Shown here: positions 1 to 64,000 of the stretch, piece by piece
Position numbering within the stretch: position 1 is the first letter of the stretch
How the letters are laid out: every line of letters starts with the position of its first letter
Assembly (NCBI RefSeq): GCF_003201815.1
Contig: NZ_QJKB01000004.1
Coordinates: 62,001-126,000, forward strand
Direction: 5' to 3'
DNA: 64,000 bases
Source: Undibacterium pigrum
GTDB taxonomy: Bacteria; Pseudomonadota; Gammaproteobacteria; Burkholderiales; Burkholderiaceae_D
Program-made: the position numbers and the translations under genes
Notes under the pieces: model-generated
The model's database searches: none
The model's input: only the letters and a program-made list of their open reading frames with translations
Told to the model about the DNA's origin: nothing

Positions 1-485
1 AGGTAGGCATTCTTGGCATTAATCTCCAGCACCGGCTTCAGACATACCGTCTCTTCGCTGACATCGAGTGCCCCAAATTCAAAATGGGGCAGAGGCAGGC
101 GCTCAGCGCTGGCTTGCAGCGATTCACGGGTGTCGACCAGGACCTTGTTGCTGGCGTCATACCAGGCGATGCGCTGGATTTCACGGTTATTCTTGAGGAT
201 AGTGCTGAAGCGCTCAAGCACGGCTTCTTTTTTGAGCTTGGCAGATTTGATTTCACTGCCTATCTGGCGCAAGACTTCGTCGTTGCGGTTGAGCTGGAAT
301 TGTATGGCTTGCTCTACCCACAGTGAATCGGCGATCAGTTGTTCCTGGCGCTCATTGGCTTCCATGCGCTGCGCCTGCCACGGTAACCAGATCAGCGTGG
401 ACAAGAATAATAACAGCAGCAGGATGGGAATAATCCAGCGCCATTTTTGATTAGGCCAGGATTGGGAGCGGTGCGAGCTTTTCAT
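1..485 (-). CDS. Sensor histidine kinase (DctB-like), N-terminal part, cut by window edge
   Basis: Only the first 161 codons are present; the gene runs off the left edge. The visible part has a short basic cytoplasmic start, one membrane helix (about residues 16-36, a leucine/isoleucine-rich run), then a charged, probably periplasmic sensor segment with coiled-coil character. This is the layout of DctB/PAS-type sensor kinases, but the kinase domain itself is outside the window. It is divergent from dctPQM, which is the usual position of the two-component system that controls a TRAP dicarboxylate transporter; that link is inferred. The ATG at 485 is the only ATG before the membrane helix. A GGGAG stretch directly abuts it, which is too close for a normal ribosome binding site, so the exact start is uncertain. 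Confidence 0.6.
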   Translation of the reverse strand, partial: MKSSHRSQSWPNQKWRWIIPILLLLLFLSTLIWLPWQAQRMEANERQEQLIADSLWVEQAIQFQLNRNDEVLRQIGSEIKSAKLKKEAVLERFSTILKNNREIQRIAWYDASNKVLVDTRESLQASAERLPLPHFEFGALDVSEETVCLKPVLEINAKNAY

Positions 486-545
486 CTCCCTAGTTTACTT
501 CAGCATGAGATTTATCGACAGATTTACGACAAAACAATTAAGTCT

Positions 546-559
546 TGTGGTTTTCCACA
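546..559. promoter_or_regulatory. Small inverted repeat in the sensor kinase/dctP divergent region
   Basis: TGTGG, four T, CCACA forms a perfect 5-bp inverted repeat about 65 bases before dctP. It could be an operator for a regulator of the transporter. No convincing sigma-54 -24/-12 element was found nearby; the closest GG and GC pair in this stretch is 12 rather than 10 bases apart. Confidence 0.25.
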
Positions 560-624
560 GTTGCAAGATAATGCTTTGGTTGAAATAATCTGTGTAATAA
601 CCCTTATAACGACTGGAGACAAAG

Positions 625-1629
625 ATGAAACTGAAATCCCTGCTGTTTTCCCTGGTAGCTGCTTCTTTGGTGAGTGGTGCTGCATTTGCGCAGGCACCTA
701 TTGTCATCAAATTCAGTCATGTGGTGGCAAACGATACGCCAAAAGGCAAGGCTGCCGAACGTTTCAAAGAATTGGCCGAGAAAGCCACCAAGGGACGTGT
801 CAAGGTGGAGCTTTACCCCAACAGCACTTTGTACAAGGACAAGGAAGAGCTGGAAGCCCTGCAACTGGGGGCCGTGCAGATGCTGGCACCATCCCTGGCA
901 AAGTTTGGCCCGCTAGGTGTTAAAGAGTTTGAAGTCTTCGATTTGCCTTACATTTTTCCATCCAAAGACGTGTTGTACGCAGTGACCGAAGGCCCAATCG
1001 GCAAGGATTTGATGAAAAAGCTGGAGTCCAAGGGTATTACTGGTCTGGCGTTCTGGGATAATGGCTTCAAGGTCATGTCTTCCAACAAGCCCATGCACTT
1101 GCCAGCAGACATGAAAGGGCAAAAGCTGCGCATACAATCATCCAAAGTGCTGGATGCGCAAATGCGTGCCTTGAGCGCCAATCCTCAGGTACTGGCATTC
1201 TCCGAGGTGTATCAGGCATTGCAAACCGGCGTTGTTGATGGCACAGAGAACCCGCCATCCAATTTGTACACTCAAAAGATGCATGAAGTACAAAAACACG
1301 TGACAGTTACCAACCACGGTTATCTGGGATATGCAGTGATCGTCAACAAAAAATTCTGGGATGGCTTGCCAGCAGATGTTCGTGCTCAACTGGATGAAGC
1401 GATGAAGTCGTCAACCAAATACGCCAACGCCATCGCCCAGCAAGAGAATGATAATTCTCTTGAAGCAGTCAAGAAATCAGGTAAAACCACGGTTTACAAC
1501 CTGACCGACAAGGAAAAAGCCGAATGGCGCAAGGCCTTGTTGCCAGTGCAAAAAGATATGGAAGGGCGCATAGGCAAGGACTTGATTGCCAATGTAAATA
1601 AAGAAGCCGTCAAACTCGGCTTCAAATAA
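625..1629 (+). CDS. dctP: TRAP transporter substrate-binding protein DctP
   Basis: This 334-residue periplasmic binding protein captures C4-dicarboxylates or related organic acids and hands them to the DctQM membrane complex. It starts with a clear Sec signal peptide (cleavage after AFA, about residue 22). It then shows the DctP-family pattern: a mature start with IVIKFSHVVA, a conserved GLAFWDNGFKVMS stretch, the KLRIQSS segment with the carboxylate-binding arginine, and VVDGTENPPSN. Length is normal for the family. A TGGAGA ribosome binding site precedes the ATG. It is first in an operon with dctQ and dctM and is transcribed away from the sensor kinase gene. The exact substrate cannot be read from the sequence. 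Confidence 0.93.
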   Translation: MKLKSLLFSLVAASLVSGAAFAQAPIVIKFSHVVANDTPKGKAAERFKELAEKATKGRVKVELYPNSTLYKDKEELEALQLGAVQMLAPSLAKFGPLGVKEFEVFDLPYIFPSKDVLYAVTEGPIGKDLMKKLESKGITGLAFWDNGFKVMSSNKPMHLPADMKGQKLRIQSSKVLDAQMRALSANPQVLAFSEVYQALQTGVVDGTENPPSNLYTQKMHEVQKHVTVTNHGYLGYAVIVNKKFWDGLPADVRAQLDEAMKSSTKYANAIAQQENDNSLEAVKKSGKTTVYNLTDKEKAEWRKALLPVQKDMEGRIGKDLIANVNKEAVKLGFK

Positions 1630-1733
1630 TATCCTGCCTGCCACCATGACCTGGTCGTGGTGGCATTCTCTACAGTCTGCGCGTTCGCGCATGGTTCCGG
1701 GTTGGCGTTCTGCTACTCAGTTCAGGAGCTTAT

Positions 1734-2285
1734 ATGAAATTTCTCGATCACCTTGAAGAATGGCTGATCGCCACCCTGATGGGGGCGGCCACACTAGTCA
1801 TTTTTATTGCGGTAGTACATCGGTACTTGTCTGGTTTTGCCATACCGGTTGTGCAAGATTATTTGCTGACACTTAACACCAGTTGGGCGCAGGAACTGAC
1901 CATCTACATGTTTGTCTGGATGGCCAAGTTTGGCGCAGCTTATGGCGTGCGTACTGGCATCCACGTTGGTGTGGACGTGTTGATCAACAAAATGAACCCG
2001 CAATGGCGCAATAAATTTGTTGTGCTGGGCTTGCTGTCTGGTGCTTTGTTTACGGGCATCGTTGGTACTCTGGGGGCAAGTTTTGTCTGGGAGATGGCAC
2101 ATACGGACCAAACTTCGGCCGATATGGAAATCCCTATGTGGTGGGTTTATTTGGCGATACCTTTGGGTTCTTACCTGATGTGTTTCAGGTTCCTGCAAGT
2201 TGCTTGGACATTCGTTAAAACAGGTGAATTACCCAAGCATGACCATGCTCATGTTGAAGGCCTGGAAGAAGAGGTGAAAGCATGA
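1734..2285 (+). CDS. dctQ: TRAP transporter small permease DctQ
   Basis: A 183-residue protein with four predicted membrane helices (about residues 12-32, 53-72, 95-117 and 136-158), matching the small membrane subunit of TRAP transporters. It bridges the binding protein and the large permease and is needed for sodium-driven uptake. It lies 104 bases after dctP and overlaps dctM by four bases (ATGA), so the two permease genes are translationally coupled. The C-terminus is short, acidic and histidine-containing, with no other domain. Confidence 0.92.
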   Translation: MKFLDHLEEWLIATLMGAATLVIFIAVVHRYLSGFAIPVVQDYLLTLNTSWAQELTIYMFVWMAKFGAAYGVRTGIHVGVDVLINKMNPQWRNKFVVLGLLSGALFTGIVGTLGASFVWEMAHTDQTSADMEIPMWWVYLAIPLGSYLMCFRFLQVAWTFVKTGELPKHDHAHVEGLEEEVKA

Positions 2286-3562
2286 ATGCCGCGATAATTT
2301 TTATATTGCTGTTAGCTTTGATGCTGACAGGCATGCCGATTTCAATATCGCTGGGCCTGACGGTGCTAACCTTCTTGTTCACCATGACCGAGGTGCCGAT
2401 AGAGTCGGTCGCCTTGAAGTTGTTCACGGGGATAGAGAAGTTTGAAATCATGGCGATTCCTTTCTTCATCCTGGCAGGTAATTTCCTGACCCATGGCGGG
2501 GTGGCGCGGCGCATGATCAATTTTGCCGCTTCCATGGTTGGACACTGGCATGGTGGACTGGCACTTGCTGGTGTCATGGCTTGTGCATTGTTTGCTGCAG
2601 TATCTGGTTCTTCACCAGCAACGGTGGTGGCGATTGGCTCCATCATTTTGCCGGCGATGGTGAAGCAGGGTTATCCAAAAGGCTTTGGTGCTGGCGTGAT
2701 TACGACGTCTGGTGCTTTGGGTATCCTGATTCCGCCATCCATTGTGATGGTTATGTATTCAGTATCCACCAATACATCCGTGGGGCAGTTATTCATGGCG
2801 GGTGTGATACCAGGCTTGCTACTGGCTTTCTTCCTGGGTCTGACAACATGGTTTTTGGCGAAGAAACATAACTATCCACGCATGCCGAAGGCAAGCTGGG
2901 CCGAGCGCTGGGCTGCTTTCCGCAAAAGTGCCTGGGGCTTGTTGTTGATCGTCATTGTTATGGGCGGAATTTATTCTGGCATGTTTACGCCGACTGAAGC
3001 TGCGGCAGTATCAGCCGTGTACGCCTTTGTCGTCGCGGTATTTGTGTACAAAGACATGACCCTCAAGAAAGTACCCAAGGTCTTGCTGGATTCTGCAGCC
3101 ATGTCCGCGATGCTGTTGTACATCATCACGAATGCTGTGTTGTTCTCTTTCCTGATGACCAGTGAAAATATCCCGCAAGCCATGGCTGGCTGGATCATGG
3201 ATAAGGGTTTTGGCGTGATCACTTTCCTGCTGGTGGTAAATATCCTGTTGCTGCTGGCCGGTAATGTCATGGAGCCATCATCCATCGTTCTGATCATGGC
3301 CCCTATCCTGTTCCCGGTTGCCATGAAGCTCGGCATTGACCCTGTGCACTTTGGTATCATCATGGTGGTGAACATGGAAGTAGGTATGTGTCATCCCCCA
3401 GTCGGGCTGAATTTATATGTCGCTTCTGGAATCACCAAAATGGGGATTACAGAGTTAACCGTTGCTGTTTTGCCATGGTTAATGACAATGATAGGCTTCC
3501 TGGTATTGATTACCTACGTCCCGCAGATCACGATGTGGTTGCCAAATTTGATTTATAAATGA
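2282..3562 (+). CDS. dctM: TRAP transporter large permease DctM
   Basis: A 426-residue, highly hydrophobic protein with about 11-12 membrane helices, the channel-forming subunit of the TRAP transporter. Family landmarks include IPFFILAGNFLTHGGVARRMI near residue 60, GSSPATVVAIGSI near residue 108, PPSIVMVMYS near residue 150 and the C-terminal VGMCHPPVGLNLYV segment. Length and topology are complete. The start overlaps the stop of dctQ. A strong terminator follows 34 bases after the stop codon, so the operon is dctP-dctQ-dctM only. Confidence 0.94.
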   Translation: MNAAIIFILLLALMLTGMPISISLGLTVLTFLFTMTEVPIESVALKLFTGIEKFEIMAIPFFILAGNFLTHGGVARRMINFAASMVGHWHGGLALAGVMACALFAAVSGSSPATVVAIGSIILPAMVKQGYPKGFGAGVITTSGALGILIPPSIVMVMYSVSTNTSVGQLFMAGVIPGLLLAFFLGLTTWFLAKKHNYPRMPKASWAERWAAFRKSAWGLLLIVIVMGGIYSGMFTPTEAAAVSAVYAFVVAVFVYKDMTLKKVPKVLLDSAAMSAMLLYIITNAVLFSFLMTSENIPQAMAGWIMDKGFGVITFLLVVNILLLLAGNVMEPSSIVLIMAPILFPVAMKLGIDPVHFGIIMVVNMEVGMCHPPVGLNLYVASGITKMGITELTVAVLPWLMTMIGFLVLITYVPQITMWLPNLIYK

Positions 3563-3596
3563 GTTAAACAAAGTAAACTAGCGAAAGTTTAAAAGA

Positions 3597-3640
3597 AAAT
3601 GCCGTATTTCCCACAAGGAAATACGGCATTTCTTATTTTG
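3597..3640 (+). terminator. Rho-independent terminator of dctPQM
   Basis: A perfect 15-bp stem (3597-3611 with 3617-3631, core GCCGTATTTCC) with a five-base loop, followed by a T-rich tail. It follows dctM by 34 bases. Confidence 0.9.
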
Positions 3641-3735
3641 GCAGAATTTAAATTGGTCTTGCCTAGCACATTTTTTAGGATTATGATCAATTTTCACATA
3701 TCTGCAACAGTGCACTGTTTTGTGTCATTTTTATT

Positions 3736-3764
3736 TTGAAAGCCAAAACTTGTCATGCTATATT
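3736..3764 (+). promoter_or_regulatory. Sigma-70-type promoter for the candidate RNA upstream of ogt
   Basis: TTGAAA (3736-3741), a 17-base spacer, then TATATT (3759-3764). Spacing is ideal and the -10 box differs from consensus at one base. Transcription would begin near 3771, well upstream of ogt. Confidence 0.6.
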
Positions 3765-3770
3765 CACGGC

Positions 3771-3989
3771 AGTTCAGATTTCTGCAAGACAAAAACAATA
3801 ATAAAAAAGCACACAGGTTTAAAAGGCGGTAGTGCAAAATAACGGTAACAATACCGTACACACTGAGGAGACGCGCGTTTTTACTACAAGCTGAGTGGAT
3901 GTGAAGATTTAAAAAATCGCATACACTAAACAGCCGAAAACGCGAAAGACGTTTTAAAGGCGCATCGGATGATGCGCCTTTTTTCTTTT
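3771..3989 (+). ncRNA. Candidate structured small RNA or ogt leader, unassigned family
   Basis: About 219 bases lie between a good promoter and a canonical terminator and hold no credible reading frame. Visible structure: a hairpin with inner arms ACGGTA/TACCGT (3842-3857) inside an outer AGTG/CACT pairing (3831-3864); a second hairpin AAAACG/CGTTTT (3937-3955); and a terminator with a perfect 8-bp stem GGCGCATC/GATGCGCC (3959-3978) followed by TTTTTTCTTTT. The terminator ends about 20 bases before the ogt start. This could be a free-standing small RNA or an attenuated leader of ogt. I compared it by eye with 6S RNA and common riboswitch cores and recognised none. Both 5' and 3' limits are inferred. 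Confidence 0.5.
3959..3989 (+). terminator. Rho-independent terminator ahead of ogt
   Basis: A perfect 8-bp GC-rich stem with a GGAT loop, followed by a run of ten T with one C. It overlaps the ATG at 3969, so that ATG is unlikely to be the ogt start. It would end the upstream RNA or act as an attenuator. Confidence 0.8.
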
Positions 3990-4007
3990 GTCAAAAAGGA
4001 ACCCATC

Positions 4008-4538
4008 TTGAACAAAGAACAGAAAGAATCCAGGGAAACAGGCTTTTTCTCTGCCATTGTCGAAGCGCCCTTTGGTGCCGTAGGAATACGTTGTGAAGAC
4101 CAGCTGGTCAGTGAGCTGGTGTATTTACCACCGCGCTTCCAGGAAAAAGCACCCGTTGACAAAGTGGCTGAAAAAGCAGCCAGGCAGGTAGCAAGCTATT
4201 TGCTAGACCCTGACTTTCAATTCAAGCTGCCTCTGAAAGAGGCTGGTACGGCATTTCAAACCAGGGTATGGCAAGCGATTTCCTCGATACCGCGTGGCCA
4301 GGTACTGACTTATGGGCAGATTGCCAAGCACATACGCTCCGCCCCTCGTGCAGTTGGTCAGGCTTGTGGTGCCAACTGGTATCCACTGGTTATCCCATGT
4401 CACAGGGTCACTGCCGCTGGCGGGCTGGGTGGGTTTGCCCATCATGACGATGAGACCGGCTTTCATCTCGGTGTAAAACGCTGGCTGTTGACGCATGAAA
4501 GTGTCGCCGGCTTCACCCAGGAAGCATTGTGGAAGTAA
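4008..4538 (+). CDS. ogt: Methylated-DNA-[protein]-cysteine S-methyltransferase
   Basis: A suicide DNA-repair enzyme that moves the alkyl group from O6-alkylguanine to its own cysteine. The acceptor motif PCHRV is present, with the active cysteine at about residue 131. Upstream is the helix-turn-helix segment (RGQVLTYGQIA), and downstream the GGLGGFA-type and GVKRWLLTHE family segments. With the TTG start the protein has 176 residues, normal for Ogt. The start was moved from the ATG at 3969 because that codon sits in a terminator, while TTG at 4008 has an AAAAAGGA ribosome binding site seven bases upstream. It overlaps xerD. No Ada regulatory domain is present, so this is the constitutive type unless the upstream RNA controls it. 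Confidence 0.92.
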   Translation: MNKEQKESRETGFFSAIVEAPFGAVGIRCEDQLVSELVYLPPRFQEKAPVDKVAEKAARQVASYLLDPDFQFKLPLKEAGTAFQTRVWQAISSIPRGQVLTYGQIAKHIRSAPRAVGQACGANWYPLVIPCHRVTAAGGLGGFAHHDDETGFHLGVKRWLLTHESVAGFTQEALWK

Positions 4539-5452
4539 AGCCGCTACCCGTCATTTTGCCCGAACAGTTGACGGGACAAATTGACCAGTTTTGTGACGCT
4601 CTTTGGCTGGAAGATGGTCTGGCAAAAAATACCATAGAAGCGTATCGCCGCGACATGCGCCTGTTTGCCGAATATCTGCACAAAGAGCAGGGCAAGCATT
4701 TGTACCAGGTTAGCCAGGCGGATATCAGCAATTATATTGCGGCAAAACACGAGACTTCCAAAGCTAGCTCAGCCAACCGGCGCATGAGTGTGCTCAAGCG
4801 TTTTTACCTGCTGGCATTTCGCCAGAACCTGGTCAGCCAGAATCCCTGCAGCAAATTGCGCTCAGCCAGGCAGGGGCAGCGTTTGCCCAAGACCCTCAGT
4901 GAATCGCAAGTAGTGGCCCTGTTGCAGGCACCTGATGAGACCAATCCCCATGGCTTGCGTGACAAGACCATGCTGGAATTATTGTATGCATGTGGTTTGC
5001 GTGTCAGCGAGCTGGTTGGCTTGCGTTCTATAGAAGTAGGCTTGAACGAAGGCGTCTTGCGCATTACCGGCAAGGGCGACAAAACCAGGCTGGTGCCCTT
5101 TGGTGAAGTGGCACGGGTCTGGTTGGAACGCTATCTGCGCGAGGGCAGACCAGCTATCCTGAACGGCCAGATCGATGATGCCTTGTTTGTCACTGCACGT
5201 GGCGGCGCTATGACCCGGCAAATGTTCTGGATACTCATCAAGAAATATGCATTGCAGGCAAATATTGCCACGCATTTATCGCCACATACCCTGCGCCATG
5301 CGTTTGCCACCCATCTATTAAATCACGGTGCTGATTTGCGGGTAGTGCAATTGTTGCTGGGCCATGCTGATATTTCAACGACACAAATTTATACGCATGT
5401 GGCGCGTGAACGCTTGAAGAAACTGCATGCAGAACATCATCCGCGTGGCTGA
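4529..5452 (+). CDS. xerD: Tyrosine recombinase XerD
   Basis: A 307-residue site-specific recombinase that, with XerC, resolves chromosome dimers at dif. It has an N-terminal SAM-like DNA-binding domain (about residues 15-105) and a C-terminal catalytic domain. The full catalytic set is visible: Arg158 (CGLRVSE), the beta-hairpin lysine in GKGDKTR, His253 and Arg256 (HTLRH), His279 (LGH) and the nucleophile Tyr288 (QIYTHV). The spacing matches E. coli XerD with an offset of about ten residues. The GTG start lies inside the end of ogt with an AGGAAG ribosome binding site four bases upstream, so the two are coupled. It is a housekeeping recombinase, not a sign of a mobile element. Confidence 0.95.
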   Translation: MEVKPLPVILPEQLTGQIDQFCDALWLEDGLAKNTIEAYRRDMRLFAEYLHKEQGKHLYQVSQADISNYIAAKHETSKASSANRRMSVLKRFYLLAFRQNLVSQNPCSKLRSARQGQRLPKTLSESQVVALLQAPDETNPHGLRDKTMLELLYACGLRVSELVGLRSIEVGLNEGVLRITGKGDKTRLVPFGEVARVWLERYLREGRPAILNGQIDDALFVTARGGAMTRQMFWILIKKYALQANIATHLSPHTLRHAFATHLLNHGADLRVVQLLLGHADISTTQIYTHVARERLKKLHAEHHPRG

Positions 5453-5473
5453 ATTGTCTTTGCCGTAGTCAAA

Positions 5474-5501
5474 AAAAATCCACGCAAAAGCGTGGATTTT
5501 T
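5474..5501. terminator. Bidirectional terminator between xerD and the S9 peptidase gene
   Basis: A perfect 12-bp stem (AAAAATCCACGC with GCGTGGATTTTT) and a four-A loop. A-run and T-run flank it, so it can stop transcription from both convergent genes. Confidence 0.9.
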
Positions 5502-5518
5502 CATTGCAGCATCAGCAT

Positions 5519-7501
5519 TTATTTAACAGCGGTATTCTCATCCAGGAATTTTTCTACCCTGGTCCAGAAGTCGACGTTGTTTCTCAGCAGACGCCAGCCA
5601 TGGCCTTCTTCCTTGTAAGTGATCCATTCAATTTTGGCATTTGCAGGCGCTGCCTTTTTGAATTTTTCACCATGTATCAGAGGCACGCGTCTGTCAGCAA
5701 TACCATAGGCAAGTATCAAAGGCTTGGTCAGTCTGTGTGCTTGCTCAACAGGGGAAGTTGCTTTCAATTGTGCCGCATCTTTCTGCTGATCACCGATCAG
5801 GATAGGCATGCCATAACGTTGCCATGCGCTTCCGTCCTGGTCGCTCCAGGTAACGTCATACAGTAAATTAATATCAGATACACCTACCCAGCTAATACCG
5901 CAACGATATAGATCAGGGTCTTTGATCAAACCCATTAATACTGCGTAACCACCATAACTGGCACCAGCGATACAAACACGGTTGGCATCAGCATAGCCTT
6001 TTTCAATCGCCCATTTTGTGGCATCAGTAATGTCATCCTGCATGGCCAGGCCCCATTGCTTCCAGCCTGACTTGAAGAGGTTCTTGCCATAACCTTCGCT
6101 ACCACGGAAGTCTGGCTCCAGAACTGCATAGCCACGTGAAGCCAGGAATTGTGTTTGTGGATTCCAGCCCCAATTGCCGCCACGTACATAAGGTCCACCG
6201 TGAACCATGACTACCATAGGCAGGTTTTTACCCGTACTATTGCGTGGCAATGTGAGGTAAACCGGGATTTCCAAACCGTCACGTGCCTTGATACGGAAAA
6301 AATCCTTATAGGACATTTTCTTTGAATCTACTTCCGGCAAGCTGTCACCAATTGGGGTGAATTGCTCAGCCTTGGTGTCATACAAGAATATTGATCCAGG
6401 ATGAATGTCTGAGAAAGAAGTAACCAATACGACGCTACTGTCTTCGCCTTCAGCGATGGTCAGCGAATTGGACGTGTTTGGCAATTTTTCGTCGATTTTC
6501 TTTTGTATTGCCTTATATTTTTCATCAAACCACATCACGCCAGGCGCGTCAGTGTCATAGCGTATGCCTAACAGCTTGTTCTGTTTTCTATTGAAGATGA
6601 AGCGACCAGAAAAATCAAATCCCTTGGCTGAAATGACGGGTGTTGGATCTATGTTATTTTTTTCAAGATCATAACGATAGACGGACTTGGTATCTTGTCC
6701 CTGATTGGCCGTGACATAAAGCTGACCATCAGGTGCTATAAATGAAGGGAAAAAACCATCTTCTGTTCTATTGTTATACTCAATGAGCTTGCGCCATTGC
6801 TTGGTGTTCGGGTCTTTGTATTGTACGCCGCTGACATCATCCAGATTGGTCATGGCGATGCGCACTTCACCATTGATATCGCCCAGGAAGCCAGTAGAGT
6901 TAGGTGGCGTTTGTACGATTTCGTTATAGCCAGTCAGTGTATTGAGTTTGATAATGCTTATTGTCGGGTTTTGTCTTGTGCCGCTACCGTGGGCCACGAA
7001 TACATCATCCGAATTCTCTACACCTGTTGTACTGAGAAAATAATGACGGGGTCCCAGGACGCGAAACTTTCCTGAATGTCCTGCAGTTTCTATCAATTGA
7101 CGAAATTCCGAGCCATCTTTATTGACAGCAAACAATCCACTACCTTTATAGACCTCGCCTGCGCCCAGTTTTCTGTCGCCAATGCCAAATACCAGCCTGT
7201 TATTGTTAACCCAGGAAAAGAAGGTGACATCGCTTTTTTCATATTGCGCCACGATCTTGGGGGTACGGCTAGTCAGATCCATGATAGCCAGGTTCAATCT
7301 TTCATTCGAGCCTGCGGTGATCATCGCCAAATATTTACCATCCGGAGAAAAACGGATTTCATTGATTTGCGGATTCTTGAAAAACTTTTCTACCGGGATG
7401 CGCTCTGGTGTGTTTTGCGCATGTGCTGGCAATGTAAGACCGCTTGCAATAATTGCGCCGACTGAGATGCATCGGAACAGGGAAGTGAGCATTTGATTCA
7501 T
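5519..7501 (-). CDS. Secreted S9-family prolyl oligopeptidase-like peptidase (copy 1)
   Basis: A 660-residue serine peptidase of the S9 (acylaminoacyl/prolyl oligopeptidase) type, expected to trim short peptides in the periplasm. A Sec signal peptide ends at AHA (about residue 27). The middle is a beta-propeller, recognisable from its FSPDGKYLAM blade start. The C-terminal alpha/beta-hydrolase domain holds the catalytic triad: Ser515 in GASYGGY, Asp603 in IADRRVP and His634 in EEGHGW. The start was set at 7501 (Met-Asn-Gln-Met). The in-frame ATG at 7576 lies beyond a terminator for the upstream receptor gene; an ATG at 7513 is the alternative. It follows a TonB-receptor gene and is a close paralog of the peptidase at 17171-19168. 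Confidence 0.9.
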   Translation of the reverse strand: MNQMLTSLFRCISVGAIIASGLTLPAHAQNTPERIPVEKFFKNPQINEIRFSPDGKYLAMITAGSNERLNLAIMDLTSRTPKIVAQYEKSDVTFFSWVNNNRLVFGIGDRKLGAGEVYKGSGLFAVNKDGSEFRQLIETAGHSGKFRVLGPRHYFLSTTGVENSDDVFVAHGSGTRQNPTISIIKLNTLTGYNEIVQTPPNSTGFLGDINGEVRIAMTNLDDVSGVQYKDPNTKQWRKLIEYNNRTEDGFFPSFIAPDGQLYVTANQGQDTKSVYRYDLEKNNIDPTPVISAKGFDFSGRFIFNRKQNKLLGIRYDTDAPGVMWFDEKYKAIQKKIDEKLPNTSNSLTIAEGEDSSVVLVTSFSDIHPGSIFLYDTKAEQFTPIGDSLPEVDSKKMSYKDFFRIKARDGLEIPVYLTLPRNSTGKNLPMVVMVHGGPYVRGGNWGWNPQTQFLASRGYAVLEPDFRGSEGYGKNLFKSGWKQWGLAMQDDITDATKWAIEKGYADANRVCIAGASYGGYAVLMGLIKDPDLYRCGISWVGVSDINLLYDVTWSDQDGSAWQRYGMPILIGDQQKDAAQLKATSPVEQAHRLTKPLILAYGIADRRVPLIHGEKFKKAAPANAKIEWITYKEEGHGWRLLRNNVDFWTRVEKFLDENTAVK

Positions 7502-7537
7502 TGATGTTCCCATGAAATTAAAATGAAAATAAGAAGC

Positions 7538-7573
7538 ACTAAAAATAAACGCCCCGAGTACGAGGCGTTTATT
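7538..7573 (-). terminator. Terminator of TonB receptor gene 1
   Basis: A perfect 10-bp stem (AATAAACGCC with GGCGTTTATT, 7544-7573) which on the minus strand is followed by TTTTTAG. It lies between the receptor stop (7594) and the peptidase start (7501), so the peptidase is either expressed by read-through or from its own promoter. Confidence 0.75.
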
Positions 7574-7593
7574 CATGTCATTATATTACCAGA

Positions 7594-10479
7594 TCAACGG
7601 AAAACGTATTTTGCCGACAATGTGAAGTAACGACCAGTGTTGTTATGCAAGGAAGTGTCATAACCTTGCTGAACAGTTGTGCTGGTATTTGATCCTGCAG
7701 CATATGGTGCTTTGGAATCAAAAATGTTTTTCACGTTGATGCCCAGAGTCAAATCCTTGAAGCCAGTGTAGTTGTAGCCCAGGTCAACAGTAGTCCAGCT
7801 GGCCATTTGGCAATCTGGGAAGTACTTGTTGTAGTTAGGCTGCAACTGGATCGAGGTTGCAGTTGCTGGCTGACCAGAACCAAAGTGGCAGTACGGTGTG
7901 GCGTATGTCGTTGTATTGTCATAACGGCGATACAGAGACACGCTGTCTGTGAATCTGACGCTGCCGTAGACAGTATGTGGACCTTTTTCCCATGAAGTGC
8001 TAAAACTTGCACGCAGACGTGGGATATTGCCAACTGAAGTTGCCCAGTCATTCAAGCCACCTTGTGTACCAACTGCATTTCTTTCGAGGTCGCCAATAAC
8101 TTCAGCACGACGATAAGAGAACAGGTAAGTACCACGCAGGGAAGATGTCAGCTTGCCATTTTCACCGAGGTTATTACGCATTTTCAGCTCAAGATCTGCA
8201 CCACTGGTTTCTGTTGCACCCTGGTTGATCCATGGTGTTTTAACAGCCAGCAATGGGCCAGTACCTGGGATAGGATTACCGTTGGCATCTTTCAACTGAT
8301 TGAGCGGATTGGTATCGCGCAAAATATAGTCAGCAGGGAAGTTGGCAGGGTGTTCCAGCAGGAATGTAGAGCTACTCAGGACAACAGAGCCTTCCTGACG
8401 CAATTTGTAAATATCCAAAACCACGTCGAAATTGCTGGTAGGTGAGTAGATCATGCCCAGAGAGTAGCTCTTGGATTTTTCTGGCTTCAGATCAGGATTT
8501 GCACCACCAACACCGGAAACGCTCTTGGAGCAATCAACCTGTTCTGCACCAGCAACAGGATTTGCACCATTAGGGCAGCGGATAGGATCAACTGTGCCGT
8601 TCAGGAAGAACTGTGCACCACCAGCAGCGGTTTGTGACAGGCCAGGAGCACGGAAGGCTTCAGCATAAGTACCACGGAATGCCAGACCATCTGTAACTGT
8701 CCATTTTGCACCGACTTTAGGTACGAAATTGCCTTTGATTTTTTCGTATTTGTCGTAACGGCCAGCAAAATCCATCTCAAAGTTTTTAAAGAATGGAGTG
8801 CGGAACTCGACAAATGCAGAAGAAACATTACGCTTGGAATTGATCGCTGTCGTTGTCAGGCCCAGAATGTCACCACGGGCATTGATAGGATCAGGATCGA
8901 TAGCCAGTTTTTCCTGACGCAATTCGAAACCAGCCGCAAAGCCGATAGCGCCACCACCGAGGGAACCAAATTCCGTCGATGCTTTACCATCCCATTGTGT
9001 GATTTCAGAGGTACCGATATTGGTCAGGTCAGGGCTGATAGTAGGATCAGCAGCGATCGAGGCCAGAGTACGGTTATCAGTAATCAGCTTGCGCAGTGTA
9101 GGCAAGTAGAGGAAACCATGCGCCACTTCATTACGCTTGGAACGGTTCCACAAAACAGCACTTTCCCAATCCCAGCTTGCGACACTGCCTCTCAGGCCTG
9201 CCAGCAAACGTGCACCCTTGTTGTCCAGGTCTGTACCGGTCAGCAGATTTTCAAAACGGTAAGAAACGGCAGAACGGGCATCCTTATTAGGATTGTCAGG
9301 GTGACCAATAGGCAAAATAGCCTGGAACGGTGCAGCCAGACCACCTACCAGGAAGTTGGTTGTTGGTGATGTACCGCTGATAGTACGGGCACCAGCACGG
9401 TAGGTACGTTTGGTTTCAGAGTATGCAAATTCTGCAAAGGCTGACAATTTGTCGTTAATTTTCAGATTACCGACGGACATGAAATTGATGTCATCACCTT
9501 TGCTTTGTACATCAGTAAATGCATCTGCATTGTAGTTACAGAAAGTACGGCCAAACAACACGCTGGACGACGCGATATTGTGTTGTGCACCACCAACCAG
9601 CAAGCGGGATGGATCGCAATTTGTCTGATTGATGACAGTGGCGCCAGTCGTGAAGAAGGACAGTGCGCCAGGAGTACGTTCTTTGTAGAAGAATGCCTGG
9701 TTAGAGATGCTGCTGCTATATGGATTCAGACGATAGTTAATATCTGAATACAGCTTGGCTTCGATATCATTGGAACCATTTTGTACCGTGGTCGCATTTT
9801 GTTTTTTATAGTCGACTGCGAACAACACGTTATAGCCCTGGCTGGCGAAGTCACCAAAACCTATCGTGCCATTAACATTTTGACGGCCGAATTCACGGTC
9901 ATCGTTGGCACTGATATTGGCACTGACTTCAGCGCCTTGATAATCACGTTTTGTAATGAAGTTGATAACGCCAGCAACCGCATCGGAACCATAAATAGCT
10001 GACGCGCCATCTTTGAAGATTTCAATTTTTTCGATAGCGGACAGAGGGATGGCATTCAGATCATACAGCGTTGATTGACCATTGTTTGGATTTGCATAGG
10101 CAGATGGTGCCATGCGACGGCCATTCAACAGTATCAGTGTAGATGTAGAACCCAGACCACGCAGGGATGCTGTAGCAACACCGCGGGAGAAACCATTTTG
10201 ATCGGGCGTATCGTTATAACCGCCTGTACCCATGGACGGTACTTGTTTCAACAACTCCAGCACCGTAGTTGCACCACTTTGCTTGATTTCTTTAGCGGTG
10301 ATGGTTTGTATCGGTGATGTACCTTCTTTATCAGCGCGTTTGATGTTCGAGCCGGTAATTTCAATACGTTGTGGTGCTTCAGTCTGAGCGTGGGCATAAC
10401 CCCCGATCAGCATGGAGCCAGCAAATACGCTGAGCGCCAGGCGCACTGACTGCACGCCTATTTTTTCTTTAAATATCAT
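7594..10479 (-). CDS. TonB-dependent outer-membrane receptor (copy 1), peptide-locus type
   Basis: A 961-residue outer-membrane receptor that imports a large ligand using TonB energy. The signal peptide ends at AHAQ (about residue 32). A TonB-box-like start (RIEITGSNIKR) and plug domain follow; the plug carries GASAIYGSDAVAGVINFI near residue 160. The rest is a long 22-strand-type barrel ending in a terminal aromatic (KYVFR). Receptors with the ITGSxIKR start are common in protein-degrading Gram-negative bacteria. Its partner is the S9 peptidase just downstream, and a near mirror image of the pair lies at 14.3-19.2 kb. Peptides or protein fragments are the likely ligand, inferred from context only. 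Confidence 0.9.
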   Translation of the reverse strand: MIFKEKIGVQSVRLALSVFAGSMLIGGYAHAQTEAPQRIEITGSNIKRADKEGTSPIQTITAKEIKQSGATTVLELLKQVPSMGTGGYNDTPDQNGFSRGVATASLRGLGSTSTLILLNGRRMAPSAYANPNNGQSTLYDLNAIPLSAIEKIEIFKDGASAIYGSDAVAGVINFITKRDYQGAEVSANISANDDREFGRQNVNGTIGFGDFASQGYNVLFAVDYKKQNATTVQNGSNDIEAKLYSDINYRLNPYSSSISNQAFFYKERTPGALSFFTTGATVINQTNCDPSRLLVGGAQHNIASSSVLFGRTFCNYNADAFTDVQSKGDDINFMSVGNLKINDKLSAFAEFAYSETKRTYRAGARTISGTSPTTNFLVGGLAAPFQAILPIGHPDNPNKDARSAVSYRFENLLTGTDLDNKGARLLAGLRGSVASWDWESAVLWNRSKRNEVAHGFLYLPTLRKLITDNRTLASIAADPTISPDLTNIGTSEITQWDGKASTEFGSLGGGAIGFAAGFELRQEKLAIDPDPINARGDILGLTTTAINSKRNVSSAFVEFRTPFFKNFEMDFAGRYDKYEKIKGNFVPKVGAKWTVTDGLAFRGTYAEAFRAPGLSQTAAGGAQFFLNGTVDPIRCPNGANPVAGAEQVDCSKSVSGVGGANPDLKPEKSKSYSLGMIYSPTSNFDVVLDIYKLRQEGSVVLSSSTFLLEHPANFPADYILRDTNPLNQLKDANGNPIPGTGPLLAVKTPWINQGATETSGADLELKMRNNLGENGKLTSSLRGTYLFSYRRAEVIGDLERNAVGTQGGLNDWATSVGNIPRLRASFSTSWEKGPHTVYGSVRFTDSVSLYRRYDNTTTYATPYCHFGSGQPATATSIQLQPNYNKYFPDCQMASWTTVDLGYNYTGFKDLTLGINVKNIFDSKAPYAAGSNTSTTVQQGYDTSLHNNTGRYFTLSAKYVFR

Positions 10480-11092
10480 TATTGTTCCCTCTTTGTTGAT
10501 AGACCAGATGCAATCGGGTGCCGGATCCGTTTTGGCAGTCAGGGTAAAGTTGCAAAAATTTTGTGAATTTTCAAACTTTTCTGTGCTGCTGTCCGATGAG
10601 TTTTTACCAAATCTTTCTTCTCTTTATTTGCGTGGAAGAAATGAAAGGCAATGAATCAAACAGAACTTTATTATGTAAATAAAATACCCTCCGGGGAAAG
10701 CGTTTGTTACCAATTTCTGCTGTGCTGTTGTTTGATGGAGACAAGAAATGAAAATTTAATTTCTAAATTTTCATGAAATTGAGATTGTGTGATCGTTTTG
10801 CAAATCTATTTAATTCCATATAATTTATATGGATAAGCTTATAAAATTCAGAGAAAATGAACTATATGAACAGAAATTCCCTCAAATTCCGGGAGTTTGC
10901 TTATTTGTTGGTGGACAAAAAAATGCGAAAAAATTTTCAAATTTTGAGATTTCTGTAAAAATCGAGGCCACCAATAAGTTCCTGCAACTTGTAAGAACTT
11001 GTAACGGGAAAATCTGTCTACGACCTTAGTGAGTGCACGCCCAAATGAAAGCGGCATGTTTAACTATGTATATAATTAACCAGGAAAAATAT
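10480..11092. other. AT-rich divergent regulatory region between receptor 1 and metalloprotease
   Basis: No credible gene. It contains a 27-base palindrome (ATGAAAATTT, 7 bases, AAATTTTCAT; 10748-10774), a 17-base palindrome (CCATATA, ATT, TATATGG; 10816-10832) and a tandem direct repeat of AACTTGTAA (10986-10994 and 10996-11004) in phase with one helical turn. The repeat ends about 90 bases before the metalloprotease start. These look like regulator binding sites serving two divergent genes. The one open frame here (10829-11029) has no ribosome binding site or recognisable sequence. Confidence 0.5.
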
Positions 11093-13741
11093 ATGAAATT
11101 GCCAAAAGAAGTACATTTCAAGAAAAAGACCCTACTCCTTTTGTTGTGTGCCTTGAGTGAAGTCGCACTGGCGCAGACACCTCCTGCTGCAACGCCAGTT
11201 GCAACTAACGGTGCTACACCGGCGACACCTGCCGTTGCGCCAGTTGCAGCAGCTCCTGCGCCAGCTCCTGGACTGCGTCCATTCAAAGATATCATCAAGG
11301 ATGCGAAAGAGCTTAAGGGCTTTTTTAATCTGTATCAGAAAGACGACAAAGTCTGGATGGAAATCCGTCCTGAGCAATTTGATAAGCCTTTCCTGTTTAC
11401 TTATAATATTCCCAACAGCATAGGCGAGCGTGGTTTGTATGGCAGCCAGATGGGACGCGGTTATCAGGCGGTGTTCAAGAAAATTGGTAATCAGGTGCAA
11501 TTGCTGGCCATGAATACAGAATTCTATGCCAAGCCAGGTACACCTCAGGCGCTGGCAGTAGCCCAGGCTTTTTCAGACAGTTTGCTGGCGAGCGCGCCGG
11601 TACTGAGTTCTCCCAATAGTGAATCCAAAGGTATCCTGGTAGATGCCAGCACTTTGCTGTTCAATGATATTCCTGCTTACTCCACCAGGCTGGAATATGC
11701 TTACCGCACCATGTACGTGCTGGACCGGGCAAATTCCAGCTTTGGCAAATTGAGTACAGATGAGTCCCTGTCCGGATTTTTTGTGAATGCTCACTTTGCC
11801 ACGCCACGTATTGCTGCTGCGCCGCTGGTGCCACCACCAGTTGCTCTTCCTACTCCGCCACAGACAACCCCTGATCCACGTAGTTTCTTTGTTGGCTTTT
11901 ATTTCAATTTCTCTGCATTGCCAACTGAAGTCATGCGTCCGCGTCTGGCTGACGACAGGCTGGGACATTTCGTCACGACCAGTTACGATTTCACAGAAGA
12001 CGTCAAACCCAAGACTTCACGCCATTTCGTCAACCGCTGGCGTCTGGAAAAACAAGACCCGACCGCGGCCTTGTCAGAACCCAAACAGCCTATCGTTTAC
12101 TGGCTGGATAAAAACGTTCCAGAAAAATATCGCAAGTCCATTACTGAGGGTGTCCTGGAGTGGAATAAGGCATTTGAAAAGATAGGTTTTAAAAACGCCG
12201 TCGTCGCCAAACAGCAAACTGAAAAAGATAATTTCGACACCATGGATGCACGTCATGCATCGATACGCTGGTTCGTTGGCGCTGACGTAGGCTTTGCGAT
12301 TGGCCCTTCACGCGTCGATGAGCGCAGTGGTGAAATTCTGGATGCCGATATCGGTATGTCGGACGTCTTCGCCCGTGGCGCACGCCGCATGATCGGCGAG
12401 GATGCGCAAACAAATGCCATGTCCGGCCATGCTCATGGTGATTGTGATTTTGCCCATGAAGCTTCCATGGAAATGGGTTTTGCCATGGACTTGCTGGATG
12501 CCCGTGGTGAAGTTGATATGGATAGTCCTAAAGCTGAAGCACTTGCACAAGCCTATGTTAAAGACGTCATCATGCATGAAGTCGGCCATACTCTGGGTTT
12601 GCGTCACAACTTCCGCTCTTCCACCATTTACACCTTGAAGCAATTGCAAGATCCGGCGTTTACCAAGGTCAATGGCCTGGCCGGTTCCATCATGGATTAC
12701 GTGCCTTTCAATCTGGCAACCAAGGGTGAGCCTCAGGGCGAATATGTCATGTCTTCTCTTGGCCCGTATGACTATTGGGCAATTGAATACGCCTACAAAC
12801 CTGTCGATGCAGACAAGGAAAAAGAAGAGCTGGCCCGCATAGCCTCACGTTCTACCGAGCCTTTGCTGGCCTATGGTACCGACGAAGATTCCATGGGTAC
12901 CCTGGTGTCAGATCCTGATGTCAACGTGTTTGACCTGGGTTCAGATCCACTGGCCTATATCCAGAAACGCCTGACGATTTCACGCGAATTGTGGGATAGA
13001 TTGCAAACACGTCAGTTGAAAGCTGGTGACAGCTATGAGGGTCTGCGCCGTAGTTTTGAATATGGCTTCGGTCAGTTTGCCCGTACCGTGCCGCTGGCAA
13101 CCAAGTTTGTTGGTGGTACTACATTCTTGCGTGACCATGCTGGTACTGGACGTGCAACTTACACACCTATCGCCGCTGAGCGTCAGCGCCAGGCTTTGAA
13201 GCTGGTGTCCGATAGCTTGTTTACTGCCAAGAGCTTTGTCTTCTCGCCTGAACTGTTAAGCCGTATGGGTGTGGATCACTTCCAGCGTGGCAATCGTAAC
13301 GACATTTCCATTTCTGCCCGTTTGCTGGGTTTGCAAACAGCAGCACTGGATCAATTGATGTCAGATGTTGTGGCACAGCGTATGCTCAATACAGCAGAAA
13401 AACTGCGCGATCCTAAGAAAGTATTGTCCCTGCATGAGCTGTATGGCAATTTGCAATCGACTATCTGGAGTGAATTGTCCAGTGGGGCCGATATTGTTTC
13501 TGCGCGTCGCAACTTGCAACGCGAGCATCTGAAACGTTTATCCAATGCCTTGTTGAAGCCATCCGCGACAGCGCCGGCAGATGCCCGTAGTTTGCAAAGA
13601 GAGCAGGCAAACCAACTGTTGGTGGCAATTCGTGGCGCAGTAGGCAAGCCTATGAGCGCAGAGTCGCGCGCACATTTGTCAGAAAGCATGGCGACCTTGA
13701 ACGAAGTACTCAAGGCCTCACTGGTCAGGGCAGGGGTCTGA
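11093..13741 (+). CDS. Secreted zinc-dependent metalloprotease (DUF5117/DUF4953 family)
   Basis: An 882-residue predicted secreted metalloprotease. A Sec signal peptide (basic start, leucine run, cleavage after LAQ at about residue 28) is followed by an Ala/Pro-rich linker. The extended zinc site HEVGHTLGLRH begins at His495, with Glu496 as catalytic base and His499 and His505 as further ligands. A methionine follows about 30 residues later (SIMDYVP), as in metzincin Met-turns. The N-terminal and flanking regions match the DUF5117/DUF4953 protein type as I recall it. The start is at 11093 because of the signal peptide and an AGGAAA ribosome binding site. It sits between two TonB-receptor/S9-peptidase cassettes and probably makes the peptides they handle. 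Confidence 0.88.
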   Translation: MKLPKEVHFKKKTLLLLLCALSEVALAQTPPAATPVATNGATPATPAVAPVAAAPAPAPGLRPFKDIIKDAKELKGFFNLYQKDDKVWMEIRPEQFDKPFLFTYNIPNSIGERGLYGSQMGRGYQAVFKKIGNQVQLLAMNTEFYAKPGTPQALAVAQAFSDSLLASAPVLSSPNSESKGILVDASTLLFNDIPAYSTRLEYAYRTMYVLDRANSSFGKLSTDESLSGFFVNAHFATPRIAAAPLVPPPVALPTPPQTTPDPRSFFVGFYFNFSALPTEVMRPRLADDRLGHFVTTSYDFTEDVKPKTSRHFVNRWRLEKQDPTAALSEPKQPIVYWLDKNVPEKYRKSITEGVLEWNKAFEKIGFKNAVVAKQQTEKDNFDTMDARHASIRWFVGADVGFAIGPSRVDERSGEILDADIGMSDVFARGARRMIGEDAQTNAMSGHAHGDCDFAHEASMEMGFAMDLLDARGEVDMDSPKAEALAQAYVKDVIMHEVGHTLGLRHNFRSSTIYTLKQLQDPAFTKVNGLAGSIMDYVPFNLATKGEPQGEYVMSSLGPYDYWAIEYAYKPVDADKEKEELARIASRSTEPLLAYGTDEDSMGTLVSDPDVNVFDLGSDPLAYIQKRLTISRELWDRLQTRQLKAGDSYEGLRRSFEYGFGQFARTVPLATKFVGGTTFLRDHAGTGRATYTPIAAERQRQALKLVSDSLFTAKSFVFSPELLSRMGVDHFQRGNRNDISISARLLGLQTAALDQLMSDVVAQRMLNTAEKLRDPKKVLSLHELYGNLQSTIWSELSSGADIVSARRNLQREHLKRLSNALLKPSATAPADARSLQREQANQLLVAIRGAVGKPMSAESRAHLSESMATLNEVLKASLVRAGV

Positions 13742-13798
13742 TTGCCATAATGATGCTTATTATGTAAATTATTTGTTATTTAAAAAATAAGCTGACTT

Positions 13799-13834
13799 GC
13801 AAAAACCCGTGCATCGCACGGGTTTTTGCTTTTT
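13799..13834 (+). terminator. Terminator of the metalloprotease gene
   Basis: A perfect 14-bp stem (GCAAAAACCCGTGC with its complement, ATC loop) followed by TTTTT. Confidence 0.92.
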
Positions 13835-14298
13835 GGGTGCAGATGTTACAAATGCTTTCAGACGTAGTCGCGAGTTCCTTGTTCGGCCAAAAGTTCCCGC
13901 TTTGATACAAAAAAACAACAACATTAAATATATTTCGATACTTGTTTTCTATGCAATTTTTAAAAACATAATTCTGGCTATGAAGAAAATTCCATAAAAA
14001 ACATGTATTTTCCGGACTAAACGAAAACAATATTCCCAATTTTCAAAAATGGCAGGTGTAGTGTCTGGGACTCATTAAGAAAAACTAAACAAGTTACATA
14101 ATGTCACAGTTCATAATCATTGTTCTTTCAAAGAACCTTATGTTTTTGTAAGCAAATTTATCTGGTGAAGCAAGGGAGACCATCGGTTTTTTCGGATAAA
14201 ACTGATTACCGTGCCAAATAAAATTTGCGTAAAAATGTTGCACTACTGTTCCTGGAAGTTCGCGCTTGCATTGAAAAATTAAAATAGAAAGGTAATTC
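13835..14298. other. AT-rich promoter region of TonB receptor gene 2
   Basis: No gene is seen. It contains a 15-base palindrome, GTTCTTT, C, AAAGAAC (14122-14136), about 165 bases before the receptor start, which may be an operator. An ACAAGTT (14089-14095) is the reverse complement of part of the AACTTGTAA repeats upstream of the metalloprotease; a shared regulator is possible but one half-site is weak evidence. Confidence 0.4.
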
Positions 14299-17046
14299 AT
14301 GAAGCTGAGTCGTCTCGCATTTGCATTGTCCAGCATAGGTTTGTTCTCCATCGCCACTGGCGTATTGGCACAAGTGACCACCCCAGAGGATGAAAAGAAA
14401 TCAGAAAAAATCCAGAAGGTGGAAGTGACTGGTTCAAAAATTAAGCGTATCAACTACGAAACTGCATCCCCGGTACAAGTCATTGGCCGTGATGAAATCG
14501 CTCGTGGTGGTGCTACTTCCCTGACAGAAGTATTAAAAACTATTTCTTCCAACCTCGGCGGGGTTGATGAAAACCGTACCAATGGTTTTACCGCTGGTGC
14601 ATCCGGCCTGAACCTGCGTGGTATCGGTAGCCAGGCAACACTGGTGCTGATCAACGGTCGTCGCCTTGCTGCTTATGCGCAACCAGAATATCAAACGACT
14701 TTCGTTGATTTGAACTCTGTACCGGTTGGTGCAGTTGATCGCATCGAAATCCTGAAAGATGGCGCGTCGGCGATTTACGGTTCTGAAGCGATGGCCGGTG
14801 TTGTTAACATCATCTTGCGTGACAGTTTTGTGGGGGCAGAAATCAGCGGATCCTATGCGCAATCACAAAAAAATGACGGCGAACAAATCCGTACCAGCCT
14901 GAGCTATGGTTTTGGTAGCCTGGTTGAAGATCACTTTAACGTCTATGCAACTCTGGATATTCGTCAGCGCAAACCGATGTTTATCAGCAAGCGCGATAGT
15001 TACCTGAGCACAGAAGATCTGCGTCCTTATGGCTACAAAGACAATCGCTCACTGTACACATTCCCAGGCAATATTTACTGGACTGATAAGGCCACAGGCA
15101 AATTTGTTTCACAAACACTGGACAAAAATTGCGCACCGCAGAACCTGGTTCCAGCCGAGCCTTTCTTTGGTGCCGGCACAGTGGGTAACGTCTGCGTATT
15201 CGATGATTTGAAAGATGCCTCCGTCAACTCTGGCGGTAAAACTGACCGTGTTGGCCTGACCAGCCGCGGTACATGGCAAATCAATGCAGACACCAGCGCA
15301 TTTGCAGAAATCATGTACAACCAGAACAAGGCGACTGTAACAGGCGTACCACACTGGCTTGCAGGTCAGACTGGCCAGCCAACAGGACCCTTGCCAATCA
15401 CCCACCCACAATACCCTAAAGAGTTGATCGATCCAGTGACTGGCAAGACGCTGGCAGGCGGTAACGGCACTGTACGTGTCCGCGCTTCCCTGAAAGATTT
15501 CCCAGGCCAGGGTCTGGAAAATACGACAGATTTCGGTCGTTATCTGGCAGGCTTGAAAGGTACGTATTCAAACTGGGATTGGGAATCTGCGCTGATGTTC
15601 AACACCAGCAAAGTTGAGTCCAAAGCAACAGCCGGTATTTTGTCCAAGCCTTTTATCGAAGCCTACAATAACGGTACTTTCCTGTTTGGTAGCTCGGCAC
15701 AAAATGCTGAACTGTACAAGAAAATCGTGACTGGCTCTTCCGATAACTTTAAATCCGGCATGTATATGTGGGATGCCAAGGTATCTGGCGAAGTGATGCA
15801 GTTGCCTGCTGGCCCTATGTCTGTCGCGATTGGTGCAGAAGTCCGCCGTGAAACTCTGGAAGTGAATCCATCTCAGTTGTCTATCGATGGTGAGTTGTAT
15901 CACCGTGCGCAAGCTCAGCCAGGCTATAAACGCGGTCGTAATATTGCGTCTACCTATGCTGAATTGTCTGTACCTATCTTCAAAACACTGGAAGGTCAGA
16001 TCGCAGCACGTTATGACCGTTATTCCGACTATGGTAATTCAACAACACCAAAAGTCGGCATTAAATGGAATGCAGATCCAACTTTGCTGGTACGCGGTAC
16101 TTATGCAACTGGTTTCCGTGCACCGACACTGGTAGAAAACTCTTCTCAGATCTTGAAAGCTTTCTTGTCTTATCGTGATCCAGAGCGTTGCAACGATAAA
16201 TTCAAGAATGGTTGCCAATGGAGCAGTGCTTACGAAAGTGGTTCCAATCCTAACCTGAAACCAGAAACTGCAGACAGTTTCACTATGGGTGTGGTCTGGG
16301 AGCCAACATCCTGGCTGAATGCCAGCCTGGACTTCTGGCAAATCAAGCGTAAGGATGAAATCTCTACATTTGATCTGACTACTGTTCTGGCAAATCCTGG
16401 TCGCTATGCGGGCAACTCTGCAGTAGTGATTACTCGTGACGCTTTGAGTGCGGCTGATAAAACAGCAGGTGCGACTGCTGGTGAAATCACCAATCTCAGA
16501 TTGTTGCTGACTAACGTGGCGACAACACAAGTTCGCGGCGTTGATCTCGACATCAATACCAAGTTCAATCTGGGTGAATATGGTCGTATCTCACCAAATC
16601 TGAAAGTGACTTATAACCACTCTTATAAATCAGCTCCTTCACCAGAAGCAGAAGCAATTGAATACGCAGGTTCGCGTAATCAACCGCGCGTCACTGCGAC
16701 TGCAGGCATAGGCTGGGAAAAAGCAGCATGGAGAGCATCTCTGGACGCAGTACATGTCGGCCATATGTCTTCCAATGGTGACTTTACACAACCATGCGTA
16801 TTCGAAACTCAGGGTTATGCGAACTTGTGTAAGGATATCCCATCCTTCACGACCTTCAACCTGGGTGGCAGCTACACTGGTTTGGTGAAAGACTTGAAAC
16901 TGAGCTTCGCGATCAGGAACGTATTTGATCGTATGCCTCCGTTTGCTCCAAGTGCTACATCAACACAAGCTGTTGCAGCATTGACTGGCTTGCATGATGT
17001 GATTGGTCGTTACTTCCAGATCACTGTAGATTACAAATTCAAGTAA
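14299..17046 (+). CDS. TonB-dependent outer-membrane receptor (copy 2), peptide-locus type
   Basis: A 915-residue outer-membrane receptor, paralogous to the one at 7594-10479. The signal peptide ends at VLAQ (about residue 25). Then come the TonB-box-like KVEVTGSKIKR, the plug with LNLRGIGSQATLVLINGRR and GASAIYGSEAMAGVVNIIL, and a barrel ending in VDYKFK. Two cysteine-containing loops (NCAPQ/NVCVF and RCNDKFKNGC) suggest disulfide-stapled extracellular loops. An AAAGGTAATTC ribosome binding site precedes the ATG. A terminator separates it from the S9 peptidase that follows. Ligand unknown; peptides are the contextual guess. Confidence 0.9.
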   Translation: MKLSRLAFALSSIGLFSIATGVLAQVTTPEDEKKSEKIQKVEVTGSKIKRINYETASPVQVIGRDEIARGGATSLTEVLKTISSNLGGVDENRTNGFTAGASGLNLRGIGSQATLVLINGRRLAAYAQPEYQTTFVDLNSVPVGAVDRIEILKDGASAIYGSEAMAGVVNIILRDSFVGAEISGSYAQSQKNDGEQIRTSLSYGFGSLVEDHFNVYATLDIRQRKPMFISKRDSYLSTEDLRPYGYKDNRSLYTFPGNIYWTDKATGKFVSQTLDKNCAPQNLVPAEPFFGAGTVGNVCVFDDLKDASVNSGGKTDRVGLTSRGTWQINADTSAFAEIMYNQNKATVTGVPHWLAGQTGQPTGPLPITHPQYPKELIDPVTGKTLAGGNGTVRVRASLKDFPGQGLENTTDFGRYLAGLKGTYSNWDWESALMFNTSKVESKATAGILSKPFIEAYNNGTFLFGSSAQNAELYKKIVTGSSDNFKSGMYMWDAKVSGEVMQLPAGPMSVAIGAEVRRETLEVNPSQLSIDGELYHRAQAQPGYKRGRNIASTYAELSVPIFKTLEGQIAARYDRYSDYGNSTTPKVGIKWNADPTLLVRGTYATGFRAPTLVENSSQILKAFLSYRDPERCNDKFKNGCQWSSAYESGSNPNLKPETADSFTMGVVWEPTSWLNASLDFWQIKRKDEISTFDLTTVLANPGRYAGNSAVVITRDALSAADKTAGATAGEITNLRLLLTNVATTQVRGVDLDINTKFNLGEYGRISPNLKVTYNHSYKSAPSPEAEAIEYAGSRNQPRVTATAGIGWEKAAWRASLDAVHVGHMSSNGDFTQPCVFETQGYANLCKDIPSFTTFNLGGSYTGLVKDLKLSFAIRNVFDRMPPFAPSATSTQAVAALTGLHDVIGRYFQITVDYKFK

Positions 17047-17059
17047 TCTCGTGAACTGA

Positions 17060-17097
17060 TAAGTGCCGGAATTTTCTATTCCGGCACTTATTTTTTT
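17060..17097 (+). terminator. Terminator of TonB receptor gene 2
   Basis: A perfect 13-bp stem (TAAGTGCCGGAAT with its complement, TTTCT loop) followed by seven T. It overlaps an in-frame upstream ATG of the next gene (17063), which excludes that start. Confidence 0.93.
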
Positions 17098-17170
17098 ATC
17101 TGCTCGCTTTCTACACGATGGCGATATAAAAATTATAGTGATAAAAACAGATACTTCAGAGGGACATATT

Positions 17171-19168
17171 GTGAAAAAACACATATTCAAGACAGTACTT
17201 GCCGGCATGTTATGTGCCGCAAGTGCAGTGAGTTTGCCTGCTTATGCAGACAAATCTATTCCGGTCGCAGATTTTTTTAAAAAAGCACAATTCAGTGGAC
17301 GGCCAGTTTTATCCCCTGATGGCCAGAGCATGGCTGTACTGACTCCGCGCAATGGTCGTTTTGTCCTGGCGATCATCCGCCTTGATTCACGCAAGCCCAG
17401 AGTCATTGCTTCAGATCCGGACTATGACATCGTTGCTCCTCAATGGATCAACGACAATCGCCTGGTATTTAGTTTAAGTCGTGGCAGTGATGTCGTGATG
17501 GAAGACAATGATGGCGGTGGTTTGTTTGCGGTTAATAGCGATGGCTCGGCCTTTCGCAAACTGGTGCCAACCAGAAAAGAAGCACGCGGCGGCAATATCG
17601 CTTACAAACCGTTTTCAGTATTGTCCCGCACTTTTGATGGCACGAACGACCTGATCGTGGTCAACAATCAGCGTGGCAGAGATACCAAATTAGGGGCATC
17701 TGATGTATTGCGCCTTGATACGGTTTCTGGCAGAACCAAGCTCCTGACTTTTGATAACCCTGGCAAGATAGGTGATTGGGTACTTGATCAGAATAATGTT
17801 ATTCGTGTTGGCGTATCAGCCAGTGTAGATCCGGATAATAAGCGTATCAAGCAGACTGTGTATTACCGCGACGCTGAAGGTGCGCCGTGGAAAGTCATTC
17901 ATCAGGCTTACATGGATGAGGGCAAGGAAATGCATCCACTGGGCTTTGACTTCGACAACAAGACTATGCTGGTAGCGGGCCGCTTCAACGGGCGTGACAA
18001 GATGGCCGTGCATATCTGGGATTTTGATAAGCAAGCCGCAGGTGAGATCATCGCAGATCATCCTGATGTTGATGTGGCAAGCTTTTCGACAGACCGTTCA
18101 CGCAAAAAATTGCTTGGTTCAGTTGTTGACGCAATGAAGCCAGAAATCATATTTTTTGATGACGACTATGCCAAGATGCAGGCAACTCTGAAGGCAAGTT
18201 TCCCAGGACAGGAAGTTTCTTTCCAGTGGAGCGGGAAAAATGTCGTTGTCTTCGTGCGTGGTGATAATCATGTTGGCGCTGTCTATTTTTATGACACTGA
18301 CAAAAAAGTCATGGAACCAGTGTATGTCGTCAAGCCAGAACTGGAAGGCAAGAAATTATCTGCACAAACAGTCATCAAATACAAGGCACGCGATGGCCTG
18401 GATATTCCCGCTTACCTGACTTTGCCTGAGGGTACTCCAGCGAAAAACCTGCCTCTGGTAGCGTACATTCATGGTGGGCCACATGCACGCGACCAGCATG
18501 GCTATGATCCTATGACGCAAATGCTCGCATCGCGTGGTTATGCCGTCTTGCAGCCGCAATTCCGCATGTCTACCGGTTTTGGCTGGAAACATCATACGGC
18601 TGGCTGGAAGCAATGGGGTCTTGCCATGCAGGATGACATTACCGACGGCATAGAAAATCTGGTCAAGCAAGGTATCGTTGACAAGAATCGTGTGTGCATT
18701 ATTGGTGCCAGTTATGGCGGTTATGCCACTATGTACGGTTTGGTCAAAGATCCTGATCTGTATAAATGCGGCGTTAACTGGGTGGGTGTAACAGACGTTA
18801 AGATGTTGTTCACGGTGAACTGGTCAGATATGTCTGGTCCTGTCATGGACAACATCGGCGCAAAAATGCATGGTGATCCTAAAACCGATGATGCCTATTT
18901 CCAGAAAGTGTCGGCAATAGAAAACGCCAGCAAGATCAAGGCACCTGTGCTGATGGCTTATGGTAGTGAGGATATACGTGTACCCCTGATCCATGGTGAA
19001 AAAATGCGCGACAAATTGAAAGCGCAAGGCAACACGGTGGAGTGGATGGTGTTTCCTGGTGAGGGACATGGCTGGGCGAAAGAAAGTAATAACATCTTGT
19101 GGGGTGAATCTGTCCTGCGCTTCATCGATAAATATATTGGTGATAGCTCTCCTGCAGCAAAAAAATAA
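17171..19168 (+). CDS. Secreted S9-family prolyl oligopeptidase-like peptidase (copy 2)
   Basis: A 665-residue paralog of the peptidase at 5519-7501, strongly alike across the hydrolase domain (both contain AMQDDITD, NRVCI, GASYGGYA, KDPDLY and WVGV). The signal peptide ends at AYA. A propeller domain precedes the catalytic triad: Ser514 (GASYGGY), Asp601 (SEDIRVP) and His633 (GEGHGW). The GTG start at 17171 has an AGAGGGA ribosome binding site six bases upstream, while longer frames begin inside the preceding terminator. It probably works in the periplasm on peptides brought in by the neighbouring receptor. Confidence 0.91.
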   Translation: MKKHIFKTVLAGMLCAASAVSLPAYADKSIPVADFFKKAQFSGRPVLSPDGQSMAVLTPRNGRFVLAIIRLDSRKPRVIASDPDYDIVAPQWINDNRLVFSLSRGSDVVMEDNDGGGLFAVNSDGSAFRKLVPTRKEARGGNIAYKPFSVLSRTFDGTNDLIVVNNQRGRDTKLGASDVLRLDTVSGRTKLLTFDNPGKIGDWVLDQNNVIRVGVSASVDPDNKRIKQTVYYRDAEGAPWKVIHQAYMDEGKEMHPLGFDFDNKTMLVAGRFNGRDKMAVHIWDFDKQAAGEIIADHPDVDVASFSTDRSRKKLLGSVVDAMKPEIIFFDDDYAKMQATLKASFPGQEVSFQWSGKNVVVFVRGDNHVGAVYFYDTDKKVMEPVYVVKPELEGKKLSAQTVIKYKARDGLDIPAYLTLPEGTPAKNLPLVAYIHGGPHARDQHGYDPMTQMLASRGYAVLQPQFRMSTGFGWKHHTAGWKQWGLAMQDDITDGIENLVKQGIVDKNRVCIIGASYGGYATMYGLVKDPDLYKCGVNWVGVTDVKMLFTVNWSDMSGPVMDNIGAKMHGDPKTDDAYFQKVSAIENASKIKAPVLMAYGSEDIRVPLIHGEKMRDKLKAQGNTVEWMVFPGEGHGWAKESNNILWGESVLRFIDKYIGDSSPAAKK

Positions 19169-19202
19169 TAGTCATGAGCTAAAGTGATTTAGCATTAAAT
19201 TG

Positions 19203-19233
19203 AAAACCGACAAGTTCGCTTGTCGGTTTTTTT
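19203..19233 (+). terminator. Terminator of S9 peptidase gene 2
   Basis: A perfect 12-bp stem AAAACCGACAAG with its complement, a TTCG tetraloop, then a T run. Confidence 0.92.
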
Positions 19234-19333
19234 ATGGCGAGTGCTCAAATTATGCAAGTTCGTCCCCTGAGGCTATAATTTACAGAGGCTTTACAGCCGC
19301 AGTTTTCGCAAATCCCGTTTTTGAGAGTGTAAT

Positions 19334-19825
19334 TTGGCCAAGAAAGAACATGTATCGGTCACCCAGGCGACCCAGTTGCTGCGCAAGCACAAGGCAGAGT
19401 TTACTGAACATCCCTATGCATATGAAGAACACGGTGGCACCTCAGTGTCTGCGCGTGAGCTGGGAGTGGATGAGCATCACGTCGTCAAGACCCTGGTGAT
19501 GCAGGATGAAGCTGCCAAACCCATGATCGTGCTTATGCATGGCGACAAAAAAGTATCGACCAAAAATCTGGCCAGGCAAATCGGTTGTAAATCTGTAGAA
19601 CCCTGCAAACCAGAAAATGCGCAAAAGCATTCTGGATATCTGGTTGGTGGTACCTCACCCTTTGGCACTAAAAAGGCCATGCCTGTCTATGTGGAGCGCA
19701 GCATACTGGCGCTGCCAAAAATTTATATCAACGGCGGCCAGCGTGGCTATCTGATCGGCATTGCTCCTGCCTTACTGGAAAGCCTGTTGCAGGCACGCCC
19801 GGTTGATTGCGCGCTGGATGAATAG
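19334..19825 (+). CDS. ybaK: Cys-tRNA(Pro)/Cys-tRNA(Cys) deacylase YbaK
   Basis: A 163-residue trans-editing factor that removes cysteine wrongly attached to tRNA(Pro). It matches the YbaK/EbsC fold, with family segments GVDEHHVVKTLV, KPMIVLMHGDKKVS (the lysine of which is the functional residue in YbaK), GYLVGGTSPFGTK and PKIYINGGQRGYLIG. The TTG start is preceded only by a weak GAGAG. It stands alone between a terminator and plsY. Confidence 0.92.
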   Translation: MAKKEHVSVTQATQLLRKHKAEFTEHPYAYEEHGGTSVSARELGVDEHHVVKTLVMQDEAAKPMIVLMHGDKKVSTKNLARQIGCKSVEPCKPENAQKHSGYLVGGTSPFGTKKAMPVYVERSILALPKIYINGGQRGYLIGIAPALLESLLQARPVDCALDE

Positions 19826-19930
19826 CTGGAAAAATAGCTCTAGCTTCGATGCCATTAATTTCGCGTAGGTAGTCATTCAGGCCACTGGCCTGGCTTATAC
19901 TTGCGAAGCATTTATGAATGAAGGAATAAG

Positions 19931-20560
19931 ATGAATACAATTCTGGCTGTAGTTGCAGCTTATCTGATCGGCTCTTTATCATTTGCGGTGGTCGTCAGCA
20001 AATTATTTGGTCTGGCTGATCCGCGTACTTATGGCTCAAAAAATCCCGGTGCCACCAATGTTCTACGCAGCGGGAATAAGGCCGCGGCTGTGCTGACTCT
20101 GCTGGGTGATGCATTCAAAGGCTGGTTGGCAGTATGGCTGGCAATCAGGTTTCAGGACCAGTTCCAGTTTGATGACAGCAGTATCGCCCTGGTGGCGCTG
20201 GCCGTGTTTATTGGCCATTTGTGGCCAGTGTTTTTCAAGTTTGTCGGTGGTAAAGGGGTGGCCACTGCTGCCGGCGTCCTGATAGGCATAGATATCTGGC
20301 TTGGTGTAGCGACTCTGGCGACCTGGATGATCGTTGCGTTTGCTTTCCGTTACTCCTCACTTGCCGCCTTGATCGCATCGATTTTTGCACCTTTCTACTA
20401 TGGTTTGTTATTTGGCCCCGACGTAAAAATGCTGGCCGTAGCCATCATGAGTGGCTTGCTGGTGTATCGTCATAGCCAGAACATTGCCAATCTGATCGCT
20501 GGCAAGGAAAGTCGCCTGGGTAGTAAAAAGGCCGAGGCAAAAGAAGAAAAGAAGAAATAA
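19931..20560 (+). CDS. plsY: Glycerol-3-phosphate acyltransferase PlsY
   Basis: A 209-residue inner-membrane enzyme that transfers an acyl group from acyl-phosphate to glycerol-3-phosphate, the first step of phospholipid synthesis. Family motifs are present: [12 protein letters not shown] near the N-terminus, [17 protein letters not shown], and [17 protein letters not shown]. Five or so membrane helices are visible. The C-terminus is a lysine/glutamate-rich cytoplasmic tail. An AAGGAATAAG ribosome binding site precedes the ATG. Confidence 0.95.
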
Positions 20561-20576
20561 ATCTAGATTATTTTGC

Positions 20577-20630
20577 AACCCCCAATTATGATTAAAAAAT
20601 AGCATGCTTTTTTAATCATGATTGGGGGTT
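20577..20630 (+). promoter_or_regulatory. 23-bp hairpin that contains the ribosome binding site of the Cache-protein gene
   Basis: Left arm 20577-20599 pairs with right arm 20608-20630 over 23 positions with only one G-U wobble, around an 8-base loop (TAGCATGC). The right arm contains GGGGG, the only Shine-Dalgarno-like stretch before the ATG at 20636. The plus-strand tail is TTTGCTT, a poor terminator run. It may act as a plsY terminator, an attenuator or a translational control hairpin. Confidence 0.6.
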
Positions 20631-20635
20631 TGCTT

Positions 20636-21121
20636 ATGTTGGCTCAAATTTCGGCTCAATTCCTGGCTCGATTTGTGAAATTGTGGATGCTCAGTGTCTT
20701 GTCTATGGCATTGCTGAGTTTTTCAGCCATGGCCGCAGAGCGTGGCAGCGCCAATGAAGCAAAGGCCATGGTGCAAAAAGCCATCGATGCGATGAAAAAG
20801 CATGGCATTGATGCAACCATCAATGAAATCAACAAGCGTGATGGTCAGTATCAGGACCGTGACCTGTACGTGGTCGTGTATGACATGAACGGTAAAAACC
20901 TGGCCCACCTGAATCCCAAGATGGTGGGTAAAGAAATGATGGATCTGACCGATGTCGATGGTAAATTCTTCATCCGCGAGCGTATCGATTTAGTGAAAGC
21001 CAAGGGCAAGGCCTGGCAGGATTACAAGTTCGTCAATCCCACTACCAAACAGATAGAACCCAAGTCCATGTACATAGAAAAATTCGAGAATGTCATTGTT
21101 GGCTGCGGTATCTATAAATAG
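20636..21121 (+). CDS. Secreted single-Cache-domain sensor-like protein
   Basis: A 161-residue protein with a signal peptide ending near AMAAE (about residue 35), then one small Cache (sCache_2-type) domain and nothing else. Recognisable segments are AKAMVQKAIDAMKKHG, DRDLYVVVYDMNGKNLAH, GKEMMDLTDVDGKFFI and the end IVGCGIYK. Cache domains bind small ligands for signal proteins; free periplasmic versions like this are common in proteobacteria and their job is unknown. The ATG at 20636 was chosen because the earlier ATG at 20618 lies in the hairpin loop-side arm. Confidence 0.8.
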   Translation: MLAQISAQFLARFVKLWMLSVLSMALLSFSAMAAERGSANEAKAMVQKAIDAMKKHGIDATINEINKRDGQYQDRDLYVVVYDMNGKNLAHLNPKMVGKEMMDLTDVDGKFFIRERIDLVKAKGKAWQDYKFVNPTTKQIEPKSMYIEKFENVIVGCGIYK

Positions 21122-21146
21122 ACAGGCAGCATCGCAAGAATCCTGA

Positions 21147-22175
21147 TCATGCCGCAACAAGTTCTTGCAAGGGCCAGCGCGGCCTGACATTGAAACCATA
21201 ATCCCGCGTCGCCAGGCCGGGATTGTTTTTCAGGCGCATGGCTCCCGCAAAGGCAATCATCGCGCCATTATCGGTACAGAATTCCAGCTCAGGGTAATAC
21301 ACCTGAAAGCGCTTCTTGGCCGCCGCTGCATTGAGCGATGCACGCAATTGCAGGTTGGCGCCGACACCACCGGCAATCACCAGACGCTTCAAGCCACTTT
21401 CCTTCATCGCCGTTACGCACTTGGCTGTCAGCACTGCAACGATGGCATCGACAAAGCCACGGGCGATATTGGCCTTATCCTGCTCACAGATATTGGCTGG
21501 ATGATTTTTGACGACGGTCAGTACTGCTGTCTTCAAGCCAGAAAAACTGAAATTCAGGTCTTTGGAATGCAGCATAGGGCGCGGGAATTGATAGGCCGCC
21601 GGGTCACCAAATTCTGCCATGCGTGAAATCGCTGGGCCGCCAGGATAAGACAGTCCCAGCAATTTGGCTGACTTGTCAAAAGCTTCACCAGCCGCATCGT
21701 CCAGGGTTTCTCCCAGCAATTGATAGCGACCCACGCCATCCACCCGCATCAATTGTGTATGACCGCCAGATACCAGCAGGGCGATAAAAGGAAATTCTGG
21801 CGGCTTGCTGGCCAGCAGAGGTGATAGCAAATGCCCTTCAAGGTGATGGACACCCAGCACAGGCTTGTCCAGCGCCATGCCAAGGCCGCAGGCAACCGAT
21901 GCCCCCACCAGCAAGGCACCGGCCAGGCCTGGTCCCTGGGTATAGGCGATGGCATCTATGGCTTGTTTGTCTACATCAGACTTAGTTAATACTTCGGTCA
22001 GCAAGGGCAGGGCGCGGCGTATGTGATCACGCGAAGCCAGCTCCGGCACGACGCCACCATATTCCTGATGCATGGCAATTTGTGAGTGTAAGGCATGCGC
22101 AAGCAGACCGCGCTCTGTGTCATACAGGGCCAGACCGGTTTCGTCACAGGAGGATTCAACGCCGAGAACTATCAT
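21147..22175 (-). CDS. tsaD: tRNA N6-adenosine threonylcarbamoyltransferase TsaD
   Basis: A 342-residue essential enzyme that, with TsaB and TsaE, attaches threonylcarbamoyl to adenosine 37 of tRNAs decoding ANN codons. It begins with [13 protein letters not shown] and carries the metal site HLEGH near residue 110, the nucleotide-binding segments [10 protein letters not shown] and [13 protein letters not shown], and a C-terminal CTDNGAMIA. The start at 22175 matches the invariable family N-terminus; longer frames add 22 unrelated residues. It is convergent with the Cache-protein gene and divergent from nasT. Confidence 0.95.
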
Positions 22176-22319
22176 GTTTGCTTCTAAATGGGAGGGAGTG
22201 TAAGCCATTGCACCTGCGGGCAGGAACGCCATACGGGGCATTTTTCATTTCAGGCCCGGAGATTGGAGCGATTCTTGCTATGACTCGTATAACGTAATTA
22301 TATCTGGCATGGGCCATCA

Positions 22320-22988
22320 ATGCGCAGCAAAGCAAATAATGACGATGCGATAACATCAGCTGGCCTCAGTCTGCGGATCGTGGTCGTGAATACCGTTATC
22401 CAGAGCGAGGATGAATTGCATGAGGACTCTCAGGCGCAACTGGCGCGTTCACGTGCCTTGCGCATAGGCTTGCTGCAAGCGGGTTATAACATCATCGCTG
22501 TCATCCCCGGTGACATCTATATGAGTGAGCGCATCACCCAGTTACAGCCGGACATGATCATCATCGATGCAGAATCTGATTCGCGCGATGTGCTTGAACA
22601 CATGGTTATGCTGACACGTGATGCACCACGCCCCATCGTCTTGTTCACTGAAGATGGTAGCCAAACCAATATGGCGGCAGCCATGGAAGCCGGTGTTTCT
22701 GCCTACGTAGTTGCCGGTTTGCAGTCAGAGCGCATCAAGCCTGTGCTGGATGTTGCCATGGCACGCTTCAATGCCGATCAAAAGCTGCGCAGTGAATTGT
22801 CTGATACCAAGGCCAAGCTGCAAGAGCGCAAGACCATAGAGCGTGCCAAGGGCTTGTTGATGGAGCGACATCATTTGTCAGAAAACGAGGCCTATCAAAA
22901 AATGCGTAAGCAAGCCATGGAAAAAAACCTCAAGCTGGTTGATCTGGCCCAGCGCATGCTGGACGTGGCGGATTTGCTGGGCGGCTGA
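22320..22988 (+). CDS. nasT: ANTAR-domain response regulator NasT (transcription antiterminator)
   Basis: A 222-residue protein with an N-terminal receiver-like domain (about residues 18-140; RIVVVNT, DMIIIDAESDSRD and PIVLFTEDG) and a C-terminal RNA-binding ANTAR domain (about residues 155-220; ERKTIERAKGLLMERHHLSENEAYQKMRKQAM). ANTAR proteins bind twin hexaloop hairpins in leader RNA and prevent termination. Such an RNA lies directly downstream, before nrtA, so this is NasT of nitrate assimilation. The receiver domain looks atypical. Its usual partner NasS, a cytoplasmic nitrate sensor, is not in the window. Confidence 0.9.
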   Translation: MRSKANNDDAITSAGLSLRIVVVNTVIQSEDELHEDSQAQLARSRALRIGLLQAGYNIIAVIPGDIYMSERITQLQPDMIIIDAESDSRDVLEHMVMLTRDAPRPIVLFTEDGSQTNMAAAMEAGVSAYVVAGLQSERIKPVLDVAMARFNADQKLRSELSDTKAKLQERKTIERAKGLLMERHHLSENEAYQKMRKQAMEKNLKLVDLAQRMLDVADLLGG

Positions 22989-22999
22989 GTCCAGACTTG

Positions 23000-23016
23000 T
23001 GCATACAAATGGTGCA
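23000..23016 (+). promoter_or_regulatory. NtrC-like enhancer site upstream of nrtABD
   Basis: TGCATACAAATGGTGCA matches the 17-base NtrC consensus (TGCACCAAAATGGTGCA) at 14 positions. It is centred about 114 bases before the predicted transcription start, a normal enhancer position for a sigma-54 promoter. Confidence 0.65.
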
Positions 23017-23095
23017 ATGCGTCATTTGAGTGCGAAGTTTTAATTGGATTGCAGTTGCCTGGCTGGTTTAGCCATACAAATCCTGATGTTCGGCC

Positions 23096-23111
23096 TGGCA
23101 CGGCAATTGCT
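23096..23111 (+). promoter_or_regulatory. Sigma-54 promoter of nrtABD
   Basis: TGGCACG, GCAA, TTGCT is a full match to the -24/-12 consensus (TGGCACG-N4-TTGCW), with GG and GC ten bases apart. Transcription should start about 12 bases after the GC, near 23122, exactly at the foot of the first leader hairpin. Confidence 0.9.
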
Positions 23112-23122
23112 GTATCAAAAAC

Positions 23123-23177
23123 AAAGTGCCAACGCTGGCACTTTAAAAGTGAGCCTGACTAACGGCGGTCACCTCAC
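23123..23177 (+). promoter_or_regulatory. Twin-hexaloop ANTAR (NasT) target RNA in the nrtA leader
   Basis: Two hairpins follow each other. P1 has a perfect 8-bp stem (AAAGTGCC/GGCACTTT) and the hexaloop AACGCT (23131-23136). P2 has GTGAG/CTCAC and TGACT/GGTCA stems around the hexaloop AACGGC (23161-23166). Both loops have A at position 1 and G at position 4, the conserved loop bases of ANTAR targets. A terminator follows six bases later. Confidence 0.88.
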
Positions 23178-23182
23178 CAGAC

Positions 23183-23231
23183 AAAGGTGTCTTTCCACAC
23201 GGTTGATCCGTGGCGGGATGGCACCTTTTTT
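23183..23231 (+). terminator. Attenuator terminator in the nrtA leader
   Basis: AAAGGTGTC (23183-23191) pairs with GGCACCTTT (23220-23228) with one wobble. An inner CCAC/GTGG helix stacks above it, and six T follow. It would stop transcription before nrtA unless NasT binds the twin hairpins. Confidence 0.85.
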
Positions 23232-23264
23232 CGTTATATAAACTATTAAAGCTGGAGTGCAGAC

Positions 23265-24548
23265 ATGTTGAATCAGGAAGCTTCTCACAATCTCATCAAG
23301 ACGCAGGAAGAAAATGAACCTAATTTCAAACGTCGCAGTTTCTTGCAAACTGCTGCACTGGCAAGCGGGGCGGGCATCATGGGTTTGAGCACAGGTGGGG
23401 TATGGGCTGCAGGATCAGACAAGCCAGAAAAGGAAGAAGTCAACATAGGCTTCATCCCGCTGACGGATTGCGCATCCGTAGTCATGGCGTCTGTACTGGG
23501 TTTCGACAAAAAATACGGTATCAAGATCATACCCAGCAAAGAATCTTCCTGGGCCAGTGTGCGCGACAAACTGGTCAATGGCGAACTGGATGCTGCCCAT
23601 GTGCTGTATGGCCTGATTTATGGTGTGCAACTGGGCATAGGTGGCAATAAAAAAGACATGGCCGTGTTGATGACACTGAACAATAATGGTCAGGCAATCA
23701 CCCTGTCTAAAAAGCTGGCAGAGAAGGGCGCAGTTGACGGCGCTGGCCTGGCCAGGCTCATGCAAACTGATAAGCGTGAATACACTTTTGCCCAGACTTT
23801 CCCCACGGGCACACATGCCATGTGGTTGTATTACTGGCTGGCAGCAAATGGCATCAATCCCCTGAAAGATGCCAAGGTCATCACCGTGCCGCCACCGCAA
23901 ATGGTGGCCAACATGCGGGTAGGCAATATGGATGGTTATTGTGTAGGTGAACCCTGGAATCACCGGGCGATTGCCGATGGCATAGGTATCACCGCAGCAA
24001 CGACACAGGATATCTGGAAAGACCATCCAGAAAAAGTATTGGGGACCACATCTGAATTCGCACAGAAGTATCCGAATACGGCACGCGCTGTTGTTGCAGC
24101 CATCCTCGATGCCAGCCGCTGGATAGATGCATCCCTGTCCAACAAGACCAAGATGGCAGAAACCATCGCCGATAAATCCTATGTGAATACCTCGGTTGAT
24201 GTCATCAATCAGCGCATTTTGGGGCGATATCAAAATGGTCTGGGCAAGACCTGGGATGACCCCAACTACATGAAGTTCTTTAATGATGGAGCGGTGAATT
24301 TCCCTTATCTCTCAGATGGTATGTGGTTCCTGACCCAGCATAAGCGCTGGGGTTTGCTGAAGACAGATCCAGATTATCTGGCGGTGGCAAAAGCCGTCAA
24401 CCGCATTGACATTTATAAGGATGCGGCGACGCTGGCTAAAGTGTCGGTGCCCAAAGACCCCATACGCAGCAGCAAGTTGATGGATGGTACGGTGTGGGAT
24501 GGCAAGAATCCGGCTGCCTATGCAGCTTCTTTCAAAATCAAGGCTTAA
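23265..24548 (+). CDS. nrtA: Nitrate ABC transporter substrate-binding protein (NrtA/NasF)
   Basis: A 427-residue periplasmic protein of the CmpA/NrtA family that binds nitrate (or nitrite) for ABC uptake. A twin-arginine signal is clear (FKRRSFLQTAAL, then a hydrophobic stretch and cleavage after WAA at about residue 45). The family start VNIGFIPLTDCASVVMA follows, then NGELDAAHVLYGLIYGVQLGIGG and VGNMDGYCVGEPWNHRA. CTGGAG precedes the ATG. It is the first gene of nrtABD under the sigma-54/ANTAR leader. The Tat signal separates it from NasS, its cytoplasmic relative. Confidence 0.93.
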   Translation: MLNQEASHNLIKTQEENEPNFKRRSFLQTAALASGAGIMGLSTGGVWAAGSDKPEKEEVNIGFIPLTDCASVVMASVLGFDKKYGIKIIPSKESSWASVRDKLVNGELDAAHVLYGLIYGVQLGIGGNKKDMAVLMTLNNNGQAITLSKKLAEKGAVDGAGLARLMQTDKREYTFAQTFPTGTHAMWLYYWLAANGINPLKDAKVITVPPPQMVANMRVGNMDGYCVGEPWNHRAIADGIGITAATTQDIWKDHPEKVLGTTSEFAQKYPNTARAVVAAILDASRWIDASLSNKTKMAETIADKSYVNTSVDVINQRILGRYQNGLGKTWDDPNYMKFFNDGAVNFPYLSDGMWFLTQHKRWGLLKTDPDYLAVAKAVNRIDIYKDAATLAKVSVPKDPIRSSKLMDGTVWDGKNPAAYAASFKIKA

Positions 24549-24557
24549 GGAGTGGTG

Positions 24558-25457
24558 ATGAATACCTTGGTACATGGTGCAATGCCCGCGGCTGACGATA
24601 CCTCCGCCGCAGCAGCAACAGTGACGGAAATAAAATTGGCAAAGCAAATCAAACCCAAAGCAGAAAAGAAAGTTCGATCTTTCCGGCCTTTTTTTCTGCG
24701 CGTGTTGCCGCCTTTATTTGGCATAGGCATGCTGATACTGATATGGGAAATTATCGCCCTGAAGAACACTAGCTTTCCTTCGCCATGGGTGACTTTGCAG
24801 GAAGCCATCAAGGTTTTTTCTGATCCCTTTTATCAAAAGGGACCTAATGACCAAGGCATAGGCTGGAATATTTATGCCTCGCTGAAACGTGTGGCGGTCG
24901 GCTTTGGCCTGGCCGCAGCGGTGGGTATACCGCTGGGCTTTTTAATAGGCCGTTTCAAGTTTTTATCTGGCATGTTCAATCCCATCATCAGCCTCTTGAA
25001 ACCAGTGTCTCCACTGGCCTGGTTGCCTATAGGTTTGCTGGTATTCAAATCGGCCCACCCGGCGGCGATCTGGTCTATTTTTATTTGCTCTATCTGGCCC
25101 ATGATCATTAATACTGCAATCGGTGTGCAGCGCGTCCCGCAAGATTATATGAATGTCGCTCGCGTACTGAATTTGTCTGAATGGAAAATCATTACCCGCA
25201 TTCTTTTGCCTTCGGTTTTACCCTATATGTTGACCGGCGTCAGACTGGCGATAGGCACAGCCTGGCTGGTCATTGTCGCGGCAGAAATGCTGACCGGTGG
25301 TGTAGGCATAGGTTTCTGGGTATGGGATGAATGGAATAATCTGAACGTGCCGCACATCATCATCGCCATCGTTGTCATAGGCCTGGTGGGCCTGATACTG
25401 GAACAAATTCTGGTGGCGATAGCGCGCGCCTTTACTTACGAAGATGTGGGGACATGA
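24558..25457 (+). CDS. nrtB: Nitrate ABC transporter permease (NrtB/NasE)
   Basis: A 299-residue inner-membrane permease of the NrtB type. The first 50 residues are a polar cytoplasmic tail, followed by six membrane helices. The ABC-permease EAA-type loop that contacts the ATPase is near residues 185-215 ([29 protein letters not shown], seen in part). The ATG at 24558 is chosen over two GTG codons just upstream because TAAGGAG lies five bases before it. It overlaps the ATPase gene by four bases. Confidence 0.92.
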
Positions 25458-26272
25458 TCATGAAAGAAGTCGATAGCAAGTACATAGAAATCAATCAGGT
25501 AGAAATGGTTTTCAATACCAAAAAGGGCAGTTTCCATGCGCTGCGCGATATCAATCTGAATGTCAAAAAAGGCGAGTTCATTACTCTGATCGGTCATTCC
25601 GGTTGCGGCAAATCTACCTTGCTGAATTTGCTTGCTGGCTTGACCACTGCCAGTGCTGGCACCCTGTTGTGCGCAAACAGAGAAATTTCTGGTCCGTCCC
25701 CAGAGCGTGGCGTGGTATTCCAGAATCATTCTTTACTGCCCTGGCTGACTTGTTATGAAAATGTTTTCCTGGCAGTCGAGCGTGTATTTGGCGCGACCGA
25801 GAATGGCACGAAACTGCAAAAACGTACCATGCAGGCCTTGTCACTGGTGGGGCTGACACACGCAGAAAAAAAACGACCTAACGAAATTTCTGGCGGCATG
25901 AAGCAGCGCGTGGGCATTGCCCGCGCGCTGGCAATAGAGCCCAAAGTCTTGCTCATGGATGAGCCTTTTGGCGCACTTGATGCGCTGACGCGTGCGCACC
26001 TGCAAGATGAATTGCTGAAGATAGTCGCCAAGACACAATCTACCGTAGTCATGGTCACTCATGACGTGGATGAGGCAGTATTGTTGTCAGACCGTATCGT
26101 CATGCTGACCAATGGCCCGGCAGCGACCATAGGTGAGATTTTGCAAGTAGATCTGGACAGACCGCGCGACCGAGTTGCCTTAGCGCAAAATCCACAATAT
26201 GCGAAATACCGTACCGAAGTGCTGGAATTTTTATATCATCGTCAGTCGCATCCTGTACATGATGCGGCTTGA
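25454..26272 (+). CDS. nrtD: Nitrate ABC transporter ATP-binding protein (NrtD/NasD)
   Basis: A 272-residue ATPase that powers the nitrate transporter. Walker [10 protein letters not shown] (about residue 50), signature [16 protein letters not shown], Walker [13 protein letters not shown] and the switch histidine in VTHDVDEA are all intact. It is the short form, without the extra binding domain fused to cyanobacterial NrtC. It ends the operon: a terminator follows, and no nitrate or nitrite reductase gene is adjacent. Confidence 0.93.
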
Positions 26273-26320
26273 ATTTTCGCCTGGATGTGATAAAAAAATC
26301 CACCTGAAATTGCAATGAAG

Positions 26321-26356
26321 AAACCTTGCTCTTTTCAAGAGTAAGGTTTGGTTTTT
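26321..26356 (+). terminator. Terminator of nrtABD
   Basis: A 13-bp stem (26321-26333 with 26337-26349, one G-U pair, TTC loop) followed by GGTTTTTT. Confidence 0.88.
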
Positions 26357-26716
26357 TCCTGCGCCTGCAGTGGAAAGAGAATGTTTCCGCAGGTAAATGC
26401 GCGAAGAGATTGCTATTTACGCAAAATTTACAATATGAAATATAAATATCTAATCATTTCTCCAAATGAAAATTAGTTTTCATTTTTAATGCTGCCAAAG
26501 GCGACAATATGTGCGGAAAAGCCGTGAATCTATGAGAGAATGCATAATCCTTTTGGAAACATTTTTTCACAGATTCACAAGAGTTTGTTGATGTAAAATT
26601 GGCAAGATAATACCTGAAATCAGTTTTATTGCTTTTGCTTAAGAAAATTGCATAATAGTTCATGTATTCACCCGATTTGTAGCAACAGGTTCAGCTTATT
26701 TTTTTGATTACATGAC
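26357..26716. other. AT-rich spacer before the c-di-GMP protein gene
   Basis: No gene is seen. A palindrome AAATGAAAA, TTAG, TTTTCATTT (26464-26485) with 9-bp arms is the only clear element; it may be a second hairpin stop or a regulator site. Confidence 0.4.
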
Positions 26717-29017
26717 ATGTTTCGCTGGCTTTTTCTTAATGAAAGTGCATTAACGCCTGCCGAGCACGCTGCATGGAAATTAAGTGCACTACGTATCATT
26801 TTGATGTCTGGCTTTGTGCTGGAAGCGGCAGTAGCGATTCACAGTTCTCTGGATGCAATCGCAGTTGGTGCCTATCAGGTGTTGTGGGTAGTTGGCTTTT
26901 TTTATGTTGTGCTGGCATTGGGTTTGTATTATTCATCCCGTCATTTGCGTGCTGGTGCCGCCATCCTCATAGCGACGGTGTATGCGTCCGCGTTTGCCAT
27001 TGTCAGCCTCATCAATCAATACGAGATTGCCAAGTTTGGCTATATCTTCATCTATACAACGCCTGTCATTGCCCGCCTGTTTTTTGGTACGCGGCTGGCC
27101 ATAGGCCTGATGGTTTTTAACATCCTGCCTTTTCTTTTACTGCTGCTGAACCGGCCTTTGCTGAACATACCCGGCTTTGATATCACGCTGCCTGCCAGTA
27201 ATACCTATGTGCAATCGCTACTGTTCCTGTTCTTCAATGCCTGTGTTCCTCTGGCTGTGTTCAGGGTCTTGCACGAACTGGACGTGTCAGCATTACGGTA
27301 TCGCCAGGCCAGTGTTGCCCTGGCTGTCAGCCATGCCCAATATGAAGAAGTTTTCCAGAATGCCGGATCTGCCTTATTGCTGACGGATGCCAGCGGGCAA
27401 ATTTTGCAGGCGAACCAGCTGGCCAATAATTTGCTGGGACGTCATCCGGATGACAAGGATGAATCTGCCTTGTTTGCCTGGTTGTCGCTGGATAATAGTG
27501 TGCGCCTGAAAAGCCCCAACAGCGATGAGTCAGAAAACATGCGCATGTCAGCTTATCGCACACGTGATGGCAAGCTGGTGGCACTGGAAAATATTTCCCA
27601 GACCTCGACTGACCATTACATCGTTGCCCTGCGTGATGTCTCTGGCCTGCATTCCATGCATCATGCATTGCAACTCAGCTTGCAGCGTGAAGATTATCTG
27701 AGCCGTCATGATGCCCTGACCAATTTGCCCAACCGGGACATGTTGCGCAGCCACTTGCAAGACGTGCTGGCAAAAAATGACGATACCAAGGTAACAGCCC
27801 TGGTTTCTTTTCGCTTGAATAGTATACGCCACGCCAATCAGCAATTTGGTGCACACACTGGCGATATCCTTTTGCGCCGCTTCGCTGAAGAATTATCGCG
27901 GGCCTTACCAAAAAATTGTTTTTGTGCGCGTTTGCGCAGCATCGTATTTTCCTTTGTCGTCGAGAATTCGCGTACCCCCGGTGAAATCATCAAACTGGTA
28001 GAAAAAGTCAGGAATAATTTGCCCAAGGAAATGGACGTCAATGGTGAAAATCTGTTGATACAATTCTCTGCTGGTATTGCCCTGGTCAGGCCGGAAGATC
28101 AGGAGCCTGATGACCTGATACGCCGCAGTGAAGTGGCGCTGGATACCGCGCGCCGTTCCAGTGATCAAAGCGTGACTTTGTTTGATGAAGAAGATGCCCT
28201 GCAAATACGCCGCAGCGTGGAGATTGAAGTTGGTATCGTCAATGGACTCAAACAAAATGAATTCCGTCTGGTGTATCAACCCAAAGTTGATCGCGAAGGC
28301 AAGATAGCAGGCCTGGAAGCCTTATTGCGCTGGGAGTCTCCCAGCCTGGGCAATGTCGCACCGGCAGAATTTATCCCTATTGCTGAACGTGCTGGCCTGA
28401 TACGCCTGATCAGCAACTATGTCATGAACCAGGTATGCTGTCAGGTCAGGGACTGGTTGAACCGCTATGCCGATTGCCCTGTCATTGCCCTGAATTTGTC
28501 AGCAACCGATATTGCCCGCAATGACTTGTTGCAGCTCATCGACAGTTGCTGCAATCGTTATGATATTGCGCCGTCTTATATAGAATTTGAAATTACCGAG
28601 ACTGGCCTGATCGCCAATGAAGCCCTGACCATACATCACCTCGATGAACTCAAGGCGCGGGGTTTCAATATCGCGATTGATGACTTTGGTACTGGTTACT
28701 CGTCCCTGTCCAAGCTCAGCCACTTCCCGGCGCAGAGTGTCAAAATTGATCGTTCTTTCGTGGCGCAGATAGGCTACAACAAGAAAAGTGAAATGATCAT
28801 CAAAGCCATTATCTCGCTGGCTAACATCCTGTCTTGTCATACTGTTGCAGAAGGTGTGGAAAACGAAGCCCAGGAAAGCTTTCTCAAAGAGATAGGCTGC
28901 GATTATTTCCAGGGATATTATTATTACAGACCGCTGGAGGTTTCAGCGCTGGAATTGTTACTCACTGAAATGCCCGCCAAAGAAGCACTGCCTCCCTACC
29001 AGTTCAAACTAGCCTGA
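26717..29017 (+). CDS. Membrane GGDEF-EAL protein, probable c-di-GMP phosphodiesterase
   Basis: A 766-residue protein with about six N-terminal membrane helices (residues 25-190), a PAS-like domain (about 205-320), a GGDEF domain (about 330-480) and an EAL domain (about 500-755). The GGDEF signature is lost: the equivalent stretch reads RSIVF at residues 407-411, so it should not make c-di-GMP. The EAL domain is complete, with EALLRW (Glu534), the acidic DDFGTGYSS loop and KIDRSFV, so it should cleave c-di-GMP. The degenerate GGDEF may serve as a regulatory GTP site, as in other proteins of this kind. The signal sensed is unknown. The ATG at 26717 has no obvious ribosome binding site. Confidence 0.9.
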   Translation: MFRWLFLNESALTPAEHAAWKLSALRIILMSGFVLEAAVAIHSSLDAIAVGAYQVLWVVGFFYVVLALGLYYSSRHLRAGAAILIATVYASAFAIVSLINQYEIAKFGYIFIYTTPVIARLFFGTRLAIGLMVFNILPFLLLLLNRPLLNIPGFDITLPASNTYVQSLLFLFFNACVPLAVFRVLHELDVSALRYRQASVALAVSHAQYEEVFQNAGSALLLTDASGQILQANQLANNLLGRHPDDKDESALFAWLSLDNSVRLKSPNSDESENMRMSAYRTRDGKLVALENISQTSTDHYIVALRDVSGLHSMHHALQLSLQREDYLSRHDALTNLPNRDMLRSHLQDVLAKNDDTKVTALVSFRLNSIRHANQQFGAHTGDILLRRFAEELSRALPKNCFCARLRSIVFSFVVENSRTPGEIIKLVEKVRNNLPKEMDVNGENLLIQFSAGIALVRPEDQEPDDLIRRSEVALDTARRSSDQSVTLFDEEDALQIRRSVEIEVGIVNGLKQNEFRLVYQPKVDREGKIAGLEALLRWESPSLGNVAPAEFIPIAERAGLIRLISNYVMNQVCCQVRDWLNRYADCPVIALNLSATDIARNDLLQLIDSCCNRYDIAPSYIEFEITETGLIANEALTIHHLDELKARGFNIAIDDFGTGYSSLSKLSHFPAQSVKIDRSFVAQIGYNKKSEMIIKAIISLANILSCHTVAEGVENEAQESFLKEIGCDYFQGYYYYRPLEVSALELLLTEMPAKEALPPYQFKLA

Positions 29018-29454
29018 ATACCTGCTCGTCATCATTCCTGAATATGTATAAATGAATTGTGATGAGCTGCACAAAAAAATTTGTGCAAAGCGGTATCTCA
29101 GCAATTCTCACATCACAGAAATTAACAATCACTGTCAACGCCTTCCACGCAATCGCGTTGGATAGTGTAGATTGCTTCTTTATGTGTTGTTGGGTTTGAC
29201 TTAATTGTTTGGTTTAATTTTCTGACTTAATGCGTTCGCCTTTAATCGGTTTTCTTATTTGGTTTTGCTTAATTCCAACATTTTGCACAGAGTAACAATT
29301 TCGTCTGCACGTTTTGATAATTTCAACTACACTAAAGTTGTAGTGTGCTGGCGGGCAATTAATCTTTTTGATTTGTATGCGTTCGGATTGATTTGATATT
29401 GCTGCCAGCCCGGTTCGGTATTTGCAAGTTCACTGCTTATCCATGGAGGTCGGG
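29018..29454. other. Long 5' region of the prkA operon
   Basis: No gene is seen. A perfect hairpin GCACAAA, four A, TTTGTGC (29069-29086) follows the EAL gene and could be its terminator. Further on, TGACTTAAT occurs twice (29197-29205 and 29223-29231) in a T-rich stretch, with related TTTAAT elements; this may be a promoter or binding region for prkA. Confidence 0.4.
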
Positions 29455-31377
29455 ATGAATATCTTTGACAACTACACCGCACGGTATGAACGGACTCGTG
29501 AAGAAGAGTATTCCATGCAGGAATACCTCGATCTTTGCAAAAAAGACCGCCTTGTCTACGCCAGCGCATCTGAACGCATGCTGGCTGCCATCGGTGAGCC
29601 TGAGCTGGTCGATACCCGGCACGACTCGCGGCTATCACGTATCTTCTCCAATAAAGTCATCAAGATCTATCCTGCCTTCCGCGAATTCTATGGCATGGAA
29701 GAAGTCATAGAACAAGTTGTTTCCTACTTCCGCCATGCGGCGCAAGGTCTGGAAGAACGCAAACAAATTCTATATCTGTTAGGGCCTGTCGGCGGTGGTA
29801 AATCCTCTATTGCTGAAAGATTGAAATCCCTGATGGAAAAAATCCCCTTCTATTGCATCAAGGGGTCTCCCATCAATGAGTCACCTCTGGGTCTGTTCAA
29901 CGAAGATGAAGATGGCCTCTTGCTGGAAGAAGATTTTGGCATACCACGCCGCTACCTGAAAAATATACCCAGCCCCTGGGCTGTCAAACGACTGCATGAA
30001 TTTAATGGCGACATCAATCAATTCCGTGTGGTCAGGCGCTACCCCTCGGTACTGAAACAGATTGCTGTGTCCAAAACTGAACCAGGGGACGAAAACAATC
30101 AGGATATTTCTTCGCTGGTAGGTAAGGTTGATATCCGCAAACTCGAAGAGTATGCGCAGGATGATCCTGATGCCTATAGTTATTCAGGTGGTTTGTGCCT
30201 GGCGAATCAGGGGTTGATGGAATTCGTCGAGATGTTCAAGGCACCGATCAAAGTCTTGCATCCATTATTGACTGCGACCCAGGAAGGCAATTTTAAAGGT
30301 ACAGAAGGCTTTGGTGCCATACCATTTGAGGGCATCATACTGGCTCACTCAAATGAGTCAGAATGGAAAACCTTCAAGAACAATAAAAACAATGAAGCCT
30401 TCCTTGATCGTATTTATATCGTCAAGGTACCTTACTGCCTGCGCGTTAATGATGAGATAAAAATTTACGACAAACTAGTACGTACGTCTTCACTGGCAGC
30501 AGCACCATGTGCGCCAGGTACACTGAAAATGATGGCGCAATTTGCCGTGCTGTCACGTCTGAAAGAGCCAGAAAATTCCAGCATCTTCAGCAAGATGCAG
30601 GTGTACGATGGTGAAAACCTCAAGGATACCGACCCCAAGGCCAAATCACGTCAGGAATATGCTGATTATGCCGGTGTCGATGAAGGCATGAATGGCTTGT
30701 CTACGCGCTTTGCCTTCAAGATATTGTCCAAGGTCTTCAACTTTGATAATACCGAGGTGGCAGCCAACCCCGTGCATTTGCTGTATGTACTCGAACAGCA
30801 GATAGAACGTGAGCAGTTTGCGCCCGAGGTCGAACAGAAATATGTGTCCTATATCAAAGAATACCTGGCGCAACGCTATGCCGAATTCATAGGCAAGGAA
30901 ATCCAGACGGCTTACCTGGAAAGCTATTCAGAATATGGTCAGAATATTTTCGACCGCTATGTGACTTTTGCTGACTTCTGGATACAGGACCAGGAATTCC
31001 GAGACCCTGATACAGGCGAGAGTTTTGACCGCGATGCGCTCAATAACGAACTGGAAAAAATCGAAAAACCGGCAGGCATATCCAACCCCAAAGACTTCCG
31101 CAACGAGATCGTCAATTTCGTACTGAGGGCAAGGGCGCAGAATGCCGGCAAAAATCCAGCCTGGACCAGTTATGAAAAACTGCGCACCGTCATCGAGAAA
31201 AAAATGTTCTCGAATACGGAAGAATTATTGCCTGTCATTTCTTTCAATGCCAAAGCCAGTGCAGATGACTCCAACAAGCATCAGGAATTTGTCGAGCGCA
31301 TGGTCGCCAAAGGTTACACGGCCAAGCAGGTACGCCTGCTATGCGAATGGTATTTGCGTGTCAGGAAATCTTCTTAA
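29455..31377 (+). CDS. prkA: PrkA family serine protein kinase (YeaG)
   Basis: A 640-residue kinase of the PrkA/YeaG type. An AAA-like ATP-binding domain comes first, with P-loop GPVGGGKSS near residue 110, followed by a C-terminal kinase-like domain (about residues 380-640). In E. coli and others the yeaG-yeaH pair is linked to nitrogen starvation and stationary-phase stress. The ATG at 29455 has a GGAGG ribosome binding site five bases upstream; the longer frame adds 11 unsupported residues. It is the first gene of the widely conserved prkA-yeaH-spoVR trio. Confidence 0.94.
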   Translation: MNIFDNYTARYERTREEEYSMQEYLDLCKKDRLVYASASERMLAAIGEPELVDTRHDSRLSRIFSNKVIKIYPAFREFYGMEEVIEQVVSYFRHAAQGLEERKQILYLLGPVGGGKSSIAERLKSLMEKIPFYCIKGSPINESPLGLFNEDEDGLLLEEDFGIPRRYLKNIPSPWAVKRLHEFNGDINQFRVVRRYPSVLKQIAVSKTEPGDENNQDISSLVGKVDIRKLEEYAQDDPDAYSYSGGLCLANQGLMEFVEMFKAPIKVLHPLLTATQEGNFKGTEGFGAIPFEGIILAHSNESEWKTFKNNKNNEAFLDRIYIVKVPYCLRVNDEIKIYDKLVRTSSLAAAPCAPGTLKMMAQFAVLSRLKEPENSSIFSKMQVYDGENLKDTDPKAKSRQEYADYAGVDEGMNGLSTRFAFKILSKVFNFDNTEVAANPVHLLYVLEQQIEREQFAPEVEQKYVSYIKEYLAQRYAEFIGKEIQTAYLESYSEYGQNIFDRYVTFADFWIQDQEFRDPDTGESFDRDALNNELEKIEKPAGISNPKDFRNEIVNFVLRARAQNAGKNPAWTSYEKLRTVIEKKMFSNTEELLPVISFNAKASADDSNKHQEFVERMVAKGYTAKQVRLLCEWYLRVRKSS

Positions 31378-31440
31378 TTGATGCGTGACTTTAAGCGTAA
31401 CTGATTTGCAGGGAAATTTCAGGGCAAACGGGAGAGCATT

Positions 31441-32715
31441 TTGGTTCATCTGATTGACCGGCGTGTCCAGGGTAAAAATAAATCTGCCCCAAATCGCGAA
31501 CGGTTTTTACGTCGCTATAAGGGGCAGATCAAAGATGCTGTTGCCAGAGCAGTCAAAGGTCGTTCCATCACCGATATAGAAAGTGGTGAACGCATTTCCA
31601 TTCCAGTCAAGGATGTCAGCGAACCTACTTTTGGCCATGCCCACGGTGGTGTGTGGGAAGGTGTGCAACCTGGTAACGAGCAATACCAGCGCGGTGACCA
31701 GGTTGCCAGACCCAAGGGTGGCGGTGGAGGTGGTTCAGGTAAAGGGCAGGGTGGTAATAGCGAAGACCCCAGCGAAGATGATTTTGTGTTCCAGTTGTCA
31801 CGCGAAGAATTCATGAATTATTTCTTCGAAGATCTGGAATTGCCCAATATGGTCAAGACGCAACTGACTTCGACGACAGACTTCAAGAGCCAGCGTGCTG
31901 GCTACAAAACATCGGGCACGGCTTCCAGCCTGCATGTACTGCGTTCTCTACGCGGCGCGATGGGGCGGAGGATAGCAGTCGGTGGCAAATCGGCCCGCAG
32001 ATTGAAAGACGCAGAACAGGAAATGACAGTCTTGCTGGAAGTAGGTGTGGATCCTAAAGAACCTCACTTCGTCGCATTGAAACAGGAAATACATCATCTG
32101 CGTACCCGTTTGCTGGCCATCCCCTTTCTTGATCCATTTGATCTGCGTTACAGTAACCGCGTCAAAGTGCCCAAACCAGCTAGTCAGTGCGTCATGTTTT
32201 GTCTGCTGGATGTGTCCGGTTCCATGGATGAGCAAAAAAAAGATACGGCAAAACGTTTCTTCATCTTGTTGTATCTGTTCCTGACACGCGCTTATGAAAA
32301 GATAGAAGTGGTCTTCATCCGCCATCACACAACGGCACTGGAAGTCGATGAAGAGGCGTTTTTCCATTCGCGTGAGTCTGGCGGCACCATCGTTTCTTCT
32401 GCCCTGAATTTGCTTGGACAAATTGTACGCGATCGTTATGCCGCATCCGACTGGAATGTGTATGTGGCCCAGGCCTCCGATGGTGATAACTGGGACAATG
32501 ATTCTGCAACTTGCAAGCAATTGCTCGTCAATACCATCATGCCCCTGGTGCAGTATTATGCCTATGTGGAAATTACTGATGGCCAGCCGCAAAACCTGTG
32601 GCTGGAATATGAAAAAGTCGCCGAGCAAAGTGCGCACTTTGCGATGCAAAAAATAGAAACGCCGGCGGATATTTATCCGGTCTTTCGGGAACTGTTCAAG
32701 AAACAGCCAAAATGA
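31441..32715 (+). CDS. yeaH: YeaH/YhbH family protein (DUF444, von Willebrand A-like)
   Basis: A 424-residue protein of the DUF444 family, always found beside PrkA. A glycine-rich linker lies near residues 95-110. The C-terminal half resembles a von Willebrand A fold, with the metal-site-like DVSGSMDE near residue 258 and GGTIVSSAL near 315. The biochemical role is unknown; a partner of the kinase is likely. The start is TTG at 31441 with GGAGAG four bases upstream. It precedes spoVR by eight bases. Confidence 0.92.
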   Translation: MVHLIDRRVQGKNKSAPNRERFLRRYKGQIKDAVARAVKGRSITDIESGERISIPVKDVSEPTFGHAHGGVWEGVQPGNEQYQRGDQVARPKGGGGGGSGKGQGGNSEDPSEDDFVFQLSREEFMNYFFEDLELPNMVKTQLTSTTDFKSQRAGYKTSGTASSLHVLRSLRGAMGRRIAVGGKSARRLKDAEQEMTVLLEVGVDPKEPHFVALKQEIHHLRTRLLAIPFLDPFDLRYSNRVKVPKPASQCVMFCLLDVSGSMDEQKKDTAKRFFILLYLFLTRAYEKIEVVFIRHHTTALEVDEEAFFHSRESGGTIVSSALNLLGQIVRDRYAASDWNVYVAQASDGDNWDNDSATCKQLLVNTIMPLVQYYAYVEITDGQPQNLWLEYEKVAEQSAHFAMQKIETPADIYPVFRELFKKQPK

Positions 32716-32723
32716 GGTAATCC

Positions 32724-34265
32724 ATGGAAAACGACCATGTCAGCCCCAGAAAAAAACATGCACGCGCCTTGCCAGAACAATCGGAATGGACGTTTGAGCT
32801 CATCGAACAGGCTCACGAGGAAATACGCCGTGTTGCCGAGCAATTCGGCCTTGATACCTATCCCAATCAACTGGAGATCATTACTGCTGAACAGATGATG
32901 GATGCCTATGCCTCGGTAGGCATGCCGGTGTCATATAACCACTGGTCTTTTGGCAAGCATTTCCTGTCGACTGAAAAAAGTTATAAACGCGGGCAAATGG
33001 GCCTGGCTTACGAGATCGTCATCAATTCCAATCCCTGTATTTCTTACCTCATGGAAGAAAACAGCCTGACCATGCAGGCCCTGGTGATAGCACATGCCGC
33101 CTATGGACATAATTCCTTCTTCAAAGGTAATTATCTGTTCCGTACCTGGACCGATGCCGATGCCATCATCGACTATATGCTGTTCGCCAAAAACTATATT
33201 GCCGATTGCGAGCAGCGTTATGGCATGGAGGCAGTGGAATTGATCATCGATTCCTGTCATGCCTTGCAAAACTATGGCGTGGACAGATATAAACGCCCAG
33301 CCCGTATCTCCCTGGCCGAAGAAAGAGAGCGGCAGGAAGAGCGGGAAAAATACATACAATCCCAGGTCAATGACTTGTGGCGCACCATACCGCGTCGCAA
33401 TGAAGCGCCGGGAAGCCTGGTCAAACAACGTTTTCCACCGGAACCACAGGAAAACCTCTTGTACTTCATAGAAAAGTATTCACCCCTGCTGGAACCCTGG
33501 CAGCGTGAAGTGGTGCGCATCATACGCAAGGTGTCGCAGTATTTCTATCCACAACGCCAGACCCAGGTCATGAATGAAGGCTGGGCTACTTTCTGGCACT
33601 ACACCATCCTGCATCAGCTTTATGAAGAAGGCGTAGTTGGCGATGGTTTCATGATGGAATTCTTGCAAAGCCATACCAATGTCGTCTATCAGCCGCCAGT
33701 AGGCAGCCGCTATTTCAGTGGTATCAATCCCTATGCCCTGGGTTTTGCCATGATGCGTGACATACGCCGGATTTGTGAAAACCCTACGGCAGAAGACCGT
33801 GAGTGGTTTCCTGATTTTGCTGGTGCCGACTGGAAAAAAACTTTGCAGTTTGCCATGCGCAATTTCAAGGATGAGAGTTTCATTGCGCAGTATCTGTCAC
33901 CCAAACTGATGCGCGACTTTCATTTTTTCTCGATACTGGATGATGACAGCAAGGATAAGCTGCTGATTTCAGCCATCCACGATGAACATGGCTATCGTTA
34001 TCTGCGTGAGCAACTGGCAGGGCAATACAATCTTGGTAACCGTGAGCCAAATATACAGGTGTGGTCGGTAGACATGCAGGGTGACCGCGCTCTGACTCTG
34101 CGCCATACCCAGTACCGGCGTCGCCCCCTCAATCCACAAACCGGGGAAATGCTGAAGCATGTGGCCAGATTATGGGGGTTTGATGTTTATCTGGAAACGG
34201 TTGATCCTGAATCCAAAGTGCTGGCGCGGCAAGAGTGCAAATGGGAAAAACGCAACAGAGCCTGA
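32724..34265 (+). CDS. SpoVR family protein (YcgB)
   Basis: A 513-residue cytoplasmic protein of the SpoVR family. Segments typical of it are NHWSFGKHF, AHAAYGHNSFFKGNYLF, MNEGWATFWHYT and the long C-terminal RDFHFFSILDDD region. In Bacillus SpoVR affects spore cortex; in non-sporulating bacteria it travels with prkA and yeaH and has no settled function. AGGT lies five bases before the ATG, and the gene is clearly in one operon with the previous two. Confidence 0.94.
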   Translation: MENDHVSPRKKHARALPEQSEWTFELIEQAHEEIRRVAEQFGLDTYPNQLEIITAEQMMDAYASVGMPVSYNHWSFGKHFLSTEKSYKRGQMGLAYEIVINSNPCISYLMEENSLTMQALVIAHAAYGHNSFFKGNYLFRTWTDADAIIDYMLFAKNYIADCEQRYGMEAVELIIDSCHALQNYGVDRYKRPARISLAEERERQEEREKYIQSQVNDLWRTIPRRNEAPGSLVKQRFPPEPQENLLYFIEKYSPLLEPWQREVVRIIRKVSQYFYPQRQTQVMNEGWATFWHYTILHQLYEEGVVGDGFMMEFLQSHTNVVYQPPVGSRYFSGINPYALGFAMMRDIRRICENPTAEDREWFPDFAGADWKKTLQFAMRNFKDESFIAQYLSPKLMRDFHFFSILDDDSKDKLLISAIHDEHGYRYLREQLAGQYNLGNREPNIQVWSVDMQGDRALTLRHTQYRRRPLNPQTGEMLKHVARLWGFDVYLETVDPESKVLARQECKWEKRNRA

Positions 34266-34364
34266 GTTTTTCTTGCTGGCAGCGCAAAGCCTCTAAATCC
34301 AGATAGCGACAGCCCTGTCTATCGGTTAGAATGAAAAACACCCATCAGAAGACGGAGACGCACC

Positions 34365-34670
34365 ATGTATCTGGACCACCCAAAAATTTCTGCCACCAAT
34401 AGCGAAACCGAACCGGACCGCATAGAACGTCTGAGCCGCGTCTATGGTTATGCAATGGGATTGGCAGATATTGATGGCAATACAGAATGCATCACCAAAC
34501 TGGCCAAGATACATGACCACAAGGGCACGCTGATGGTGATCTGGTATGAGGCGCCGACCCAGGCTGAAAAAAATTATTTCGTGCGTGCCTGGAATAGTCG
34601 CATCGGTGATGAGACAGAAATCGTCGAGCATGCGCTGATGCTCAATGAACCCATTTCCAACGCCGAGTAA
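34365..34670 (+). CDS. Small conserved-looking protein of unknown function
   Basis: A 101-residue soluble protein without signal peptide or membrane helix. It is acidic and has one notable hydrophobic core strand (TLMVIWYEAPT). A good ribosome binding site (GGAGAC, seven bases before the ATG) and normal codon use support translation. I do not recognise the family. It follows spoVR by 100 bases and may be a late member of the stress operon or a separate gene. Confidence 0.7.
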   Translation: MYLDHPKISATNSETEPDRIERLSRVYGYAMGLADIDGNTECITKLAKIHDHKGTLMVIWYEAPTQAEKNYFVRAWNSRIGDETEIVEHALMLNEPISNAE

Positions 34671-34682
34671 ATTCTTGCCTGC

Positions 34683-34709
34683 AGGGGAGGGAAGTTGCTT
34701 CACTCCCCT
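34683..34709. terminator. Hairpin between the small protein gene and the P-type ATPase gene
   Basis: AGGGGAG and GAAG pair with CTTC and CTCCCCT around a TTG loop, with one unpaired base on each side. The tail is only moderately T-rich, so it is a likely but not strong terminator for two convergent genes. Confidence 0.55.
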
Positions 34710-34749
34710 AACTCTTCTATATAGATAGATTATGGCCATGTTTACCAGA

Positions 34750-36993
34750 CTATTTTTTGCTATTCAATAAGCGCAAGCCATTCAATACCACGAGTACACT
34801 GGTGCCAGCGTCAGCAAATACTGCCATCCACAGGCTGGCATGCCCAGTCAGTGCAAGGCCAAAAAACACGAATTTGACGAGCAAGGCAAAGCTGATATTT
34901 TGCGTCAGTATGCTTGCAGTACGCTGCGAGATTCTGATCATTTCTGGCAGCTTGCGTAAATCATCCTGCATGAAAGCCACATCTGCTGTTTCCAGGGCAG
35001 TATCACTGCCTGCTGCCATGGCAAAACCGATGTCGGCGCGCGCCAGGGCCGGGGTATCATTGATGCCATCGCCACACATGGCTGTTAAACCTTTTTCGCC
35101 ATATTTCTGTATCGCGCTCAGCTTTTCCGTGGGCAGCATCTGGCTCTGGAATTCGCTGATACCGGCCTGTGCGGCGACGGCCGCAGCAGTTTTAGCATTG
35201 TCACCGGTCAGCATCACGGTTTTGATACCCATGTCTTGCAGCTCAGCCAGTGCCGCACGGCTATGTTCACGTATTTGATCTGCCAGTGCCAGCAAGCCCA
35301 ACAACTGATTCCCCTGACACAGGAATAGCACGGTATTTGCGGCAGCTTCCAGTCTGCTTAACTCTTGCTCCAGTGCGGCAGGCTGTTTGCCTGGTGCATC
35401 CATAGTTTGCAGGGCCTGCCACATGGCTTGATTGCCGAGATGATAGTCAAGTCCATTCATCTCTCCACTGACACCACGACCGCGACCTTCTTCAAACAGC
35501 TTGATATTCGTCGCTGTCAGCAGCGGGTTCTTGCAGGCATTCAGCAAGGCGATGGCAAGCGGATGGCTGGAATGCGCATCCAGGCTGGCAGCCAGTGTCA
35601 GTATGTCTTCAGCACTTTTCTCGCCTAGGCTGACGGTTTCTATTAATTGTGGCTTGCCAGCTGTCAGGGTGCCGGTTTTGTCAAAAGCAATGGTTTTCAA
35701 ATGCCTGGCCTGTTCCAGATACACGCCGCCCTTGATGACGATGCCACGTCTGGCCGCCAGTGCCAGGCCACTGACGACGGTCACCGGGGTGGAGATGACC
35801 AGGGCACAAGGGCAGGCAATCACTAGCAATACCAGGGCGCGATACAGGCTGTCATGCCAGCCATGTTGCAATAGCAATGGTGGCAATACCGCAAGCAATA
35901 TGGCAATCACAAACACCACTGGAGTATAAATTGCTGCAAAACGGTCAACAAAACGCTGGGTCGGGGCGCGCTGGCCCTGTGCTTCTTGCACTGATTGCGC
36001 AATCCTGGCCAGCATGGTGGATGCCTGCACTGCTGTCACCCTGACTTGCAGCAAGCCGCTTTGGTTGAGGCTGCCCGCATAGACCAGGTCGCCAGTCTTT
36101 TTCTCTACCGGCATGCTTTCGCCGGTAATAGCTGCTTCATTGATGCTTGACTGGCCATTTTCTATGATGCCATCCAGTGGCACTCTGTCACCTGGGCGTA
36201 TCTGTATGCTTTTTCCCAGTTCGACACTCCCGGTTGGGACACTAAGCCAGCTTCCATCCGCTTGTTGCAGCAAAGTGGTTTCCGGCGCTTGTGAATGCAG
36301 GCCCTGGATAATATTGCGTGCGCGGCTCAGGCTGGCGGCTTCTATCAGTTCGGCAATGGCAAACAGCCAGATCACCATGGCAGCTTCTGGCCATTGACCG
36401 ATGGCAGTTGCACCCAGCACGGCTGCTGTCATCAGTAAATGGATATTCAGGCTGAAGTGACGCAAGGCTATCCAGCCTTTTTTTAGTGTAGGGATACCAC
36501 AACTGAGTATGGTGCAGAGTGCCAGCAGGGCAATGACGAGTGAATTTTCATCACCGCTATACCATCCCAGCAATTCTGCTGCAATGGCTGCCAGGCCGCC
36601 CAGGGCGACTGGCCAGTAGTGCAGCCAGCTGCGTGCAGACACGTTTGCAGCTTGTTCTTTTATAGTTTGTTCGCCGGTGAGTTCTATACCTTGCATGCCT
36701 GTACCAGCCAGACGTTGCTGAATGGCTGCCATATCCGCTGCTTCATGATGTACCGTCAGCACACGGTTGATGAGGTCAAATTCCAGCGCCAGCACACCGG
36801 GCAATGAAGACAAGGCCTTGCGTATCAGGGCTTCTTCAGTCGGGCAATCCATTTGTTCGATCTTCAGCCTGAACTTGCTGGCGCTGGATGGCAAATTGGG
36901 CAAGTCTGGTAAGCCAGGTGTCACTATGTCCACCTTGACAGGCGATTTCTCATGATGATGTTGATGGCTGCAGCAGGTATTTTTTTCAGACAT
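34750..36993 (-). CDS. Heavy-metal P1B-type ATPase (Zn/Cd/Pb export, ZntA/CadA-like)
   Basis: A 747-residue metal-export ATPase. The N-terminus is rich in His and Cys (CCSHQHHHEKS), followed by a heavy-metal-associated domain whose usual CxxC is replaced by MDCPTEE, with a single cysteine. The core has the CPC ion-site motif (residues 394-396), the phosphorylated Asp438 in DKTGTLT, an HP motif (SSHPLAIAL) and GDGINDTPAL. CPC and the MerR neighbour point to divalent soft metals. The second ATG (36993) is preferred because GAGAG lies six bases before it but directly touches the first. The promoter is of the MerR-controlled type. Confidence 0.93.
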   Translation of the reverse strand: MSEKNTCCSHQHHHEKSPVKVDIVTPGLPDLPNLPSSASKFRLKIEQMDCPTEEALIRKALSSLPGVLALEFDLINRVLTVHHEAADMAAIQQRLAGTGMQGIELTGEQTIKEQAANVSARSWLHYWPVALGGLAAIAAELLGWYSGDENSLVIALLALCTILSCGIPTLKKGWIALRHFSLNIHLLMTAAVLGATAIGQWPEAAMVIWLFAIAELIEAASLSRARNIIQGLHSQAPETTLLQQADGSWLSVPTGSVELGKSIQIRPGDRVPLDGIIENGQSSINEAAITGESMPVEKKTGDLVYAGSLNQSGLLQVRVTAVQASTMLARIAQSVQEAQGQRAPTQRFVDRFAAIYTPVVFVIAILLAVLPPLLLQHGWHDSLYRALVLLVIACPCALVISTPVTVVSGLALAARRGIVIKGGVYLEQARHLKTIAFDKTGTLTAGKPQLIETVSLGEKSAEDILTLAASLDAHSSHPLAIALLNACKNPLLTATNIKLFEEGRGRGVSGEMNGLDYHLGNQAMWQALQTMDAPGKQPAALEQELSRLEAAANTVLFLCQGNQLLGLLALADQIREHSRAALAELQDMGIKTVMLTGDNAKTAAAVAAQAGISEFQSQMLPTEKLSAIQKYGEKGLTAMCGDGINDTPALARADIGFAMAAGSDTALETADVAFMQDDLRKLPEMIRISQRTASILTQNISFALLVKFVFFGLALTGHASLWMAVFADAGTSVLVVLNGLRLLNSKK

Positions 36994-37010
36994 TTGCATC
37001 TCTCAGCGAT

Positions 37011-37052
37011 AGTTTACAATGAGTGTAAACTGTGGAGTCACTACAGGGTCAA
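37011..37052 (-). promoter_or_regulatory. MerR-type promoter/operator of the metal ATPase gene, with overlapping palindrome
   Basis: On the minus strand TTGACC (37047-37052) and TACACT (37022-37027) are 19 bases apart, the over-long spacer typical of MerR-activated promoters. An imperfect dyad (CTGTAGTG/CTCCACAG) fills the spacer. A second, perfect 8-bp inverted repeat (AGTTTACA, 5 bases, TGTAAACT; 37011-37031) covers the -10 box and transcription start. Confidence 0.7.
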
Positions 37053-37120
37053 GGACAAATTTCCTGTCATAATTCAGTTGAATATTGTCTGCTTTATCAC
37101 TCATTTTAAACGGAGTACCC

Positions 37121-37552
37121 ATGCGCATCAGTGAACTGGCGAACGCTACCGGCGTTGAGATAGAGACCATACGTTTTTATGAAAAACAGGATTTGCTGCC
37201 AGAGCCAGCACGTGAAGAGAACGGCTATCGCAGCTATACGCCAGCGCATCTGGAGCGCCTGTCTTTCATACGCCATTGCCGCGCTCTGGATATTCCCCTG
37301 GCAGACATCCGGCGGCTGGTTTCTTTCATTGCCAGCCCGCTGGAAGATTGTGGGGATATCAATGAGCTTATCGACCAGCAAATCAGCCGCGTCAAGGCCA
37401 GGTTGAAAAGTATGCGGGCTTTAGAGAAACAATTGACACAACTGCGGGCGCGTTGTGATGAGCAGCATCAGGGCCAGGAATGCGGCATTCTGCATGAACT
37501 GGTGGCTGCAGCGCATGGCGAAGCTTGTGCCTGCCATGCGCCGGGTAAATGA
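37121..37552 (+). CDS. MerR family metal-responsive regulator (CadR/PbrR-like)
   Basis: A 143-residue regulator with an N-terminal winged helix (MRISELANATGVEIETIRFYE), a long dimerisation helix (about residues 80-118) and three cysteines (Cys77, Cys112, Cys121) spaced as in the Cd/Pb-sensing CadR/PbrR branch. The C-terminus has extra Cys and His residues (GEACACHAPGK). It is divergent from the metal ATPase and should activate it by untwisting the 19-base promoter spacer when metal binds. The start at 37121 is fixed by the family N-terminus and a CGGAGT ribosome binding site. Confidence 0.93.
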   Translation: MRISELANATGVEIETIRFYEKQDLLPEPAREENGYRSYTPAHLERLSFIRHCRALDIPLADIRRLVSFIASPLEDCGDINELIDQQISRVKARLKSMRALEKQLTQLRARCDEQHQGQECGILHELVAAAHGEACACHAPGK

Positions 37553-37569
37553 ATTAATGTGAAGCCGGA

Positions 37570-38253
37570 TTAGCGGATTTTTAAATCACCCAGCAAATCG
37601 GAAACACCGGCCCAGCCAATTTCTATGCCTATGCATAGCAGAATAAAGGCAGACAGGCGCAACAATACGATGGCACCGACATCACCCAGCATTCTTTCCA
37701 TATTGCGTGCAAAGCGATAACAGAGATAAATCACCAGACTGGTCAGCAAGACGCCCACCAGAGAGGCAACGCCGGTAATGATCCAGTCCACAGGCTTGTG
37801 TGGCATCTGCGTGCCCAGCGTGACTGAAGCAGCGATGGTGCCAGGCCCCACTGTCAAGGGGAAACTGAAGGGGTAAAAACTGCGCTTGCGCAATTCCTCC
37901 CTGCTCCAGCTACCGACATGTGAAGCGGCGACAGAGTTGCGCAAATTATCCTGGCCCTGGTCATTCAATAATTTCCAGCCAGCCATGGCAACCACGATGC
38001 CACCGGCAACCCTGACGATAGGCAGGGAGATGCCAAAAAAATCCAGCACATACGAGCCGACGAAGATGGCGCCTATTAACAGGAAGAAGCAATTCAGGGC
38101 AATACGCTTTGCCAGGCGGTTAGCCAGTGGTGGTTCTATAGGCCCTGTCATGGACAAGAAAATAGGGGCAATAGCGATAGGGTTCAAAATAGGTAGCAAG
38201 GTGACCGGTACTACGATCAGGGCCTTGAAAAAAATGATCATCGTGATGCTCAT
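37570..38253 (-). CDS. MarC family integral membrane protein
   Basis: A 227-residue membrane protein with six helices, of the MarC/UPF0056 family. Typical segments are LLPILNPIAIAPIFLSMT near the N-terminus, RVAGGIVVAMAGWKLL and FPLTVGPGTIAASVTLG. Despite the name (multiple antibiotic resistance locus), no resistance role has held up, and function is unknown. The start at 38253 has GGAG five bases upstream; a longer frame adds 26 residues without family likeness. It is convergent with the MerR gene. Confidence 0.9.
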   Translation of the reverse strand: MSITMIIFFKALIVVPVTLLPILNPIAIAPIFLSMTGPIEPPLANRLAKRIALNCFFLLIGAIFVGSYVLDFFGISLPIVRVAGGIVVAMAGWKLLNDQGQDNLRNSVAASHVGSWSREELRKRSFYPFSFPLTVGPGTIAASVTLGTQMPHKPVDWIITGVASLVGVLLTSLVIYLCYRFARNMERMLGDVGAIVLLRLSAFILLCIGIEIGWAGVSDLLGDLKIR

Positions 38254-38406
38254 GCCTGCTCCATAAAAATTTGTTTCGATTATGCATGAGAAATGCGGGA
38301 ACTGCGACTCTGGCGCTACGTAGCGATACAAATAATTGCAGTTTGGCAGATGTCGCCGTATTGTACAATTGTAGCCTTGCCGGACTACAGGCAGTGAGAG
38401 GCTTGC

Positions 38407-38829
38407 ATGATATTCAGGATAAAAAATCTCGTCGTTGTTACTGGCATGATACTACTTGGGGCATGTCAGACTGCACCCTTGTCTTTTTTGAGCGGACGCC
38501 CTGACCGTCCTTTGCTGAACCATCAATATCCTGTCCGTATTGTATCGGTAGATCAGTCCCTGTATTTCCGCGGAGAAGTTCAACTTGCACCCGGCAAGCA
38601 TATGCTGGTGGTAGAACTGGCTCACTCCGGGTCGCATATCCCTACTCAGAAAACCATGTTGCTGGATGTGCAGGCATGCACCCGGTATTACATCGTGGCA
38701 AAAAAAGAATCCATCATGGAAAGCAAGTGGGAACCTGTCATATTTGACAGTGAACAGGTAGGTGGCTGCAATCCGGAAGATGAATGGAAAAAGGCAAGTG
38801 CCAGCGCGCTTGTCAAATCGTCTCAATAA
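38407..38829 (+). CDS. Small predicted lipoprotein of unknown function
   Basis: A 140-residue protein with a lipoprotein signal (LLGAC at about residues 16-20), so it should be lipid-anchored in the envelope. The rest looks like one compact beta-rich domain (YPVRIVSVDQ, GKHMLVVEL, CTRYYIVAKKES, WEPVIFDSE), reminiscent of small PEGA-like or transthyretin-like folds; that is only an impression. Two cysteines (in QACTR and GGCNP) could form a disulfide. GAGAGG lies six bases before the ATG. A short perfect hairpin (38840-38855) follows the stop. Confidence 0.72.
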   Translation: MIFRIKNLVVVTGMILLGACQTAPLSFLSGRPDRPLLNHQYPVRIVSVDQSLYFRGEVQLAPGKHMLVVELAHSGSHIPTQKTMLLDVQACTRYYIVAKKESIMESKWEPVIFDSEQVGGCNPEDEWKKASASALVKSSQ

Positions 38830-38987
38830 TAAGCACCGCGCTATCGCACGATAGCCGAGCCGCCAGGGCAACACTGTCCGGTTAATGTACTTCCGTACTC
38901 CCGTTTTGCGTATTTGATGCAGCACCAAGCGCCAGTGCCGATATTTGCTTAGAATATGCGTATTGCCCTACACTTTTTAGTGCCTAA

Positions 38988-39473
38988 ATGAGTTTACGCT
39001 TTTCGCCTTTGCTTCCACAGCATCAGGATTTACTCTGGAATTTCTTGCATATCGCCTTGTGGGACCCCTCACCGGCTGGCTTGCGTCCACTGGAAACCCT
39101 GCAATTGCCGCCAGTTCGTATTTATGCCGAGAACTGGGGGCGCGACAGTGATCTTGGCGTGATTGCCATCCTGGAAGGTGAAGCAGACCCCATAGGCGCG
39201 TGCTGGATGCGTCTGGTGCCAGATGGCATGGGTCTGGCCTTTATCGATGAACAGACGCCGCAACTGGGGATCGCCCTCTTGCCTGCATATCAGCACAAGG
39301 GTTATGGCAAGTCCATGATGCTGGCGGCGCTGGATGTGGCGCGTCAACACGGTATCAAACAAGTTTCCCTGACTGTGCATCCTCAAAACCCGGCAGCGGG
39401 CATGTATGCCTCTTGCGGTTTTGTGCAAACCGGCGTCAGAAATTCCTATCTGCTGATGCAGGTCACATTATAA
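38988..39473 (+). CDS. GNAT family N-acetyltransferase
   Basis: A 161-residue acetyltransferase with the GNAT fold. The acetyl-CoA-binding motif is visible as LGIALLPAYQHKGYGKSMM (a Q/RxxGxG/A variant), followed by HGIKQVSLTVHPQNPAAGMYASCGF, the usual C-terminal half. The substrate cannot be told. No clear ribosome binding site precedes the ATG. A tautomerase-family gene follows 26 bases later and may be co-transcribed. Confidence 0.85.
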   Translation: MSLRFSPLLPQHQDLLWNFLHIALWDPSPAGLRPLETLQLPPVRIYAENWGRDSDLGVIAILEGEADPIGACWMRLVPDGMGLAFIDEQTPQLGIALLPAYQHKGYGKSMMLAALDVARQHGIKQVSLTVHPQNPAAGMYASCGFVQTGVRNSYLLMQVTL

Positions 39474-39499
39474 AAATTAACAAAACAAGAAAGAAGTCC

Positions 39500-39859
39500 A
39501 TGCCTCACTTTACTCTGGAGTATTCCAGCAATCTGCCAATTCAAGCCAGAGATTTACTGCTGAAAATTAATGCCTCTCTGGTTGAAAGTCAGCACTTTCA
39601 GGAAATTGATATCAAGAGCAGGGCGATACGTCTGGAAGATGTAGTGATAGGCACTACGCCAGATGAGCGTGCTTTCCTGCATGCCAAACTGGCGATATTG
39701 ACAGGGCGCAGCGCCGAAGTAAGACGACAGTTATCAGAGCGTGTATTGGTAGTGATACAGACTGCACAAACCTGGCCGCAAGGGCTGGATGTGCAGTTGT
39801 GCGTTGAGGTACTGGAAATCGATAAGGAAACTTACGCGAAGGCGCATCTGGCAAACTGA
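39500..39859 (+). CDS. 5-carboxymethyl-2-hydroxymuconate isomerase-like tautomerase
   Basis: A 119-residue enzyme of the CHMI (HpaF) family in the tautomerase superfamily. It starts MPHFTLEYSSNL, giving the catalytic N-terminal proline after methionine removal, and ends with the family CVEVLEID pattern. HpaF acts in 4-hydroxyphenylacetate breakdown, but none of the other pathway genes is near, so the true substrate here is open. The start at 39500 is fixed by Pro-1; a longer frame would bury the active site. Confidence 0.88.
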   Translation: MPHFTLEYSSNLPIQARDLLLKINASLVESQHFQEIDIKSRAIRLEDVVIGTTPDERAFLHAKLAILTGRSAEVRRQLSERVLVVIQTAQTWPQGLDVQLCVEVLEIDKETYAKAHLAN

Positions 39860-39893
39860 AAAAAACAGAACACGCCTTCATGATCAGAGCAGC

Positions 39894-42197
39894 TTAAAAA
39901 TCAAATTTCAATTCACCGACGACAGTGCGTTGCGAGTAGGGGTGAAAGGCCCAGTATTTTTTATTGTTCAGATTGTCTATACCTACAGACGCTGTCCATT
40001 GTCTGGCCAGTTGATAACGCACACGCACGTCAGCAACCACAAAACTTGAAAAACCCTGGTAGGTAAAGGCATTGCTGTCGCTGTTATCAAGTGAACCGTA
40101 TTGCTTGCCGCTATAACGCAAGCCCAGGGTGGTACTGAGCTTTTCATCAGGGCGATAGCTGATGACAAAATTGGCGCGCCAGGCTGGTACGCGTGGTTGC
40201 CATTTGCCTACACTGACTGGGAATTTGTCATTCCGGGTAATTTCGGAATTGGCATAAGTCAGGCTGGCTGCCAGATCCAGGCCACGGGTGTAAACATCAC
40301 TTGCCTGATAAGCGAGTTCCAGCCCTGTGGTGTGGATTTCATCGACATTCTGGATATTCGTTACATTCGGTGTGACCAGGGTATTCACTTGTGAGTACAG
40401 GGCATCCCTGGTTCTCTCGTGGAACAGGGTAGTGCGTAAAAAGCCCTTGCCTTCATTCAGCACCCGTTCGGCTGTCCATTCTGTAGTCCAGGATTTTTCT
40501 GGTTTCAGGTTGGGGTCATTATTGACGATGGCTGTGGTGGAAATACTGCCCTGATACAGTTCAGACACGGTAGGCATACGCACAGCACGACCTGCTGATG
40601 CTTTCAACGTCCAGTCTTCATTGGCCTTGAGGGCGATTGCTGCTTTTGGAGAGAAATAATTCTCCTTGCGTCCGGCGAAGAGCAGGGTGGAACTGGCATT
40701 TGAAATAGCACCGCGATCTGCCTGCCATTGTTCAAAGCGGCCACCGATAATGGCTTTCCATGCCGGATTGATGCGCCATGCATCTTGCGCATACAGGCTC
40801 TGTAACTGGGTATTGCCCTGGAAAGCAGAGAAACGCTTGACTGCACCACCATTGATCCAGTCATCGGTATCAGATACCTGGGTGCGCATTTGATAGGCTT
40901 CACGCTGATAGCCAAATTCTGCAGTATGTTCTGGATGTGGGCGCCAGATGCCTTTCAGGGCCAGGGTATTCCAGCCTGTGCCTGCACCATCGGTGATGCG
41001 TCCGGCACCACCTGCATCTGCCCGGGGGATGGCAACTACAGGTGCGCGGGCGATATCCTTGCGGTAGTCGTACAGGCTGGCCGCTACTTCCCAGTCAAAT
41101 ACGCCTTTGGTATTGCTCTTCAAATTCAGACCGTGGGTGATGTGTTCCAGCTGGTTTTTGCTGTTGGACATATCAGTCGGGGCCAGGGTATATTTTTTAC
41201 CGGCGATATTGATGTCGCCGCTATACACTGCATTGCCCGTTGCATCACGCAGATAGCTTTCGACCCCGCTATTCATATTGTTGCGCCAATAGCCGAAGGT
41301 ATAGCTGGCACGTAAAGTCGGGCTAAGCTCATAGGCCAGCTTGATCTTCGCATGGTCTTGCGTCGTATGGTATTGACCGGTCGCGCCCAGAACCCACCAG
41401 TCCAGGCCTTGTGGGTTTTTGTCGGCAATCGCACCCGTCACAGCTTTTCCTTCTGTACTGCTGACACCCGTAGATGCCAGTTTGTTGGCGAAGACGATAG
41501 GGTGGCCATCGCTATCTAGCTGGTTCACATTCAGCCACCATGAGAAAGCCCCTTGCTTGTTGCCCAGGCTGGCGCTGAGCTGCTTGCCACTATAGTTTTT
41601 GTCCGTACCATATTGCTGGAAATTCTCGGTGAATCCCACCAGCTTGGCATGGGCTTCAAACTGTCTGGGCATACGCGTCACGTAATCGACTACTGCACCG
41701 ACAGAATTGCCTGCATAGGCGGCTGAGAACGGTCCATACAATACATCTACCCTGTCAATTTCTTCGGGCGTCACCAGACCCCAGCGCGGTGTAAAACTTG
41801 CGCCATTACCCAGCAGGTTGGACAGCAGGATGCCATCGGCATACACCATGGAGCGTGCGCTATTGCCCGTGCCAGAGGCGCGTGTCGCCAGCACTGCATG
41901 GTTGTAGTCACCGATATAGCGTTTGCGTACCAGCAGGCTGGGCAGGTATTTCAAAGCATCTTCTGCATCGATGGCATTGATGGTCTGCTCCATAGTCCTG
42001 GCATTGATGCCTTCTATGGTCGTCGGTATTTCCTTGGGAAGGGAAGACGGGCGGTCGCCATTGATGATGACGCGTTCAGCCGTGCTGGTGTTTTCTGTGG
42101 TTTCACTGGCCTGCACGTCTGCAGGCAGGAAGGGGAAGGCGGCTGCCATGGCAACCACTAGTGCGCGCAAACGCACTGTGCGTAAAGAATTCGACAT
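39894..42197 (-). CDS. TonB-dependent receptor, possibly metal (copper) related
   Basis: A 767-residue outer-membrane receptor. The signal peptide ends at VQASE (about residue 30). The TonB-box region is ERVIINGDRP. The plug includes DALKYLPSLLVRKRYIGDYNHAV and SAAYAGNSVGAVVDYVT, and the barrel ends in GELKFDF with a terminal phenylalanine. It is of a different branch from the two peptide-locus receptors. A DUF2946 gene lies directly upstream on the same strand; that pairing is known around the copper receptor OprC of Pseudomonas, which suggests copper, but this rests on context alone. Confidence 0.87.
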   Translation of the reverse strand: MSNSLRTVRLRALVVAMAAAFPFLPADVQASETTENTSTAERVIINGDRPSSLPKEIPTTIEGINARTMEQTINAIDAEDALKYLPSLLVRKRYIGDYNHAVLATRASGTGNSARSMVYADGILLSNLLGNGASFTPRWGLVTPEEIDRVDVLYGPFSAAYAGNSVGAVVDYVTRMPRQFEAHAKLVGFTENFQQYGTDKNYSGKQLSASLGNKQGAFSWWLNVNQLDSDGHPIVFANKLASTGVSSTEGKAVTGAIADKNPQGLDWWVLGATGQYHTTQDHAKIKLAYELSPTLRASYTFGYWRNNMNSGVESYLRDATGNAVYSGDINIAGKKYTLAPTDMSNSKNQLEHITHGLNLKSNTKGVFDWEVAASLYDYRKDIARAPVVAIPRADAGGAGRITDGAGTGWNTLALKGIWRPHPEHTAEFGYQREAYQMRTQVSDTDDWINGGAVKRFSAFQGNTQLQSLYAQDAWRINPAWKAIIGGRFEQWQADRGAISNASSTLLFAGRKENYFSPKAAIALKANEDWTLKASAGRAVRMPTVSELYQGSISTTAIVNNDPNLKPEKSWTTEWTAERVLNEGKGFLRTTLFHERTRDALYSQVNTLVTPNVTNIQNVDEIHTTGLELAYQASDVYTRGLDLAASLTYANSEITRNDKFPVSVGKWQPRVPAWRANFVISYRPDEKLSTTLGLRYSGKQYGSLDNSDSNAFTYQGFSSFVVADVRVRYQLARQWTASVGIDNLNNKKYWAFHPYSQRTVVGELKFDF

Positions 42198-42304
42198 AAG
42201 GATACTCTAAAAAATTGGAGCGCATGCGAATGCGCAATGCATGCCAGGCAGCACAGGACAGGAACATGTCACAGGCATGGCAAGCTTGAATAAGACCGGA
42301 TTTT

Positions 42305-42685
42305 TTAGAGGGAAGGAGGCCCGCGTGCGGGCATGGGTGCTGCAACAATGCTCGCCAGGCGTGCCGCCGGGATGGAGCGCGTTGCATACGACAAGGCATG
42401 TGGCGCAGCGCAAACGGAAGTCTGCGGGAAATCAGCAGGCAAGCTGGCGGCCAGACACATGGAGCAATCCAGCAAGTGCGTCATGCTCTTGCCAGTTTCC
42501 TTGACTCCATCGCCATCCGCTTTGACAAACTTGTAACCAGTGCTGGTACATATCAGGTTCATGCCCTGTTCGCCAGATTTCACCACAGATGATGCCATGG
42601 CAACACCCAGCGTCAGTACATACATAAGCAGTACTGCACGCACCAGGTGGCGAAAACACGACAGGGAAATGCGGCGGGCGGACAT
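42305..42685 (-). CDS. DUF2946 family small membrane/secreted protein
   Basis: A 126-residue protein with one N-terminal hydrophobic helix (LVRAVLLMYVLTLGVAMA), then a short domain with paired cysteines (LICTSTGYKF, DCSMCLAASLP, VCAAPH) typical of DUF2946. The CxxC and neighbouring Cys suggest metal binding, and family members often lie next to copper-receptor genes. ATG at 42685 is used; upstream GTG (42703) and TTG (42721) codons are in frame, and neither has a well-placed ribosome binding site. The TonB receptor gene starts 107 bases downstream. Confidence 0.72.
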   Translation of the reverse strand: MSARRISLSCFRHLVRAVLLMYVLTLGVAMASSVVKSGEQGMNLICTSTGYKFVKADGDGVKETGKSMTHLLDCSMCLAASLPADFPQTSVCAAPHALSYATRSIPAARLASIVAAPMPARGPPSL

Positions 42686-42964
42686 GGGGCGGCATTGTAT
42701 CACCCTTCTGTGCGACGACAAATTTGCTGTTGGAACTCAGGAAAAATAAGCAAGCTGACATCAAATCAGGCAAATTTGGGGATATCATGGCGATTTTCGG
42801 GGCAAGTCTGCGCTATGCCGCAGAATGGCAGGCAGCAAAATCTGGCTATCTTGATATCATCGTCTGGATTATTTCAGCTTTGTCAGATAGCAGTGCGTTA
42901 TTTCCCCAATTTACAAACTATTAGATCAACAAGCCCCAGACGGGCATCAGCAGAAGGATAGATC

Positions 42965-44434
42965 TTGAGACAAGTCAGCCTGGGTCAGCAAATGACCCGC
43001 ACCAAGCCCATAGACCATAGCGAACAAGTGACCGATGATCAGGGACATAGCTTGCACCGTTCCCTGGGATTGTTTTCACTGACCATGATAGGTGTAGGTT
43101 CTACCATCGGTACGGGTATTTTCTTTACCATGGTTGAAGCAGTGCCCAAGGCCGGTCCATCGGTCATCCTGTCTTTCATCATCGCCGCAATTACTGCTGG
43201 TCTGACAGCCTTGTGCTATTCAGAATTGTCTTCCCGCATCCCGGCGTCCGGTTCTTCTTATTCTTATGCCTATGCCACCGTGGGCGAGTTTGGTGCCTTC
43301 ATTGTTGCTGCCTGTTTATTGCTTGAATATGGCCTGGCAGCCAGTGCCACTGCGATAGGCTGGTCGGCATATCTGAATAACTTCCTGACCAATGCCCTGG
43401 GCTGGCAAATACCGGAAATGCTGCGCTCGCCGATGATAGTGGCCGGCGCCAATGGCGTGGAATTTCATGCTGGACAATTCAACCTGCCACCCATGGTCCT
43501 GGTTGCCATATGTTGCATATTGCTGTTGCGTGGTGCTAAGGAATCTGCCACTGTGAACGCAGTCATGGTCATCATCAAGCTGGTGATTTTGACTTTCTTT
43601 GCCGTCGTGGCATTTTCCGGCTTTAATGCCGAGCATTTCACACCCTTCTTTAATACGGACAACAGCAAGGGTCTGGCTGGCATGGCTGGTGTGACTGCTG
43701 CTGCCGGAACGGTATTCTTTTCTTTCATCGGTCTGGATACCGTGGCAACGGCGGGGGCAGAAGTCAAAGACCCCAAGCGCAATGTGCCTCTGGGTATCAT
43801 GGCGGCATTGATCGTCGTTACCGTGTTTTATTTGCTGGTTGCTGTGGCGGCAGTTGGTGCCCAGCCTGCCAAAATGTTTGAAGGCCAGGAAGCCGGTCTG
43901 GCAGTGATATTGCAAAATGTGACAGGCAAAGCCTGGCCTGCTCTGATCTTGTCTGCCGGCGCTGTTATCTCGGTATTCAGTGTGACGCTGGTGACGATTT
44001 ATGGCCAAAGCCGGATCTTGTTTGCGATCAGTAAAGATGGTCTCATCCCCAGCTCTTTCCAGCGCGTACATGCCCGTACCCGTACACCTGTCAGCAACAC
44101 CATCATGGTTTGCCTGCTGGTGGGTATAGTTGCTGGTCTGGTTGATTCCACTTTCTTGTGGGATATGGTCAGCATGGGTACCCTGGTTGCCTTCATGGTG
44201 GTATCGGTTGCTGTTCCTGTTATACGCAAACAAAAACTGGGCGAGGGCGCTGGAGGTTTCCGCGTGCCTTTTGGCCCTTACCTGATACCGGGCTTGAGCA
44301 TACTGGCTTGCTTGTATATCCTGAAGGACTTGTCGGCCACGACTTACCATGTATTCTTTATCTGGATGGCAGTCGCTATCGCGATTTATTTCTTGTATAG
44401 CAAAGCCCATTCACACTTGAATAAACAGCAATAA
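42965..44434 (+). CDS. APC-family amino-acid permease
   Basis: A 489-residue inner-membrane transporter with about 12 helices. The first helix carries [12 protein letters not shown], the APC substrate-backbone motif, and the sixth [20 protein letters not shown]. It resembles cationic-amino-acid (YfnA/CAT-like) permeases in this pattern, though the substrate is not certain. The TTG start has AGAAGGA six to seven bases upstream. The long polar N-terminus (30 residues) is cytoplasmic. Confidence 0.88.
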
Positions 44435-44444
44435 GCCTGATATT

Positions 44445-44475
44445 CCTGATGCGCCCAATCCGGGGCGCTTTCAGG
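44445..44475 (+). other. Hairpin between permease gene and creA
   Basis: CCTGA and GCGCCC pair with GGGCGC and TCAGG around AATCCG. It follows the permease stop by 10 bases and its right arm touches AGGAG before creA. The T-run is short (TTT), so it may be a weak terminator or a leader hairpin. Confidence 0.45.
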
Positions 44476-44489
44476 AGAAGAGCGAGATT

Positions 44490-44978
44490 ATGAAACTGTT
44501 ATCACTGAATTTTGCCGCCATCGCTGCACTCAGCATATTTTCAACATGCAGCCTCACTGCACATGCAGAAAATATCGGTAGTGTGGATACTGTCTTCAAG
44601 CTCATAGGCCCAGACCATAAGGTCGTGGTGGAAGCCTATGATGACCCTAAAGTGAATGGCGTTACCTGCTATATATCAAGGGCAAAAACCGGTGGTATTT
44701 CTGGTGGCCTGGGCCTGGCCGAGGACAAGTCTGATGCTTCAATAGCTTGCCGCCAGGTTGGTCCCATCAGTTTCACCGGCCCCCTGAAACAGCAAGATGA
44801 AGTATTCAATCAAAGCTTGTCCATCCTGTTCAAAAAGTTGCGGATAGTGCGCATGGTGGATCAAAAACGCAACGCCCTGATCTATTTAACATACTCTGAC
44901 AAATTGATAGAAGGTTCACCAAAGAATAGTGTGACCGCTGTAGCAGTTGATCGCACCACCCCCATACCCATCAAATAA
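44490..44978 (+). CDS. creA: CreA family periplasmic protein
   Basis: A 162-residue secreted protein. The signal peptide ends at AHAEN (about residue 27), followed by the CreA-family start [27 protein letters not shown] and the cysteine pair in GVTCYISRA and SIACRQVG. CreA is widely conserved but has no proven function. Despite the name it is not tied to the CreBCD system here. Confidence 0.92.
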
Positions 44979-45028
44979 ATTGCTGTGCTGATATGGGAAA
45001 GATAAGCAGGTTTTTCTATGCGGCAACC

Positions 45029-45062
45029 AATTACGCTTACAATGTAGTTTGTAAGCGTAATT
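45029..45062. promoter_or_regulatory. 13-bp perfect palindrome before the HDOD gene
   Basis: AATTACGCTTACA (45029-45041), eight bases, TGTAAGCGTAATT (45050-45062). It ends 17 bases before the HDOD ATG. It is either an operator over the promoter or a 5'-UTR hairpin. The gene has no Shine-Dalgarno sequence, so translation could depend on this structure. Confidence 0.55.
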
Positions 45063-45079
45063 TCCCCTAGCGTACTAAT

Positions 45080-45946
45080 ATGACAAGCTCCGCCGCAGCT
45101 CCCAAGCTGACCACTGAACAATCCGTTGATGCGCTTATCAAGACGATACGCATCCCGCCCCGTCCCAGCCTCTTGGCGGACGTCCAGGCTGAGTTGGCGG
45201 CAAATGACCCGGATCCCCGCAGACTGACCAATATCATTGCCAATGATGTGGCCATGTCGGCATCTTTATTGAAACTTGCCAATTCCTCTTTCTTTGGTCT
45301 GCGCCTGAAAGCCAAATCGGTAGAGCATGCTGTCAATTTATTGGGGATTACTCAGTGTGGTAATTTAATGACAGGGATTATTGCCCGGCAAAGCATACAG
45401 GTTGAGAAAGTTTCCCTGGTCAAGTTCTGGGACTTTTCTACCAAGCGTGCCCAGGCCATGACACAACTGGCAAGACGCATGCGCGTATGTCCGCCTGACC
45501 AGGCCCATACCTTTGGCCTGTTTTGCGATATCGGCATACCGCTGTTGCTGGAACGTTTTCCTGATTATGCAGAAACCCTGGAACTGGCTAATCAGGAAGC
45601 GCAGGATACTTTTACTGCAATAGAAGACGGGCGTCATGCCACTTCACATACTGCCATAGGTTCTTTGATGGCACGTACCTGGGGTTTGCCAGAGAGTGTG
45701 TCCCTGGCGATACTCCTGCATCACGACTATAGCGTCCTCAATGATCCCAATACAGAAGATTCAGTAAAAAGCCTGATTGCTCTGGCATTGCTGGCTGAAT
45801 ACGGCATACAAAAATACCATGGACAGGAATCATCCTGCGAATGGGAAAAAGGTGGCGACGCTGCTTGCGAGTTTCTCGGTTTATCTGCTGATGAGGTCGA
45901 AGACAGGTTTGAAGAATTGCATGAATTATTCAATCATGCGCATTAA
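45080..45946 (+). CDS. HDOD domain protein (signal output domain)
   Basis: A 288-residue cytoplasmic protein made of one HDOD domain (about residues 15-215), a relative of HD phosphohydrolases that usually lacks metal ligands and works in signalling. Family pattern: IPPRPSLLADVQ, VAMSASLLKLANSSFFGL and VEHAVNLLGI. The C-terminal 70 residues are helical and acidic. No receiver or kinase domain is attached. The upstream palindrome and the missing ribosome binding site suggest special control. Confidence 0.88.
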   Translation: MTSSAAAPKLTTEQSVDALIKTIRIPPRPSLLADVQAELAANDPDPRRLTNIIANDVAMSASLLKLANSSFFGLRLKAKSVEHAVNLLGITQCGNLMTGIIARQSIQVEKVSLVKFWDFSTKRAQAMTQLARRMRVCPPDQAHTFGLFCDIGIPLLLERFPDYAETLELANQEAQDTFTAIEDGRHATSHTAIGSLMARTWGLPESVSLAILLHHDYSVLNDPNTEDSVKSLIALALLAEYGIQKYHGQESSCEWEKGGDAACEFLGLSADEVEDRFEELHELFNHAH

Positions 45947-45993
45947 GCTTATTTTTTGTAGTTGAGTTTGCAAGCAGTTAAGGTTTTCTGAAG

Positions 45994-46021
45994 AGCCGCC
46001 CAGATTCAGGGGCGGCTTTTT
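45994..46021. terminator. Terminator between the HDOD gene and small membrane protein genes
   Basis: AGCCGCC(C) pairs with (G)GGCGGCT, followed on the plus strand by TTTT. The stem overlaps the last codons of the convergent minus-strand gene. Confidence 0.82.
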
Positions 46022-46203
46022 AACAGGTTGGCTGGCAGCATGAAGATAGCCCGCAATAATTCAAACACGCCGTTCACTGCAATGCCAAGTACACGGAAAG
46101 GCAGCAACAATAGCCATACCAGTGGATACAACACCAGGGCCAGTATGGCTAAAGGCCAGCAGAGTACAAACAAAATGATCCAGATCAGGAAGCCTAGCAT
46201 CAT
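46006..46203 (-). CDS. Small hydrophobic membrane protein (65 residues)
   Basis: A 65-residue protein that is almost all membrane helix: two long hydrophobic stretches (about residues 3-25 and 26-55), then a short basic end (LLKSRP). AAGGAA lies three to six bases before twin ATG codons. It starts six bases after the stop of a 29-residue gene and is probably coupled to it. No family recognised; similar short leucine-rich proteins are common in Oxalobacteraceae-type genomes as far as I recall. Confidence 0.68.
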   Translation of the reverse strand: MMLGFLIWIILFVLCWPLAILALVLYPLVWLLLLPFRVLGIAVNGVFELLRAIFMLPANLLKSRP

Positions 46204-46209
46204 TTTTCC

Positions 46210-46299
46210 TTAAGCGATGATGACGCGCAACAAGCTGCTAATGATAACCAAGGCGATAGTAGCAATGACAACGCCGTCCATGTTTGCTGAGATGTTCAT
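46210..46299 (-). CDS. Very small membrane protein (29 residues)
   Basis: A 29-codon frame reading MNISANMDGVVIATIALVII and ending in SSLLRVIIA. It has one hydrophobic helix, a strong ribosome binding site (AAAGGA, five bases before the ATG) and a stop that leads straight into the ribosome binding site of the next small membrane gene. This two-gene arrangement is the main support. Function unknown; a small membrane-protein regulator or a toxin-like peptide are both possible. Confidence 0.6.
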   Translation of the reverse strand: MNISANMDGVVIATIALVIISSLLRVIIA

Positions 46300-46534
46300 G
46301 ATATTTCCTTTCAATTCGGGTGGGAGTGATTGCAATGTAGATCGCAGCCAGAAATGCCGCCAGCAGCAAGCGACGAAGTGCAATTTTCTAGTATCGGAAT
46401 GCGTTTGCAGCGGATGAATTGAGGGAGGTGATTTGTGGTGATGCGGACGTTTCTTGACAGCAGGCCAACGGCCTGATTACAGCTGTTTTCTTCAGCAATT
46501 TCTTCTATCTACTTATTCTAAGTACGTCCTCTGT

Positions 46535-46663
46535 TTACCGGACTTGTTCAATCACAACAAAGTCCTGTCGGACATCCACCAACTTCCTTGCATAAGAGTC
46601 TGTCGCAAACAAGAGCAGGGCGATAAACAAGAGCTTGCGTATCCATAGATTGTGCAAAGACAT
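46535..46663 (-). CDS. Very small secreted protein (42 residues)
   Basis: A 42-codon frame with a textbook Sec signal: MSLHNLWIRK, a leucine-rich core (LLFIALLLFA) and a cleavage site after SYA. A mature part of only 17 residues (start RKLVDVRQDF) would remain. GGGAG lies six bases before the ATG. It is on the same strand as the two small membrane genes, about 235 bases upstream of them. No family recognised. A secreted or envelope peptide is likely if it is real. Confidence 0.55.
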   Translation of the reverse strand: MSLHNLWIRKLLFIALLLFATDSYARKLVDVRQDFVVIEQVR

Positions 46664-46845
46664 GCTGTTCTCCCATCAGGGCTATATCTATCAGCATAGT
46701 ACAAAAACAATATTTAATTTGAATGTTTTATCGACAAAGATGAAGCCTGAGTTTTGATGCGGCAGAATTCTTTTTCGAGGGTATGGCAAGCAAATAAGCT
46801 GGCAAATAAGTTCTTGACAGGGTCATGAAAAGCTCGCAAACTTCG

Positions 46846-46869
46846 ATTATTAGTCAAGTGCATAATAAT
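46846..46869. promoter_or_regulatory. Palindromic operator candidate of the TetR-HlyD-ABC operon
   Basis: ATTATTA, ten bases, TAATAAT is a perfect 7-bp inverted repeat ending 17 bases before the TetR ATG. A TTGACA (46814-46819) lies upstream as a possible -35 box. This fits autoregulation by the TetR protein. Confidence 0.5.
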
Positions 46870-46886
46870 TGTTGAAGAAAGCAAAA

Positions 46887-47531
46887 ATGGCCCGTCCTTC
46901 CCAGCAACTAGATGAAGTTTTACTGCAAAGTGGCCGTGCCTTGTTTGCCCAGCATGGTTGCGGTGGTTTGTCCTTGCGCATGCTGGCTGAGCATGCGCAA
47001 GTCAATGTGGGCATGTTCCATTACCACTTTAAAAACAAAGACAATTTCCTGACGCAGTTGCTGCAAACCATGTACGACGAAGTTTTTGCCCAGCTGCAGG
47101 CAGAGGTTAATCACGATGGCTCGGCTTTGCAGCGCTTGCGCGAGGCACTGTGTTTGCTGGGGCGTTTGTTGCGTGAACATGGCAGCTGGATAGGCCGGGT
47201 CTGGGCTGATGCTGCCCAGGGTGAAAAAGTCGCCAGACAGTTTCTCGAAAAAAATGGCGCACGCCATGTCTTGCTGATCACCGGTTTGCTGATGCAAGCC
47301 ATGCAGGCTGGCGAGTTGGCCATGGCACCACCTACCCAGGCGCTGGCGTTTTTGATGGGCAGTATCGCAGCCCCCATGGTCATCGTGCCACGTGCACTGG
47401 AGATGGGCTTTGTGCCTCCCATGTTGCAAGAACCCCTGAGCCAGGTATTAAGCGACGCGGCAATTACCGACCGCGTCAACCGCGCCCTGTATGCCCTGGC
47501 TGCCAGCAATGAGGAGTTACACCGTGTATAA
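46887..47531 (+). CDS. TetR family transcriptional regulator
   Basis: A 214-residue regulator with an N-terminal TetR helix-turn-helix (GCGGLSLRMLAEHAQVNVG, then FHYHFKNKDNFL, about residues 25-55) and a helical ligand domain. It is the first gene of an operon with a HlyD-type adaptor and an ABC exporter, so it most likely represses that operon until an efflux substrate binds. Two TTG codons upstream are in frame but lack support. Its end overlaps the adaptor gene by eight bases. Confidence 0.88.
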   Translation: MARPSQQLDEVLLQSGRALFAQHGCGGLSLRMLAEHAQVNVGMFHYHFKNKDNFLTQLLQTMYDEVFAQLQAEVNHDGSALQRLREALCLLGRLLREHGSWIGRVWADAAQGEKVARQFLEKNGARHVLLITGLLMQAMQAGELAMAPPTQALAFLMGSIAAPMVIVPRALEMGFVPPMLQEPLSQVLSDAAITDRVNRALYALAASNEELHRV

Positions 47532-48519
47532 AAAATTCAAATTGCCTACCACAATGAGCCTGACTCTCGTCATGTTTGTCATGCTGACTGCCTGCAATGA
47601 AAAACCATCCGCCAACTGGTCAGGTTATGCAGAAGGGGAGTACGTCTATATTTCTGCGCCTCTGGGTGGCAAGCTCGACAGCATCAAGGTGCAGGCAGGC
47701 CAGCAAGTGGTCAGGGATAGCCTGTTGTTTGCCCTTGATGCCGAAGCTGAAAATGCCGCCCATGACGAAGCCAATGCCCGCCTCACAAGCGCAAAGGCAC
47801 AAGTCAGCAATACTGAAAAAGGCAGGCGCACAGAAGAGATTGCCGTCACCCAGGCACAACTGAGCAGTGCACAGGCACAGGCAGCACTGGCGAGGCAGGA
47901 GCTGGTACGTCAGCAGCAATTGGTAGGGCAGGGCTTTGTGTCCAAATCCCGTATCGACGATGCACAAACCAATGTCAAACTCAGTGAAGCCCGTGTGGCA
48001 GAGTTGACTGCGGCGCTGAGTGTCGCAAAGCTGCCCGCCCGCGTAGATGAACGCGCTGCTGCGCAGGCCAGTGCTGATGCGGCAAAAGAAGCCTTGCGTC
48101 AGACTACCTGGCGCTCAGGACAAAAATCGCAAAACGCGCCTGCAAATGCGCTGGTGGCTGAAGTGTTTTTCCGCCAGGGTGAATATGTGCAAGCTGGTCA
48201 GCCTGTTTTGTCTTTGCTTCCGCCAGAAAACCGCAAAGCCAGGTTTTTTGTACCTGAAGGCGAGCTCGGCAAAATCGCTGTTGGCCAGGCAGTCAGCCTG
48301 CATTGCGATGGCTGCCCGGCAGCTATCCCTGCACATATTTCCCGCATCGCCAGCCAGGCTGAATATACGCCACCTGTGATTTATTCAAATGCGCAAAGAG
48401 CCAAGCTGGTGTTCATGGTTGAGGCCAAACCAGATCAGCCCGGCAAGCTCTTGCTGCATCCCGGCCAACCCTTGGATGTATCTTTACTGGCTATGGCAAC
48501 TACAGGAAAAGCACAGTGA
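47524..48519 (+). CDS. HlyD-family membrane fusion lipoprotein
   Basis: A 331-residue periplasmic adaptor. The signal ends in a lipobox (LTAC, about residue 23). Two half-motifs (YISAPLGGKLDSIKVQAGQQV near residue 45 and LVAEVFFRQGEYVQAGQPV near 215) form the lipoyl-like domain, with a long alpha-hairpin between (about residues 75-190). It links the inner-membrane ABC exporter to an outer-membrane channel, not encoded here. The GTG start at 47524 has AGGAG seven bases upstream, inside the TetR gene. Confidence 0.88.
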   Translation: MYKKFKLPTTMSLTLVMFVMLTACNEKPSANWSGYAEGEYVYISAPLGGKLDSIKVQAGQQVVRDSLLFALDAEAENAAHDEANARLTSAKAQVSNTEKGRRTEEIAVTQAQLSSAQAQAALARQELVRQQQLVGQGFVSKSRIDDAQTNVKLSEARVAELTAALSVAKLPARVDERAAAQASADAAKEALRQTTWRSGQKSQNAPANALVAEVFFRQGEYVQAGQPVLSLLPPENRKARFFVPEGELGKIAVGQAVSLHCDGCPAAIPAHISRIASQAEYTPPVIYSNAQRAKLVFMVEAKPDQPGKLLLHPGQPLDVSLLAMATTGKAQ

Positions 48520-49517
48520 ATGCCGCAATGAATACCAGCGCTGATACCGGAAATCTCGCCATCAATGTCCATGGCCTGAGCAAATCCTATGGCGGTCGTG
48601 CAGTGGTTGACAAGGTCCAACTGCAAGTTGCCAAGGGCCGCATCTGCGGCTTCCTTGGCCCTAACGGCAGCGGCAAGACCACCACCATACGCATGCTGTG
48701 TGGCTTGCTGACACCCGATGCTGGCACTGGTTCTTGCCTGGGCCTGGACATCATCAAACAGGCAGAACAGATCAAGCGCCAGGTAGGTTATATGACGCAA
48801 AAGTTTGGCCTGTATGACGACTTGTCGATACGCCAGAACCTTGATTTCGTGGCGCGCCTGTTTGAACTGCCAAGCAGAAAAAATGCGGTTGACCAGTCGC
48901 TGGAAAGACTGGGCCTGACAGCGCGCCAGCATCAACTGGCAGGATCATTGTCAGGCGGCTGGAAGCAAAGGCTGGCACTGGCTGCCTGCCTCATCCATGA
49001 GCCACGCCTGCTCTTGCTGGATGAGCCAACGGCTGGCGTGGACCCCAAGGCGCGCCGCGACTTTTGGGACCAGATCCATTTGCTGGCTGACCAGGGTATC
49101 ACGGTGCTGGTATCCACTCATTACATGGACGAAGCAGAGCGTTGTCATGAACTCTGCTACATCGCTTACGGCAAAATACTGGCACGTGGTACCGAGGCAG
49201 AAATCATACGTGATTCCAAACTCAAGGTCTGGACACTGCAAGGTGAGCAACTGGGTGCCTTGCTGGAACCACTGAAATCAGCGCCAGGTGTATTGAGTGT
49301 CGCTGCATTCGGCAACGCCGTTCACGTGGCCGGACTGGATGAAACACTGATCCAGCAGGCACTGGACACCATCAGGCATCAGGCCAATATACAAATCACG
49401 CCCAGTGCGGCGAATCTGGAAGATGTTTTCATCAGCCTCATCGCCAGTGCACCTGATAATTTTTCCAAAGACGATGTTCAGCAAGTACAGAAAATACGGC
49501 AAAAGGTGACAGCATGA
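48516..49517 (+). CDS. ABC exporter ATP-binding protein
   Basis: A 333-residue ATPase of the drug-export (CcmA/DrrA-like) class. Walker A GPNGSGKTT (about residue 48), signature LSGGWKQRLALAACL, Walker B LLLLDEPTAGVD and the switch STHYMDEA are intact. A C-terminal extension of about 90 residues is typical of this class. A GTG start overlaps the adaptor stop and the gene overlaps the permease by four bases. Only one ATPase domain is present, unlike the double YbhF-type fusion. Confidence 0.9.
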   Translation: MNAAMNTSADTGNLAINVHGLSKSYGGRAVVDKVQLQVAKGRICGFLGPNGSGKTTTIRMLCGLLTPDAGTGSCLGLDIIKQAEQIKRQVGYMTQKFGLYDDLSIRQNLDFVARLFELPSRKNAVDQSLERLGLTARQHQLAGSLSGGWKQRLALAACLIHEPRLLLLDEPTAGVDPKARRDFWDQIHLLADQGITVLVSTHYMDEAERCHELCYIAYGKILARGTEAEIIRDSKLKVWTLQGEQLGALLEPLKSAPGVLSVAAFGNAVHVAGLDETLIQQALDTIRHQANIQITPSAANLEDVFISLIASAPDNFSKDDVQQVQKIRQKVTA

Positions 49518-50647
49518 AGCGCTTTTCTGTGGCGCGCATGTTTGCCATCTTCATCAAGGAATTCCAGCAAATGATGCGCGACCGCCTGACCTTTGCCATG
49601 GCGGTAGGTATTCCCATCTTGCAGCTTATCTTGTTTGGCTATGCCATCAATACCGACCCCAAGGGTTTGCCAACTGCCGTAGTCAGTACCGACAACAGCC
49701 CCATGGCGCGCAGCTTTGTAGTTGCCATGCAAAACACCGGTTACTTCCGTATCGACTCGGTAGGCCAAAGTGAGCAAGAGGCAGAACGCCTGCTGGAAAA
49801 CGGCAAAATACAATTCATGCTGGTGATACCACCACAGTTCACCCAGCAAATGGTACGTGGTGAAAAACCGGCTTTGCTGATATCTGTCGATGCTACTGAT
49901 CCATCTGCGTCGGGCAATGCGATTGCTGCATTGAATGCCATCGCCACCCAGGCCCTGCATCATGACTTGAAAGGCCCTTTGCAATATCTGCAAACCGCTG
50001 CACCCGCTTATGAAGTGCGTGTACACCGTCGCTATAACCCTGAAGGTCTTTCACGCTATAACATTGTCCCTGGCCTGATAGGCACCATACTCACCATGAC
50101 CATGGTCATGCTGACTTCACTGGCCATGACCAGAGAGCGTGAGCGCGGCACCATGGAAAACCTGCTGGCAACACCGGTACGCCCGGCAGAAGTCATGGTA
50201 GGTAAAATCCTGCCCTATGTGCTGATGGGTTATATACAACTGGGCGTCATCATCAGCGCTGCTTTCCTGTTGTTTGAGGTGCCTATGATGGGCAGCTTCA
50301 GCCTGCTGATGAGCATGATAGGTGTCTTCATCCTGGCCAACCTGGCAGTCGGCTTCACGTTTTCGACGATAGCAAAAAACCAGTTGCAAGCCATGCAGAT
50401 GACCTTCTTTTTCTTCTTGCCATCCATGCTCTTGTCCGGCTTCATGTTCCCCTTCCGCGCAATGCCAGAATGGGCGCAAGTCATAGGGGAGGCTTTGCCC
50501 CTGACACATTTCCTGCGCATCGTGCGGGGTATTTTATTGAAAGGGAATACGACGGGACAACTCTTGCCCGAGCTATGGCCCATGCTGGTATTTTTAATGC
50601 TGGCGGGGTTTGTGGCTTTGAAGAGGTACAGGCAGACGCTGGATTAA
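49514..50647 (+). CDS. ABC-2 type exporter permease
   Basis: A 377-residue permease of the YhhJ/YbhS type: one helix near the N-terminus, a periplasmic domain (about residues 45-175) and five C-terminal helices with the ABC-2 pattern (NIVPGLIGTILTMTMVMLTS, RERERGTMENLLATPVRP). Operons of this kind often have two permeases (YbhS and YbhR); here there is one, so it may act as a homodimer. It ends 12 bases from a convergent ATP-grasp gene. Confidence 0.9.
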   Translation: MKRFSVARMFAIFIKEFQQMMRDRLTFAMAVGIPILQLILFGYAINTDPKGLPTAVVSTDNSPMARSFVVAMQNTGYFRIDSVGQSEQEAERLLENGKIQFMLVIPPQFTQQMVRGEKPALLISVDATDPSASGNAIAALNAIATQALHHDLKGPLQYLQTAAPAYEVRVHRRYNPEGLSRYNIVPGLIGTILTMTMVMLTSLAMTRERERGTMENLLATPVRPAEVMVGKILPYVLMGYIQLGVIISAAFLLFEVPMMGSFSLLMSMIGVFILANLAVGFTFSTIAKNQLQAMQMTFFFFLPSMLLSGFMFPFRAMPEWAQVIGEALPLTHFLRIVRGILLKGNTTGQLLPELWPMLVFLMLAGFVALKRYRQTLD

Positions 50648-50659
50648 TATAAGCAAAAG

Positions 50660-51487
50660 CTAACTGCTAGGAGGTGAGGGGATTTGTGCCAGCAGTCTCT
50701 GCCATAATTGCAGAGACTGTATTCCCACATAGCCAGATTCTTGTGCATCGTTGCATTCTATGATGATCCAGTGACCATCAGCTGTTTTTGCAAAGTCGAT
50801 GACTAAAAATGGAACAGCCAGTCTTGCTGCAGCCTCGGCTGCAATGGCAAGTCCAATATCGGTATCCGGGCAATCATATGGCTGCACCTGATACCAATAG
50901 CGCCCCCAGCCAACGCAGACACCATGCCACCAGAATGAACGATATTCAATCGATACCTGCACTTTACCCGGAACGGTCGCATCTACTTTTGCCAGAGGAA
51001 TAAATTCACGGATGACGGGTTTTTGCCAATGCAATATGGCGTCGTTTTGATACAGCTGAACTGCTCTTTCATAGTGAGCGCGGTTTTTTATGACGGCGAG
51101 ATCGGGATTGTGTTTGCTGGTTTGCCTGGAGCCCTTCAAAAAAACCGGCCAGTCAAAGCTGGATTCAATTTCCTGCGCTGTCGGTAAGGTTTCATAAACG
51201 ACGGTGCGTGGTGTTAACTCACTTATTAATGGATACCAGGCTTCCAGCTCGCTTGCCAATACATGCTGGTCTGGTGAGTTGATGAGTTGTAAACCTATCT
51301 CCATTTTCTCTTCATACTCTTGCACATAATTGGCGATGGCACCTGTCCGCATGATGCAGGGGCGTTGCCCTTCAATCAGATAGGGATGCGCGCATTGGAA
51401 ATGCAAATCAAAATCGAAGTCATAGACGGCAAGGCCCAGCTGTTCGCTGACGACGAATAATTTATCTTCAATAAGGGCAAGGTTCAT
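50660..51487 (-). CDS. ATP-grasp domain protein in the peptidoglycan recycling operon
   Basis: A 275-residue protein with an ATP-grasp fold, probably of the DUF4343 type. Visible features: WPVFLKGSRQTSKH (ATP-binding lysine strand), KPVIREFIPL, and the metal-binding end VIDFAKTADGHWIIIECND. The N-terminal third is family-specific. ATP-grasp enzymes join a carboxylate to an amine, thiol or similar group through an acyl-phosphate. It is last in a tight minus-strand operon behind a sugar kinase, an amidase and a carboxypeptidase, so its substrate may be a cell-wall peptide or amino acid; this is inference. Confidence 0.8.
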   Translation of the reverse strand: MNLALIEDKLFVVSEQLGLAVYDFDFDLHFQCAHPYLIEGQRPCIMRTGAIANYVQEYEEKMEIGLQLINSPDQHVLASELEAWYPLISELTPRTVVYETLPTAQEIESSFDWPVFLKGSRQTSKHNPDLAVIKNRAHYERAVQLYQNDAILHWQKPVIREFIPLAKVDATVPGKVQVSIEYRSFWWHGVCVGWGRYWYQVQPYDCPDTDIGLAIAAEAAARLAVPFLVIDFAKTADGHWIIIECNDAQESGYVGIQSLQLWQRLLAQIPSPPSS

Positions 51488-51511
51488 TATCGGCCAATGA
51501 TTTTATTCTGG

Positions 51512-52012
51512 CTAAAAACACCAATGCCAGGGCTCATACTGAAACCCGCTGCTATTTCCTGGCGGGTAAGACATATGAAAACCAAAGCGCCAGGCGTTAT
51601 TTTGCAGCCAGGCAAAGGCTGTCGTGGTGTCGAAAGAGATTTCCAGTTCCGGGTCTTCTGGTGTGGCTATGTCAATGGCGCGGCCAGTGTGGTGTTCGCT
51701 ATAACCGGGCGGGGCGCAAACCAGCAAGATATCTTCCAGGGTTTTACCTTCTGCCAGTTTGTTGCTGATGATCTCGTTTTGCCTGGCGATGCTGCGGAAT
51801 GCAGAGATCATCAGTAAGGCTATACCATCCTGGCTGGCAGCTTGCTTCATCGCCTGCCAGGCCAGATTGGCTGCTGGTGTCAGCAGGTATTGCCAGCCAT
51901 CTTCGCCGGTTTCGGCCAGCACCAGTTCGGTGGCTTCTTGCTGGATCAGCAGTTTGCGCTGTTCCAGCAATTGCGTCGGGATGATGAAGTTTGGCGGCGT
52001 AGCACCTGCCAT
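51512..52012 (-). CDS. M15-family D-Ala-D-Ala carboxypeptidase (VanY/LdcB-like), apparently cytoplasmic
   Basis: A 166-residue zinc peptidase of family M15B. The zinc motif SEHHTGRAIDIA and the later EPWHW give the usual His, Asp and His ligands and catalytic Glu; SAFRS is also typical. These enzymes cleave D-Ala-D-Ala or L-Lys/mDap-D-Ala bonds in cell-wall peptides. No signal peptide or membrane helix is seen, unlike most relatives, which fits work on imported muropeptides in the cytoplasm, as LdcA does in E. coli. It starts two bases after the amidase stop. Confidence 0.88.
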   Translation of the reverse strand: MAGATPPNFIIPTQLLEQRKLLIQQEATELVLAETGEDGWQYLLTPAANLAWQAMKQAASQDGIALLMISAFRSIARQNEIISNKLAEGKTLEDILLVCAPPGYSEHHTGRAIDIATPEDPELEISFDTTTAFAWLQNNAWRFGFHMSYPPGNSSGFQYEPWHWCF

Positions 52013-52014
52013 GC

Positions 52015-52824
52015 TTATTTCGCTTTCAGACTGGCAAGCAGGCTTTCGAGCATGGCGGCAGTTTCCGCATCTGGCATGCCATCAAATTTTGCAGGCCTGT
52101 ACTTGGTCTGGAAAGCCACCAGCACGCTGCGGGTGGTTTCATCAAGCAAGCCGGTTTGCGGGATGCTATAGCCATATTGCGCAAGTTTTTGCTGGAACCA
52201 TTTGATTTCAGGTAATTGAAATTCATAGACTGCGATGCGTTGCGCAACTTCTTCTGCTTTTGGCCAGGGGATAAGGCCGGCATCGGCCAGTTGCTTCCAT
52301 GGGAATAGCGGGCCAGGGTCGGATTTGCGCATGGGGGCGATGTCAGAATGGCCGAGTATGTATTCCGGGCGTATCTGGTAACGCAGGGAGATATCCTTGA
52401 CGAGTGCAATCACGCGGTCTATCTGGGCTTGCGGGAAGGGGAAATAAATCCTGCCCTCCGGCGTATCCTTGAAACCCAGATTGACGATTTCTATGCCTAT
52501 GGAACTGGCATTCAGGCGGCTATAGCCTTTCCATTCACTGAGACCAGCGTGATATGCCAGGCGATTCTCAGGCACCAGTTGCCAGACCTTGATCGGTGCT
52601 TCATCACCGACCAGATAATTGGCACTGACCGCCTGCTGGCTGAGCACCCGCAATGAAGTAGGCTGATCCAGCGCAGTGTAATGCAGTATGATGAATTGCA
52701 CGCGTTCTTCCTGGCTCTTGGCCGAGATACTGGTATCGAGTTTGCCCATGGGGCCAACGGTGGCACAGCCGCTGATGAAGATGCTGATGGCGGCAAATAA
52801 GCTATAGAGTGAGATTTTTTTCAT
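52015..52824 (-). CDS. amiD: N-acetylmuramoyl-L-alanine amidase, AmiD-like lipoprotein
   Basis: A 269-residue enzyme that cuts the bond between MurNAc and L-Ala. A lipobox (FISGC, about residue 20) anchors it in the envelope. The Amidase_2 domain has zinc ligands in ILHYTA, GHSDIAP and KSDPG. A small peptidoglycan-binding domain lies at the C-terminus (about residues 190-265). This order matches E. coli AmiD, which frees peptides from muropeptides for recycling. Its ATG overlaps the kinase stop. The start at 52824 is set by the signal sequence. Confidence 0.9.
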   Translation of the reverse strand: MKKISLYSLFAAISIFISGCATVGPMGKLDTSISAKSQEERVQFIILHYTALDQPTSLRVLSQQAVSANYLVGDEAPIKVWQLVPENRLAYHAGLSEWKGYSRLNASSIGIEIVNLGFKDTPEGRIYFPFPQAQIDRVIALVKDISLRYQIRPEYILGHSDIAPMRKSDPGPLFPWKQLADAGLIPWPKAEEVAQRIAVYEFQLPEIKWFQQKLAQYGYSIPQTGLLDETTRSVLVAFQTKYRPAKFDGMPDAETAAMLESLLASLKAK

Positions 52825-53762
52825 GATTGCTTTTTGAGATGGCGGGCTGCAAGTCGTGCTGCAGAAAAATGGGCTTCGCAAGTACTTTGGCGCAGACTGA
52901 TTTCTGGCGGCAAATGCAGGCGCAGGGATTCTATTATGGCTGGGTGAAGTTCTTGTACCCTGCCACTGAGTGCGATGGGCTTATTGCCAAAGCGTGTGCA
53001 CATGGCCGTACCCAGGCGTGCCAGTTCCTTGCCGGCGTTCTTGAGTATGGACATGGCTACCGGGTCACTATTGGCAGATGCCGCCACAGCCAGCGCAAGC
53101 TTGCCTATATCACCGCGGCTGCGGTGGTAAATAAAATCCCGGGAAATATTCCAGTCATTGCCGCCGATGAGCTTGAACAGGCGCTTGGCCATTTCCGACT
53201 CTTTCCAGTGGTCGGGGTGTTCATCTTCAGCACGCCAGAGCTGGCGCATGGCTTCACGGGCTATCCAGAAACCGCCACCTGCATCATCCAGCAAATAACC
53301 ACGACCACCAGCACGATGAAACTCACCATTGCCATCGATATAGGCAGCTATCGAGCCAGTACCTGCATAGATCAGATAACCGGTTCCCGGTTTGAAAATA
53401 TCGAGATAGGCAATTTCTATGTCATTGCTGACGGAGACGTGGGCATGTTGCAGGCCAAAACAATCGGCCAGCATATGCGGCAGGGTGTGGGCATCGCCAC
53501 CAAAACCAGTGATGCCAGCACGTATGCTGCCCACCTGGCCATGGCTGCTGGTCGCAGCAGCCAGTCCGGCAAATACCTGTTCCAGGGCTTGTATGCCTTC
53601 GTGCGTGTCGGTTTGCAGTGCGGTCAGTCCGGCGGCTGTGCCGCTGGCGAGTATTTGCTCATCCCGGCTTGCCAGCGCCCAGCGGGTTTGTGTGCCGCCC
53701 GCATCTATCCCTAGCGCAATGGCCGTGCTTTGCTGAGCGGATATTTGCTGGTCAGATGGCAT
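52821..53762 (-). CDS. BadF/BadG-family sugar kinase (N-acetylglucosamine/N-acetylmuramic acid kinase type)
   Basis: A 313-residue ASKHA-fold kinase. The phosphate-1 loop is GIDAGGTQTRWALA near residue 17, the second nucleotide loop YAGTGSIAAY near residue 120, and GGRGYLLDDAGGGFWIAREA follows. Such kinases phosphorylate GlcNAc, and in MurK also MurNAc. With murQ nearby, a role in making GlcNAc-6-P or MurNAc-6-P during wall recycling is likely. The start at 53762 is chosen because the fold begins soon after; the frame extends 66 codons further without likeness. It heads the minus-strand recycling operon and is divergent from the AmpG-like gene. Confidence 0.86.
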   Translation of the reverse strand: MPSDQQISAQQSTAIALGIDAGGTQTRWALASRDEQILASGTAAGLTALQTDTHEGIQALEQVFAGLAAATSSHGQVGSIRAGITGFGGDAHTLPHMLADCFGLQHAHVSVSNDIEIAYLDIFKPGTGYLIYAGTGSIAAYIDGNGEFHRAGGRGYLLDDAGGGFWIAREAMRQLWRAEDEHPDHWKESEMAKRLFKLIGGNDWNISRDFIYHRSRGDIGKLALAVAASANSDPVAMSILKNAGKELARLGTAMCTRFGNKPIALSGRVQELHPAIIESLRLHLPPEISLRQSTCEAHFSAARLAARHLKKQS

Positions 53763-54010
53763 GAATGGGTTTGTATGCGGGTCTATATACAAGTTTATGT
53801 GCAGGTTTCTGGAGAAAATGATGCGGCATCGTGGAGCTGAATTGCAATAACCGGCAGTTGTTCGTTTATCATAGGGCGCTTCTGTTACTGGCAACGAATG
53901 AAAAGATGCGCCCGGCTTATAACTTTTTGCTATGAAGCAGCGGCAAAATTTCAATCGCAATCCCGGTATTTTACTGGGAAGATGCTTTACTACTTAAGAA
54001 AAAGATCAAG

Positions 54011-55312
54011 ATGACAAGCGAGACAGCTGCTGCAGTCAAAAAATCGGAGGTTCCGGCGGGTGGAGTATGGCGCTGGATACCTTCATTGTATTTCAGTCAG
54101 GGGATTCCTTACGTCGTGGTAATGACACTATCCGTCATTATGTACAAAAACCTGGATATTTCCAATTCGGACATTGCATTATATACAAGCTGGTTATACC
54201 TGCCCTTCGTGATCAAACCGTTCTGGTCACCTTTCGTAGATATGTTCAAGACCAAGCGTTTTTGGATCATCACGCTGGAACTGGTGATAGGTGCGCTGTT
54301 TGGCCTGGTAGCCTTAACCATTCCCATGCCGGGTTTTTTCCAGGCGACGCTGTTGGTCTTTTGGCTATTGGCATTCAGTGCTGCTACCCATGACATCAGT
54401 TCTGACGGTTTTTACATGCTGGCGCTGGAACAGCATCAACAGGCGGCTTTTGTTGGTTTTCGCAGTATGTTTTTTCGCATGGCCATGCTGTACGGGCAGG
54501 GGGCTCTGGTGTATCTGGCAGGTTCACTGCGTGATTTTACGGGGGATGTGAGGTTTGCCTGGATAGTGGTTTTTGGCGTGCTGGCGATAAAATTCATCAG
54601 TCTGTCCGCTTACCATAAATGGGCTTTGCCACGGCCTGCCAGCGATACGGCGCATGGAGACCCGAATCAGGTGGTGGCGACTTTCTTCACGATATTTGGC
54701 AAGTTCATCATGAAGAAAAACATCTTGCTGACGATTGCCTTCCTCTTGCTGTACCGCTTTGGTGAAGCGCAACTGGTCAAGATGGCTCCCCCGTTTTTGC
54801 TTGATAGTCTGGACAAGGGCGGGCTGGGTCTGTCTACCCAGGCTGTTGGTATCGTGTATGGCACCATGGGTATGATTGCCCTTACTGTTGGCGGCCTGGC
54901 AGGTGGTGCATTGATTTCGCGTTTTGGCCTGAAGCGCATGCTCTGGCCCATGGCGCTGGCTATCAATGTACCGCATCTGGTGTATGTCTATCTGGCCTTT
55001 GTACAACCACAGAATATCTATCTGATTGGTGCTGCGGTCGCCATAGAACAAATGGGTTATGGCTTTGGTTTTACGGCCTATGTCCTGTACATGATCATGA
55101 TAGCCGATGGTGAACACAAGACAGCCCACTATGCAATTTGCACAGGCTTCATGGCACTCAGCATGATGTTGCCCGGCATGATCAGTGGCCGCTTGCAGGA
55201 ATACCTGGGGTATGCCCACTTCTTTGTCTGGATATGCATTGCTGCCGTGCCTACTTTCGTTGTCACTGCCCTCATTAAAGTGGACCCGGCCTTTGGAAAA
55301 AAAGCTGAATAG
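54011..55312 (+). CDS. MFS permease, AmpG-like (muropeptide importer)
   Basis: A 433-residue inner-membrane transporter with about 12-13 helices of the AmpG (SLC33-like) branch. Supporting segments are WRWIPSLYFSQGIPYVVV, PFVIKPFWSPFVDMFKTKRFWI, SAATHDISSDGFYML and GEAQLVKMAPPFLLDS. AmpG imports GlcNAc-anhydroMurNAc-peptides from the periplasm. The surrounding wall-recycling genes agree, but AmpG-like proteins also move other ligands, so the substrate is inferred. Only a weak ribosome binding site is visible. Confidence 0.83.
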   Translation: MTSETAAAVKKSEVPAGGVWRWIPSLYFSQGIPYVVVMTLSVIMYKNLDISNSDIALYTSWLYLPFVIKPFWSPFVDMFKTKRFWIITLELVIGALFGLVALTIPMPGFFQATLLVFWLLAFSAATHDISSDGFYMLALEQHQQAAFVGFRSMFFRMAMLYGQGALVYLAGSLRDFTGDVRFAWIVVFGVLAIKFISLSAYHKWALPRPASDTAHGDPNQVVATFFTIFGKFIMKKNILLTIAFLLLYRFGEAQLVKMAPPFLLDSLDKGGLGLSTQAVGIVYGTMGMIALTVGGLAGGALISRFGLKRMLWPMALAINVPHLVYVYLAFVQPQNIYLIGAAVAIEQMGYGFGFTAYVLYMIMIADGEHKTAHYAICTGFMALSMMLPGMISGRLQEYLGYAHFFVWICIAAVPTFVVTALIKVDPAFGKKAE

Positions 55313-55326
55313 AGGCTCAACAAAGC

Positions 55327-56328
55327 ATGAATACAAATATCTATCCCTATCATTTTCAAAGCACCAGCTATAGTTCACCTCAGCCAGGCTCCAGTGTCAT
55401 CATCACTGGTGCTGTGCATGGCAATGAAACCTGCGGCACACAGGCAATACGCCGTGTCATTGCTGAACTGGAAGAGGGTAGCCTGCAATTGCTGGCAGGA
55501 CGTTTGACACTGGTGCCAGTGTGCAATCCCCTGGCTTATCAGCTGGGACAAAGGGAAGGCGAGCGCAACCTGAATCGCCGACTGATACCAACCACGGATG
55601 TGCAGGAATTTGAAGACCATGTGGCAAACTGGCTATGCCCCCTGCTGGCGCAGCATGATGTCTTGCTGGACCTGCATTCTTTCCGTAGCGAGGGTGAAGC
55701 TTTTGTGCTGATAGGGCCAGAGAATAACCGTGGCCCCATAGAATCATTCAGCCATGAAAAGCATGAACTGGCGATGGCCATGCGGCTTGGTGTACACAGG
55801 CTGGTGGATGGCTGGCTCAGTACCTATGCACGAGGCGTACAGCGCCGCCAGCAGCGTCTTGCCCATGATGCAGATGCCAAGACTATCGCTAATGCCAATA
55901 CCCAGTTTGGCGTGGGCACGACAGAATACATGCGCTCAACCGGCGGCTATGCCATGACGCTGGAATGCGGCCAGCATCAGGACCCGCAAGCGCCGCAAGT
56001 TGCTTATACTGCCATCGTCAACAGCCTGCGCCATCTTGGTGTGATTGCCGGTACAGCACCAGAGCCAGTCACGCAAATGGAAGCCCTGCGCATTTATGAT
56101 GTCATCGATAAATTGCATGATGATGATAGTTTTGTGCGCGCATGGCGCAGTTTTGATGAATTGAAACAGGGCGAACTGATAGGCATACGTGCCGACGGCA
56201 GTGAGGTCAGGGCAGACCAGGCTGGCCGTATCATTTTCCCGGATATGGGTGCCAAGGCTGGCGAAGAATGGTTTTACCTGACCATGGCCAACCCGCGTCT
56301 TGGTGAACACGCTGGAGTGAAAGCATGA
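55327..56328 (+). CDS. Succinylglutamate desuccinylase/aspartoacylase-family (M14) enzyme
   Basis: A 333-residue zinc hydrolase of the AstE/AspA branch of M14 carboxypeptidases. Zinc ligands are in GAVHGNETCG (HxxE) and LLDLHSF. RNLNRR matches the arginine-rich substrate loop. The last 100 residues form a beta-rich tail seen in this subfamily. No signal peptide. Position in the wall-recycling island suggests it removes an acyl or amino-acid group from a peptide, perhaps like MpaA, but no close evidence exists. It overlaps the next gene by four bases. Confidence 0.8.
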   Translation: MNTNIYPYHFQSTSYSSPQPGSSVIITGAVHGNETCGTQAIRRVIAELEEGSLQLLAGRLTLVPVCNPLAYQLGQREGERNLNRRLIPTTDVQEFEDHVANWLCPLLAQHDVLLDLHSFRSEGEAFVLIGPENNRGPIESFSHEKHELAMAMRLGVHRLVDGWLSTYARGVQRRQQRLAHDADAKTIANANTQFGVGTTEYMRSTGGYAMTLECGQHQDPQAPQVAYTAIVNSLRHLGVIAGTAPEPVTQMEALRIYDVIDKLHDDDSFVRAWRSFDELKQGELIGIRADGSEVRADQAGRIIFPDMGAKAGEEWFYLTMANPRLGEHAGVKA

Positions 56329-58127
56329 GTTTGCGAGTTTTGTTTGCAGTATCGCTGGGTTTGAGTAGCTTGATGCAGGTGTTGCCAGTACAGGCGGCAG
56401 GCAGTGCGGAAAAAGTCTTGCGGGTACTGGTGAGCACGCCAGAAAGCAGCCTGGACCCGGCTGTGGCGTCGGATGTACCCTCAGTCAGTATCAATGAAAA
56501 TATTTTCGAACCCATGCTGCGCTATGACTATCTGGCGCGCCCGGTGAAACTCAAACCAAATACCCTGACCAGCATGCCGGAAATCCTGGACCAGGGTAAG
56601 ACCTATGTCTTGCGCCTGCAACCAGGCATCATGTTCACACCCGACCCGGCATTCAAGGGCAAGCCCAGGGAGTTGACGGCAGAAGATTATATCTACAGCA
56701 TCAAGCGTATTTATGATCCGACAGTCAAATCACCCTGGCTGTTCATGTTTGAAGGCAAGCTGCTTGGTGATGAAAAACTACGCCCCGGCACGGCCAAAGA
56801 TGGCAAAGCGCAAGAATTCAATGTGCAAACCAGTATCCCCGGTTTGCAGGCTGTCGATAAATATACCTTGCGCATACGCCTGAATGCGCCTGACAGCAAT
56901 TTCCTGTTCATCCTGGCAACCACGGCAACTGGTGCCATGGCAAAAGAAGTGGTGGATGCCTATGCTGGTCAGGTAGGTAATCATCCCATAGGAACCGGCC
57001 CTTTTATCCTGGGACAATGGCAACGCAGTTTTCGCATAGAACTGCTGGCCAATCCACAGTACCGCAAGCAGGTATTCAATGACCAGGGTACGGATGAAGC
57101 TACAAAAAAAATCGCTGCCAGCCTGGCCGGGCAAACTTTGCCACGTGTCAGCAAGGTGGAAATCAAGATCATGGAAGAGCAGCAATCACGCGTGCTGGGT
57201 TTCCTGAATAATGAATTTGATTATCTGGAACAGGTGCCGCCGCCACTGTCGAATATGGTGCTTGATGATGGTAAATTAAAACCGGCCTTGCAGCAGCGCG
57301 GCATACGCCTGTCCCTGTTCACGCCCCTGCAAACCTATTACATGTGGATGAATATGGAAGACCCGGTGATAGGTGGTTATACCCCGGAGAAAATCGCGCT
57401 GCGTCGTGCCATTGCCCTCAGCTATGACAGCAAGGAAGACATCGCCCTGATGGAAAAAGGTTTGGCGATACAGGCGCAATCACCTTTGCCGCCCAATGTG
57501 CTGGGCTATGATGCCAACTACAAAACACCGGTGCAATACAATGTGAAGCTGGCAAATGCCTTGCTCGACAAGTTTGGCTATAAACGCGCAGCAGATGGCT
57601 ATCGTAATTTGCCTGATGGCCAGCCCCTGCACCTGCAAATGCATAGCCTGGCCAGCACGACCGGGCGCTTGCGTGATGAAGTCTGGCGCAAGAACCTGGA
57701 TGCGATCGGCGTCCATGTCAGCTTCAAGACCGATAAGCATTCTGAAGTCTTGCGGGCAGCCCGCCTGGGCAAGGTACAGATGACAGAAGCCAACTGGATA
57801 GCTGATTTCCCCGATGCCGAGAATTTTTACCAGCTGCTATATGGGCCAAATGCGGGTCGTGCCAATTACTCGCGCTTCAACCTGCCAGCCTTCAATACAC
57901 TCTATGAACAGGCTATGCGGCTCAGCGACAGCCCCGAAAGAACGGCCATATACCGGCAGATGGCGCAGCTCATGCACGGTTATACCCCCTGGGTGCCACG
58001 CATACATCCTGTGACTGCAGATATTTTGCAGCCATGGCTGCAAAATTATTACCGCCATCCTGTGGATTTTACGAGCTGGCGTTATCTTGATATTGATGTG
58101 GCGGCGCGTAATAAAGCATTAAAATAA
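56325..58127 (+). CDS. Orphan oligopeptide-type ABC substrate-binding protein (family 5, MppA/OppA-like)
   Basis: A 600-residue periplasmic binding protein. The signal peptide ends at VQAAG (about residue 25). SBP_bac_5 features include TLTSMPEILDQGKTYVLRLQ, the GTGPFILGQW segment, and the C-terminal NWIADFPDAENFYQLLYGP, RANYSRFN and YRQMAQLMHGYTPWVPR pattern. No permease or ATPase gene is adjacent, as with MppA, which borrows the Opp system to import murein tripeptide. That parallel is inference from the neighbouring wall-recycling genes. Confidence 0.86.
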   Translation: MSLRVLFAVSLGLSSLMQVLPVQAAGSAEKVLRVLVSTPESSLDPAVASDVPSVSINENIFEPMLRYDYLARPVKLKPNTLTSMPEILDQGKTYVLRLQPGIMFTPDPAFKGKPRELTAEDYIYSIKRIYDPTVKSPWLFMFEGKLLGDEKLRPGTAKDGKAQEFNVQTSIPGLQAVDKYTLRIRLNAPDSNFLFILATTATGAMAKEVVDAYAGQVGNHPIGTGPFILGQWQRSFRIELLANPQYRKQVFNDQGTDEATKKIAASLAGQTLPRVSKVEIKIMEEQQSRVLGFLNNEFDYLEQVPPPLSNMVLDDGKLKPALQQRGIRLSLFTPLQTYYMWMNMEDPVIGGYTPEKIALRRAIALSYDSKEDIALMEKGLAIQAQSPLPPNVLGYDANYKTPVQYNVKLANALLDKFGYKRAADGYRNLPDGQPLHLQMHSLASTTGRLRDEVWRKNLDAIGVHVSFKTDKHSEVLRAARLGKVQMTEANWIADFPDAENFYQLLYGPNAGRANYSRFNLPAFNTLYEQAMRLSDSPERTAIYRQMAQLMHGYTPWVPRIHPVTADILQPWLQNYYRHPVDFTSWRYLDIDVAARNKALK

Positions 58128-58274
58128 ATCCCGGTGATTGATGCAGGAAAAGACAAGCGGACCTATGGTTTGAGCATTCCCTGCGGTTATATGTCATCGG
58201 TAAGTATTCATTGGCAGGCACAGGTGACTCACCCTATGCTGCCGATATGAAAAACTCAGTTGTGTGGAGCCTTT

Positions 58275-58874
58275 GTGCGTTGTGAATTGATTGCTGATCA
58301 TCCTGATTTTTGCCGGCTGGACACCGTCAGCGGCATTGTTATCGATTTACGTTATGTAGGGGCCGACAATTTTGTCGGCAGGGAATTGTATGGTGAGCTT
58401 GACTGTAGCTGGTTGCATAGGGAAGCCGTAGAGGCCCTGCAAGCAGCCGTCAACTGGCTGCATGAACATCATCCCGGCCTGCGCATCCTGGTGCTGGATG
58501 CTTTGCGCCCGCACAGGGTGCAGGAAATGCTGTGGCAGCATCTGGACGGCACGCCCTTGCGCATGTATGTCGCTGACCCGGCACGTGGTTCCATCCATTC
58601 CTTTGGCATGGCGGTAGACGTTACCCTGATTGATGCTGAAGGCAAGGAACTGGACATGGGTAGCGGTTTCGATGCCCTTGAAGAAAAATCCCACCCTGCG
58701 CTTGAACAAAGAATGCTGGCTGAAGGCCAGTTGACCCAGCACCAGCTAGACCAGCGCGGCATATTGCGGGCAGCAATGGCACATGGTGGTTTCAGGGGTA
58801 TCAATAGCGAATGGTGGCATTTCAACTGTGGCGACCCCACTGTCGTGCGGGAAACCTATTTGCGTATTGATTAG
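58275..58874 (+). CDS. ddpX: D-alanyl-D-alanine dipeptidase (VanX/DdpX family, M15D)
   Basis: A 199-residue zinc dipeptidase that splits D-Ala-D-Ala. The M15D signature SIHSFGMAVDVTL supplies zinc His and Asp, EWWHF the catalytic Glu and last His, and DALRPHRVQE the conserved arginine. YVGADNFVGRELYG near the N-terminus is also typical of VanX. The GTG at 58275 is chosen because GGAG lies five bases before it; a TTG 15 bases earlier is possible. No signal peptide. It is two bases from the following gene. It lets the cell use D-Ala from wall turnover; nothing else of a vancomycin cluster is present. Confidence 0.9.
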   Translation: MRCELIADHPDFCRLDTVSGIVIDLRYVGADNFVGRELYGELDCSWLHREAVEALQAAVNWLHEHHPGLRILVLDALRPHRVQEMLWQHLDGTPLRMYVADPARGSIHSFGMAVDVTLIDAEGKELDMGSGFDALEEKSHPALEQRMLAEGQLTQHQLDQRGILRAAMAHGGFRGINSEWWHFNCGDPTVVRETYLRID

Positions 58875-58876
58875 GG

Positions 58877-60235
58877 ATGAAGTGCTTGCCTGCCCGCTGC
58901 CTGCTGATACTCATGTCCTTGATGCTAAGCCCGGCTATGGCGCAAGTCGATACCGTAAATGAACAGCAGGTGAGTCTGCAGTTGACTAATCAACTGGCTG
59001 CTATTGTTGCGCAGCCTAATAAAGCGCTTGCCAGTCTGTCCGTATTGGCAATCAAGTCTGGCAAGGTGGTCTACCAGCAGCAGTTTGGACAGCGCTATAT
59101 CGATCAGCAAAATCCCGCCAACAGCCTGCCTGCGGATCAGCAAACCCTGTTCCGCGTTGCCTCGGTTTCCAAGATGGTCGCTGCAACAGGTGCCATGTGT
59201 CTGGTAGAGCAGGGCAAGCTGGACCTGGATGCCGATATCAGCAACTACCTCGGTTTCCAGCTCAGGAACCCGCATTATCCAGACAAAGTCATTACGACAC
59301 GCATGTTGCTCAGCCATACATCATCCCTGCGGGATGACGGTGGCTATAACTTCCCGGCTGAGGTCAGTATGCAGAGTTTTTTGCAGACCGGTGGCAAACA
59401 TTATGCACAGGGTTTGCAATGGGCTGATCCGGCAAAAGCCAAACCGGGTGAAAACTTTGCTCCCGGCTTTTATTTCCATTATGTGAATCTGAACTGGGGC
59501 GTGCTTGGCAGCGTCATGGAAGCTGTCAGCGGCCAGCGTTTCGATGTGCTCATGCACAAGCTGGTATTGCAATCCTTGCAAATAGAAGGCGCATATCATC
59601 CTGAACTCTTGGCTACAGATACCTTGTCGCGTCTGGCTGTCTTGTACCGCAAGCAGGCTAATGAAGTCTGGAATGCACAAGGCCCATGGGTGGCGCAGAC
59701 AGATGATTTTCGCAATAAGCCTCTGATAAAGCGGCAAATCAAAAATTACCAGCCTGGTACGAACGCGACATTGTCCAGCCCGCAAGGTGGCTTGCGCATC
59801 AGTGTGCAAGGTTTAAGCCGCATCATGCTGATGCTCATGAACGAGGGTGAACTTGATGGTGTGCGCCTGCTAAAGCCTGACAGTGTCAGGGCTTTGACTG
59901 CTGAGCAATGGAGCTATGACGCAGCTACTCGCAATGGTGATGATTACCGTGGATTGTTTCTATCCTGGGGGTTGGGTTTCCAGAGCTTCACTGATACCAG
60001 TGCCGGGCATTATGGTGACAGGCTGGTAAAAGCCAGACCCGCCTTCAAGCCCGTCGGTCATCTGGGTTTTGCCTATGGCTTGCAATCGGCTTTCCTGTTT
60101 GACCCGGCAACACGCAATGGCATTATCTATGTCATAGGAGGTGTTGCCGCTGACCCTGATAAAAATCCAGGAGACTATTCCAGCCTGAGTATCTGGGAAG
60201 AGCAGATACTCACTGCAACATATCAATTATTTTAG
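58877..60235 (+). CDS. Secreted beta-lactamase-fold serine hydrolase (class C/PF00144 type)
   Basis: A 452-residue secreted protein. The signal peptide ends at AMAQV (about residue 23). Serine-hydrolase motifs are SVSK (SxxK, about residue 98), YVN in FHYVNLNWG (YxN) and HLG in VGHLGFAYG (replacing KTG). This fits the large beta-lactamase/D-Ala-carboxypeptidase/esterase family, not necessarily a true beta-lactamase. It is coupled to ddpX, so a D-amino-acid peptidase or muropeptide hydrolase is more likely. The last four bases overlap the convergent LysR gene. Confidence 0.85.
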   Translation: MKCLPARCLLILMSLMLSPAMAQVDTVNEQQVSLQLTNQLAAIVAQPNKALASLSVLAIKSGKVVYQQQFGQRYIDQQNPANSLPADQQTLFRVASVSKMVAATGAMCLVEQGKLDLDADISNYLGFQLRNPHYPDKVITTRMLLSHTSSLRDDGGYNFPAEVSMQSFLQTGGKHYAQGLQWADPAKAKPGENFAPGFYFHYVNLNWGVLGSVMEAVSGQRFDVLMHKLVLQSLQIEGAYHPELLATDTLSRLAVLYRKQANEVWNAQGPWVAQTDDFRNKPLIKRQIKNYQPGTNATLSSPQGGLRISVQGLSRIMLMLMNEGELDGVRLLKPDSVRALTAEQWSYDAATRNGDDYRGLFLSWGLGFQSFTDTSAGHYGDRLVKARPAFKPVGHLGFAYGLQSAFLFDPATRNGIIYVIGGVAADPDKNPGDYSSLSIWEEQILTATYQLF

Positions 60236-61134
60236 CTGGTACGGCCGATGAATTCTGCTCCGGCTTCCCTGATGCATTCGACAAAAGCACGGGCTGAGCG
60301 TGACAGTGGCGTTGATTTCACTGTCAGCAAATACAAGTCTACAGGCACATTGGGTGACAGCGGGCGGCATTGTACTTTGCTCTGGTCTGAGGTAGCGGCA
60401 GTGAATGGGTCTATGACTGCTGCACCTGCACCCAGTTCCACCAGCGTTCTCGCCAGCAGATAAGTCTGCACCACAGTGTACGAGATAAAACTCAGGCCTT
60501 GTTCTTCACAGGCATCCATGACGCGGCTGACAAGGTGGTCATCGAGGTCCAGGGCAATCAAATTTTTGGGCAAGTCAGCAATCGGCAGGGCAGTATTATC
60601 CAGTGATTTAGCCCAGCTACCGAGCGGCGCAATAGCGGTCATGCTGCCGCGTATCAAAGGTTCGGACGCAATGTTTGGGTGACAAGGGTCATACAGCGAC
60701 AGCGCAAAATCAACATCGCCCAGTAGCAGGGCATTGACGATTTCACTGGTGTGATGAGTCGCCAGCGTGCAATGCACATTGGCAAATTTCTTGCGCCAGG
60801 CGGCCAGTGCGGTTGGCACTACCGTAATCGATAAAGTGGGTGTCGATGCCAGCCGGACAGCCTCGTCAGGATGATTTTTCAGATTGCTGGCCAGCCTGCG
60901 TACGGATTGCAAATCACGGTTGAGCTTGTCAACTTCAGCAAACAGTTTGTGCGCTTCCGGTGTGGGATGAAGTTTGCCCTTGATGCGTTCAAACAGTTTC
61001 AGGCCCAGCTGTATTTCGCAATGCTGCAATACCTTGGTCGCGGCTGGTTGGGAAATATTCAGCAATTGCGCAGCACCACTGATCGTGCCTGCCTGCATGA
61101 TGGCATGAAAAACTTCTATATGACGCAAACGCAT
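60232..61134 (-). CDS. LysR family transcriptional regulator
   Basis: A 300-residue regulator with the N-terminal winged helix (RHIEVFHAIMQAGTISGAAQ, then NISQPAATKVLQHCE) and a substrate-binding-like effector domain (about residues 90-295). It lies 67 bases downstream of murQ on the same strand and probably responds to a wall-derived or amino-acid ligand. It is not placed like AmpR, which is divergent from ampC; here it is convergent with the beta-lactamase-fold gene. Target genes are unknown. Confidence 0.88.
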   Translation of the reverse strand: MRLRHIEVFHAIMQAGTISGAAQLLNISQPAATKVLQHCEIQLGLKLFERIKGKLHPTPEAHKLFAEVDKLNRDLQSVRRLASNLKNHPDEAVRLASTPTLSITVVPTALAAWRKKFANVHCTLATHHTSEIVNALLLGDVDFALSLYDPCHPNIASEPLIRGSMTAIAPLGSWAKSLDNTALPIADLPKNLIALDLDDHLVSRVMDACEEQGLSFISYTVVQTYLLARTLVELGAGAAVIDPFTAATSDQSKVQCRPLSPNVPVDLYLLTVKSTPLSRSARAFVECIREAGAEFIGRTS

Positions 61135-61201
61135 GATGAAATACCTTCAGCAAATAATGGACTTGATTGTAACGCCTGCAAGGCTTTATTGCTTTTGAAG
61201 G

Positions 61202-62092
61202 TCACGTACTGGTTTTATGCAGGGCCAGGCGCAAATCACCGCCACAAGCCTGCAGCTTTTCACTTGCACTGCTTGTGCTGATGTTATTGACGATGGCAAG
61301 TATCGCGATCTTGACGTGGAAATCGCATTCTTCCAGTATGCGGCGGCAATAGGCTTCATCGCGGCCAGTCGCATGCATGGTGAGGCTGACGGTACGCCTG
61401 AGCAGTTTGACGTTGGTGGGTTTGACATCCACCATGAGGTTGCCATACACCTTGTGCAGGCGCACCATCAGGGCGCTGGAAAAACTGTTCAGGGCAACCT
61501 TTTGCGAAGTGCCTGCCTTCAGGCGGGTACTGCCAGAAATCACTTCACTACCCGTATCAAGCGTGATGCCTATCTCTGCCTGTAAAGTCACTGGCGCGCC
61601 CGGGTTGTTGGCAAAACCTATGGTCAAAGCTTCTGTTGCACGGGCAGCCTGCAAGGCCCCCAGCACATAGGGGGTGGCACCAGATGCGGCGATCAGTATC
61701 ACCACATCATTGGCTGTCAGAGCCAGTTGCATGATTTCTTTGGCACCTTGTGCGGCATCATCTTCAGCACCTTCGACGGCAACAAACATGGCTTGCTTGC
61801 CGCCAGCCAGCAAGGACAGGGCGCGTTCATTTGGCCATGAAAATGTCGGCAATAATTCCACCCCATCCAGCACACCCAGGCGACCAGACGTGCCCGCGCC
61901 CACATACACCAGGCGGCCACCAGCCAGTATGCGCGGTGTTGCCGCATCGACGGCGGCAGCGATCTGCGCGGCAGCCAGGCTGACTGCGCGTATGGCATTC
62001 AACTGATCATCAATGAGCACGTCAACCAGTTGCGTGGTCGGGTATAAATCGAGCTCGGTGTGGCTGATGCTTGGTGCTTCGGTATTCAACAT
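61202..62092 (-). CDS. murQ: N-acetylmuramic acid 6-phosphate etherase MurQ
   Basis: A 296-residue SIS-domain enzyme that cleaves the lactyl ether of MurNAc-6-P to give GlcNAc-6-P and D-lactate. Features: YVGAGTSGRLGVLDGVELLPTF (sugar-phosphate loop), the catalytic Glu in the VAVEGAEDD segment, LIAASGATPYVLGAL, and KAGTSQKVALNSFSSALM. The C-terminal helical tail is complete. AAAAGGA lies seven bases before the ATG. It is the key enzyme that marks the region 50.7-62.1 kb as wall recycling. Confidence 0.95.
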   Translation of the reverse strand: MLNTEAPSISHTELDLYPTTQLVDVLIDDQLNAIRAVSLAAAQIAAAVDAATPRILAGGRLVYVGAGTSGRLGVLDGVELLPTFSWPNERALSLLAGGKQAMFVAVEGAEDDAAQGAKEIMQLALTANDVVILIAASGATPYVLGALQAARATEALTIGFANNPGAPVTLQAEIGITLDTGSEVISGSTRLKAGTSQKVALNSFSSALMVRLHKVYGNLMVDVKPTNVKLLRRTVSLTMHATGRDEAYCRRILEECDFHVKIAILAIVNNISTSSASEKLQACGGDLRLALHKTST

Positions 62093-62256
62093 GGCGCTAT
62101 CCTTTTATTGCATAACTTAAGCTCTGTGCAGGCAGAGCACAAATGAAAGCTGATACCCGGCCCATAACTTCAGGTAATGCATGCGGCTGCAGGAATTATT
62201 TTGCAGATGCCTATAGATCAGCTTATGCTGGCTGCTCATTAAAACCCAGGTAAACA

Positions 62257-62856
62257 ATGCAAATTTTCCGTCGCCAAGGCTACATCACTCGTGGGCTGCT
62301 GATACTGGCTGCCAGCCTGTTGCTGTCTGCCTGTCAGTGGGGCTGGTTGCAGGGAGGCGACACCCGCCACAGGCTGATTATTTCCGTGCCTGACCAAAAG
62401 ATGTTGTTGCTGGAAGATGGTCAAGTTGTTGCGGCGTATGTGATTTCCACTGCCAAACGTGGCATAGGGGATATGCCTGACAGTTATATGACACCTGGTG
62501 GCCGTATGCAGGTTGCCGAGAAAATCGGTGCGGGTGCACCGTTAGGAGCAGTTTTCAAAGACAGGCTGGCAACCGGTGAGGTAGTCGCTGCAGATGCGCC
62601 AGGACGTGACCCGGTCGTCACCCGCATACTCTGGTTGCGTGGGACAGAACTACGCAACCGCAATGCCTATCCTCGTTTCATCTATATCCACGGTACGCCG
62701 CAAGAAAGTTTGCTGGGCACACCCGCCAGCTACGGTTGCATACGCATGCGTTCTGTTGATATTGCCGAGTTGTTTGAGCGTATAGAGGTTGGTACTGTGG
62801 TCGACGTGCTTGAAAAGCCCGATAGACCAGCTGATGCCCAGCCATCGGCAAGCTGA
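62257..62856 (+). CDS. L,D-transpeptidase (YkuD/ErfK family), lipoprotein
   Basis: A 199-residue envelope protein. A lipobox (LLSAC, about residue 25) is followed by one YkuD domain with the active site: HGTPQESLLGTP (His) and SYGCIRM (Cys nucleophile, Arg). Such enzymes make 3-3 crosslinks or attach proteins to peptidoglycan through a cysteine acyl-enzyme. There is no LysM or other wall-binding domain. It is divergent from murQ and extends the cell-wall theme of this region. Confidence 0.9.
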   Translation: MQIFRRQGYITRGLLILAASLLLSACQWGWLQGGDTRHRLIISVPDQKMLLLEDGQVVAAYVISTAKRGIGDMPDSYMTPGGRMQVAEKIGAGAPLGAVFKDRLATGEVVAADAPGRDPVVTRILWLRGTELRNRNAYPRFIYIHGTPQESLLGTPASYGCIRMRSVDIAELFERIEVGTVVDVLEKPDRPADAQPSAS

Positions 62857-62971
62857 AATCTTTCAGAATTTACAATTTCATGACAATTTGAGTACATTTT
62901 TGAGCTGATTCCGGCAGGTGCCTGGCTTATCATCGCCTTGTGTCCCTATATCCCTATATTGGAAGCTCAAA

Positions 62972-64000
62972 ATGCGCTCTGGATTATTATGTTCATGTTT
63001 GTCGCTTGCTCTGCTTGCTGCCTGTGGCGGTGCGGGCAGCTCAGTTACTGCCACGGCAGCCGATGCAGCTAAGCCGCAAGCACTTGGCGTTGCCAAGTCC
63101 TCGCTGGTACGCAATACTGCACCTCAGGCCAGCGATGCCGATCTGGCAGCGGCAGTAGCCGGGAATACCGAATTTGCCTTGAAAATCCTGCCATTGCTGG
63201 ATGCGCAAGGCGACAGCAACCTGGTGTATTCACCATATAGCCTGACACTGGCTCTGGAAATGGCAGCCGCCGGTGCCAAAGGTGACACGCTGACTGGCAT
63301 GGAAAAAGCACTGTCTTTCCAATTACAGCAAAGCCGTTTGCAGGCAGCATTGAATCGCCTGGATTTGTCACTGACAGATAAAACCTCGACTGCTGCCAAA
63401 CCCAATGCCCAGTTACCCAATCTGAATATCGCCAATGCCCTGTGGGCGCAGCAAGGCTACAACTTGCAAGGCACTTATCTGGATGCGCTCAGCGTGAATT
63501 TTGGTGCTGCTGTGAACTTGCAGGATTTTGTCAACGCGGCGGAGCCTTCGCGCCTGACGATCAATAACTGGGTGGCAGATCAGACCCAGCAAAAAATCAA
63601 GGACCTGATACCGGCTGGCGGCGTGTCATCAATGACCCGCGTGGTGCTGACAAATGCCATCTGGTTCAAGTCAGACTGGGCACATCAATTTACCAAGGAA
63701 AACACCCGCAATCAGGACTTCACAAATCGCATGGGCACAGTAAGCAGCCTCCCTTTCATGAACCAGACTGTGAACCTTCCTTATCTGCAAGGCAAAGGCT
63801 ACCAGGCTGTGGAATTGCCGTATATCGACAATAAACTGGCGATGCTGGTCGTGCTGCCGGATGCAGGTAAATTCGACAGTGTTGCGCAAGGCTTGAGCAG
63901 CGCCACCCTCAATGAGATTACGGCTGGCTTGAAAGATCAATACATGGCCTTGAGCATGCCCAAGTTTAATTTCAGTTCCAGTCCGGCCATGAATGCCAGC
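62972..64000 (+). CDS. Serpin-family protease inhibitor, lipoprotein, cut by window edge
   Basis: The first 343 codons of a serpin. A lipobox (LLAAC, about residue 18) gives a lipid anchor, followed by a 30-residue linker and the serpin fold: NLVYSPYSLTLALEMAAAGA, IANALWAQQGY, INNWVADQTQQKIKDLIP, VLTNAIWFKSDW, YQAVELPYIDNKLAMLVVLP. The reactive-centre loop lies beyond the edge, so target specificity cannot be judged. GGAAGC lies five bases before the ATG. Serpins are uncommon in proteobacteria; here it may protect the envelope from the cell's own or foreign serine proteases. Confidence 0.88.
   Translation, partial: MRSGLLCSCLSLALLAACGGAGSSVTATAADAAKPQALGVAKSSLVRNTAPQASDADLAAAVAGNTEFALKILPLLDAQGDSNLVYSPYSLTLALEMAAAGAKGDTLTGMEKALSFQLQQSRLQAALNRLDLSLTDKTSTAAKPNAQLPNLNIANALWAQQGYNLQGTYLDALSVNFGAAVNLQDFVNAAEPSRLTINNWVADQTQQKIKDLIPAGGVSSMTRVVLTNAIWFKSDWAHQFTKENTRNQDFTNRMGTVSSLPFMNQTVNLPYLQGKGYQAVELPYIDNKLAMLVVLPDAGKFDSVAQGLSSATLNEITAGLKDQYMALSMPKFNFSSSPAMNAS

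Follow-up and report, generated by a model that had tools for sequence, protein, structure and literature searches.

Receptor-peptidase gene pairs and a metalloprotease gene in the variable xerD-ybaK slot of Undibacterium pigrum

The window analysed here, a stretch of 64,000 nucleotides from Undibacterium pigrum, contains between xerD and ybaK a slot whose receptor and peptidase content varies among related bacteria. The reading that we consider rather probable is that the slot holds two two-gene cassettes, each with a TonB-dependent receptor gene followed by the gene for a secreted S9C-like peptidase, as well as a separate metzincin, that the two peptidases are not sisters, and that each cassette is matched to its ligand. 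TonB receptors provide one of the chief entry routes across the Gram-negative outer membrane, and the ligands of most of them are not known. A receptor that is inherited with one dedicated peptidase would provide a handle on the ligand, since the substrate of the enzyme should equal the cargo of the receptor.

Gene content of the slot

The gap between xerD and ybaK spans positions 5453..19333 (about 13.9 kb). The first-pass annotation had placed five genes here, two receptor-peptidase pairs and a metalloprotease; the five ORFs were found at the same coordinates and on the same strands, and their Pfam domains agree with the assignment. Pair a is located on the minus strand and consists of TBDR-a (7594..10479) and S9a (longest ORF 5519-7576; likely start ATG 7501, for a gene at 5519..7501). 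The metalloprotease ORF (11033-13741, plus strand) has its likely start at ATG 11093, marked by a conserved AACCAGGA box and the ATG, which gives a gene at 11093..13741. Pair b, also on the plus strand, consists of TBDR-b (14299..17046) and S9b (ORF 17063-19168; likely start GTG 17171, preceded by an AGAGGGA box, for a gene at 17171..19168). For both S9 genes, the alternative start that gives a longer ORF falls inside or before a terminator-like hairpin. The two pairs point apart and the metalloprotease faces pair b, and the mirrored arrangement described earlier therefore holds for the pairs only. Inspected by eye, the N-termini of all five proteins read as Sec-like, with a charged start, a hydrophobic stretch and an A-x-A motif, in line with the signal peptides proposed for them.

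Both receptors, identified from their ORFs, domains and tree positions, score above the Pfam cut-offs for the plug and the TonB barrel, with export judged by eye. Their top NCBIfam matches were models of heme and siderophore receptors, below cut-off. S9a and S9b are S9C-like serine peptidases of 660 and 665 amino acids with predicted signal peptides from the starts given above. The Peptidase_S9 domain was confirmed by Pfam in S9b and in S9a (PF00326, 1.8e-39), and the catalytic domain with Ser-Asp-His and the N-terminal propeller place the enzymes in peptidase family S9 (prolyl oligopeptidase family). The active-site Ser, Asp and His are all present in S9a, and the columns for the GASYGGY Ser, the Asp and the GHGW His were invariant in the 9 sequences aligned.

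The metalloprotease has the full DUF5118-DUF5117-DUF4953 'Met-zincin' domain set (Pfam). It carries the HEVGHTLGLRHN zinc motif, an instance of HExxHxxGxxH, and the Met-turn, and H495, E496, H499, H505 and M534 were invariant in 33 aligned sequences. Searches for solved relatives yielded none below E 0.2 by sequence and none below E 0.001 by fold, using a model with a pLDDT of 82.

In total, the genome contains 26 S9-domain matches and 54 plug domains, and S9a and S9b are the only S9 genes that adjoin a receptor gene (coordinates compared by eye). Within one contig, the next closest S9 and plug genes were separated by 4.8 kb (C13) and 6.1 kb (C2), and two further ORFs lay in between (L195, L197). 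The receptor-S9 adjacency of both pairs is not due to chance.

Distribution and inheritance of the pairs and the metalloprotease

Among 43 Undibacterium species genomes, the slot was empty in 16, contained receptor cassettes of differing make-up in 18 and other genes in 3, and occurred in two versions in one (G035, 9% contaminated), while the remaining 5 were not placeable; these states, like the hairpin scores below, depend on ORF calling, and two of the genomes are 73% (G019) and 70% (G024) complete. In the 16 species with an empty slot the xerD-ybaK gap measured -231 to 181 bp, and a search of these stretches with wider profiles detected neither receptors nor S9s. Receptors without an S9 occupy the slot in G041 and G011 (two receptors in the latter), and unrelated genes do so in G014, G015 and G006. 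Parsimony on a flank tree of 34 species, with nine of the 43 genomes left out, required a minimum of 4 changes to explain pair a, of 5 to explain pair b and of 12 to explain all states. The synteny check proposed with the first-pass annotation went against it, in that the metalloprotease is not kept with the pairs and the five-gene form occurs in 5 of the 43 genomes (G000, which is the genome studied here, G042, G010, G028 and, split over contigs, G025). Pair b is also found in 3 other genera, and outside the genus receptor and S9 have stayed adjacent at loci other than the slot (L169-L171); at L176 a receptor likewise lies beside an S9.

Comparing the near-identical species G020 and G021, nine genes outside pair a, the metalloprotease included, were 95.8-100% identical (97-100% for the metalloprotease and the flanks) vs 58.4% for TBDR-a and 58.9% for S9a. 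Because both of its genes are only 58-59% alike while the surroundings are near-identical, pair a has been replaced as a unit. This natural swap offers ready-made alleles for studies of receptor-enzyme matching. The distances in the receptor and S9 trees were correlated for pair a (r 0.89, n 12) and pair b (r 0.84, n 15; permutation p 1e-4 for each) in Mantel tests that covered only the placed pairs and in which shared species history adds to the correlation. Adjacency in many species, correlated trees and joint replacement uphold the earlier view of each receptor and its own S9 as a unit. The pairing is nevertheless not obligatory, because a receptor was located within about 1.5 kb at only 7 of the 30 S9 loci from a family search, and a paralogue of TBDR-a in this genome (L184) has no adjoining S9.

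The two pairs had been called paralogous and attributed to duplication with divergence. Paralogy applies at the family level only, with values of 36% for S9a/S9b and 30% for TBDR-a/TBDR-b. A single clade of S9a and S9b was rejected (AU p 0.005) in a test on 59 of the 64 rows (three S9s of this genome and two long rows were omitted), and with it a local duplication of the S9s. In the S9 tree, a quick tree inferred after removal of duplicate family loci, the branch joining S9a to lone S9s had an SH-aLRT value of 88. For the receptors, the single clade was not rejected (AU p 0.14), and TBDR-b scored higher against receptors elsewhere in its own genome than against TBDR-a.

A close homologue of the metalloprotease is located outside the slot in 4 Undibacterium genomes (in the one that was scanned, its neighbours are genes for an S49 peptidase and an S1/P1 nuclease), and pair b is present in 7 Undibacterium genomes without a close metalloprotease homologue. 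Outside the genus there were 75 homologous loci, only 29 of them flanked by some 10 kb of sequence on each side; within the available sequence, a receptor was found in 8, an S9 in 8 and both in 2, using a wide receptor profile that recovers 21 of 21 own-genome receptors. At the gene density of this genome, 10.5 receptors were expected, and 10 S9 genes were seen vs about 5 expected. The metalloprotease had been presented as a required part of the system; we rejected it as such, both pairs being found without it and vice versa, and read it here as a neighbour that mostly goes its own way and not as a cassette member. The counter-examples are the Limnohabitans-type loci L026 and L028, where two S9 genes and a receptor gene lie within 10 kb of the metalloprotease homologue and which count in favour of the first-pass annotation. 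Their S9s, however, belong to another type, the prolyl-oligopeptidase type with PF02897, and over part of their length are 23-27% like S9a and S9b. At L029 and L030, two related short contigs, an S9 lies near the metalloprotease homologue.

Hairpins and upstream regions

Intrinsic-terminator-like hairpins are located between TBDR-a and S9a (7543..7574, minus strand; 14-bp stem followed by a T-run; -19.7 kcal/mol, z -6.1), between TBDR-b and S9b (17058..17092, plus strand; 15-bp stem; -23 kcal/mol, z -9.6) and 3' of the metalloprotease (13799..13829, plus strand; 14-bp stem; -23.8 kcal/mol, z -6.0). No Rfam family matched positions 1-30000 of the window at gathering score. A score of at least 21 was reached between receptor and S9 in 22 of 30 pairs vs 3 of 1,200 shuffles. 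The hairpin was missing or weak in the other 8, namely the TBx-S9x pairs of G020, G021 and G023, two of three other-genus pairs, G019, G037 and pair b of G010, in whose alignment a stem is nevertheless visible, its loop being longer. Alignments for covariation comprised only members with a scored hairpin. In pair b (11 of 15 members), 8 of 15 base pairs had changed on both sides, and the covariation score exceeded all 500 shuffles and all slides, with a number of pair types no higher than in shuffled alignments (268/500). The pair-a hairpin was aligned in 11 of 12 members, the twelfth (G037) scoring only 15; it hardly varies and its covariation is weak, 59 of 500 shuffles being as high.

There are three separate upstream regions, those of TBDR-a, the metalloprotease and TBDR-b. 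The first two lie in the divergent intergenic region (10480..11092), which contains blocks conserved among six species. Upstream of TBDR-b, the dyad GTNACANNNTGTNAC (14093..14107, plus strand) is a candidate pair-b operator that can be recognised in 8 of the 10 genomes aligned, the window included; allowing one mismatch, the bare pattern occurs 3 times in the window vs 1.5 expected and is not rare there. A matrix was built from eight TBDR-b sites, and its 22.6 bits at the site in the window itself follow from the construction. Its best match upstream of the metalloprotease scored 7.9 bits (rank 11 in the window; 14.6 in L011), and no comparable site emerged upstream of TBDR-a. With this matrix, no operator of like strength common to the five genes was found. 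Co-regulation of the five, as in the first-pass annotation, is not supported by these separate upstream regions, by the terminator-like hairpins after the metalloprotease and within each pair, or by the operator search. The string 'TTACATAAT' is common to the TBDR-a and TBDR-b upstream regions and too short for any claim.

Peptide-like import followed by periplasmic cutting, as first proposed, is still the natural reading of the receptor and S9 families. We infer that the receptor may import a specific peptide-like ligand and that its partner S9, with its predicted Sec signal, would cleave this ligand in the periplasm. Given a terminator 3' of the receptor gene, transcription would extend into the peptidase gene only in part, or only under a certain condition, and partial read-through could yield receptor in excess of enzyme. 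Joint inheritance and replacement would be expected if receptor and enzyme must both match one ligand. The internal hairpin is a testable regulatory element.

Alternative readings and known systems

The five genes had been described as one complete protein-use system, in which the metalloprotease digests proteins outside the cell and two duplicated pairs import and trim two classes of peptides. Such integration would agree with the joint presence of the genes in five genomes, four of which (G000, G042, G010, G028) form one flank-tree clade with G020 and G021, with the intact metzincin residues, with a type II secretin in the genome as a possible export route, and with L026, L028, L029 and L030 as an independent instance of such genes lying together. 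We consider it quite unlikely. Pairs and metalloprotease also occur apart, a terminator follows the metalloprotease gene, no operator of like strength common to the genes was found, the S9 clade test rejects duplication, and G020 and G021 have a different, inverted pair in place of pair b; moreover, the S9s of L026 and L028 are of another type, and receptors at the outside loci are no more frequent than expected. Quite improbable, too, is a hot spot that gathers TonB receptors for any ligand (iron, heme, sugar), with the S9 as a generic periplasmic scavenger without a functional tie. The heme and siderophore models and the slots with lone receptors or unrelated genes point that way; the joint replacement of receptor and S9, their correlated trees and the adjacency kept at other loci in other genera argue against it.

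A rather unlikely alternative is that each pair, in the manner of lasso isopeptidase-receptor pairs, takes up a specific peptide natural product (lasso-like or otherwise cyclic) and then linearises or inactivates it, and that swaps track the ligands of competitors. The lasso isopeptidase model was one of the two best NCBIfam matches for both S9s (88.7 bits for S9b, 54.3 bits for S9a), and cassette swapping would fit pressure from ligands or attackers. Neither S9 reached the Atxe2 lasso isopeptidase equivalog cut-off of 400 bits, however, the Dpp5 model scored them about as high, and the lasso B protein was ruled out for this genome, in which PF13471 had no match. That the slot is a site where matched receptor-peptidase cassettes specialised on specific foreign peptide natural products are exchanged, and that the conserved terminator in each cassette works as a switch which adds the enzyme to the receptor once ligand is present, strikes us as unlikely. 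Anti-phage defence was rejected, with a single match of 17.7 bits. The reading that we prefer remains that of two ligand-matched cassettes beside a separate metzincin.

Titles and abstract openings in the open-access literature contained no description of such cassettes, no open-access paper on DUF5117, DUF5118 or DUF4953 was found, and the part of PMC3409153 consulted held nothing on linkage. The layout of an S9 gene next to a TonB receptor gene is the same as in lasso isopeptidase clusters of the AtxE2 and SpI-IsoP type, as described in the consulted parts of PMC9266682 and PMC11006600. The pairs differ from these clusters in that the receptor gene precedes the S9 gene instead of following it, a hairpin separates the two, the S9s are far under the family cut-off, and inspection of the slot ORFs by eye revealed no GntR or sigma/anti-sigma genes.

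By sequence and fold, the latter from a middling S9b model (pLDDT 69) used for the overall fold only, the closest solved relatives are S9C acylaminoacyl peptidases and S9 carboxypeptidases (5l8s, 8wt1), from which the S9s here differ in being only 17-19% identical over the fold alignment and in having a predicted Sec signal and a receptor partner. The metalloprotease shares domains and motif with the zinc-dependent DUF4953/DUF5117 family, and nothing unusual was noticed. In the RagAB/SusCD systems of Bacteroidota, TonB-driven peptide uptake is tied to proteolysis. No SusD/RagB-like ORF was seen by eye between the genes here, and the two receptors score 51.9 and 43.4 bits against the SusC/RagA model TIGR04056, vs a cut-off of 368.25; what the slot would have in common with these systems is the idea of TonB-driven peptide uptake linked with proteolysis.

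Contents of the xerD-ybaK slot

The five genes of the first-pass annotation were all found as described by ORF and Pfam analyses, and their arrangement is real: a TonB receptor and an S9 peptidase on the minus strand (pair a; TBDR-a, 7594-10479; S9a, 5519-7501), a DUF5118-DUF5117-DUF4953 metzincin (11093-13741, plus strand) and a second receptor and peptidase on the plus strand (pair b; TBDR-b, 14299-17046; S9b, 17171-19168). They lie in the xerD-ybaK gap (5453-19333) on contig 4 of an Undibacterium genome (G000). The standout feature is this slot, with its exchangeable, jointly inherited receptor-peptidase cassettes that have a terminator-like hairpin inside. The proposal that the genes form one integrated system for extracellular protein use was unsupported by synteny in relatives, yet similar company is kept in one other lineage.

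We located ybaK in 40 of 43 Undibacterium genomes and read the xerD-ybaK gap. The slot was empty in 16 (G001, G003, G004, G007, G008, G012, G017, G018, G024, G026, G027, G029, G031, G032, G034, G036; xerD to ybaK -231 to 181 bp), contained other genes in three (G014, G015, G006), had two versions, pair a and other genes, in one contaminated assembly (G035), and was not placed in five (G019, G022, G033, G038, G039). Receptor cassettes occupied the remaining 18. Pair a was the only content in G002, G016 and G037, and receptor a was seen with no S9 in G041 and, at a contig end, in G030. Pair b was the only pair in G005, G009 and G013, the last also carrying a receptor-a remnant; in G040 it was accompanied by an inverted receptor. 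G011 had two receptors but no S9. Pair a, metalloprotease and pair b occurred together in G000, G042, G010, G028 and, divided between contigs, G025. G020 and G021 had pair a, the metalloprotease and a different inverted receptor-S9 pair, x, and G023 had pair x and a metalloprotease remnant. Mapped onto a 34-species tree of flank genes, the minimum number of changes was 4 for pair a, 5 for pair b and 12 for all states, whereas presence of any receptor required only 2 at least; the slot is thus occupied in few lineages, within which its contents change often. By eye, the genes that fill the slot in one species, G006 (L144 3749-8796), include a bacteriocin-type peptidase/ABC transporter.

Receptor-peptidase pairs as units

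Seven genomes contain pair b and no close metalloprotease homologue; four of these (G009, G013, G016, G040) have none at all, while G005, G019 and G024 have homologues of about 30-34% identity (the G019 and G024 assemblies are incomplete). In G016 and G024 pair b is located away from the slot. Three further genera of the family have it too (G157, G160, G162; S9 identity 68-71%), with the receptor directly upstream of the S9 and no metalloprotease nearby in the stretch examined. Pair a has no neighbouring metalloprotease in G002, G016, G037 and G035, the last with one elsewhere. G020 and G021 share 95.8-100% identity in dctM, ogt, xerD, the metalloprotease, both x genes, ybaK, plsY and cache, but only 58.4% in TBDR-a and 58.9% in S9a, so pair a was replaced as a whole, its two genes swapped together. 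Receptor and S9 distances were correlated (r 0.84 for pair b, 0.89 for pair a), for which shared species history accounts in part.

A hairpin with a T-run lies downstream of the metalloprotease (13799-13829, -23.8 kcal/mol), and two more separate TBDR-b from S9b (17058-17092, -23 kcal/mol) and TBDR-a from S9a (7574-7543, -19.7 kcal/mol), each with a folding energy that beat 200 of 200 shuffles. By a single scoring rule, scores of at least 21 were obtained for 22 of 30 receptor-S9 gaps versus 3 of 1,200 shuffled gaps. The pair b stems had both-sided changes at 8 of 15 base pairs, and the pair a stems hardly varied. No conserved promoter was apparent in the alignment between hairpin and S9 start. 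The TBDR-b upstream region contains a dyad for which no comparably strong site was found ahead of the metalloprotease or TBDR-a.

Identity is 36% between S9a and S9b and 30% between the receptors. G000 has 26 S9-domain matches and 54 plug domains; judged from coordinates, only S9a and S9b adjoin a receptor. In both, the active-site residues are intact (Ser in GASYGGY, Asp, His in GHGW) and Pfam detected no prolyl-oligopeptidase N-terminal domain (PF02897). The predicted model of S9b resembles S9C acylaminoacyl peptidases and S9 carboxypeptidases, in agreement with the sequence search. S9b and the pair-b enzymes of other genera make up one clade of the S9 tree, and S9a joins S9s that were mostly observed singly or in tandem (SH-aLRT 88). 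Forcing S9a and S9b together cost 77 log units (AU p 0.0047, 59 rows); for the receptors the same test gave 4.2 log units (p 0.14). Scored against TBDR-b, relatives elsewhere in the genome reached 467 bits versus 328 bits for TBDR-a. In the receptor tree, G021's divergent TBDR-a allele clusters with a close TBDR-a paralogue that has no S9 neighbour (L184, G000 C2:26926-29760). Another genus of the family (G043, L167 4282-15011) has five tandem S9 genes, beside which neither receptor profile found a receptor.

The metalloprotease elsewhere

The metzincin motif is intact, and the nearest named match among those listed is from U. umbellatum (94%). DUF4953 matches twice in G000, once here at 273.6 bits and once weakly, at 31.8 bits. 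The genome also encodes a type II secretin, which makes secretion a possible route of export. In G014, G015 (partial), G026 and G035, homologues of 70-76% identity are located away from the slot; that of G035 adjoins an S49 peptidase and an S1/P1 nuclease, and neighbouring ORFs in the other three are similar in size.

A genome scan gave at least 80 metalloprotease loci, five matching Undibacterium genomes (L011, L012, L013, L015, L016) and 75 others. Of these 75 listed loci, five showed receptor-like stretches in a first tblastn and one an S9-like stretch. Wider profiles placed receptors in eight listed loci (L026, L028, L037, L044, L046, L059, L061, L074) and S9s in eight (L020, L026, L028, L029, L030, L064, L077, L081), with both in two (L026, L028). 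At the density of G000, the 1.24 Mb of listed loci should contain 10.5 receptors and 5 S9 genes; 8 and 10 were seen. L028 has the order S9, inverted receptor, second S9, metalloprotease. The S9 company in that lineage may thus exceed chance, and L026/L028 are possibly an independent case of similar gene company. In this Limnohabitans-type lineage (L028 1243-12484, L026 3-11127) the metalloprotease is downstream of two prolyl-oligopeptidase-type S9s and an inverted TonB receptor; both L028 S9s carry PF02897. Matches of about 5.2 kb in L025, L051, L066 and L071 suggest tandem double copies.

Other loci and described systems

Judged by eye from translations, the region 52015-62092 resembles a locus for muropeptide recycling: its genes read as MurQ, a LysR regulator, an amidase, a sugar kinase, an AmpG-like transporter and desuccinylase-like, peptide-binding and beta-lactamase-like proteins. 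Also by eye, genes for a PrkA-type kinase and for YeaH-like and SpoVR-like proteins share one orientation at 29422-34265, and a nitrate-type ABC transporter set (23265-26272) is preceded by an ANTAR-type regulator (22320-22988).

The two S9s score 86 and 75 bits, far under the Dpp5 cut-off of 900 bits. Lasso isopeptidase clusters encode an S9 enzyme next to a TonB receptor (PMC9266682, PMC11006600). No lasso B protein was found in G000, and S9a and S9b fall far under the lasso isopeptidase family cut-off; these clusters are the nearest described case found of neighbouring S9 and TonB-receptor genes.
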